Below, piece after piece: positions 1-32,223 of a stretch of DNA of 32,223 bases (positions are counted from its first letter, which is position 1; each line of letters opens with the position of its first letter). A model generated the notes under the pieces. It was not told the origin of the DNA. It searched no databases and saw only the letters and a list, made by a program, of their open reading frames with translations. The stretch lies in NCBI GenBank assembly GCA_012718945.1, contig JAAYBL010000033.1, positions 1 through 32,223 on the forward strand. Reading direction: 5' to 3'. The stretch is from Bacteroidales bacterium. Its GTDB lineage: Bacteria; Bacteroidota; Bacteroidia; Bacteroidales; UBA1402. Position numbers and translations under genes: made by a program.

Positions 1-561
1 AAATTCTTCAATGATGCATTTACCGTTGAACGATGTTCCTTCGGCTTTGGTTAGTGCCTGTTGAAGTGATTCATGGGTTTGTCCTTTCTCGAGGATGGTG
101 ATACCTCGTGAACTGGCGGCCACATCGGGCTTGCATATCAACTTCATCTTTTGTGAAAGGGCGTATAGTTCATCGAGTGTACTATCCTCACTCATAACGG
201 AGTAACGGTTGTACAAACCAGCGGCTATCCACGCTTCTCGCATGTCATTTTTTGAGAGCACCCGATTAAATTTCTCCGGCATCGTTTTATTGCCGCACCA
301 GCCGTTGATCGCGTTGACAGTGGGAGCAGCAAGGTCTATGCTTGAGATGGCTCCGTATACCTGCCCCCTTAAGCCTAGTACTTCCAATTGACCAATGATG
401 CCTGCTGCATCTTTGATATCCATCTGGATATACAGATCACCTTGAATGCGCGGTTTTTCGCTCCAGGCAACCAATATGACCTTATAACCTAATTCTCGAA
501 GATGGCATACCTGACCCCAAAGTAGCGGGTTCTCACCAAGCAAAACAAAGTACTTTTCCAC
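1..561 (-). CDS. ATP-grasp domain protein, C-terminally truncated by window edge
   Basis: The first 187 residues are visible and the gene runs off the left edge. It opens with a beta-alpha-beta unit (KYFVLLGENPLLWGQV, then GYKVILVAW) like the pre-ATP-grasp domain of carboxylate-amine ligases. Later it has KLICKPDVAASSRGITIL, typical of the ATP-grasp nucleotide-binding strand and loop, and ends at IIEEF, which in this fold precedes the metal/ATP region. The family joins a carboxylate to an amine or thiol through an acyl-phosphate. The start is GTG at 561, because the same frame has a TGA stop a little upstream and no ATG between. It starts 10 nt after the stop of the downstream ketoisomerase gene, so the three genes probably form an operon and this enzyme may decorate a sugar. 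Its substrate is unknown. It should not be taken for the missing maturase of the peptide locus 10 kb away. Confidence 0.75.
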   Translation of the reverse strand, partial: MEKYFVLLGENPLLWGQVCHLRELGYKVILVAWSEKPRIQGDLYIQMDIKDAAGIIGQLEVLGLRGQVYGAISSIDLAAPTVNAINGWCGNKTMPEKFNRVLSKNDMREAWIAAGLYNRYSVMSEDSTLDELYALSQKMKLICKPDVAASSRGITILEKGQTHESLQQALTKAEGTSFNGKCIIEEF

Positions 562-571
562 GTTTTGAATC

Positions 572-1009
572 CTAATCTTCCAATTCTTTTTTCACATCCC
601 TGAAGGCTAGAAATTCATTATAATCAAGGATGTAGTCTTCTTTTTGGTATACTTCACTGGCCAACACCATGCAAACGGCTCCTGAACTGAAATCGTCAAG
701 GTTACGCCACATACCGGGTTTTATATACAGACCCTGGTAGGGACGGTTTAAAAAGAAACTGCGTTTGCAGTGGCCATCATCGATGGTGACCCGAAAGGAA
801 CCTGAGGCGGCGATGATGAGTTGTTCCAACTCCCGGTGCGCGTGAGAGCCACGACCTTCCCCTCCAGGAACATCATAGAGGTAATACACGCGTTTTACAT
901 CGAATGGTAGGGTTATGCCGTTCTCAACGACGGTAAGGTTGCCCATCCTATCGCTGTGATGCTTATCGAGTTCAATCATCGAGCAATCAAATATGTTATA
1001 TTTTGCCAT
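572..1009 (-). CDS. FdtA/WxcM-like sugar 3,4-ketoisomerase (cupin), second of two tandem copies
   Basis: This 145-residue cupin resembles FdtA/QdtA, the enzymes that move the keto group of dTDP-4-keto-6-deoxyglucose from C4 to C3 before transamination. The family signature is intact: PFDVKRVYYLYDVPGGEGRG leads into SHAHRELEQ, with the paired active-site histidines at residues 56 and 58. The jelly-roll strands GSFRVTIDDG and the LASEVY...DY tail are also typical. Length matches the family (about 135-150). The start overlaps the end of the upstream paralogue by 14 nt, indicating translational coupling. The substrate would come from RmlA and RmlB, both encoded at 25-27 kb. Whether the product is the galacto or gluco epimer cannot be told from sequence here. 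No 3-aminotransferase is visible nearby, though it could lie beyond the left edge. Confidence 0.85.
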   Translation of the reverse strand: MAKYNIFDCSMIELDKHHSDRMGNLTVVENGITLPFDVKRVYYLYDVPGGEGRGSHAHRELEQLIIAASGSFRVTIDDGHCKRSFFLNRPYQGLYIKPGMWRNLDDFSSGAVCMVLASEVYQKEDYILDYNEFLAFRDVKKELED

Positions 1010-1412
1010 TGCTCTTCAGTTTTAAAAATTCATCGTATTCACGGATATAATCATTCTCATCGTATTTGGTGGAGGCAAATTCAAGCGCAATGGAGTTGGT
1101 GGAAAAGTTTTCCATCTCCCGCCAAAGCCCCTTTGGGATGTAAAGCCCATAGTAGGAACGGTTTAAGGTGAACGTCTTTTTTTGCCGACCATCATCGATG
1201 GTTACATCAAAAGCGCCAGACAAGGCAATGACAAACTCTTGCGTTTCTCTATAGGCATGACCGCCACGGCATTCGCCACCGGGCACATCATAGAGCCAGT
1301 AGGTGCGTTTGATTTCGAAGGGGATCTGATTATAGTTTTCAGCAAACGAAAGATTGCCCCTTACGTCGATAATCTTGGGAAGGTCTATGAGTTTAACATC
1401 GTTTATTGTCAT
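996..1412 (-). CDS. FdtA/WxcM-like cupin ketoisomerase, first of two tandem copies, active-site His replaced
   Basis: This 138-residue protein is clearly a paralogue of its downstream neighbour and lines up along its whole length (PFEIKRTYWLYDVPGGECRG, GAFDVTIDDG, LNRSYYGLYI, DYIREYDEFL). It keeps the DVRGNL element near residue 16 that is typical of FdtA-type enzymes. The active-site stretch reads RGGHAY, so the second histidine is Tyr54 while His52 is retained. This may change stereochemical outcome or reduce activity. It is the promoter-proximal gene of the fdtA-fdtA-ATP-grasp group. The 93 bp between it and the threonine aldolase stop hold only an imperfect -7-like box (TACTTTCG), so the promoter is uncertain. 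Fold assignment is firm, exact activity is not. Confidence 0.8.
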   Translation of the reverse strand: MTINDVKLIDLPKIIDVRGNLSFAENYNQIPFEIKRTYWLYDVPGGECRGGHAYRETQEFVIALSGAFDVTIDDGRQKKTFTLNRSYYGLYIPKGLWREMENFSTNSIALEFASTKYDENDYIREYDEFLKLKSNGKI

Positions 1413-1505
1413 AAAACAGGTATTTGTTCAAGGTTTCAACTCCAATGACAGTACCCGAAAGTACAAACATTTTCGCAGGTAGCAGCACGCATCTTGCATA
1501 AAAGC

Positions 1506-2528
1506 TCAATGTGCCGCTTGCCTGACTGTATCGAGCAGTGCTTCCACATCGTCTTCCGTGGTGTCAAAAGACGTAACCAGACGCAACTCGCCCTTTTCTT
1601 CGTTCCAGAAATAAAAGAACCATTTGGCTTGGAGTGCCTGAATCAGTGGTAGAGGCATGGTTAAAAAGAGGGCGTTGGACTCTACCTTTTGGGTAAACAC
1701 CACACCTGGTATTTCCTTTAAACCTTGGTAGAGCTTTTGTGCCATGGCATTGGCGTGTTTGGCATTGATCAGCCAAAGGTCATGACTGAGGTACACGCTA
1801 AACTGGCAAGCCAGGTATCGCATCTTGGAGGCTAGCTGCGCCGATTGCTTGCGGATATACTTGGCTTCGGGCAACAGGGCTGGATTGAGAATGACCACGC
1901 TCTCTCCCATCATCAGACCGTTTTTGGTACCCCCGAAACTCAGCACATCGATGCCACAGTCTGTGGTGAGGGCTTTCAAGGAGACGCCCAAATAGGCGGC
2001 TGCATTGGCCAGCCTGGCACCATCCATGTGTACATATAAACCGTTGCTGTGGGCCAGGTTTGTAATGGCGAGCAATTCTTCCACCGTATAGACGGTGCCA
2101 AATTCTGTACATTGTGACAGGTACACCACACCGGGTTGTGAATGGTGCTGATCGTTGAAACCGTGCAGACGGCTTCGGATGCCTTCCAGTGTCAACTTCC
2201 CATCGGAGGTCTGTATGGGCATCAACGGACAACCTGTACTTTTGACTGGTCCTCCGCATTCATCCACATATATGTGGGCCGTCTCGGCACAAAGTATAGC
2301 GTTGTAAGGCCTGGTCATCAACTGCAGGGCGATAATATTGCTCCCTGTACCATTGAATACGTAATAGGATTCACACTGTTCGCCGAATGTCTCTTTAAAC
2401 AAACGATCGGCGGCCTCGGTCCACGGATCGTTACCGTAACCGTACGCGTGATCTGTATTAGTCTGCATAAGGGCTTCCATCACGGCTGGATGGACACCCG
2501 AGTTATTGTCAGAAGCAAAACTGCGCAT
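1506..2528 (-). CDS. ltaE: low-specificity L-threonine aldolase (PLP enzyme)
   Basis: This 340-residue fold-type I PLP enzyme cleaves L-threonine or L-allo-threonine to glycine and acetaldehyde in the cytoplasm. Recognisable elements are the N-terminal FASDNNSGVHPAVMEAL, the AYGYGNDPWTEAA segment, the cofactor aspartate in HMDGARLANA (about residue 169) and the PLP lysine in SFGGTKNG (about residue 201). Its length and motif order match the beta-eliminating lyase/threonine aldolase family. It lies alone on the minus strand, divergent from the sigma factor gene, with a 99-bp shared upstream region. Family call is firm; preference for threo or allo substrate is not readable. Confidence 0.93.
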   Translation of the reverse strand: MRSFASDNNSGVHPAVMEALMQTNTDHAYGYGNDPWTEAADRLFKETFGEQCESYYVFNGTGSNIIALQLMTRPYNAILCAETAHIYVDECGGPVKSTGCPLMPIQTSDGKLTLEGIRSRLHGFNDQHHSQPGVVYLSQCTEFGTVYTVEELLAITNLAHSNGLYVHMDGARLANAAAYLGVSLKALTTDCGIDVLSFGGTKNGLMMGESVVILNPALLPEAKYIRKQSAQLASKMRYLACQFSVYLSHDLWLINAKHANAMAQKLYQGLKEIPGVVFTQKVESNALFLTMPLPLIQALQAKWFFYFWNEEKGELRLVTSFDTTEDDVEALLDTVRQAAH

Positions 2529-2547
2529 ACATAATTGATTATTCCTA

Positions 2548-2581
2548 CAAAGAAAGAGAAAAAATGGTTACTTTGTAACAA
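2548..2581 (-). promoter_or_regulatory. candidate promoter of the threonine aldolase gene
   Basis: On the minus strand a TTG (2581-2579) is followed after 23 nt by TTTCTTTG (2555-2548), one base away from the Bacteroidota -7 consensus TAnnTTTG. It lies 20 bp upstream of the ATG at 2528. The spacing is at the long end of the accepted range, so confidence is modest. Confidence 0.35.
2567..2579. promoter_or_regulatory. perfect inverted repeat containing a -7-like box upstream of the sigma factor
   Basis: The sequence GTTACTTTGTAAC is a perfect 5-bp inverted repeat around TTT. TTACTTTG on the plus strand is one base from TAnnTTTG and would start a transcript with a leader of about 45 nt for the ECF sigma gene at 2628. 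The palindrome may be an operator or simply the promoter. Confidence 0.35.
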
Positions 2582-2627
2582 GCCGATGTTTCATTCGTCT
2601 TCAATGTAGAAAACCGGTTTAATTCAC

Positions 2628-3149
2628 ATGGACGCAGCCACATTTAAGGCACTGTACCTGCCCTTTCACACGAAATTGTACCGTATCGCTTTCCACTTAC
2701 TGGAAAACGGCGACGATGCGGAAGATGTGGTGCAGGAAACGTACGTTAAATTGTGGGAAAAACGCGACGAATTGCCATTGATGCAGAACCCGGAGTCCTT
2801 CTGCGTGGTGATGGTAAAAAACCGCTGCATGGATGTGATGCGCTCCAAGCAATACCAATCGATTTCCTTTGATCCTGTCAAACACGAGCGTTCTTCTCCG
2901 GAAACGCCCTTGGAAACACTGGAAAACAGGGATTCGTTGGAACTGGTTGAACATCTGATGAGGAGTCTGCCAGCTCAGCAACAATTGGTAATGAAACTCA
3001 GGCACATGGATGATTGTTCTTTGGAAGAAATTGAACAGATTACTGGTTTAAGTGCTGTAAATATAAGGGTCCTGCTTTCAAGGGCCAGAAAGTCGATACG
3101 TGAATTATTCAATGCCCAATACCACCACTATGAAAGAAGCTTATTATAA
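2628..3149 (+). CDS. ECF-type RNA polymerase sigma factor
   Basis: This 173-residue protein has the two-domain layout of ECF (sigma-70 group 4) factors. Region 2 (about residues 10-75) contains DDAEDVVQETYVKLWEKRDEL, the RNA-polymerase clamp and -10 binding helix set. Region 4 (about 113-163) contains a helix-turn-helix, SLEEIEQITGLSAVNIRVLLSRARKSI, for -35 contact. Length is normal for the family. The downstream one-TM protein overlaps its 3' end, an arrangement seen for sigma/anti-sigma pairs. A palindromic -7-like element lies about 50 bp upstream. Target genes are not evident from this window, although the DUF4252 gene two places downstream is a natural candidate. Confidence 0.92.
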   Translation: MDAATFKALYLPFHTKLYRIAFHLLENGDDAEDVVQETYVKLWEKRDELPLMQNPESFCVVMVKNRCMDVMRSKQYQSISFDPVKHERSSPETPLETLENRDSLELVEHLMRSLPAQQQLVMKLRHMDDCSLEEIEQITGLSAVNIRVLLSRARKSIRELFNAQYHHYERSLL

Positions 3150-3642
3150 CGCATTATTGGATGCCTTTTACGAGGGCAACACCACGCTGGAGGAGGAAAA
3201 GGCACTGAAAGCCTTCTTCGAATCTGACAGGGTTCCTTTCGAGTTGCTGGAGGAGAAAAAACGGTTTCTGGCATGTTACGAGCCCATAGCTGTCAACGTG
3301 CCTGATGGTTTGCTTGGGCGGTTGGAAGCCTTGATTGATGAGAAAAGTCAACGTCAACCGCGTCCCTTGTTCAAATCTACTTGGATATGGACCACTTCGG
3401 CGGCAGCCAGCCTCTTGTTGTTTTTCTCTATCGGGTTGTCGACATTCAATGCGCCTGCATCAGGCGTTCCTTACACAGATACATTCACCAATCCTACGGA
3501 TGCTGCTCTTGAAGCCGACAGGGCTGTTCAGCTCATAGCCAATAAGTTGAACAGTGGTTACCGACAACTGGATTGTGCCAACGCCCGCATCGAGAAAACA
3601 GAGAAAACCGTCACTGAACAATTAATAAAAATGTCTAAATAA
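3130..3642 (+). CDS. one-TM protein overlapping the sigma gene, possible anti-sigma factor
   Basis: A 170-residue protein starting MKEAYYNALL. It has an acidic N-terminal half (EGNTTLEEEKALKAFF, FELLEEKKRF), one membrane helix at about residues 84-105 (WIWTTSAAASLLLFFSIGL) and a C-terminal part of about 65 residues likely in the periplasm. Two ATGs lie upstream in frame at 3100 and 3112. I chose 3130 because the translated start resembles other proteins of this kind, but no ribosome binding site decides it. It overlaps the sigma factor gene by 20 nt and is 8 bp from the DUF4252 gene. I see no zinc anti-sigma HxxxCxxC motif, so an anti-sigma role rests on position, size and topology only. Confidence 0.7.
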   Translation: MKEAYYNALLDAFYEGNTTLEEEKALKAFFESDRVPFELLEEKKRFLACYEPIAVNVPDGLLGRLEALIDEKSQRQPRPLFKSTWIWTTSAAASLLLFFSIGLSTFNAPASGVPYTDTFTNPTDAALEADRAVQLIANKLNSGYRQLDCANARIEKTEKTVTEQLIKMSK

Positions 3643-3650
3643 GAACCACC

Positions 3651-4130
3651 ATGAATACTAAAAGAATGCTCTTAATAGCCGTGGCTTGCCTGCTTAGCAG
3701 CCTTGTCATGGGGCAAAAGGATCTGATGGAACGTTATGCCAATATTGAGGGGGTCACCACTGTCTACATCTCTAAGTCCATGCTTCAGATGATGCCTAAT
3801 TTGGATATTCACATCAATATGAACACGAAAGACTTGGCGGGGCGTTTATCTGGTATCCTTATTTTAACCACCGAGCGCAAAAACCTGATAACGAACTTGC
3901 GCAAGGATGCACGGGCTTTTTACAACAACAAAGCGTTTGAAGTGCTAATGACAGTGAAAGATGAAGAGTCGCTTGTCAACTTTTACATCCGACGTAAAAA
4001 CGACAAACGGATAGCCGAGATGGTCATGGTCGTTGATGAGGGGGACGAATTCGTGTTAATTCAAATGACGGGAGACATGACCATGGAGGATATCAAAAAG
4101 ATGACCAAAGGTATGTCTAATCAAGATTAA
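3651..4130 (+). CDS. secreted DUF4252 domain protein
   Basis: A 159-residue protein with a clear signal peptide (KRMLLIAVACLLSSLVMG, cleavage expected before Q22). The mature part begins with the YANIEGVTTVYISKSMLQMM segment and ends with VLIQMTGDMTMEDIKKM, both typical of Bacteroidota DUF4252 proteins, whose function is unknown. No lipobox cysteine is present, so it is probably periplasmic rather than lipidated. It is the last gene of the sigma factor operon, 8 bp behind the one-TM protein. Such proteins often sit beside ECF sigma factors, suggesting an envelope-stress role, but that is inference. Confidence 0.8.
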   Translation: MNTKRMLLIAVACLLSSLVMGQKDLMERYANIEGVTTVYISKSMLQMMPNLDIHINMNTKDLAGRLSGILILTTERKNLITNLRKDARAFYNNKAFEVLMTVKDEESLVNFYIRRKNDKRIAEMVMVVDEGDEFVLIQMTGDMTMEDIKKMTKGMSNQD

Positions 4131-4175
4131 ATCGATTTCCTATTCGGTTTTATTCTTTTCTCAACCAATAAATTA

Positions 4176-4226
4176 TTAAGAAATCCACCTTAAGATTTCC
4201 GTTTTATTAAATTTTGTGTACTTTTG
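4176..4226 (+). promoter_or_regulatory. promoter of the left sensor kinase with two TTAAG-type half-sites
   Basis: TACTTTTG at 4219-4226 matches the -7 consensus TAnnTTTG and would leave a leader of about 15 nt before the ATG at 4249. No convincing -33 TTTG is present. At that position lies TTAAGATTTC (4190-4199), with a related TTAAGAAATC at 4176-4185. The former differs by one base from a unit of the decamer array at the peptide promoter read in the transcription direction (CTAAGATTTC). This could mean the promoter needs an activator. Confidence 0.5.
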
Positions 4227-4248
4227 CGAGCGAATTTATGCTTGAATC

Positions 4249-5649
4249 ATGAAACTTAATAAAATTGTAAACCGCTGGGTAGCCTTAGGCGTCAGTCTCG
4301 TAGGCATTATCTCCCTACTTATTCTCCAGTTTGTATGGCTCACAAACGCCTACGAAGTCTCCGAACAAAACCTTAAAGACAAATGCAAATTGCACCTCAA
4401 TGCCTCCATTGAGAAGGAAATGTTCATGAGGGCAAACAAATCTTCCTTAAAAATAGAAGTTGTTGATGAAGCCGATCATGAAGCCCCTCCACCAGAAAGC
4501 ATTATTCGCAAGGGAAATGTCAATAATATTGACGATTTCAAGAGTAGGATTCAAGACATCTTGTTATTTATGGGTAAAGAGTGCGACATAATTACTCTTG
4601 ATTCAATCTTTTCTTCCAACGTATCCAAAGACGTTGGTTTTATTCCCAGTCACATATTCTACTTAATAAAAGATTCTGCAGATACGCAGTATGAAATAAG
4701 TTTAAGACCAAACAAGGAAAAAGCGGTTCCAAGTATAGCCATTGACAAGAACAGCAAGGCTCTCAAAACCTTGAGGAATCCCATCACTGTCAGATTAAAC
4801 ACCTATCAAACCCTTATTATTGACATCACCGACCCCAGAGCCAATTTTATAAAGAGCGCCAAAAGTTACTTACTGCTCTCCATTGGTTTGTTAATGTTGG
4901 TTACATTAATACTCATCTTTTTAATGAGGGCTACCCTACGAGAGAACCGTTTTGTACGTTTCATCAAAGAATACACCAATGCTCTGACTCACGACCTGAG
5001 GTCACCTCTGAACAGCGTTCATATGGCCTCCAGCATCCTGTATGATGGCACTCTTTCAATAAAACCAGAAGAGAAGAAGGAGTACCTGCGCATTTGCAAA
5101 GAACAGAGCAAAAACATGCTCGACAGTATAGACCGTATCCTAACGGTGGCCAAAGCGGAACATACTGAGCTAGTTGTCACACCAAAAGCCATGCCGCTCC
5201 TACCCTTCCTTCAAGCGCAGAAGACGGCCTTTATTAATGACATGATCCATGAAAAGCCGGTAACAATCAACGTGAGTTGTGAACCGGAAAACCTCGAAAT
5301 ATGCTGGGATAAACCCTTGATGGAAAACGTAGTCAACAATTTGTTGGATAATGCCGTCAAGTATTCGTATGACAGTGTTGAGATAAATATAGAAGCACTA
5401 ATTCAAGGAAAAGACATTCACATTCGATTTAGCGACAACGGAATGGGCGTACCCACCCAAGACCTGGATGCCATCTTCAAATTTTTCCATCAAGGATCCT
5501 TGTTGGAAAGAAAAAGAAAATTCGGTTTTGGTATCGGCCTTAGCTTCTTGAAGAAGGTTGTCGAAGCTCACGACGGTAAGGTATTGGTCGAAAGCCAAGA
5601 GGATGCTGGTGCCACGTTCACGTTAATCTTCCCAATAGTAGCACATTAA
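4249..5649 (+). CDS. membrane sensor histidine kinase, orphan copy at left of the peptide locus
   Basis: A 466-residue sensor kinase with two membrane helices (about residues 11-33 and 204-225) enclosing a periplasmic sensor of about 170 residues with no domain I recognise. The HisKA phospho-acceptor is His248 in TNALTHDLRSPL. The ATPase domain shows the N box ENVVNNLLDNAVKYS, the G1 box DNGMGV and the G2 box FGFGIGLSFLKKVVEAH. It closely resembles the kinase starting at 10883 in N-terminus (LILQ-W-N-Y-ANxSS pattern) and catalytic half, so the two are paralogues. No response regulator adjoins it. It may act on the regulator at 12187. Its stop codon overlaps the stop of the convergent hlyD-like gene. 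Kinase function is firm, signal is unknown. Confidence 0.93.
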   Translation: MKLNKIVNRWVALGVSLVGIISLLILQFVWLTNAYEVSEQNLKDKCKLHLNASIEKEMFMRANKSSLKIEVVDEADHEAPPPESIIRKGNVNNIDDFKSRIQDILLFMGKECDIITLDSIFSSNVSKDVGFIPSHIFYLIKDSADTQYEISLRPNKEKAVPSIAIDKNSKALKTLRNPITVRLNTYQTLIIDITDPRANFIKSAKSYLLLSIGLLMLVTLILIFLMRATLRENRFVRFIKEYTNALTHDLRSPLNSVHMASSILYDGTLSIKPEEKKEYLRICKEQSKNMLDSIDRILTVAKAEHTELVVTPKAMPLLPFLQAQKTAFINDMIHEKPVTINVSCEPENLEICWDKPLMENVVNNLLDNAVKYSYDSVEINIEALIQGKDIHIRFSDNGMGVPTQDLDAIFKFFHQGSLLERKRKFGFGIGLSFLKKVVEAHDGKVLVESQEDAGATFTLIFPIVAH

Positions 5650-5660
5650 AAGTGCTTTTT
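5640..5660 (+). terminator. possible short intrinsic terminator between convergent genes
   Basis: AGCAC (5640-5644) can pair with GTGCT (5652-5656) around a 7-nt loop and is followed by a run of T. The stem is only 5 bp and the convergent stop codons lie in its loop. It could end the left kinase transcript, but the strength is doubtful. Confidence 0.3.
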
Positions 5661-6953
5661 GGAAAAACGGGTTACTGGCATGATGATGCGCTTCAACAGA
5701 CGGACATCTTCAGTAATAATGTCAGCAAAACCAGAAAGGGTTCCTTGGGCTGGTATGGGAAAGGCATAATTGGTTGTCAATCCCTCTGGGAAGACGATTT
5801 CTGCCACGAAGTAACCATCTTTTAACGGCACTTCAGAAAGACTTCTGACCATACCTTTGACAAACCCAAATTCTTTATCGGGGTAGTTATCAAAATGCAC
5901 CTGTACCGTTTGACCAGGGCTAACCTTGCCTGAGCCAGTTGAGGGCACCAACGCTTTACCAATGGGCGTAGAAGCCCCTGTTGGCATAATCGTAAACACA
6001 GTCTCACCTTCAATCACATTTTGGTTCAGGCTCCAATTTCCCATCAAATTGACCGTACCCTTTATTGGGCTACTAATCAAATATGTTTGCTGCCACTCTT
6101 TCAATTGAGCTTTCAATTGCTGAAATGCTTGACTAAGCGACTGTTTGTACTGACTCTCCTGTTCTCTGTCGTCTTGATTTAAATCAAGTACATTTTCCCG
6201 AATTTGAGTCGTCTCCACTTCTGCCTCCTTGATGGATGCATTCAAGGCACTCAGCGATTGCAGTACCTTCAAGCGATTGGTTTTGGATGCATCCAAATCC
6301 TCTTCAGAGACTACCCCTTTGACAAACAGGGCTGAATCCCGTTTATAGGTTGCTTCGGCATTGGTCAACTGAGCTTTCAACAAGCGCCGTTGCTCCATCA
6401 TTTCAAGCAGGTGTAACTTTCTGGCCCTGATTTGATCCTCTTTTAATTGAATTTTTCTTTTGTGGTACTCAACAGTCTGAAAGCGATCGAAATCCTCCAT
6501 GCTAGCCACCATGCGGGTATATGATTCCTGCAAGCTTCCCAATTGTAATACCGTATCTGATAATTGACTGAGACCTAACTTAACTCCTTCAGCATCAATT
6601 TGAAGATTCGTCAGACAGGCATCCAACCACAGCATATCGTTGTAATCAGCCGGATTTTCAATAACGGCCAATGGGGTGTTGGCCTCCACCAATGTCTGAT
6701 TGGTCACCAGCAGAGCCACTAATTTGCCGGTAGACCTGGCTTTTAAAACAGCGGGGGATTGCTCCATGTTTACGGTAACCTCCGCCTTTATAATGTCTGG
6801 GTATTTGAAGAACCAAGCTCCTATTAAAAGAACCAGGACAATCAGGGCAACAACGGTTATTCCCCAACGAATCAGGCCACCAGGTATATTGCGCATGACT
6901 TCCTGCACTTGTTCAGATGGCAAAACCGATTTTTGTACATTGTTCTTATTCAT
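5646..6953 (-). CDS. HlyD-family adaptor of the peptide exporter
   Basis: A 435-residue periplasmic adaptor (membrane fusion protein) that would link the inner-membrane ABC exporter to an outer-membrane channel. It has one N-terminal membrane helix (about residues 31-49, ITVVALIVLVLLIGAWFF). A biotinyl-lipoyl-like half follows (KARSTGKLVALLVTNQTLVEANTPLAVIEN). Then come a long coiled coil (about 95-285) and the returning lipoyl half with the beta-barrel (SPIKGTVNLMG, GQTVQVHFDNYPDKEFGFVKG). The start overlaps the ABC transporter gene by 4 nt, as for a co-translated export pair. Family and partner are clear. No TolC-like gene is in the window, so the outer-membrane partner must be encoded elsewhere. 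Confidence 0.92.
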   Translation of the reverse strand: MNKNNVQKSVLPSEQVQEVMRNIPGGLIRWGITVVALIVLVLLIGAWFFKYPDIIKAEVTVNMEQSPAVLKARSTGKLVALLVTNQTLVEANTPLAVIENPADYNDMLWLDACLTNLQIDAEGVKLGLSQLSDTVLQLGSLQESYTRMVASMEDFDRFQTVEYHKRKIQLKEDQIRARKLHLLEMMEQRRLLKAQLTNAEATYKRDSALFVKGVVSEEDLDASKTNRLKVLQSLSALNASIKEAEVETTQIRENVLDLNQDDREQESQYKQSLSQAFQQLKAQLKEWQQTYLISSPIKGTVNLMGNWSLNQNVIEGETVFTIMPTGASTPIGKALVPSTGSGKVSPGQTVQVHFDNYPDKEFGFVKGMVRSLSEVPLKDGYFVAEIVFPEGLTTNYAFPIPAQGTLSGFADIITEDVRLLKRIIMPVTRFSKKHF

Positions 6954-9145
6954 TGACCCAATTCTAATTGATTGCGTACCAGTTCGTAATAATAGCCTTT
7001 CTTGGCAGTCAGTGTTTGATGGTTACCTTCTTCCACAATACGTCCCTTTTCCAACACAACAATATTGTCAGCCCCTTTTACCGTACTCAATCGATGAGCC
7101 ACGACAACGGCCGTCTTTTGTGTCAGGAAAGCGTTCAATCGTTTCAAGATGACCTGTTCGTTGGTGGCGTCCAGAGCATTGGTAGCTTCATCAAAAAACA
7201 ACATTGAAGGGTTCTTATACACTGCCCTAGCGATTAGGATGCGTTGTTTTTGACCTTGACTCAGCCCCTGCCCATCCATACCAATCCGGGTTGCAAAACC
7301 AAGAGGCAAAGCCTCAACAACATCCATCAAGTTGGCCACGTAGGCTGCCGCTTGAAGACGTTCACTGTCAATGGATTCATCTCCTAAAGCAATATTACCG
7401 GCGATGGTATCGGAAAAAATATAACCATCCTGCAGAACAGAGCCCATGGCCTCGCGCCACAAATGTGGATTTATCATTTCCAATGGGGTGCCACCTATCC
7501 GTATCGATCCCTTGTTCGGGGAATAGAAACCCATAAGGAGTTTCACCAAGGTCGTTTTTCCGCTACCACTTGCTCCAACTATGGCCGTCACTTTACCCGC
7601 AGGAATACGTAAACTAAGATTTTCCAGGACATAATCCCGATCGGCACCATCATAACTGAAAGAGATGTTTTCGACCATCAGGCTTTGATCGATCGGCAGC
7701 ACATCCATACGAATCTGAGCGGGGCTATCTTCATCATCACGCCCATGTACTTCATTCAGGCGTTCCAAACTGATGGAGGCATCTTGATAAGACTGAGCAA
7801 AACCGATGAATTGATCAACCGGGGCGCTCAATTGACCAATTATGTAGGTGATGGCCATCATCATACCCAGTGTAATGTCTCCGGATACGACAGATTGAGC
7901 CGCCAAAAACGTAATCAAGATATTGGTCAATTGGCTAAAAAACACTGAGCCAACCTGCTGCAACTGGCCGATAGCCAGTCCTTTGATACTTATATGGAAT
8001 AAACGGACCTGGATTTGTTCCCATTGCCACCGTTTCTGCCGCTCACAATTGGCCAGTTTAATGTCTGGCATCCCTGAAATAAGTTGAATCAAATTGCCTT
8101 GTTCCTCTGAAGCTTGAGCGAATCGTTTATGATCCAATGCCCTTCTACGCTTCATAAACAACATGACATAGGCCACATAAAGTCCGTTTCCCAACAGAAA
8201 CAGCACAAGAATACTCCATTTATAATAGGCCAGAACGAGAGCGAAAATGAAGAAGTTGATAAAGGAGAAAACGAGGTTTACGGCATTTCCCGTCAGAAAG
8301 GTTTCAATACGTTTATGGTCGCCAATACGTTGCAGCAAATCGCCAATGGATTTTGTGTCAAAAAACCGCAGTGGCAGTTTCATAATCTTGATGAGAAAAT
8401 CGGCGATTAAGGATATTGTAATTCTGGTGTTGACATGCAACATAATCCAGCCACGAATAAACTCTACCGACAACCTTGCCACAAACAAAACGACTTGAGC
8501 AATCAACACCAACTTGATGAATCCCAGGTTGCCCTCAGCAATACCTATATCCACCAACGATTGCGTCAGAAAAGGAAAAATGAGTTGCAAGACGCTGATG
8601 GCAAATAATCCAATCAGCACTTGCGTCAAGTGCTTGTGGTAAGGTTTGAAATACTGTAGTAATGGCTTCAGGCCCCTGCCGGTAGACTGAACCTCTTCTT
8701 CGTAGGATTCTTCAAAATGAGGCCCCGGTTTAAGCAGCAATGCTACACCTTGGTTAGGTGTACTCATCCAGGATTTGGCTAACTCTGTCTCATCATACGT
8801 CAATAAACTGCCAACGGGATCAGCTACATGAATGCGGTATCCTTTGCGGGTTTTCTTCACATAGTAACAGACGACAAAATGCCGCTGACGCCAATGTAAG
8901 ATACAAGGCAAGGGGGCTTGCTCGAGCAATTGTTCCTGAGTAAGTTTTACCCCTGTCGTCTGAAAACCAATGGATTCGGCCGCTTCACTCAACCCCAGCA
9001 TACTACTGCCCGTCCGACTCATGGCCGAACGTTTGCGAATGGTTTCCAGGCTGTAGCGTTTTCCATAATATGCAGCAATCATCCTCAGACAGGTTGGTCC
9101 ACAATCCATCGAGTCCAATTGTTTATACAGTGGAAAACGCTTCAT
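6950..9145 (-). CDS. C39 peptidase-containing ABC exporter (PCAT) for a GG-leader peptide
   Basis: A 731-residue half-transporter that would cut the leader after the double glycine and export the core peptide. The N-terminal peptidase C39 domain (1-130) carries Cys15 (DSMDCGPTC), His89 (RQRHFVVCYY) and Asp109 (HVADPVG), a complete catalytic set. A six-helix membrane domain spans about 160-450. The nucleotide-binding domain has Walker A GASGSGKTT (about 522-530), signature LSQGQKQRILIARA and Walker B SMLFFDEAT. Length is standard for bacteriocin-type PCATs. It lies in the same operon direction as the GG precursor at 10433, 87 bp after the SPASM gene, and may also have its own promoter there. 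Confidence 0.95.
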   Translation of the reverse strand: MKRFPLYKQLDSMDCGPTCLRMIAAYYGKRYSLETIRKRSAMSRTGSSMLGLSEAAESIGFQTTGVKLTQEQLLEQAPLPCILHWRQRHFVVCYYVKKTRKGYRIHVADPVGSLLTYDETELAKSWMSTPNQGVALLLKPGPHFEESYEEEVQSTGRGLKPLLQYFKPYHKHLTQVLIGLFAISVLQLIFPFLTQSLVDIGIAEGNLGFIKLVLIAQVVLFVARLSVEFIRGWIMLHVNTRITISLIADFLIKIMKLPLRFFDTKSIGDLLQRIGDHKRIETFLTGNAVNLVFSFINFFIFALVLAYYKWSILVLFLLGNGLYVAYVMLFMKRRRALDHKRFAQASEEQGNLIQLISGMPDIKLANCERQKRWQWEQIQVRLFHISIKGLAIGQLQQVGSVFFSQLTNILITFLAAQSVVSGDITLGMMMAITYIIGQLSAPVDQFIGFAQSYQDASISLERLNEVHGRDDEDSPAQIRMDVLPIDQSLMVENISFSYDGADRDYVLENLSLRIPAGKVTAIVGASGSGKTTLVKLLMGFYSPNKGSIRIGGTPLEMINPHLWREAMGSVLQDGYIFSDTIAGNIALGDESIDSERLQAAAYVANLMDVVEALPLGFATRIGMDGQGLSQGQKQRILIARAVYKNPSMLFFDEATNALDATNEQVILKRLNAFLTQKTAVVVAHRLSTVKGADNIVVLEKGRIVEEGNHQTLTAKKGYYYELVRNQLELGQ

Positions 9146-9182
9146 TTGCTGGTGGTATGGTCTTTTAAGGCTTTAGTAGGTC

Positions 9183-9190
9183 CAAATATA
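9183..9190 (-). promoter_or_regulatory. internal -7 box ahead of the exporter genes
   Basis: The minus strand reads TATATTTG at 9190-9183, a full match to TAnnTTTG, 37 bp upstream of the exporter ATG. A TTTG lies 16 nt further upstream, slightly closer than usual for a -33 element. It would let the exporter pair be expressed apart from the precursor. Confidence 0.45.
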
Positions 9191-9232
9191 GGACAAAATT
9201 GCGAATCAAACGCCGTAATTCAATGGTTTGCC

Positions 9233-10225
9233 TTATTTCCTTGGGTCATACCTACATTTTAAGGGCTTCGAATAGGGATTGCCCGTTTCGATGGTATACG
9301 CCCTGCAATCCTGACATACATACCTCAGCTCACACTGGTTGCACACCTCAATTTTATCTTTGGTGATATCCCAGTGCTTTCTAAACGCGTCAGACTGGAC
9401 AACGCTCGTCAGCGTTGTCTCAGCGACGTGTCCATATCGTTCTTTCATCGAGGGGCAGTTTTTCACGTAACCCTCTTTGTCAACGGCAATTTTCTTATAG
9501 AGGCAGTTGTTGAAATACATTGATTCCCAATACAATCTTTGCTCTGCAATACAATACAAATCGCCGGTCACTCCGCATTTATTCTCACTACGAATGATCT
9601 CTGACGTACTGATAAGTACCAACCCGTTGTGTTTGTAAATCACATTCTCGGACGTATTGCTCAACGTCAGTTTGCTTAGCTTGGGAAATTCGTTTTTTAA
9701 AGCCACCAAGGTCTTAACAGAACACTCAACACTTGCTTCAATACACACTTCGACCTTTTCGATGGACGACTTGGCCGTTATCAACAACGCCCGCTTTAAT
9801 TCATCCAAGGGTAACTGGTAATAGTAACGAATCTCCAACGCTTTGCAACCCAACATATCAAGTTCACCAACAATGGGCTCCAACTCATGGGTAGAGGTAG
9901 CGGAAAAATCGACAATAGCATTGTTAATCTGGCTATTATCCTCAATTACAGGAAGCTCAATCAATGAATCATCGATGGGTCTGTGAGAGAAATAACCAAA
10001 CTCATTATGATATAGGTAAGAAATATATACTTCTATGGCGTCTCTCTCCTGTTGCGTCATGCCACTGGTGAGAAGGCCATATGTTCCTGACCTGGAAACA
10101 TCCAGGAAATCATACAGGATTAGTGGAATAGGTTGAATGATATTTCGTTGTAGATCGCATACAACCGCCCGTTTGCAACCCTTCACAGGATGACAGTAGG
10201 AATACAGATTGAAATAACGATCCAT
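9233..10225 (-). CDS. SPASM-domain peptide maturase of grasp-with-spasm type, lacking a radical SAM motif
   Basis: A 330-residue protein resembling the SPASM partner of 'grasp-with-spasm' RiPP systems. Its N-terminus (YFNLYSYCHPVKGCKRAVVC, then DLQRN) matches that family, as does the C-terminus ending in KCRYDP. The C-terminus holds a SPASM-type iron-sulfur cluster motif, CX2CX5CX2C at Cys295, 298, 304 and 307, with Cys324 behind it and more cysteines near 231-263. No CX3CX2C radical SAM motif occurs anywhere, so it probably binds auxiliary clusters without doing classical SAM radical chemistry. The middle is leucine-rich and irregular. It starts 11 nt after the 64-residue ORF. I am fairly sure of the family by memory of its ends; the reaction is unknown. 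Confidence 0.75.
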   Translation of the reverse strand: MDRYFNLYSYCHPVKGCKRAVVCDLQRNIIQPIPLILYDFLDVSRSGTYGLLTSGMTQQERDAIEVYISYLYHNEFGYFSHRPIDDSLIELPVIEDNSQINNAIVDFSATSTHELEPIVGELDMLGCKALEIRYYYQLPLDELKRALLITAKSSIEKVEVCIEASVECSVKTLVALKNEFPKLSKLTLSNTSENVIYKHNGLVLISTSEIIRSENKCGVTGDLYCIAEQRLYWESMYFNNCLYKKIAVDKEGYVKNCPSMKERYGHVAETTLTSVVQSDAFRKHWDITKDKIEVCNQCELRYVCQDCRAYTIETGNPYSKPLKCRYDPRK

Positions 10226-10236
10226 ATCTCAACCAA

Positions 10237-10431
10237 TCACAATTGAACTACCTTGTACGTTCTTGAGGCGTTGATCAACCGTGAAATGCTTTTGTAATAG
10301 ACGGGGCCCTCTTCCTCGACCGATTGGAAACCACACAAAACCATGTAGTTGGCTATTGGCCTACTGAAAACATTCCCGTATAACTGTTCCGCGTTAAGAA
10401 AGCGGTTTATATCGTTGCTTGATTGTCCCAT
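10237..10431 (-). CDS. unrecognised 64-residue protein between precursor and SPASM maturase
   Basis: A 64-residue ORF whose ATG begins one nucleotide after the TAA of the precursor gene and which ends 11 nt before the SPASM gene, so it is very probably translated as part of the operon. It has no signal peptide, membrane helix or GG motif. It contains a hydrophobic middle (SRPIANYMVLCGF), an acidic turn (SVEEEG) and a basic C-terminal third (YYKSISRLINASRTYK). In the related three-gene cassettes this position is taken by an ATP-grasp ligase of about 330 residues. This ORF is far too short for that and shows no ATP-grasp motif. It could be a leader-binding protein, an immunity protein or a remnant. 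I do not recognise it. Confidence 0.6.
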   Translation of the reverse strand: MGQSSNDINRFLNAEQLYGNVFSRPIANYMVLCGFQSVEEEGPVYYKSISRLINASRTYKVVQL

Positions 10432-10432
10432 A

Positions 10433-10597
10433 TTAATTACCTCTTACACCAACTCTAATAATAATTCGACCATCAGGTAAAACCTCATATTCAGCGATGA
10501 GCTCACCACCTGAAATCTTGTTCATTTCAGAACTGGATAATTCGTTAAAACTTTTTAAATCAAATTCATTTCTACTTTGTCCTTTGTTCGTTTTCAT
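10433..10597 (-). CDS. RiPP precursor peptide with double-glycine leader
   Basis: A 54-residue peptide starting MKTNKGQSRNEFDLKSF. The leader (1-31) ends NELSSSEMNKISGG, the ELS...M..I.GG pattern cut by C39 peptidases of ABC exporters. The predicted core is 23 residues, beginning ELIAEYEVLPDGR and ending RVGVRGN. It has no Cys, Ser, Thr, Lys or Trp, but three Glu, one Asp, one Tyr and three Arg. The frame stays open upstream to an ATG at 10699. That extension would come from the repeat array and promoter, so I set the start at 10597, about 20 nt behind the expected transcription start. It is the first gene of the maturation-export operon. Confidence 0.85.
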   Translation of the reverse strand: MKTNKGQSRNEFDLKSFNELSSSEMNKISGGELIAEYEVLPDGRIIIRVGVRGN

Positions 10598-10625
10598 AAA
10601 GTGTATTGTTTGAGTGTTGATACGG

Positions 10626-10658
10626 CAAATATAGAGCCCATAAGAGCATTGAGCGCAA
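10626..10658 (-). promoter_or_regulatory. promoter of the peptide operon
   Basis: The minus strand has TTG at 10658-10656 (-33) and TATATTTG at 10633-10626 (-7, exact match to TAnnTTTG) with a 22-nt spacer, inside the 17-23 nt known for Bacteroidota. The start point would be near 10619, about 20 nt before the precursor ATG. The decamer array starts 4 bp upstream of the -33 element. Confidence 0.7.
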
Positions 10659-10661
10659 TGA

Positions 10662-10732
10662 AAAACCTTAGAAAACCTAAGCAAAACCTTAGAAAACATG
10701 AGGAAGACTTAGGAAATCTTAGAAAACCTTAG
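10662..10732. repeat. seven near-tandem 10-bp repeats, likely operator array
   Basis: Seven copies of a decamer with consensus AAAACCTTAG (plus strand) begin at 10662, 10672, 10683, 10693, 10703, 10713 and 10723. The intervals are 10, 11, 10, 10, 10 and 10 bp, one helical turn each. Units 1, 3 and 7 are identical; the others are AAAACCTAAG, AAAACATGAG, GAAGACTTAG and GAAATCTTAG. Read in the direction of the peptide operon the unit is CTAAGGTTTT. The array abuts the -33 box of the peptide promoter. OmpR/PhoB-type regulators bind direct repeats at about 10-11 bp periods, and one is encoded at 12187. Confidence 0.85.
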
Positions 10733-10851
10733 ATAATAAAAGATTCTACTTTCATTGCTCGATTTTCCATCAGAATGCAAATATGGCAGGCAATTCTTCA
10801 TGTATCCACTATAATAATCTTATATCGGCCATCAAGCTGAATTGATTTTTT

Positions 10852-10859
10852 TATCTTTG
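10852..10859 (+). promoter_or_regulatory. -7 box of the right kinase-regulator operon
   Basis: TATCTTTG matches TAnnTTTG and lies 23 bp before the kinase ATG at 10883. I found no -33 TTTG at the usual distance. Confidence 0.5.
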
Positions 10860-10882
10860 CATGTACTTCAAGCCAAAAAAAT

Positions 10883-12175
10883 ATGCTAACAATCAAAGGG
10901 ATCAGGATTGTTTCAGTGTCAGGATTATTACTTTTATTAATTCTACAATACTCCTGGTTTAGCAACTCCTATAAGATCCTAGAAATTGATATACTGAAGA
11001 AGTGCGACGATGCACTTATAGAAAGTACTGATTTACACGCGTATGAAAGAGCCAATCAAAGCAGTAAAAGCGTTGAATATACTTCAAATGATCATGTTGA
11101 AGAGAGTGTTGTTTATTCAAAAACACTTAGCGGTACAAGCGATTTAAATACTCAATTACAAGCCCTTCTAATTAGTATTGGTCGCCCCACCTCTCTCCCC
11201 CGCCTGGACACTCTGTACGCAGAAAGCCTTAAGAAGAAACTGGGATTTGTACCATCATATAGCATACAATTGGTGAACGATTCGGTCAAGGAAGCGAACG
11301 AATCAAATAAATATGCCCTATATAATAAGGTGGTCGATGATCAATACGTTGAGGTTATATTGACCGCACCACTCAGATCCATCCTGAGACAAGCGCAGTT
11401 TATTGTAATCGTATCCATCTTGCTGGTCGTCATGATTGGCGTCATCTTGATATTGCAACTCAAGAGCATGTTAAGAGAGAATAAGTTTGTCAACTTCATC
11501 AAAGAATATACCCATGCATTGACGCATGAATTGAAAACACCCATTAGCGGTATTTATATGTCATCCTCCATGCTGGCATCGGGCAAGCTTGAAGACAATC
11601 CTGCATCCAGGCAATTGCATTATACAATCTGCAAGGATCAAAGTTCCAAGTTGCTCAAAACGGTGGAAAGAATACTACTGGTAGCAAAGGCCGAACACGC
11701 CGCCATTGTGCCCAACATCGAAGCGGTAGAAATGAATCCATTCATTGAAAAGACAGCCGAAGCGTTTAGAAAAAACAATTACAGACAAAAACAGCTCACA
11801 TTGACGACTAACACCGAACCAACGTCGCTAACATGCAACCTGGATCCTGTTTTGATGGAGAATGTTTTGAGCAATCTGATTGACAACGCCATTAAATACT
11901 CCAACGATCAAGTGGACATCCACATTGATTGTCGGTGTGAAAAACGCTCCCTACTGTTGTCAATCAAAGACAATGGTTTTGGCATGAGTGATAAAGAAAT
12001 TAAAAACATCTTTACCAACTTCGAGCGTGGCGACAAAGTAGAAGGCAAAGGCATTGATGGTTTCGGAATAGGACTCAACTATGTCAACAAAGTTATTACC
12101 GCTCACAAAGGACGCATAACTGTCAAAAGCCAGGAAGGCCTTGGAAGCACATTCATCATCGAGATACCCTTATAA
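10883..12175 (+). CDS. membrane sensor histidine kinase paired with the OmpR-type regulator
   Basis: A 430-residue sensor kinase. Two membrane helices (about residues 8-24 and 173-192) flank a periplasmic sensor of about 145 residues without recognisable domain. The phospho-acceptor is His215 in THALTHELKTPI. The ATPase domain has ENVLSNLIDNAIKYS, KDNGFGMSD and the G2 stretch GFGIGLNYVNKVITAHKG. It is a paralogue of the kinase at 4249. The gene is divergent from the precursor operon across a 285-bp region that holds the decamer array, and the response regulator follows after 11 nt. A role in sensing the exported peptide or its effects is plausible from position only. Confidence 0.94.
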   Translation: MLTIKGIRIVSVSGLLLLLILQYSWFSNSYKILEIDILKKCDDALIESTDLHAYERANQSSKSVEYTSNDHVEESVVYSKTLSGTSDLNTQLQALLISIGRPTSLPRLDTLYAESLKKKLGFVPSYSIQLVNDSVKEANESNKYALYNKVVDDQYVEVILTAPLRSILRQAQFIVIVSILLVVMIGVILILQLKSMLRENKFVNFIKEYTHALTHELKTPISGIYMSSSMLASGKLEDNPASRQLHYTICKDQSSKLLKTVERILLVAKAEHAAIVPNIEAVEMNPFIEKTAEAFRKNNYRQKQLTLTTNTEPTSLTCNLDPVLMENVLSNLIDNAIKYSNDQVDIHIDCRCEKRSLLLSIKDNGFGMSDKEIKNIFTNFERGDKVEGKGIDGFGIGLNYVNKVITAHKGRITVKSQEGLGSTFIIEIPL

Positions 12176-12186
12176 ATAGAACAGAC

Positions 12187-12879
12187 ATGATTAAACTACT
12201 GCTGGTTGAAGACGACGAAGTCCTGGGATTCATCATTAAAGAAGGCATGGAGCTCATTGGTAATTACGACGTTCTATGGGTAAGCAACGGGCAAAAAGGA
12301 ATGGAAGCCTTTGAATCATTTCAGCCGGACATTATAGTTTCCGACATTGAAATGCCAAAAATGTCAGGATTGGAGTTTGTGCAACGAATACGTGAAATCG
12401 ATGAAGATGTGCCCATCATACTCGAGACCTGTGTCTCTTCCAGCAAAACCATTTTGGAAGCCTATTCCCTGGGGATTGACAACTACATCAAAAAGCCTTT
12501 TCTACCTGATGAGTTGGATGCCTACATACAAAGTCTTCTCAAACGTATCCATTTAAAGAATAACACCCGAAAAACCGATTCGAATATCATCTTGTTGGGC
12601 GACATCGAGTTTAACACGAGCCAACAAAGCCTTTCCACGAGCGATGGGATCATCAATCTATCGGGCAGGGAATCCAAACTGCTTGAGCTGCTGTATCAAA
12701 ACATCAACGAAATAGTCCCCAAAGACGTCATTGCAGAAAATATATGGGGAGGAGAAAAGTACTTTACTCAACAAAGACTGGACGTTTTCATTTACACCAT
12801 ACGCAAGTATTTATCGTCTGATAGCAGCGTGCAAATCAGAACGATGCGCAGCTTAGGCTATATGCTCACCATTGAATGA
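12187..12879 (+). CDS. OmpR/PhoB-family response regulator
   Basis: A 230-residue regulator. The receiver domain (1-120) has the acidic pair Glu8-Asp9-Asp10, phospho-acceptor Asp53 in IVSDIEMPKMSG and the conserved lysine in YIKKPF. The DNA-binding domain (about 135-230) is the winged helix of the OmpR/PhoB class, with INLSGRESKLLELLYQN, RLDVFIYTIRKYL and the closing wing IRTMRSLGYML. It is 11 nt behind the kinase gene and surely its partner. The repeat array at 10662-10732 fits the way this class binds DNA and is the best candidate target. It may also serve the orphan kinase at 4249. Confidence 0.94.
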   Translation: MIKLLLVEDDEVLGFIIKEGMELIGNYDVLWVSNGQKGMEAFESFQPDIIVSDIEMPKMSGLEFVQRIREIDEDVPIILETCVSSSKTILEAYSLGIDNYIKKPFLPDELDAYIQSLLKRIHLKNNTRKTDSNIILLGDIEFNTSQQSLSTSDGIINLSGRESKLLELLYQNINEIVPKDVIAENIWGGEKYFTQQRLDVFIYTIRKYLSSDSSVQIRTMRSLGYMLTIE

Positions 12880-12903
12880 GCATTAGCCACTGCACGCTTA
12901 CTG

Positions 12904-15753
12904 TCAACGCCTGCCGCCTGTTACAGTATAATTAATCAGTTGCCTGAGTAATACAGGCGTCAACTCATAGGATGGCTTGAAAGCAGACGACTGCATATAA
13001 GCAAGGATACTGCTGTACAATTGCCTGGCTTCAGGCCTTTCAGGCATTTCGTTAAGACGTGCCGTGCACACCATCAACTTGCCCGAGCCAACCTTGAATT
13101 CGGCTATCATCGCCAGTTTGTTGACACGCTCCATATTATCAATCACCTGTACGATAGGCCTGTAGGTTGAATCAAGTGAACTCAGGTTCCAGGCACGGCT
13201 GTTCTTGCACAACGCCCACCATTGCCAATTCGTATGGAACTCGGTGGGGAATTGGGAAAACAAAGGATGAGACGGATCCATCAACAGCCCCATGGTACCA
13301 GGCGACACTGGAGCGCCATTGGCGGCACTGATGTTCTTAAACATGCCATAGTTCCAAAAATCAGGAGTAAACAAACCAGGCACACTGTTGCCCAGCAAAC
13401 TGGTGGTAGAAGGCATCAACAAGACCTTGCCGCCTGCCTCCAGTTGATTCATTACAGCCTTATTCAGCAAGGAGGACACAAATACATCCCTCGTATTGAG
13501 AGAAACAGATGTTGGATAGACCCAAATGGGGTATTCATTGATATAGTCGGTGCTGTCGATGGCAATGGTCATGATGAGTTTGGCCGCTTTTTGTTGTCCC
13601 TTCAAGGGGATACGTATCAAACCGGCTTTTGTCAACCCGCCTTGCTTCATTTGAACATTCTTAAGAATACCGGATTGCAAGATAGCCCCCTCTCCGTCTC
13701 CCAACGACCACTTAAGCGTGTTGCTAAGCGTACGATTTGAATAATTGGCCACTTCAACGTTGGCTTGCAACGTTTCATCCCTCGTCCAACAATACTTTTC
13801 GAAGGACAACAAGGGGACAACATCGGAGCAGAACCGACGCCAATCGGCTGGTTCTATCAAGCCTTTGCTTTCCATGAACGCATCCAGCATACCCACCAAA
13901 GCGGTACCCTGACCTGGATAATCCTGCAGATCAAGCAGCTGGAATCCAGCCATACCAGGCGTCTTGAGGGCCGCTTCAATTTCAGCCCTGTAACAAAGCA
14001 CTGACAACGCACCGGAAGCTTGTTGAAAGCGTTTATTCAAATCCAACATGCCGGCTTTATCCAACTGGTTTTTAAAATAGTTCAGGTTGGAAGCTTTTAA
14101 AACACCAGTGTACTTCTTTATCTCATCATAATCGGGGAAAACCTGGTACTGTCCCACTTCGTGTCCCATCAAAGGGACAGGGGTGGCAGCAACCGCATTG
14201 GTCAGCGTCAAGTTGGTGGAAGGAGGCACACTATTCAACAAACCACCCTCTTTGGAATCGGCAAAGGCTTGTGAAAGCCTGGCGTGGGTGGCAGGATTAT
14301 CACCGCTGGAAGGTGTGCGGGCGGCAACCTGAAAATCAGCCCCTTCAACCGGGCCCGTATAACCAATGTTGGCGTTGGTGCCCTGAGTGTACAGTGGTCT
14401 GTTATCAAACCGTTTGAGGGTATTCATCAAGCGGGCAGCCGGCTGTAAATCTCCTCCCAATTCATTTCCCATGGAAAAGAGTACAAAAGAGGGATGATTA
14501 CCATAGGCTCTCAAAAGGGCTTTGCCCTCTGACAAAAGATGGTTGTACACATCACCACCCTTTAGTTGACCCCAAAATGGCAGTTCGACCTGTAAAAAAA
14601 GGCCGGCCTTGTCGGCAGCAATGAAAGCGGCTTCAGGAGGACACCAGGAATGAAACCGATAGTGATTGATACCCCATTCCTTGGCTGTCTTGAATAACGC
14701 AGTCCAACTTTCCACATCCATGGGAGTATGCCCTGTCATAGGAAATACACAGGCATCGTTCTTACCCCTTAAAAAAGTAATTCGATCGTTGATGGCAAAT
14801 TGCGTACCCACAGCTTTGAACGTGCGTAATCCAAACTGGGTGGTCAGGTCGTCTTCAAAGCGACCATCATTGTCAGTAATGGTTACCGTCATATCAAACA
14901 AGGGCTGCCTATAGTCATCCCAGCGTTGCATATGACCGCTCATGTCGTAGTTAAGGGTAATCATGGTATCGGCATTGACCTTATAAGATACAGGCATCAC
15001 CTTGACTTTTAGCTCGCCCAATCGCTTAACCAACCCCAACTTCATCGTCATTGTACCATCAGCGGGTGAATTCACCAGGGTGACCTTGACCTGGACACGT
15101 TCCTTCTCCATATCAGGTTTGATACGGATATCCTTTATATAGGTCATGGAGGTGGCTTCCAAGTAGAAAGAACCGATGATTCCGTTCCAATTAGTTTGGG
15201 TATCATCGCTATATAGATGAATGTTGCCAAAAGGGGTCAACCGTAAATCATTGTTCACCCTCAGGGTCAATGTATGCTTCCCAGGTGTCAAATAGGTGGA
15301 CAGATCGTATTCCTGAGGTGCCGACAACAGGTTATTTTCACCAACAAACTTATTGTCTACCCAAATCATGGTCTGCTTCGTGCGTTCCATGACAAGTCGG
15401 ATGCACTTTCCTTTCCAATTGTCCGGTATGGTTACTTCCCGTTTGTACCAGGCTGGTCCTTCGTATGTGTAGCTCCGGTTTAGCCGGCTAATAGTGACCT
15501 TGCTGACACGTTGACCCTTTTGAGCCAACTCCATGGTTCCGGGCAATTCAATGCTTTCATCAAACGGGGTGCTGTGCCAATCTTCTGTCACTCCGACATT
15601 GCCAGCATCCATGGAAAATTGCCACGTCCCCGACAAATCCTGACGTTCTCGCAACGTATCCTCGGTTTGACGACAAGACAAGTTGAGAAGAGACAAAATG
15701 GGCAACGTCAGTAGAAATATACGCTGCAAATGAGGACGAAATGCTGTATTCAT
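12904..15753 (-). CDS. glycoside hydrolase family 2 lipoprotein or secreted enzyme
   Basis: A 949-residue GH2 enzyme from the start I chose. The signal peptide ends in LLNLSC, a loose lipobox with Cys28. The N-terminal sugar-binding domain begins DLSGTWQFSMD. An Ig-like domain follows, then the TIM barrel with HYRFHSWCPPEAAFIAADKAG, the likely acid/base Glu431 in SMGNELGG and the likely nucleophile Glu532 in LMGHEVGQY. A C-terminal part of about 350 residues has no assignment by me. GH2 enzymes release beta-galactose, beta-mannose, beta-glucuronate or related residues; the substrate here is not readable. The open frame extends to 15807, but a TTTG/GATATTTG promoter sits in that extension, so 15753 is preferred. 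The gene is convergent with the response regulator. Confidence 0.88.
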   Translation of the reverse strand: MNTAFRPHLQRIFLLTLPILSLLNLSCRQTEDTLRERQDLSGTWQFSMDAGNVGVTEDWHSTPFDESIELPGTMELAQKGQRVSKVTISRLNRSYTYEGPAWYKREVTIPDNWKGKCIRLVMERTKQTMIWVDNKFVGENNLLSAPQEYDLSTYLTPGKHTLTLRVNNDLRLTPFGNIHLYSDDTQTNWNGIIGSFYLEATSMTYIKDIRIKPDMEKERVQVKVTLVNSPADGTMTMKLGLVKRLGELKVKVMPVSYKVNADTMITLNYDMSGHMQRWDDYRQPLFDMTVTITDNDGRFEDDLTTQFGLRTFKAVGTQFAINDRITFLRGKNDACVFPMTGHTPMDVESWTALFKTAKEWGINHYRFHSWCPPEAAFIAADKAGLFLQVELPFWGQLKGGDVYNHLLSEGKALLRAYGNHPSFVLFSMGNELGGDLQPAARLMNTLKRFDNRPLYTQGTNANIGYTGPVEGADFQVAARTPSSGDNPATHARLSQAFADSKEGGLLNSVPPSTNLTLTNAVAATPVPLMGHEVGQYQVFPDYDEIKKYTGVLKASNLNYFKNQLDKAGMLDLNKRFQQASGALSVLCYRAEIEAALKTPGMAGFQLLDLQDYPGQGTALVGMLDAFMESKGLIEPADWRRFCSDVVPLLSFEKYCWTRDETLQANVEVANYSNRTLSNTLKWSLGDGEGAILQSGILKNVQMKQGGLTKAGLIRIPLKGQQKAAKLIMTIAIDSTDYINEYPIWVYPTSVSLNTRDVFVSSLLNKAVMNQLEAGGKVLLMPSTTSLLGNSVPGLFTPDFWNYGMFKNISAANGAPVSPGTMGLLMDPSHPLFSQFPTEFHTNWQWWALCKNSRAWNLSSLDSTYRPIVQVIDNMERVNKLAMIAEFKVGSGKLMVCTARLNEMPERPEARQLYSSILAYMQSSAFKPSYELTPVLLRQLINYTVTGGRR

Positions 15754-15777
15754 CAAGGTATTTTTTGGTATAGAGAA

Positions 15778-15808
15778 CAAATATCCGTTATTTTTTGTTG
15801 GAAACAAA
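15778..15808 (-). promoter_or_regulatory. promoter of the GH2 gene
   Basis: The minus strand has TTTG at 15808-15805, a 19-nt spacer and GATATTTG at 15785-15778 (one mismatch to TAnnTTTG). The start point would fall near 15771, which supports the downstream ATG at 15753 over the open-frame start at 15807. Confidence 0.6.
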
Positions 15809-15888
15809 GCATTAGGCTATCCATCCTGGCACAAATCACTTTATTAGTACCAAATTATTACCCAAAATCCACCCCTTTAAATCAATGT

Positions 15889-15904
15889 GTTAACATACGT
15901 TAAC
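15889..15904. promoter_or_regulatory. paired GTTAAC sites 10 bp apart upstream of the transporter
   Basis: GTTAAC occurs at 15889-15894 and 15899-15904 with ATAC between, and once more at 16031-16036. Being palindromic and one helical turn apart, the first two could be a regulator site about 50 bp upstream of the -7 box. Confidence 0.3.
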
Positions 15905-15951
15905 GTGCCTATTTTGACGTATCCAAGGGCATTATTGGATGAATAAATATG

Positions 15952-15959
15952 TACATTTG
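15952..15959 (+). promoter_or_regulatory. -7 box of the transporter-mutS2-ygiQ group
   Basis: TACATTTG is an exact match to TAnnTTTG and is followed by C, as is common. It gives a leader of about 85 nt before the ATG at 16051. No well-placed -33 element is visible. Confidence 0.55.
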
Positions 15960-15973
15960 CACGCTGAAAGGCG

Positions 15974-15996
15974 ACCCTAATTTCAGGGTATACCCT
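15974..15996 (+). promoter_or_regulatory. overlapping hairpin arms in the transporter leader
   Basis: ACCCT (15974-15978) can pair with AGGGT (15985-15989) across a 6-nt loop. The same AGGGT is part of a perfect 12-bp palindrome, AGGGTATACCCT (15985-15996). The middle arm can therefore pair with either side. It may be an operator or an RNA switch in the leader of the transporter gene. Confidence 0.35.
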
Positions 15997-16050
15997 CAAA
16001 GGTTTGCGCAGGCAATTTTCTTTTTAACAGGTTAACTAACAACGTTTTAG

Positions 16051-17709
16051 ATGGGCTGGTTTTACAACCTGGTGTGGCAGAATTCTGTGGCGCACACCAT
16101 TTTTTTGCTGGGCATTGTCATTGCTGCCGGCGTGTTTTTAGGTAAGATAAAAATTGGCGGCATTTCCCTAGGCGTCACCTGGGTGTTGTTTGTCGGGCTC
16201 ATACTCTCCCACTTCGGTATGACCATTGAACCACACCTATTGCATTTCATCAAAGAATTCGGCCTTATTTTATTTGTTTATTCCATCGGACTACAGGTTG
16301 GTCCAGGTTTCTTTTCTTCGTTTAAAAAGGACGGCCTCCGTTTAAATGGTCTGGCTGCAGGCATCGTTCTGCTCGGTGTAACCGTCGCCATCGCCTTCTT
16401 TTATTTGACTGACTACCCCATCTCCACCATCGTTGGTATTTTGTCTGGTGCCATTACCAACACACCAGGTTTGGGTGCAGCCCAGGAGGCTTATCACCAA
16501 ATACATGGGCAAACCGATCCTACCATTGCTTTAGGTTATGCGGCCGCCTATCCACTTGGTGTTGTCGGTATCATTATGGGTACCATCTTGATTCGTTACT
16601 TGTTCCGTATCAAAATGGATAAGGAGAAGGAACGGGTTGAGGCTGAGAATACCCAAAACAGCAATTTCGCATTGTTCTCTGTTAGAATTAAGAACCCAGC
16701 TATTTTCGGTCAGACCGTACAGTTTGCCACCAGTTTGTTGGATGAGAATTTTGTTATTTCCCGTGTAAAAAAGCAGGATACGGCCACAGTACTCTCCAAG
16801 TCCGACACGGTATTGGAAGAAAATGACTGTGTGTTTGTTGCTACAGAGGCTTCCCAACGCACCAAAGTTTTAGCCTTTTTAGGCAAAGAAATACAGATGG
16901 ATTGGTACAAAGAAGAAACCAACCTGATCTCCAGACGCATCTTGGTAACCAAGGAAGCTGTCAACGGTAAAACCCTGGGGTCTTTGCAACTTCGTAAATC
17001 ATACGGCATCAACATCACCCGTATCAACAGGGCCGGTGTCGATTTCTTAGCTACACCCTCCCTGTCCCTGCAGATAGGCGACCGTGTCATGGTGGTCGGT
17101 CCTGAAGATGCCGTTAAAAACGTTGAGAACGTTCTTGGCAACTCACTCAAACGCCTGGATCATCCCAACCTGACCCCCATATTTATTGGCATTGCCTTAG
17201 GTGTCGCCTTGGGCAGCATTCCTTTCACCATCCCCGGCATTCCCCAGGCAGTCAAGCTTGGCCTGGCCGGTGGCTTACTGATTGTTTCCATACTCATCGG
17301 ACGTTTTGGGCCTAAATTCCACCTAAACACCTATACCACCATGAGTGCCAACCTCATGCTGAGGGAAGTGGGCATCACCCTTTTCCTGGCAAGTGTGGGG
17401 CTTTCATCGGGAGAACATTTCGTAGAGACGGTCTTTACCACCGACGGTCTGATCTGGGTAGGTATGGGTCTTTGCATCACCATGGTTCCCCTGCTGATAA
17501 TTGGATCCATTGCCAGAGGCATCTTGAAAATGAATTACTTCGAAATCATGGGTCTATTGGCAGGTAGCACGACCGATCCCCCCGCTTTGGCCTATGCCAA
17601 CCAAGCGAGCAACAATGACTTACCGGCCGTGGCCTATTCCACTGTCTATCCTGTCACGATGTTCCTGCGGGTTTTGACAGCCCAGTTATTAATCCTTATC
17701 TTTGCCTGA
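16051..17709 (+). CDS. YidE/AspT-type transporter with two TrkA-C domains
   Basis: A 552-residue inner-membrane protein with the Asp-Ala exchanger (YidE/YbjL) duplication. The first membrane block (about 1-185) contains FGLILFVYSIGLQVGPGFF and GAITNTPGLGAAQEA. Two cytoplasmic TrkA-C (RCK_C) domains lie in the middle (about 205-365). The second membrane block (about 375-552) contains the matching ITLFLASVGLSSGEHF and GSTTDPPALAYANQ. The pair of NTPG/TDPP motifs marks the internal repeat. Relatives exchange aspartate and alanine or carry other carboxylates; the substrate here is unknown. It lies 51 bp upstream of mutS2 in the same direction and probably shares a transcript with it. Confidence 0.9.
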   Translation: MGWFYNLVWQNSVAHTIFLLGIVIAAGVFLGKIKIGGISLGVTWVLFVGLILSHFGMTIEPHLLHFIKEFGLILFVYSIGLQVGPGFFSSFKKDGLRLNGLAAGIVLLGVTVAIAFFYLTDYPISTIVGILSGAITNTPGLGAAQEAYHQIHGQTDPTIALGYAAAYPLGVVGIIMGTILIRYLFRIKMDKEKERVEAENTQNSNFALFSVRIKNPAIFGQTVQFATSLLDENFVISRVKKQDTATVLSKSDTVLEENDCVFVATEASQRTKVLAFLGKEIQMDWYKEETNLISRRILVTKEAVNGKTLGSLQLRKSYGINITRINRAGVDFLATPSLSLQIGDRVMVVGPEDAVKNVENVLGNSLKRLDHPNLTPIFIGIALGVALGSIPFTIPGIPQAVKLGLAGGLLIVSILIGRFGPKFHLNTYTTMSANLMLREVGITLFLASVGLSSGEHFVETVFTTDGLIWVGMGLCITMVPLLIIGSIARGILKMNYFEIMGLLAGSTTDPPALAYANQASNNDLPAVAYSTVYPVTMFLRVLTAQLLILIFA

Positions 17710-17760
17710 TTTTCAGCCCACCGGTAGCCATGCCGGCCGGTTGTAACGACAGATAAGGCC

Positions 17761-20253
17761 ATGATTTACCCCGGACATTTCGAACAAAAAATCGGGTTTG
17801 ACCAAGTCAGGCAGCTATTAAACGCTGCCTGTACTAGTTCATTGGGTAGAGAAAAGGTCGACGCTCTGACTTTCTTGACCGATTATGACTCCCTGGTCGT
17901 GCTGCTGGACAGGAATCAGGAATACCTCAATCTCTTAAACAGCGAGCAATCCCTGCCCGATTGCCATTTTCACGACGCCAGACCCTCCCTGCGAAAAGCC
18001 AGGGTGGAAGGCTCCTGGCTCGATGAAGCCGAGGTCTTCAACCTTCGGAAAAGCCTTGATTCTATCCTGCACCTGGTACGTTTCTTCAGTCGGGAAGAAA
18101 TGGTGGGGCCCTATCCTCGCCTGGTAGACCTTACCAGTGAGGTACCCGTCTTTCCCGATGTCATCAAACGAGCTGATGCCATCCTGACCCCAACCGGAGA
18201 GATCAAAGACAACGCCTCCCCCGAGTTGGCAGCCATCAGGCACGAAATGACCACGACCCTCAACAGCCTGTCCAGACGATTGCAACAGATCCTGCGGCAA
18301 GCGCAACAAGAAGGCTTGGTCGACAAAGATACCACTCCCTCCATGCGTGATGGTCGCTTGGTCATACCAGTAGCCCCCGCATTTAAACGAAGAATAAAGG
18401 GTATTGTCCATGATGAATCGGCCACCGGTAAAACCGTTTTTATTGAACCTGCCGAATTGGTGGAGGCCAACAATAGAATACGCGAACTCGAAAACGAGGA
18501 GCGTCGTGAAATCATTCGTATTCTGACACGGTTTACCGACTTCATCAGACCGGATGTCGCCGACATGGCAAAATCATACGACTTGTTGGCCGAATTGGAC
18601 TTTCTCAAAGCCAAAGCCTCCTTTGCCAGGACCATCGGTGCCATACGCCCACGTTTCGAACCCAAACCCATTCTAGACTGGGTCAAGGCTGTCCACCCTT
18701 TGTTGTTCCTATCATTGCGCAAACAACACAAGGACGTGGTTCCCCTCAACCTTACGTTGACAGACAAACAACGCATATTAATCATCTCAGGCCCCAATGC
18801 GGGGGGTAAATCAGTCTGCCTTAAGACAATCGGTTTACTTCAATATATGTTGCAATGCGGGCTTTTGATTCCTGTACACGACAGTTCAAGCACCGGTTGT
18901 TTTGAACGCCTTTTCATCGACATAGGTGACGAACAATCCATTGAGGATGATTTGAGTACATATAGCTCTCACTTGCTGAATATGAAATACTTCCTGAGGA
19001 ACAGTCAGGAAAATACCCTTCTTTTGATCGATGAATTCGGTACCGGCACCGAACCCAGCATTGGTGGTGCTATTGCCGAAGCTTGTCTTGACCGCTTCAA
19101 CCGTCAAAAGGCCTATGGTGTTATAACAACCCACTACAGCAACCTCAAGCATTACGCAAACGACCACGAAGGTGTTGTCAATGGAGCCATGCTATATGAC
19201 AGGCATGAAATGCGCCCACTGTTCACCCTTGAAATAGGTCGGCCCGGCAGCTCCTTCGCTGTTGAAATCGCGCGGAAGATCGGTTTGCCTGAAGAACTCA
19301 TCAAACAGGCCTCAGGCATCGTAGGATCGGATTATGTCGACATGGACAAATACCTGCAAGACATCGTCAGAGATAAGCGGTATTGGGAAAACAAACGAGA
19401 ACAGGTGCGTATCAAGGAAAAGAAGACGGACAACTTACTCACCCAACTGGAGGGCGAATTAGCGGATCTTCAAAAACAACGCAAAGAAATCCTGGGCGCG
19501 GCCAAACAGGAAGCCAGTCGATTGCTCAACGAATCCAACGCGAAAATCGAACAAACCATCCGTCAAATCAAAGAGGCTCAGGCTGAACGAACGGAAACCA
19601 AACAGATACGCCAGGAATTGGCCTCTTTTAAACAATCACTGGAAGAAACATCTGAACAAACAGATGAGAAGATACTACGCAAGATACAGAAAATCAAGCG
19701 TAAGGAAGAAAACAAACAACAAAAGGCCCAACGTGGTGAACAGAACGCTGCCGACAAGGGGCAGCATAAGCGTGAAACGGTCACCACTCCGCTGGCGGTA
19801 CAAGACACAGTGACCATCAAGGGACAGCAAACCCCTGGAACCATCGTGGAAATCAAGGGTAAAAAAGCCAAGGTGGTCTTTGGTATGGTTCAAACAACCG
19901 TTCCCATCGATCGCTTGGAACGCACGACAATAGTGCAAAAAATCGATGAAAACCCGTACAAAACTCTGGGACGGCGTTCCACCGAGGAAGTCCATGAGAA
20001 AAAACTGCAATTCAAACTCGAGATAGATGTCAGGGGCATGAGAGGCAATGAAGCCCTTCAAGCTGTGATGTATTACATTGATGACGCCATCATGACAGGA
20101 GTTACCCGTGTACGCATATTACACGGTACTGGAACAGGTGCCCTACGCCAATTAATCAGACAATACCTGGGGACTGTCAAATCAGTCAAGGATTATCACG
20201 ATGAACACGTCCAATTCGGTGGTGCTGGCATCACGGTCGTCGAGCTGGACTAA
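17761..20253 (+). CDS. mutS2: MutS2 family ATPase with Smr domain
   Basis: An 830-residue MutS2. The N-terminal clamp/lever region (1-320) is followed by the ABC-type ATPase with Walker A SGPNAGGKSVCLKT (about 344-352) and Walker B LLLIDEFGTGTEP (421-433). A long charged coiled coil (about 515-670) follows, and a C-terminal Smr nuclease domain with IDVRGMRGNEAL and HGTGTGAL (about 750-830). It lacks the mismatch-recognition domain of MutS, as expected. The family acts on recombination intermediates or, in some bacteria, on collided ribosomes. Length is normal. It is 11 bp ahead of the ygiQ-like gene. Confidence 0.96.
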   Translation: MIYPGHFEQKIGFDQVRQLLNAACTSSLGREKVDALTFLTDYDSLVVLLDRNQEYLNLLNSEQSLPDCHFHDARPSLRKARVEGSWLDEAEVFNLRKSLDSILHLVRFFSREEMVGPYPRLVDLTSEVPVFPDVIKRADAILTPTGEIKDNASPELAAIRHEMTTTLNSLSRRLQQILRQAQQEGLVDKDTTPSMRDGRLVIPVAPAFKRRIKGIVHDESATGKTVFIEPAELVEANNRIRELENEERREIIRILTRFTDFIRPDVADMAKSYDLLAELDFLKAKASFARTIGAIRPRFEPKPILDWVKAVHPLLFLSLRKQHKDVVPLNLTLTDKQRILIISGPNAGGKSVCLKTIGLLQYMLQCGLLIPVHDSSSTGCFERLFIDIGDEQSIEDDLSTYSSHLLNMKYFLRNSQENTLLLIDEFGTGTEPSIGGAIAEACLDRFNRQKAYGVITTHYSNLKHYANDHEGVVNGAMLYDRHEMRPLFTLEIGRPGSSFAVEIARKIGLPEELIKQASGIVGSDYVDMDKYLQDIVRDKRYWENKREQVRIKEKKTDNLLTQLEGELADLQKQRKEILGAAKQEASRLLNESNAKIEQTIRQIKEAQAERTETKQIRQELASFKQSLEETSEQTDEKILRKIQKIKRKEENKQQKAQRGEQNAADKGQHKRETVTTPLAVQDTVTIKGQQTPGTIVEIKGKKAKVVFGMVQTTVPIDRLERTTIVQKIDENPYKTLGRRSTEEVHEKKLQFKLEIDVRGMRGNEALQAVMYYIDDAIMTGVTRVRILHGTGTGALRQLIRQYLGTVKSVKDYHDEHVQFGGAGITVVELD

Positions 20254-20264
20254 ATTAATTAAAA

Positions 20265-22133
20265 ATGGGCACGAATCTTCAACTGACCGATTGGCTCCCC
20301 ACCACCAAAAAAGAACTGGAAATCAGGGGATGGAACGAGGTAGACGTTGTACTATTCTCCGGTGACGCCTATGTGGACCATCCTTCCTTTGGTGCTGCCG
20401 TCGTTGGTCGCTGGTTGGAATCGTTGGGCCTTAAAGTAGCGTTGGTACCTCAACCAGATTGGCGTGGAGACCACAGGGATTTCACCAAAATGGGACGTCC
20501 CAGGTTGTTTTTTGCAGTTACCGGAGGCAACATGGACTCCATGGTGAACCATTACACCGCCAATAAACGGCTGCGTTCAGACGATGCCTATACAGCTGAT
20601 GGTAAATCTGGGGCCAGGCCAGACTATGCCACCGTTGTTTATTGTCGCATTCTCAAGCAGTTATTCCCCGATATTCCCCTATTAATCGGTGGTATTGAAT
20701 CGTCACTCAGGCGTCTTACTCATTATGATTACTGGTCCGACAGTGTCAAACCATCCATCCTGGTGGAAAGTGGAGCCGACCTTCTGGTGTACGGCATGGG
20801 AGAATTACCGTTGAAATCACTCATTGAAAATCTACAAGCTGGAAAACCATTCAACAGCTTGACCAACATTCCCCAAACAGTCTACCTACGACAAAAAACC
20901 GAAACGGATTCTACAGGCGTGGTACGGCTTCACAGCCATGAAGACTGCTTGAATGATAAGAAAAAACAAGCGAGCAACTTCCGTTTCATCGAAGAAGCTT
21001 CCAACAAGTGGCAGGCCGACACATTGATTCAAGCCATTGGCGACCAGGAAGTTGTGGTCAATCCCCCCTTTCCACCGATGGATACGGCCACGTTGGACAG
21101 TGTCTATGAACTACCCTTCACTCGATTGCCTCACCCCAAATACAAGAATAAGATCATCCCAGCCTATGAGATGATCAAATACTCGGTTAATATACACAGG
21201 GGTTGTTTCGGTGGCTGTGCTTTTTGCACCATCTCAGCCCACCAAGGCAAGTTCATTACCAGTCGCAGCCAATCGTCCATACTCAAAGAAGTAGAGAAGT
21301 TGACCCAACTACCCGACTTCAAGGGCTACCTGAGCGACCTTGGTGGACCTTCAGCCAACATGTACACCATGGGAGGCCATGACCTGGAAATCTGCAAACG
21401 CTGCAAACGTCCCTCCTGCATACACCCAGCTATCTGCCCCAACCTCAACACCGATCACCAATCATTGATCAACCTTTACAAGGCAGTCGATGCCCTACCC
21501 GGCATCAAGAAAAGCTTTATTGGCAGTGGCATACGGTACGACATGCTGGTGCAGCCAGAGCGGAAAAACGGTGGAAAGCAGGCCCCAGCCAAAGACAACC
21601 ACGCCGAAGCCTATCTAAAGGAAGTCGTTTACAACCATGTTTCAGGACGTCTGAAGGTTGCCCCCGAACACGTAGCCGATGAGGTGTTGTTCCTCATGCG
21701 GAAACCCACTTTTGCCCATTTCAAACAATTCAATCAACGCTTCGAAGCCATTGAAGATCAACGGCTGAACAAACGAGGTGGTGGACGACAACAACTAATT
21801 CCCTATTTTATTTCTTCTCACCCAGGATGCAACGAGGTTGACATGGCCACCCTGGCTGTCGAAACCAAAAAAATGCATTTCAAGCTGGAACAAGTACAGG
21901 ATTTCACCCCCACTCCTATGACATTGGCGACGGAGATTTATTACACAGGGTTACATCCATACACCTTATCACCCGTTTATACGGCAAAAACACGCGAGGA
22001 GAAACTCGCCCAGCGGGATTACTTTTTCTGGTACGACCGCAATGGTAGAGAGGTCATTGTGCGGCGGCTTCATCGATTGAAACGACCTGATTTAATCAAG
22101 CGTCTTTTTGGACCAGACGAAAGCAGGCGTTAA
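20265..22133 (+). CDS. YgiQ-family radical SAM protein
   Basis: A 622-residue member of the YgiQ family. The N-terminal part (1-290) holds the conserved WLPTTKKE, DVVLFSGDAYVDHPSFG and GGIESSLRRL.HYDYW segments. The radical SAM cluster motif HRGCFGGCAFC gives Cys314, Cys318 and Cys321. A second cysteine group (CKRCKRPSCIHPAIC) follows near residue 390, and the C-terminus carries LKVAPEHVADEVL and the HPGC segment. Function of the family is not established. The gene follows mutS2 after 11 bp and converges on ugd. Confidence 0.94.
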   Translation: MGTNLQLTDWLPTTKKELEIRGWNEVDVVLFSGDAYVDHPSFGAAVVGRWLESLGLKVALVPQPDWRGDHRDFTKMGRPRLFFAVTGGNMDSMVNHYTANKRLRSDDAYTADGKSGARPDYATVVYCRILKQLFPDIPLLIGGIESSLRRLTHYDYWSDSVKPSILVESGADLLVYGMGELPLKSLIENLQAGKPFNSLTNIPQTVYLRQKTETDSTGVVRLHSHEDCLNDKKKQASNFRFIEEASNKWQADTLIQAIGDQEVVVNPPFPPMDTATLDSVYELPFTRLPHPKYKNKIIPAYEMIKYSVNIHRGCFGGCAFCTISAHQGKFITSRSQSSILKEVEKLTQLPDFKGYLSDLGGPSANMYTMGGHDLEICKRCKRPSCIHPAICPNLNTDHQSLINLYKAVDALPGIKKSFIGSGIRYDMLVQPERKNGGKQAPAKDNHAEAYLKEVVYNHVSGRLKVAPEHVADEVLFLMRKPTFAHFKQFNQRFEAIEDQRLNKRGGGRQQLIPYFISSHPGCNEVDMATLAVETKKMHFKLEQVQDFTPTPMTLATEIYYTGLHPYTLSPVYTAKTREEKLAQRDYFFWYDRNGREVIVRRLHRLKRPDLIKRLFGPDESRR

Positions 22134-22175
22134 CGTCCATGCGATAGACACACCCCTTATCAGCCTTATTATCCG

Positions 22176-23504
22176 TCAAATGGGTGTTACAGCATTACCA
22201 ATGCTGTGATAGCTGAAACCAGCAGAGATCAATTCTTCAGCCTGGTAGATGTTACGGCCGTCGAAAACGCAAGGCTTGTTCATCAGCTTTTTGACGACAG
22301 CCCAGGATGGTAGACGGAAGGCCTTCCATTCTGTCACCAATAACAGTGCATCGGCGCCCAGTACGGCATCATAAATATCCTTGGCATACAAAACACGATC
22401 ACCCAAGAGTCGCTTAGCCTCCTCCATGGCAATAGGATCGTACACCCTAACGGTACAGCCCGCATTAAGCAACTGATTGATAATGACCAACGAAGGAGCC
22501 TCACGCATATCGTCAGTCTCAGGTTTGAATGCCAACCCCCACAACGCAATAACTTTGCCTTTCAGGTCGGGCATGTTTGCCTGCAGTTTGTTGAACAAGA
22601 CGTGTTTTTGATCTTCATTCACCGCTTCAACGGCTTCCAGTATACGCAAGTTGTACCCATTTGACTGAGCCGTTTTGATTAATGCCTTGACATCCTTGGG
22701 GAAACAACTGCCACCATAGCCAACTCCCGGATAAAGGAACTTGCTGCCAATACGTGGATCGGTTCCTATCCCGCTACGTACCATATTAATATTGGCACCG
22801 ACGAGCTCACACAGGTTGGCTATGTCGTTCATGAAACTGATACGCGTGGCCAGCATGGCGTTGGCCGCGTATTTGGTCATTTCGGCCGACGTGATATCCA
22901 TGAAAATGACCCTGAAGTTGGTCAGAAAAAATGGACGGTATAACTTGGTCATCAAGGCCTGAGCCCTCTCGGAATCAACTCCGACAACCACCCTGTCCGG
23001 TGACATGAAATCCTTGATGGCGGCTCCTTCCTTTAGAAATTCCGGATTGGAGGCCACATCGAAAGTGAGTGACGATGAGCGCTTGGTGAGTTCATCCTGG
23101 ATAGCGGCCTTGACCAATTTATGGGTTCCCACTGGCACGGTACTCTTGGTCACAAAAAGCAAATAGTCTGTCATACACCGCCCCACAGTCCTGGCTACGG
23201 CTTCTACATACTTCAGATCAGCGCTACCATCTTCATCCTGAGGTGTACCAACGGCACAAAATAAAATGTCAATGTTTTCTTTAAGCACCTGTTCCAGGTT
23301 CGTTTCAAACCGCAAACGGCCAGCGTGTTGATTGCGGAGCACCATTTCTTCCAAACCTGGCTCATAAATAGGTAACACGCCTTTTCTCAGGTTTTCGATT
23401 TTGGTGGTATTCACATCAACACAGACAACCTCTGTGCCGTTTTCAGCAAAACAAGCACCGGTTACCAAACCGACATAGCCCGTTCCAACAATGGCAATTC
23501 TCAT
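22176..23504 (-). CDS. ugd: UDP-glucose 6-dehydrogenase
   Basis: A 442-residue cytoplasmic enzyme oxidising UDP-glucose to UDP-glucuronate with two NAD+. The NAD-binding motif MRIAIVGTGYVGLVTGACFAE opens the protein. The middle domain has PEFLKEGAA and the C-terminal domain has the catalytic cysteine Cys267 in GVGYGGSCFPKDV. Length is typical. It is the last gene of the nucleotide-sugar operon, 17 bp after the fused kinase gene. The related UDP-ManNAc dehydrogenase is less likely given the overall match to the Ugd type. Confidence 0.94.
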   Translation of the reverse strand: MRIAIVGTGYVGLVTGACFAENGTEVVCVDVNTTKIENLRKGVLPIYEPGLEEMVLRNQHAGRLRFETNLEQVLKENIDILFCAVGTPQDEDGSADLKYVEAVARTVGRCMTDYLLFVTKSTVPVGTHKLVKAAIQDELTKRSSSLTFDVASNPEFLKEGAAIKDFMSPDRVVVGVDSERAQALMTKLYRPFFLTNFRVIFMDITSAEMTKYAANAMLATRISFMNDIANLCELVGANINMVRSGIGTDPRIGSKFLYPGVGYGGSCFPKDVKALIKTAQSNGYNLRILEAVEAVNEDQKHVLFNKLQANMPDLKGKVIALWGLAFKPETDDMREAPSLVIINQLLNAGCTVRVYDPIAMEEAKRLLGDRVLYAKDIYDAVLGADALLLVTEWKAFRLPSWAVVKKLMNKPCVFDGRNIYQAEELISAGFSYHSIGNAVTPI

Positions 23505-23521
23505 ACGACTAGTTTCAACGA

Positions 23522-24670
23522 TTAGAGACCTTTCCGGCGTATTTTCAGCCGTATGGCATTTTCAAGGGGTTGCTCACAGACTAACGCCATGTAACCTCCG
23601 CCCCCAGCACCAGCCAATTTCCAAGCCAGTGCCTTGTCTTTATATTGATCAATCACTTCGGCCACATCAGACGGCATCATCGCAGGGAACATGGCTACCT
23701 GAGCGTTGAATGAAGCCAGAAAGGACGCTGCAAAAGCAGACAGGTCTTTTTTCAGTATGGCATCCCAACAGGCATCAGCAGCTGAAGTCAGTGCCTTGAC
23801 GTTGGTTTCATTGATCTGCGTATTCTCCAGGACATTAAGTCCTTGTTTGCGCGGCCAAAGTAGAATCATGCACACGTGTTCTTCCAACCAGCTCAACACG
23901 GATTCATCGTGGCAAGACTCTATCGCTTCAGGCCAGTAGTTGCCATTGTAATAATGCCGGTTCAAGCCAGGCATACATATCCCGATGGCATCCTGAGCAC
24001 CGGAAATTTCTGATCTTCCCGGTTCATTTTCAAAACGAAACAGCATCTCGGCGAGTTTTTCCGGATGATCCAGTGGCAAATGATACGGCCACAGCTTGCG
24101 GGCAGCGTTGCGTGTCGAGGTTGACATACCACAGCGCTCCATAAACTCGATGGTAGGTTCCAACGACATGGTGATGGCCCAGCCAGCTCCATATTTCGAC
24201 ACATACGGTTGGTCTATCCATGTTCCAGCCAAATCCAGTCGGAATGGCAGTTGGCATTGATTAGTCGTTCGCAGCGATGTAGTAGAACGTGCAGGCAGTC
24301 CAGCCTCAGGTATACGCTTGAGAATCAGGTAATCAATACCCAGTTCGGTACAAAGCTTTTCCTTGGCCGGTGAATGTCCGTCTTCGTTGACCACAAACAG
24401 GTCTGGCATAAACCGCCTGAGGTCTTCTTCAAAGTCCAGGATACCGGAGCCCACATTGACCCAGGCATCGGTGACATAACGAATGGATTTGACCATATAC
24501 AGGCGCTCCTGTTCTGAATTGACCGTACTACGGCCTTTCAGTTCAGAGACTGTAGCATCGGACCCAAGGCCGACATACAAGTCTCCGTAACTGGCTGCTT
24601 CCTTGAAAAAGGCCACGTGGCCGCTGTGAAGCATATCATAACAGCCTGATACAAAAACACGTTTCTTCAT
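23522..24670 (-). CDS. fused HxGH nucleotidyltransferase and GHMP sugar kinase
   Basis: A 382-residue two-domain protein. Residues 1-134 are a small cytidylyltransferase-type domain with the HxGH motif (GCYDMLHSGHV, His15 and His18) and a C-terminal RSTTSLR resembling the ISTT nucleotide-binding element. Residues 138-382 are a GHMP kinase with the first motif FRLDLAGTWIDQP, the ATP loop GMSTSTRNAA (181-190), SGAQDAIG and the third motif KLAGAGGGGYMAL (351-363). The likely path is phosphorylation of a free sugar at C1 followed by nucleotidyl transfer. It resembles HldE or Fkp in logic but has a different domain make-up and order. Sugar and nucleotide are unknown. It lies between rmlC and ugd with gaps of 24 and 17 bp. 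Confidence 0.85.
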   Translation of the reverse strand: MKKRVFVSGCYDMLHSGHVAFFKEAASYGDLYVGLGSDATVSELKGRSTVNSEQERLYMVKSIRYVTDAWVNVGSGILDFEEDLRRFMPDLFVVNEDGHSPAKEKLCTELGIDYLILKRIPEAGLPARSTTSLRTTNQCQLPFRLDLAGTWIDQPYVSKYGAGWAITMSLEPTIEFMERCGMSTSTRNAARKLWPYHLPLDHPEKLAEMLFRFENEPGRSEISGAQDAIGICMPGLNRHYYNGNYWPEAIESCHDESVLSWLEEHVCMILLWPRKQGLNVLENTQINETNVKALTSAADACWDAILKKDLSAFAASFLASFNAQVAMFPAMMPSDVAEVIDQYKDKALAWKLAGAGGGGYMALVCEQPLENAIRLKIRRKGL

Positions 24671-24694
24671 GTGTCCGAACGTTTATGCATATGG

Positions 24695-25240
24695 TTAGAA
24701 ACGATAGGCTGCATCCAATGTGGGAGCGACCTCGTCTTTCGGTGATAGCAGAAGGGCTTCTTTGGGCAGCGGCCATTTGATGTCAACCGTGGGGTCTGCG
24801 TAATTCAGAGAGACCTCAGTCGCGGGTTGATAGGTATTGTCCACCTTATACTGAAAGATAGCTTCGGGACTGGTCACCAGAAATCCATGGTAGAAACCCC
24901 TGGGTACGAACAGTTGGCGCTTGTTGTCTGCTGACAATTCAACGGCAACATAGTGTCCAAAAGTTGAAGAACCTTGTCTCATGTCAACCACAACATCCAG
25001 TACGGAGCCAAGAATGACCCTCACCAGCTTGGCTTGGGCCGCTTCTCCAGCCTGGGCGTGCATGCCTCTCAAGACCCCAAATGAGGATTTGGATTCATTA
25101 TCCTGGATAAAATCTACCTTGCCAATATGTTTCTCAAATTCAGACGCTTTGAACGCCTCCATAAAATAGCCTCTTTGATCGGGAAAGACTTTGGGTTCGA
25201 TCACCCAAACACCGGGTATGTTTTGTTCGATGAAATGCAT
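24695..25240 (-). CDS. rmlC: dTDP-4-dehydrorhamnose 3,5-epimerase
   Basis: A 181-residue cupin epimerase acting on dTDP-4-keto-6-deoxyglucose. It shows FPDQRGYFMEAF, the catalytic histidine in SFGVLRGMHAQ, the FVPRGFYHGFLV strand, FQYKVDNTY with the likely acid tyrosine, and the NYADPTVDIKWP end motif. The residue after the catalytic histidine is Ala where Tyr or Phe is usual, a small deviation. Length is normal. It begins 2 bp after rmlB. Confidence 0.93.
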   Translation of the reverse strand: MHFIEQNIPGVWVIEPKVFPDQRGYFMEAFKASEFEKHIGKVDFIQDNESKSSFGVLRGMHAQAGEAAQAKLVRVILGSVLDVVVDMRQGSSTFGHYVAVELSADNKRQLFVPRGFYHGFLVTSPEAIFQYKVDNTYQPATEVSLNYADPTVDIKWPLPKEALLLSPKDEVAPTLDAAYRF

Positions 25241-25242
25241 GA

Positions 25243-26361
25243 TTAGCGATTGGAATACATACGTTCGTAATAGTTCTGGTACTCACCGGACGTAACCTCA
25301 TCCACCCAGGACTGGTTTTCCAGGTACCAACGAATGGTTTTTACGATACCAGCCTCAAAGGCGGTTTCGGGATACCAGCCCAACTCCTCCTTCATCTTGG
25401 TCGGATCGATGGCATAGCGTTTATCATGTCCCAACCTGTCCTGAACGTAGGTAATCAATCCTTCGCTGACATTGCTCAGGTCTGTCTTGAGTACAGCGCG
25501 ATAAGCGGGCTCCTCTTCCATCAAACGACGGATGGTGGCTATGGTCAACCGTACGATCTCGATGTTCTGTTTCTCGTTGTGCCCACCCACGTTGTAGACT
25601 TCACCAGGTTTGCCTTTGCGGACAACGGCCTCAATGGCCTTGCAATGGTCTTCCACGTAAAGCCAATCCCTGACATTGGAACCGTCGCCGTAAACAGGCA
25701 GCGGCTTACCTTCAAGGATATTCTTGATAATCAGCGGAATGAGTTTTTCCGGAAAATGATAGGGCCCGTAGTTGTTGGAACAACGGGTAATGGTGGCCGG
25801 TAACTTATACGTTTCCGAATAAGCCCTAACAATAAGGTCAGCTGAGGTTTTGGAGGCTGAATAAGGGCTACGGGGATCCAGGGCAGTCGTTTCCGTAAAG
25901 AAACCGGTGGCACCTAGTGAACCATAGACTTCATCGGTCGAGACTTGGTGATAGCGAACACCCTTCTTCCAGGTAGGGTATCCGTTATCGTCCTTTCCTG
26001 TCACCCAAAACTGCCTGGCCACATCCATCAGGTTTTGAGTACCCAAGATGTTGGTTTCCAAAAACAAACGGGGATTGACGATGCTGCGGTCCACGTGGCT
26101 TTCTGCTGCGAAGTTGACCACCACATCAATGGGGTATTTTTCAAAAAGGCTGGTAACCAAATCCTTATCACAAATATCACCTTTGACAAACTGGCAGCGT
26201 TGCCCATCCACATCACCAGCAATGGTGCCATAGTTGCCCGCATAAGTCAAGGCATCCAGGATGATGAGGTTAACGTCGTCGAACTGCGACAACAGGTATT
26301 TCACATAATTGGCCCCGATGAAACCGGCGCCTCCAGTGACTAAATACGTTCTTTTCAACAT
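25243..26361 (-). CDS. rmlB: dTDP-glucose 4,6-dehydratase
   Basis: A 372-residue extended short-chain dehydrogenase that makes dTDP-4-keto-6-deoxyglucose. It has the NAD motif TGGAGFIGANYVKYL, NFAAESHVDRSI, the catalytic STDEVYGSLG and YSASKTSADL, and the substrate segment TRCSNNYGPYHFPEKLIPL. Its product could feed RmlC in this operon and the two FdtA-like enzymes at the left end of the window. It is 12 bp after rmlA. Confidence 0.96.
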   Translation of the reverse strand: MLKRTYLVTGGAGFIGANYVKYLLSQFDDVNLIILDALTYAGNYGTIAGDVDGQRCQFVKGDICDKDLVTSLFEKYPIDVVVNFAAESHVDRSIVNPRLFLETNILGTQNLMDVARQFWVTGKDDNGYPTWKKGVRYHQVSTDEVYGSLGATGFFTETTALDPRSPYSASKTSADLIVRAYSETYKLPATITRCSNNYGPYHFPEKLIPLIIKNILEGKPLPVYGDGSNVRDWLYVEDHCKAIEAVVRKGKPGEVYNVGGHNEKQNIEIVRLTIATIRRLMEEEPAYRAVLKTDLSNVSEGLITYVQDRLGHDKRYAIDPTKMKEELGWYPETAFEAGIVKTIRWYLENQSWVDEVTSGEYQNYYERMYSNR

Positions 26362-26373
26362 AATCTGATGCTA

Positions 26374-27240
26374 TTATTCGTCCAAAAGAGACAACAGGTA
26401 TTGTCCATAGGCCGTTTTATTCAGTTTTTCACCCAAGGCAGCTAGTTGACGGCTGTCAATCCAACCGTTGCGCCAGGCGATTTCTTCAATACAGGAAACA
26501 TAAAAACCTTGACGGTTTTGAATGGTGGCCACAAAGTTGGAAGCCTCAAGCAGACTGTCGCAATTACCCGTATCCAACCAGGCAAAACCACGACCAAATA
26601 ACTCTACGTTCAAGGATCCTTCTTCCAGATAAACCTTGTTAAGGTCGGTGATTTCGTACTCGCCTCTGGCTGATGGTTTCAATGCCGCAGCCTTTTCAGT
26701 GACGGTATTATCGTAAAAATACAGACCGGGGACGGCATAATGAGACTTTGGCTGGGCCGGTTTCTCTTCCAGGGATACCACTTTGCCGGTACCATCAAAC
26801 TCAACCACACCGTAAGCCCTTGGATCCTTCACAAAATAGCCAAAGATGCAGGCGCCCTTGTTGATGGAGGCTGCCCTTTTGAGCATGGTCGAAAAACCTT
26901 GACCGTAGAACAGGTTGTCCCCTAAAATAAGGCACCCAGGTTCTCCGTTCAAAAAGCTGGCTCCCAACACGAAAGCCTGAGCCAATCCATTGGGCTCGTC
27001 CTGGATCTTGTATTCAAACCGCATTCCCAGAGAGGAACCATCGCCCAACAAATCCCTGAACATGGGCAAATCCCGGGGTGTGGAAATGACCAGCACCTCC
27101 CGTATGCCAGCCAGCATCAAGGTTGAAAGCGGGTAATAAATCATGGGTTTGTCATACACGGGCATTATCTGCTTGGATATAGCCTTGGACAATGGAAATA
27201 ATCGTGTGGCACTACCACCTGCTAATATGATTCCCTTCAT
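26374..27240 (-). CDS. rmlA: glucose-1-phosphate thymidylyltransferase
   Basis: A 288-residue enzyme joining dTTP and glucose-1-phosphate. The nucleotide-binding motif is GIILAGGSATRLFPLSKAISKQ-like at the N-terminus, followed by PVYDKPMIYYPLSTLMLAGI, the metal aspartate in LILGDNLFYG and EKPAQPKSHYAVPGLYFYD. Length matches the short RmlA class. It starts 37 bp after fcl, the largest gap in this stretch, and continues into rmlB. Confidence 0.96.
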   Translation of the reverse strand: MKGIILAGGSATRLFPLSKAISKQIMPVYDKPMIYYPLSTLMLAGIREVLVISTPRDLPMFRDLLGDGSSLGMRFEYKIQDEPNGLAQAFVLGASFLNGEPGCLILGDNLFYGQGFSTMLKRAASINKGACIFGYFVKDPRAYGVVEFDGTGKVVSLEEKPAQPKSHYAVPGLYFYDNTVTEKAAALKPSARGEYEITDLNKVYLEEGSLNVELFGRGFAWLDTGNCDSLLEASNFVATIQNRQGFYVSCIEEIAWRNGWIDSRQLAALGEKLNKTAYGQYLLSLLDE

Positions 27241-27277
27241 GGCATGATTGTTGGTTCAAAAACAAAGATAGAAAAAA

Positions 27278-28348
27278 TCAACGATTCAGGTACCAATTGT
27301 ACAGTTTGGCTATCCCTTCTTCAATATCAATACGATGGTGCCAACCCAGGTTGTGTAACCTTGAAGGATCTGTCAGTTTTCGCAGGGTGCCATCAGGCTT
27401 GGACGCATCAAATCGCAGCGCCCCCTTATAACCGACAATGCTGGCCACCAAGTAAGCCAAGTCTTTGATGCTGATTTCTTTGCCCGTTCCGATATTGAGA
27501 TGGCAGTTCCTGAATTCGGGGCCCTCCCCTTTCAGATCCTTGAAATCCACCCGTTCCATCACGAAAACGCAGGCATCGGCCATTTCTTCACTCCACAGAA
27601 ATTCACGTGTAGGGCTGCCGGTACCCCAGATTTCAACAGCGTCTTTTGAAACGCCATACTTGCCCAACGTAGCCAATAGTTGATCCATGGGCGCCTTTCC
27701 ATCGACACCTTCCACCGGATAACGGTCAAAATCAGCTTTCAAAGCTTCAATATCACCCTCCATCAAGCATTTGCCCAAGTGAGCTTTGCGGATCAGGGCT
27801 GGTAAGACATGGCTCTTTTCCAGGTTGAAATTATCGTTGGGGCCGTATAGATTGGTGGGCATGACGGCTATGAAATTTGTGCCATATTGAAGATTATAGC
27901 TTTCACACATCTTAAGACCGGCAATCTTGGCCATGGCGTAAGGTTCGTTGGTGTATTCCAACGGACCGGATAACAAGCAGTCCTCAGGCATGGGCTGAGG
28001 GGCTTCTCTGGGATAAATACAGGTACTACCTAGAAAAAGGAGCTTTTTAACCCCATACTTCCAGGCGTTGTGGATAACATTGTTTTGAATCTGCAGATTG
28101 ATGTAGATAAAATCAGCCCTATACGTGTTGTTGGCAACAATGCCCCCCACATGAGCGGCAGCTAAAAAGACGTATTCAGGACGTTCAGCCTCAAAAAAGG
28201 CCTCCACCGCTTCCTGCCTGGTCAAATCAAGTTCTTTAGCGCTCCGAAGGATAAAATTGGAATAACCCCTGGCTTTTAAATTGGCAAGGATGGCCGACCC
28301 CACCAAACCTCGGTGACCGGCCACAAAAATGCGGGCACTTTTCTCCAT
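27278..28348 (-). CDS. fcl: GDP-L-fucose synthase
   Basis: A 356-residue epimerase/reductase turning GDP-4-keto-6-deoxymannose into GDP-L-fucose with NADPH. It has [34 protein letters not shown], the catalytic [18 protein letters not shown] and [11 protein letters not shown]. It is about 35 residues longer than the E. coli enzyme because of an insertion around residues 190-235, a form common in Bacteroidota. It begins 2 bp after gmd, its pathway partner. Confidence 0.95.
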
Positions 28349-28350
28349 GA

Positions 28351-29502
28351 TTATTCAAAGTAATTCATGATGCGGTAACCGCCTTCCTTGAGGTACGTTT
28401 CCTTTTTCATCAATTTGATGTCGCTGAGCATCATATCGTTGCACAGGGCTTTCAAATCATATTGAGGCTCCCAGTTCAATTTGGTTCTGGCCTTGGTGGC
28501 ATCCCCTATCAGCAACTCAACCTCCGTTGGTCTGAAATAGGCGGGATCTACTCCTACTACGATTTGACCCATGCGTTTGGAAAAAGCATCCAGGTATTCC
28601 TTGCCAACCGTCGCCTCAAAAGTGGCTTGATCGACATCTACCAAATAGCCTTTTTCATCCACACCTTCACCTTTGAATGCGATGGTAACACCAACCTCCT
28701 TAAATGCCAATGTGATAAAGTCGCGGATGGTCGTAGTAACCCCTGTGGCAATGACGTAATCATCGGGTTGGTCTTGTTGAAGTATCAAGTACATGGCCTT
28801 GATATAATCCTTGGCATGCCCCCAGTCGCGTTTGGAGGACATATTACCCATGTACACACTGTCTTGCATACCCAGCGCTATACGGGATACGGCCCTTGTC
28901 ACTTTGCGGGTCACAAAGGTCTCGCCCCTCAGGGGTGATTCGTGATTGAAAAGAATACCGTTGCTGGCATGCATGCCATAGGCTTCCCTGTAGTTGACAG
29001 TAATCCAATAGGCATACAGTTTGGCCACAGCGTAAGGACTGCGCGGATAAAAGGGAGTGGTTTCTTTCTGGGGTACTTCCTGAACCAAACCATACAATTC
29101 AGACGTGGACGCCTGGTAAATACGCGTCTTCTTCGTGAGATCAAGCAAACGAACGGCTTCCAAAATACGCAAGGTACCAAGACCGTCGGCGTTGGCAGTG
29201 TATTCGGGGGTATCAAAACTGACCTTAACATGGCTCATAGCGGCCAGGTTGTAGATCTCATCGGGTTTTACTTCACCAATGATGCGGGTCAGGTTCATGC
29301 TGTCCGTCAAATCACCATAATGAAGTATCATATTTCGGTTTTTCTCCCACGGAGCTTGATATAAATGATCAATGCGATCCGTGTTGAACATGGAAGAACG
29401 CCGTTTGATGCCGTGCACCACATACCCTTTTTTTATGAGGTATTCGGCCAAATACGCTCCGTCCTGGCCGGTAATACCGGTGATCAATGCTGTTTTTGCC
29501 AT
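28351..29502 (-). CDS. gmd: GDP-mannose 4,6-dehydratase
   Basis: A 383-residue dehydratase giving GDP-4-keto-6-deoxymannose. It has [36 protein letters not shown], the catalytic STSELYG and [10 protein letters not shown], and [20 protein letters not shown], all diagnostic of Gmd. It stands 52 bp after the dehydratase gene at 29555 and is followed at once by fcl. Confidence 0.96.
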
Positions 29503-29554
29503 AAGTATGTCTCTGAATTAATAATGTAAACCCCTGAAAATCTTTATAATGACA

Positions 29555-31471
29555 TTAAACCGTCATCGTTTGATTTTGAGGAACGATAGGGGGATTAAAA
29601 TCTGGAATAAGTTGCCCAAGCAAGGAAATGGTTCCTTCAATGTTGACCTGTTCAGATAAGGCGATCACTTGGTCGATCATAGCGACAACGTCCACATAGT
29701 CATGCTGATTCACCGTTGCCACTTTGATGTAATCATGCTTCGTAGCCTTCGACTCTTCCTTCTCGTCGGTTTGATCTTCTATCATCTTCTCGCCCGATCG
29801 CAAACCTGTAAACGTGAGAGCGATGTCTTTATCAGGCGTATAACCAGCCAATTCAATCATTTTTCTGGCCAACTCGACAATGCGGATGGGTTTACCCATG
29901 TCAAACACATAAACCTTCCCGTTTTGTCCAAAGCTAGCAGACTCCATCACCAATCTAGTAGCCTCCGGTATGGTCATAAAATAACGCTGCACGTCAGGGT
30001 GAGCCACTGTGACAGGTCCACCGTCTTCAATCTGTTTTCTAAACCGTGCGATGACAGAACCGCTCGATCCCAGCACGTTACCAAAACGGGTAATTAAGAT
30101 ACGGGCCGTCGTATTATCCGTCATTTTGTTGGCTACAGATTGCACGTACCACTCAGCCAATCGCTTGGAAGCACCCACCACTGAGGCAGGCTTAACGGCC
30201 TTGTCGGTTGATATAAACACAAACGTATCCACACCGTGGCGTACGGCTGCATCACAGACCCGTCTTGTTCCCAGAAGATTGACCAGGACCGCCTCACATG
30301 GATTATCCTCCATCATGGGCACGTGCTTGTAGGCCGCCGCATGGTAAACGATCTCCGGTTTGTAAAACTTGAAAACCCCATCAATTCTGGCCTCGCTGCG
30401 TACATCACCAATAATTGGCTTAATCGAAACATCGGGGAAGTTTTTCTCCATCTCCAACTGCAGGTTGTGCAGGGGTGTTTCTGCCATATCAAACAGCAAC
30501 AGCATTTTAGGCTTGAAATGAGCCAGCTGACGGACCAATTCGCTACCGATAGATCCGGCCGCACCAGTGATTAATATGGTTTTACCGTAGGATTGTTTGG
30601 CTATCCTATCCATATCTATCCTGATTTCCTCACGCCCCAACAAGTCTTCAAGTTGTATGGGCTTCATTTGCAGCCGAGTTGTTCCCGAAGTATCGATGCC
30701 TTCCAGGGGTGGTGAGACCAAAACTGACAATCCCATGTCCATACAGGTGGCAATAAAAGCCTGTTCATTGCGAACGCTTTGGTAACTGGGAAACAGGATG
30801 GTGGTCACCTCGTACTTGCTTAAAAACCAATCCAGGTTATCGCCGTTGAGGTAATAAACGGGCAGATCCTGTATACGGGTTTTTCTGGCATTCTTGTCCC
30901 TGGTTATAAAGCCCTGCACAATGTGGATGCTGTGTGAACTACGATTGATCCAGTTGGCCAATGCTAAACTATGAGGTCCAATACCAAAAATGATGGTCCT
31001 TTTCCGCTTTCCGTACATGGTACTGCGTAGCCTGTTGTACAGAAAGACAATGAACAATCTAAACGCCAGAATAAGGAAAAAGCAGAACAGCAGCGTATTA
31101 AGCACCATAAAAGTGGATGGGCCCTTGGGGATACCGTTCACGCGCAAAACAATAAAAGTTAGCGTACCTGCCAACAATAATGATACAAAAATGCGCCAGA
31201 TTTCCCTGATATTCGAGTGTCGTATCAATCCCCTGAACGACTTGAAAATACTAAAAGACAGGAGGCAGGTCGCCAAAAAAAACAGCCCAATCATTAAACG
31301 ATTGGATGGTGGCAACGGCCATATTGAAGTATAACGTTGTATGGAGGCAGCAAAGAAAAAACCGATGGCACATATGCACAAATCAAGAACCAAAACAATA
31401 GCCCTGTTGTTCAAAGACTTTTTCATCAGACGGTTGAAAAAGTCCCTAAATAGAATGGTAAATTTTTCCAC
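29555..31471 (-). CDS. membrane nucleotide-sugar 4,6-dehydratase of PglF/CapD type
   Basis: A 638-residue protein from the GTG I chose. Four membrane helices fill about residues 15-130. A CoA-binding-like Rossmann region follows (about 145-270). The C-terminal catalytic domain has KTILITGAAGSIGSELVRQL, STDKAVKPASVVGASKRLAE and ITRFGNVLGSSGSV. Relatives dehydrate UDP-GlcNAc to UDP-4-keto-6-deoxy sugars for surface glycans. The open frame reaches a GTG at 31525, but a TACTTTTG -7 box at 31504-31497 lies inside it. GTG 31471 or ATG 31426 (MKKSLNNRA) are the realistic starts. It heads the nucleotide-sugar operon. Confidence 0.9.
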   Translation of the reverse strand: MEKFTILFRDFFNRLMKKSLNNRAIVLVLDLCICAIGFFFAASIQRYTSIWPLPPSNRLMIGLFFLATCLLSFSIFKSFRGLIRHSNIREIWRIFVSLLLAGTLTFIVLRVNGIPKGPSTFMVLNTLLFCFFLILAFRLFIVFLYNRLRSTMYGKRKRTIIFGIGPHSLALANWINRSSHSIHIVQGFITRDKNARKTRIQDLPVYYLNGDNLDWFLSKYEVTTILFPSYQSVRNEQAFIATCMDMGLSVLVSPPLEGIDTSGTTRLQMKPIQLEDLLGREEIRIDMDRIAKQSYGKTILITGAAGSIGSELVRQLAHFKPKMLLLFDMAETPLHNLQLEMEKNFPDVSIKPIIGDVRSEARIDGVFKFYKPEIVYHAAAYKHVPMMEDNPCEAVLVNLLGTRRVCDAAVRHGVDTFVFISTDKAVKPASVVGASKRLAEWYVQSVANKMTDNTTARILITRFGNVLGSSGSVIARFRKQIEDGGPVTVAHPDVQRYFMTIPEATRLVMESASFGQNGKVYVFDMGKPIRIVELARKMIELAGYTPDKDIALTFTGLRSGEKMIEDQTDEKEESKATKHDYIKVATVNQHDYVDVVAMIDQVIALSEQVNIEGTISLLGQLIPDFNPPIVPQNQTMTV

Positions 31472-31496
31472 GTAGTTAGATCTGGTTATCGTCCAG

Positions 31497-31504
31497 CAAA
31501 AGTA
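31497..31504 (-). promoter_or_regulatory. -7 box of the nucleotide-sugar operon
   Basis: The minus strand reads TACTTTTG, an exact TAnnTTTG match followed by C, 26 bp upstream of the GTG at 31471. No clear -33 element is seen. It argues against the longest open-frame start at 31525. Confidence 0.5.
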
Positions 31505-31565
31505 GTGAAATGATTCAATAAACACCTATTAATGGATGATAATTATGTATATTAAAAAGCTTGTT

Positions 31566-31573
31566 TATTTTTG
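31566..31573 (+). promoter_or_regulatory. -7 box of the secreted hydrolase gene
   Basis: TATTTTTG followed by C matches TAnnTTTG and lies 18 bp before the ATG at 31592. It is divergent from the box at 31504-31497, the two being about 60 bp apart. Confidence 0.5.
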
Positions 31574-31591
31574 CATGGTAATACCTACACC

Positions 31592-32223
31592 ATGAGAAAA
31601 TCACCTATTCTGCTACTTATCATCGTTGCCGGCTGGCTGCCAACAACGGTTCACGCCTGGCCACCTCCAACTGTACCCGTTGACTCTAGCTATACCCTTG
31701 AAAACGAATGGCGAAAGCAAATTAAATATTACCCATTCATCACCAAAGCAGAGCGAATGCCCTCCTCGGACAGTGTCGTATACTTATTCAACGAAGTGTT
31801 TGATACATTGAGCGGAAGGCCTCTTCATATAGACCTTTTTCTGCCCAGGCAACCACTATCCCCCCTACCACCCGTTATTGCCATGATACACGGTGGAGGG
31901 TGGCGTTCAGGCAACAAGGAAATGAATCATTATATGGCCGCAGCCCTGGCACAGATGGGTTACGCAGCCGTTTCCATCGAATACAGGCTCTCCATGGAAG
32001 CCCTCTACCCAGCCGGCCTGCAGGATGTAAAAACAGCCTTGCGTTGGATCAGAGCCCACAGCCTCACCTATGGATGGGACGCCAACAAGCTGGCGTTGAT
32101 GGGTTTCTCATCCGGCGGTCAAATGGCTGCGCTGCTTGGAGCCCGCAACCAACCCTACCCACCCTACCAGACAAAAGCGTACAGTGAGTACTCAGATCAG
32201 GTTCAAGCCGTCATCGATGTCGA
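31592..32223 (+). CDS. secreted alpha/beta hydrolase (carboxylesterase type), truncated by window edge
   Basis: The first 210 residues are visible. A signal peptide (SPILLLIIVAGWLPTTVHA, cleavage expected before Trp23) is followed by an alpha/beta hydrolase of the hormone-sensitive lipase/BD-FAE type. The oxyanion loop is HGGGWRSG (His100) and the nucleophile Ser173 sits in GFSSGG. YRLSMEALYPAGLQDVKTAL between them is also typical. Relatives remove acyl groups from polysaccharides or small esters. The catalytic Asp and His lie beyond the right edge. The gene is divergent from the nucleotide-sugar operon. Confidence 0.88.
   Translation, partial: MRKSPILLLIIVAGWLPTTVHAWPPPTVPVDSSYTLENEWRKQIKYYPFITKAERMPSSDSVVYLFNEVFDTLSGRPLHIDLFLPRQPLSPLPPVIAMIHGGGWRSGNKEMNHYMAAALAQMGYAAVSIEYRLSMEALYPAGLQDVKTALRWIRAHSLTYGWDANKLALMGFSSGGQMAALLGARNQPYPPYQTKAYSEYSDQVQAVIDV

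Follow-up and report, generated by a model that had tools for sequence, protein, structure and literature searches.

The closest described systems to the locus considered here are the grasp-with-spasm clusters (TIGR04192/TIGR04193), which appear as group 14 of the graspetides in PMC13097080 and as branch 5 in PMC8939145. The locus shares with them a protein of the GwsS family, a GG-leader precursor, a C39 exporter and an HlyD-type adaptor. In PMC13097080, each ligase of the group 14 graspetides comes together with GwsS, and branch 5 loci encode an LPL small protein according to PMC8939145. Graspetides carry Ser, Thr or Lys donors in their core. A search of the open-licence PMC literature returned no experiments on GwsS and no description of GwsS without a ligase.

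The window, meaning the whole stretch of DNA that was analysed, comprises 32,223 nucleotides of contig JAAYBL010000033.1 from a Bacteroidales bacterium (GCA_012718945.1). Its genus is a small and uncultured one within the Bacteroidales. Domains were assigned via Pfam and NCBIfam, with a precursor query that bore one additional residue ahead of Met, and the resulting features are collected in Table 1. The block described in an earlier note on this DNA is present in full, with a GG-leader precursor, a 64-residue ORF, a SPASM protein, a C39 exporter, an HlyD adaptor, paralogous kinases and a regulator. Regulation is indeed built in, as the adjoining regulator forms a conserved part of the block. 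However, the start at 5646 proposed there leaves the second kinase, HK1, outside. The description of a block flanked by two-component systems holds for two kinases and one regulator but not for two complete systems, and HK1 has no adjoining regulator of its own.

Table 1. Features of the peptide locus and its promoter, in window coordinates.
Feature	Position	Strand	Remarks
HK1, sensor histidine kinase	4249..5649	+	HisKA + HATPase_c; convergent with HlyD; 37% identity to HK2
HlyD-type adaptor of exporter	5646..6953	-	Pfam + NCBIfam
C39 peptidase-containing ABC exporter	6950..9145	-	Peptidase_C39 (PF03412), ABC_membrane, ABC_tran
GwsS	9233..10225	-	Predicted RRE fold (~residues 3-79), partial radical-SAM-like barrel, SPASM; without CX3CX2C
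ORF64, 64 residues	10237..10431	-	By position, equivalent of small protein between GwsG and GwsS
Precursor, 54 aa, GG leader	10433..10597	-	Leader 31 residues, core 23 residues
Presumed -7 box TATATTTG of precursor promoter, Bacteroidota-type	10626..10633	-	
Candidate operator, an array with about seven 10/11-bp repeats (CTAAGGTTTT)	10662..10733	-	Final unit stops 32 bp before -7 box
HK2, sensor histidine kinase	10883..12175	+	Divergent from precursor operon
Response regulator, OmpR/RprY-like	12187..12879	+	Response_reg + Trans_reg_C

The locus descends from a grasp-with-spasm cluster, because its SPASM protein passes the TIGR04193 (GwsS) cut-off (240.7 bits against the NCBI value of 175) and ORF64 fills the LPL small-protein slot. 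What had been noted as a resemblance to this class is therefore descent, and the suggestion of a system not yet described gives way to that of a variant derived from clusters of a known type. The 64-residue ORF, noted as an unknown, occupies the position of the LPL small protein described in PMC8939145. Compared with the branch 5 LPL proteins of that paper, ORF64 also lies directly upstream of the SPASM gene, is of similar length (about 65 residues) and shares the C-terminal K-x-I-S-R motif found in many of them, but it has no evident LPL motif and carries a YKVVQL-type tail common within the genus.

Gaps between GwsG and GwsS contain an ATG-started ORF of at least 25 residues in 91 of 92 cases, some of them surely chance frames, and the C-terminal motif of ORF64 recurs in 45 of these 91 small ORFs. 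A reading of ORF64 as a remnant of GwsG was set aside because a small ORF coexists with GwsG in these loci and ORF64 shares the C-terminal motif. Against the small-protein profile, ORF64 scores a weak 7.9 bits, and the score of its homologue in locus L043 was reached by 11 of 1000 shuffles. Direct protein searches with ORF64 gave no match at E<=10 in the same-genus genomes G291 and G355 and chance-level matches only in two other genera. The structure model of ORF64 is poor (pLDDT 65.3, pTM 0.19).

The ATP-grasp ligase GwsG is missing, as the earlier note had stated. The TIGR04192 (GwsG) profile has no match at E<=10 in any of the four genus genomes, which are 89-94% complete, and GwsG was not found at its usual place in the two complete loci, those of the window and G355. 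Within an order sample of 393 genomes, 20 carry GwsS over the cut-off; 17 of them have a TIGR04192 match (E<=0.001), and the remaining three are exactly this genus. GwsG lies directly upstream of GwsS for 92 of 97 GwsS ORFs examined. The other five comprise L043 of this genus, three ORFs cut by contig ends and L074 from Chryseotalea, which was rejected as an independent ligase-free case because its GwsG follows immediately downstream, encoded on the opposite strand. In a phylum sample, GwsG is present in all 14 loci examined. The ligase-free proteins form a clade of four rows in the GwsS tree (support 98), nested within a ten-row clade (support 96) that includes six GwsG-bearing rows. This tree, built by a quick method only and rooted at the midpoint, places a single loss of GwsG inside a ligase-bearing clade, and an ancestral absence would require the root to lie on the ligase-free branch.

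It is improbable that a ligase works in trans or is encoded in sequence that escaped assembly. Incomplete genomes and the few ATP-grasp frames matched by PF08443 (nine across the four genomes) would leave room for such an enzyme, but the TIGR04192 absence recurs in four independent assemblies, the usual place is empty in both complete loci, and the donor residues are missing from the core. Moreover, the PF08443 frames span 389-1102 residues and none is close to the 320 residues of the ligase, which is an argument from size. A matching ligase accordingly does not appear elsewhere in the genus genomes.

The precursor has a leader ending in ELSSSEMNKISGG and the core ELIAEYEVLPDGRIIIRVGVRGN. The 23 core residues include no Ser, Thr, Lys or Cys, and the 19-residue core of G355 holds a single Ser as its only Ser/Thr and no Cys. 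Among 88 ligase-associated cores, counted after removal of identical cores and those shorter than 15 residues, none has zero Ser/Thr and one has one. The underlying precursor list was made with a permissive GG pattern that yielded none for 21 of 87 GwsG loci, and it probably includes false ORFs, such as the third one listed for L051. Only two precursors are visible for the genus, because in G291 and G400 the assembly is interrupted in the interval from the ORF64 homologue to HK2. The core has lost the substrate residues of the ligase.

TIGR01847 matches the precursor at 16.7 bits (cut-off 15.7), and the leader gives weak sub-threshold matches to bacteriocin families. The latter matches are compatible with a bacteriocin-like antagonist produced under two-component control, as is the pairing of a GG leader with a C39 exporter, common to class II bacteriocins. 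Nevertheless, this pairing is uninformative on activity, and an immunity gene was not recognised among the neighbours scanned, so that such an antagonist seems unlikely. We weakly favour a secreted signal.

The SPASM-only label applied to GwsS captures part of the protein. The SPASM domain is present (PF13186, 23.5 bits, cut-off 21.5) with its cysteines retained, but the AlphaFold model (pLDDT 93.8) adds, ahead of it, an RRE fold at the N terminus and part of a radical-SAM-like barrel. In this predicted model, residues 3-79 match the lasso RRE 6jx3_B (Z 9.3, rmsd 2.2 over 77), the winged-helix RRE fold is further matched over residues 2-81 by 5v1v_A (Z 8.7) and 8t19_A (Z 7.9), and residues 98-330 match PqqE 6c8v (Z 12.6, rmsd 5.1 over 201). 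No sequence relative of GwsS was found among solved structures. Its best structural matches are RRE and radical-SAM/SPASM folds, a combination that relates it to the RRE-containing SPASM maturases SuiB and CteB and to PqqE. It differs from these in having a partial barrel and no CX3CX2C motif, the latter found in none of 94 GwsS proteins, including that of the window. GwsS is predicted to join a leader-binding RRE domain to part of a radical-SAM-like barrel and to SPASM, and the fold match suggests that it may bind the leader.

One less likely alternative is that GwsS acts as a true maturase, in which its SPASM iron-sulfur clusters together with ORF64 add a different, ligase-independent modification to the core, for example at Tyr, Arg or an Asp-Gly motif. 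Consistent with this, the SPASM cysteines are kept, the protein is intact in four species, and a Y-x-V...DG-x-I pattern, aligned by eye, is common to both genus cores. Yet the missing CX3CX2C argues against radical-SAM chemistry of the usual kind, and two cores without Cys exclude a thioether.

Gene order in G355, another species of the genus, is the same as in the window, with identities of 46% for HlyD, 65% for the ABC exporter, 48% for GwsS, 56% for HK2 and 59% for the regulator. GwsS occurs in all four genus genomes. Relatives have therefore kept the block, and its conservation across species makes it more than a chance assembly. Of the two outcomes that the earlier note would have taken as refutation, a matching ligase elsewhere in the genome and a block not conserved in relatives, neither was observed. 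The loss of the ligase might suggest a decaying relic without function, but all reading frames are intact in the window and G355, GwsS retains its cysteines and 48-63% identity from one species to another, and the promoter layout is kept, which renders decay very improbable.

In the precursor promoter, a distance of exactly 32 bp separates the end of the 10/11-bp repeats from a following TAnnTTTG box, which we take to be a Bacteroidota-type -7 element. This layout recurs in a relative and in three other promoters of the window's own genome, G000, and the 32-bp spacing holds at five of six sites (background 0.00036 per position). Arrays occur on C20, C31, C57 and C258 of G000; with four such further places, a private array of the locus was rejected for that genome. 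At the C57 site, the last unit is imperfect (CTAAGGTTC) and CATGTTTG replaces TAnnTTTG at the 32-bp spacing, as judged by eye and not by a script match. The regulator presumably pairs with the array, which offers a testable regulon for the two-component system adjoining the peptide exporter.

We consider it somewhat better than even (roughly 0.55) that the locus is a ligase-free, two-component-controlled secreted peptide system of grasp-with-spasm descent, in which the leader is bound by GwsS. GwsG would have been lost once, before the known genus members diverged, and the core would have lost the Ser/Thr donors required by the ligase; precursor, small protein, GwsS, C39 exporter and adaptor would have been kept. 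HK2, perhaps with HK1, would phosphorylate the OmpR-type regulator, which would bind the helix-phased repeats and activate the precursor operon. Leader binding may then fall to the RRE of GwsS, possibly assisted by ORF64, with the peptide being held ready for export or for some minor modification, after which C39 would cleave behind GG and the 23-residue peptide would be exported. The product would not be a graspetide. Computation establishes the gene content, the missing ligase and its loss inside a ligase-bearing clade, the composition of the core, the predicted RRE and SPASM fold and the layout of the promoter, whereas pairing of the regulator with the array, leader binding, export and a role in signalling are inferred. 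More speculatively, and with lower probability, a peptide-signalling system of Bacteroidota may have arisen out of a graspetide factory. Once the ligase was lost, the RRE/pseudo-radical-SAM/SPASM protein could have become the only protein to bind the leader, as maturase or escort of a linear peptide that is secreted, and the two-component regulon might also cover a T9SS-sorted protein and a C10 protease in this genome.

The genus constitutes a natural deletion experiment, having retained GwsS, the small protein and the exporter without the ligase or its substrate residues. The role of GwsS here must therefore be ligase-independent, and the remaining proteins can reveal roles of their own. Three small genes of this locus can in this way give function to the large uncharacterised GwsS family.

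Two kinds of known systems frame the locus. GG-leader peptide pheromone loci of the BlpC/ComC kind bring together a leader, a C39 exporter and a two-component system, as the window does, and the leader gives weak sub-threshold matches here too; the window has, in contrast, an OmpR-type regulator and the additional GwsS and ORF64. In grasp-with-spasm clusters and in the window alike, GwsS is immediately preceded by a gene for a small protein. Unlike those clusters, however, the genus is wholly without GwsG, the core lacks donor residues, and a divergent HK-RR pair adjoins the operon.

The window is contig C233 in a genome of 2.96 Mb (G000; 316 contigs, 89.8% complete) and carries a tight minus-strand operon of precursor, ORF64, SPASM protein, C39 ABC exporter and HlyD. 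HK2 and a response regulator diverge from this operon, and HK1 is convergent with HlyD. The precursor begins at the ATG at 10597, and its core is the 23-residue peptide named in the earlier note. The start of an 88-aa frame from a mechanical listing falls farther upstream, within the promoter. Just ahead of HK1 (2628-4127), a sigma factor of the sigma-70 family (ECF-like) is accompanied by an unknown 180-aa protein and a DUF4252 protein, and the flanks (575-2528 and 22179-31525) hold ordinary sugar-nucleotide and polysaccharide genes (an FdtA-like pair, dTDP/GDP-sugar enzymes and a capsule-type epimerase).

Features of the precursor locus and its repeat arrays
Feature	Coordinates	Strand	Description
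Precursor	window 10433-10597	-	54 aa; 31-residue leader with terminal GG; 23-residue core
ORF64	window 10237-10431	-	64 residues
HK1	window 4249-5649	+	kinase
HK2	window 10883-12175	+	kinase
Regulator	window 12187-12879	+	response regulator
Repeat array	window 10662-10733		between precursor and HK2; about seven 10/11-bp repeats, phased
Related array, G355	L043 ~11900-11950		same place as in the window

With 240.7 bits, the SPASM protein exceeds the cut-off of 175 for TIGR04193, the profile of GwsS from grasp-with-spasm clusters. A profile search (E<=10) for the partner ATP-grasp ligase GwsG (TIGR04192) returned no match in the four genomes of this genus. Across the order sample, GwsS exceeded its cut-off in 20 of 393 genomes; TIGR04192 matched in 17 of these, and the three without it belong to this genus. 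At family level, GwsS occurs in 4/4 genomes of the genus and in 0/9 genomes of the two other genera. In non-duplicate loci, 92 of 97 GwsS ORFs have GwsG immediately upstream; the set was partly selected by GwsG presence and is not an unbiased sample. The five exceptions are the G355 locus of this genus (L043), Chryseotalea (L074), where GwsG is downstream, and three loci cut by contig ends (L044, L060, L064). An independent phylum draw fetched 29 loci, 15 of them weak SPASM-only matches, and found GwsG in 14/14 loci examined. GwsS relatives were taken as the best 80 of 366 from named genomes. A quick GwsS tree places the four genus rows as a clade (98) nested in a ten-row clade (96), whose six other rows (Azobacteroides, Prevotella amnii, Sphingobacterium JB170, DX1.bin102, Paludibacter and Arcicella) bear GwsG. 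Three GwsG-bearing loci in Acidobacteriota MAGs (L091, L096, L100) have GwsS proteins that group together inside those of Bacteroidota, possibly by gene transfer or binning error.

An AlphaFold model of the window GwsS, built from an alignment of 66 GwsS proteins, reached pLDDT 93.8 and pTM 0.88. Residues 3-79 superpose on the leader-binding RRE domain of lasso B1 (6jx3_B; Z 9.3, rmsd 2.2 over 77), and also on TbiB1 (5v1v_A; Z 8.7) and PbtF (8t19_A; Z 7.9). Residues ~95-330 superpose on the radical-SAM/SPASM enzymes PqqE (Z 12.6), SuiB (11.5) and CteB (11.4), and Foldseek gave concordant CteB and SuiB matches. The CX3CX2C motif is absent from 94/94 GwsS; both SPASM cysteine motifs were found in 88/94, with their cysteines complete in the window protein. 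Because both folds match, CX3CX2C is missing and the SPASM cysteines are kept, GwsS appears to be a pseudo-radical-SAM protein of the iron-sulfur type that binds the leader. The missing motif likewise makes doubtful the label of radical SAM enzyme given in PMC8939145 to the SPASM protein of such loci. At L057 in G214 (6932-9284), a 399-aa frame that reads like a transposase separates two halves of GwsS, and GwsG upstream is intact.

The window core contains no Ser, Thr, Lys or Cys, and a single Ser is present in that of G355, IWYLVRREDGSIGLVFRRD. Examples of cores from sister loci with the ligase are YTANTVTIPGGTDDGDDGIRND and YSLNTVTCYSNGHAGDDGSASADGVYGD. Among 88 distinct ligase-associated cores, none lacks Ser/Thr and one has only one such residue. 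Judged from two solo cores only, a substrate change together with ligase loss is suggested, not proven. In G291 and G400 the stretch from the ORF64 homologue to HK2 is interrupted by an assembly break, which leaves the precursors out of view. These breaks (contigs C39/C33 and C34/C59, respectively) come from two independent assemblies, and the precursor position may be a variable or repetitive spot.

Ligase-bearing loci carry a small ORF (consensus LPl...Yqt...FYKPISKii) inside a GwsG-GwsS gap of ~190-275 bp. PMC8939145 names these LPL proteins, places them always directly 5' of the SPASM gene and likens them to PqqD. ORF64 and its G355 and G400 homologues share this position. They also share a K-x-I-S-R motif (...YYKSISRLI..., ...NFNKFISRLL... 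and, at the visible end of the G400 protein, ...FNKNISRLV...), which arose in 24 of 20000 shuffled ORF64 sequences, having been spotted before the test was made. The profile scores are weak.

HK2 and the regulator are adjacent in the window and in G355; in G291 the regulator comes after the end of HK2, and one contig end in G400 holds the regulator together with the last part of HK2. HK2 has no match among the ligase-bearing loci examined, and a distant response-regulator match occurs in 4/96 loci, one being this genus. Regulation as such is not unique, since PMC8939145 links OmpR-type regulators to branch 5. L043 has a tandem pair of HK1-like kinases beside HlyD (3965-6753), where the window has one.

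The strict form of the G355 array occurs once in that genome. Further arrays lie on G000 contigs C20, C31, C57 and C258 (L183-L186). The last unit stops exactly 32 bp upstream of TAnnTTTG, which we take to be the Bacteroidota -7 box, in the window, G355, C20, C31 and C258 (background 0.00036 per position); the sixth site, on C57, is imperfect. The C31 array is followed by a gene whose product bears a Por secretion tail, and that of C258 (L184) by a gene for a C10 peptidase (Peptidase_C10) with a Spi domain, its signal-peptide start seemingly out of frame with the body. Together these promoters make up a candidate two-component regulon, with genes for secreted proteins among its members. From adjacency, we infer that the array pairs with the regulator beside the precursor operon.

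The most economical mechanism would be one in which peptide production is regulated, GwsS binds the leader and the peptide leaves through the C39 exporter without a ligase. Signalling is weakly preferred over antagonism on only two grounds, namely two or three kinases per locus and no immunity gene recognised among the neighbours scanned. Compared with graspetides, the core lacks the defining donor residues; compared with grasp-with-spasm, the defining ligase is missing, but the working parts belong to a known type.

Follow-up and report, generated by a model that had tools for sequence, protein, structure and literature searches.

Seven short repeats lie beside the promoter of a small double-glycine peptide gene in the stretch of Bacteroidales DNA analysed here (32,223 nucleotides, hereafter the window). 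The question raised by this locus is whether these repeats form an operator and, if so, which protein reads it and to what effect. The original prediction had pointed to an OmpR/PhoB-class regulator, one of which is encoded nearby. The features of the window used in the analysis are listed below with coordinates and strand.

10662..10732 (-): predicted operator array, seven 10–11 bp units, of the CTAAGGTTTT type on the minus strand, with its promoter-proximal end at 10662
10662..10692 (-): promoter-proximal three-unit core, CTAAGGTTTT.GCTTAGGTTTT.CTAAGGTTTT, common to all five arrays of the genome and the array of the sister species G003
10634..10661 (-): spacer of 28 nt between array and -7 box, including the TTG read as -33 (10656–10658); length kept, sequence not
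10626..10633 (-): -7 box TATATTTG of the peptide promoter, by sequence (consensus TAnnTTTG)
10433..10597 (-): 54-aa double-glycine leader peptide (MKTNKGQSRNEFDLKSFNELSSSEMNKISGG/ELIAEYEVLPDGRIIIRVGVRGN), presumed RiPP precursor, with a weak match to the Mersacidin leader
10237..10431 (-): 64-aa small protein directly upstream of the SPASM gene (G003 homolog 30%, E 3e-6)
9233..10225 (-): SPASM-domain peptide maturase, TIGR04193 (240.7 bits, cut-off 175)
6950..9145 (-): C39-peptidase ABC exporter
5646..6953 (-): HlyD-type membrane fusion protein
4249..5649 (+): second histidine kinase, a paralog of HK1 (34% by BLASTP), with no response regulator (RR) gene adjoining
10852..10859 (+): -7 box TATCTTTG of the divergent histidine kinase–response regulator (HK-RR) promoter, 119 bp past the array's distal end
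10883..12175 (+): sensor histidine kinase HK1 (HisKA, HATPase_c)
12187..12879 (+): OmpR/PhoB-class RR (Response_reg and Trans_reg_C), candidate array-binding protein

The array and the peptide gene cluster

The array consists of AAAACCTTAG at 10662, AAAACCTAAG at 10672, AAAACCTTAG at 10683, AAAACATGAG at 10693, GAAGACTTAG at 10703, GAAATCTTAG at 10713, and AAAACCTTAG at 10723. The seven units and their spacing of 10, 11, 10, 10, 10, and 10 bp given in the original prediction match the sequence, as does its statement that three units are identical. The placement of all units on one DNA face holds roughly; at a mean spacing of 10.2 bp, the outermost units drift ~2 bp from a 10.5-bp helix. With a TRF score of 79, this is by far the top tandem array of the window, compared to a best score of 50 for arrays of period 8–13 in 300 first-order Markov randomisations of the window. 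The natural repeat unit is a 21-bp pair (10 + 11) of AAAACCTTAG and AAAACCTAAGG, with CCTTAG and CCTAAGG units, whose cores are reverse complements, alternating at steps of 10 and then 11 bp. The four other arrays of the genome show this alternation cleanly, and in the window array the sole departure from the 21-bp unit is in the degenerate distal units 4–7, at 10-bp steps. Tandem units in one orientation at 10–11 bp steps were found in all arrays.

Past the last unit, the minus strand reads TCA, TTG (10658–10656), a 22-nt spacer, and TATATTTG (10633–10626), the last of which fits TAnnTTTG, the Bacteroidetes -7 consensus (PMC7366714). The promoter elements called in the original prediction are present in the window, but the TTG at -33 varies among the sister promoters, where the array, the 28-nt distance, and the -7 box are kept. 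The peptide gene, whose product carries an SGG double-glycine motif, heads an operon that continues with the 64-aa protein, the SPASM maturase, the C39 exporter, and the HlyD protein. The maturase exceeds the TIGR04193 cut-off for the grasp-with-SPASM type, and no ATP-grasp ligase was found among the window proteins scanned. In the loci described by a published survey (PMC8939145), auxiliary small proteins occupy the position of the 64-aa protein. The orphan kinase at 4249–5649 is a possible extra sensor.

Arrays across the genome and their promoter geometry

Arrays were sought in the window's genome (a 2.96-Mb assembly, 89.8% complete) by a pattern search and then with a sequence-only profile of array plus promoter. 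Exactly five arrays were found, in the window and on contigs C31, C20, C57, and C258, and the profile matched these five and nothing else in the genome. A search of this genome and of related ones, as the original prediction had suggested, thus produced four more arrays and one in a sister species. The number of units per array ranged from 3 to 7 with the sister-species array included, and from 3 to 6 outside the window.

The targets were then examined by array. The window array faces the peptide operon, the C258 array a C10 peptidase with an I69-type propeptide domain, and the C31 array a small secreted protein with a type IX sorting tail, with two more genes behind it. At C20 there was no clear gene, and the target is a candidate small RNA (L003:1357–1455, minus strand) with two strong hairpins; a T run follows the second, which is GC-rich. 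Its fold z was -4.6, no match to it was found in 40 relatives, and Rfam gave no match in the window or L003. The C57 contig starts before any complete gene on the promoter side; on the opposite side of that array is a gene for an M20-type dipeptidase, so named by its sequence and not by a family search. The four other targets have no obvious functional link to the peptide. The counterparts of these targets that were checked in sister species had no arrays, and none was found upstream of the sister-species C10 peptidases. The C20 array (L003:1491–1532) extends over the final codons and the stop of a pectinesterase-like gene, which places part of this operator in coding sequence. In the C10 peptidase gene on C258, a TAG lies in frame within the lipoprotein-like signal peptide (L006:about 1380–1440, minus strand), which reflects either a pseudogene or an assembly error.

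The distance to the promoter was measured in the window first and then checked in the other four arrays. In all five, the last unit toward the promoter, CTAAGGTTTN, is followed by exactly 28 nt up to the -7 box, and the same distance separates array end and core promoter in G003. The -7 boxes are TATATTTG in the window and C31, TATCTTTG at C20, TATTTTTG at C258, and CATGTTTG at C57; four of the five fit TAnnTTTG, and that of C57 is one base off the consensus. In the window, this consensus has a frequency of 3.6e-4 per position (5.9e-3 with at most one mismatch). The 28-nt spacers had a mean pairwise identity of 31%, versus 28% for shuffles (P about 0.11). Given that the distance is fixed while the spacers are no more alike than shuffles, the geometry is constrained, not copied. 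A fixed distance that does not depend on sequence is expected from an activator touching RNA polymerase, not from the copying of a repeat, and the inconsistent -33 element among the array promoters would agree with activator dependence. On this sequence evidence, the array is almost certainly an operator array, that is, a set of predicted docking sites for a DNA-binding activator. Three features missed in the original prediction provide the strongest evidence: further arrays in the same genome, a composite unit of 21 bp, and a constant spacing of 28 nt.

Two readings without an operator were weighed against this geometry. A REP- or MITE-like family of dispersed or mobile repeats, devoid of regulatory function, could account for several near-identical copies of variable number in one genome and none in relatives, and for a copy lying over the pectinesterase gene stop codon; tandem-repeat MITEs such as BrickBuilt do exist in Bacteroidales (PMC4596501). 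We consider it very improbable, however, as the flanks of the arrays are unrelated and shared flanks or terminal repeats are absent, the distance to the -7 box is constant despite unrelated spacers, and a diverged homolog stands at the orthologous promoter of the sister species. A role for the inverted pairs (CCTTAG/CTAAGG) at the RNA level, as hairpins or terminators, is hardly credible: neighbouring units can form 6-bp stems, but the arrays lie upstream of their promoters, hence outside the predicted transcripts, and the Rfam result for the window and L003 was negative. An identity with the BrickBuilt MITE itself was rejected, its brick AGAYCATARTATCCTCTCRTRTG being unrelated to the array units.

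Sister species and the candidate regulator

Clear orthologs of the RR were found only in the three other genus members compared (66, 60, and 59%). In one of these, G003 (MAG JAJFTH01), the same divergent peptide / HK-RR locus is intact, with identities to the window of 48% for the SPASM protein, 65% for the exporter, 56% for the HK, and 57–59% for the RR. The peptide promoter of G003 reads ATAAGATTTC.ATTTAGATTTT.ACAAGATTTC, 28 nt, and TATTTTTG, an array of three diverged units with the 10/11 phasing and the 28-nt distance of the window's genome. A profile from the window's genome alone ranked this site first in G003, at an unremarkable E-value of 0.35. A degenerate pattern, allowing up to three mismatches, matched it as the sole site in G003; this pattern was written with the site in view, and its uniqueness alone counts. 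The remaining weak profile matches in G001–G003, beyond the orthologous promoter, look like chance, with those inspected lying in or beside unrelated genes. Free variation of the repeats in number and spacing among relatives had been named as evidence that would speak against the original prediction; unit number does vary (3–7), but spacing does not. Precursor peptides diverge, and a search for them in sister species found nothing, with that of G003 identified by position. The assemblies of G001 (C59/C34) and G002 (MAG JAQVXI01; C33/C39) break between the SPASM and HK genes, where the array is expected, so that RR and array are seen together at two loci, the window and G003.

Two further observations concern the G003 locus. 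Its array (L041:7918–7948) overlaps the -33 to -7 region of the divergent HK promoter, whose TATCTTTG is at 7948–7955, which suggests that the same binding event may lead to (negative) autoregulation of the HK promoter. It also carries two tandem HK1-paralogous kinases with no adjoining RR (L041:1–2738). With one such kinase in the window and two in G003, several sensors perhaps feed one RR.

The RR at 12187–12879 is the best candidate for the array regulator. An OmpR/PhoB-class RR is present in the genome and is co-distributed with the arrays, both being assembled at two loci. RR orthologs and arrays are confined to the genus, no arrays having been found in relatives outside it (G030 has one CTTAG-like match, with two mismatches), and the HK/RR pair is divergent from the peptide in both assembled loci. 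RprY-like regulators, on the other hand, are common in relatives without arrays (55 of 60 relatives have them). The SPASM loci of 13 genomes from other genera had no adjoining HK/RR and no matching array, and the published survey assigns OmpR-family regulators specifically to the grasp/SPASM branch of Bacteroidetes (PMC8939145). The exact motif had no match in IMG/VR, nor did GTDB species contigs match a strict 26-base pattern, and the motif was therefore found in no named organism. The OmpR/PhoB-class reading of the original prediction thus stands in part, with an operator array tied to the peptide promoter by conserved geometry and the neighbouring RR as its best candidate reader.

We consider it likely that this RR binds the array, is phosphorylated by HK1, and activates the peptide operon along with the four other promoters. 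The RR (most likely that at 12187–12879) would be phosphorylated by HK1, perhaps also by the orphan HK at 4249, and would bind the 10–11 bp half-sites head to tail on one DNA face. When bound at the three proximal units, which adjoin the -33 region and end 28 nt short of the -7 box, it would contact RNA polymerase, and this contact would switch on the operon for the double-glycine peptide, the SPASM maturase, and the C39 exporter. This RR would also recognise the four further arrays and activate their promoters, and the five arrays probably point to a small regulon run by the neighbouring two-component system. We infer the identity of the regulator and the positive sign of control, as well as any cooperativity and the signal of the kinase.

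The array may instead be a real operator read by another DNA-binding protein encoded elsewhere, with the adjoining HK-RR pair a bystander. Just one of the five arrays shares a contig with the RR gene, none of them belongs to the HK-RR promoter in the window, and the genome has further regulators, including an RprY-type RR. We nevertheless hold this to be unlikely, since RprY-type regulators are widespread among array-less relatives, the array and the RR are both limited to the genus, the array lies between the peptide gene and the HK-RR operon in both assembled loci, and the half-site spacing suits an OmpR/PhoB-class protein (PMC3798270). It is less probable again that the array represses the peptide promoter or the divergent HK promoter and does not activate the former. 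Binding at the overlap in G003 could indeed block the HK promoter, but all five arrays of the window's genome stop upstream of the core promoter, an activator-type position, the -33 element is not conserved at array promoters, and the HK -7 box in the window is 119 bp from the array.

Relation to known systems

In the case of OmpR at ompF/ompC and of PhoB boxes, tandem 10–11 bp half-sites end at the -35 of an activated promoter. The present arrays resemble those of OmpR, PhoB, and TorR in having tandem 10–11 bp half-sites that reach the -35 region of an activated promoter; they differ in half-site sequence, in the Bacteroidetes -7/-33 promoter, and in that the regulator is a predicted one. Arrays of ~11-bp direct repeats are typical of the OmpR/PhoB class (PMC3798270). 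ArcA sites in E. coli have two to five direct repeats at 11 bp, with occupancy that can be switch-like, and multi-repeat OmpR and PhoB sites are cited in the same paper (PMC3798270), while TorR uses a run of tor boxes (PMC9239176). The original prediction overstated its case in placing seven sites far beyond the usual number, given the five repeats of ArcA and the tor-box run; seven is at the upper end and no new kind, and the shortest array of the family has three. Switch-like control was likewise too much to draw from seven sites, as the other arrays of the regulon have 3–6 units and seven are not required. The likeness to ArcA lies in tandem half-sites one helical turn apart, a number that varies per promoter, degenerate extra units, and potential cooperative, switch-like occupancy. 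ArcA differs in having up to five repeats versus seven here and 11-bp steps versus alternating 10/11, and it is global and mostly repressing, whereas the array family here looks like a small activated regulon.

The locus also resembles 'branch 5' ATP-grasp/SPASM loci (PMC8939145), with TIGR04193, an upstream small protein, a double-glycine precursor, a C39 exporter, an HlyD protein, and an OmpR-family regulator; it differs from those described there in that no ATP-grasp gene was recognised among the window genes examined. For a Bacteroidales peptide-cluster two-component system, the analysis provides a half-site, an exact promoter geometry, and a list of five target promoters, and binding and regulon are directly testable with purified protein and short DNA. 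The conservation of array position and helical phase, and not of unit number, offers a useful rule for finding operators of this sort in Bacteroidales.

In the NisRK/nisin system, a leader peptide and its dedicated exporter are encoded with an adjoining HK-RR pair, and repeats precede the peptide promoter. The locus here shares the exported leader peptide, the dedicated exporter, the adjoining HK-RR, and the repeats; it differs in being from Bacteroidales, in having a SPASM maturase in place of lanthipeptide enzymes, and in that the peptide is only a candidate signal. Tentatively, and with considerable doubt, the exported double-glycine peptide could be the signal of HK1 and the orphan paralogous kinases, with the RR driving the peptide operon, the C10 peptidase, the sorting-tail protein, and the small RNA through the phased arrays. 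If true, an uncultured genus of Bacteroidales would have a regulon dedicated to peptide signalling, with autoinduction as in Gram-positive bacteriocins.

Near the peptide cluster, at 2628–4130, the window also contains a Sigma-70 family (ECF-like) gene, a 180-aa ORF behind it (no Pfam match), and a gene for a DUF4252 protein.
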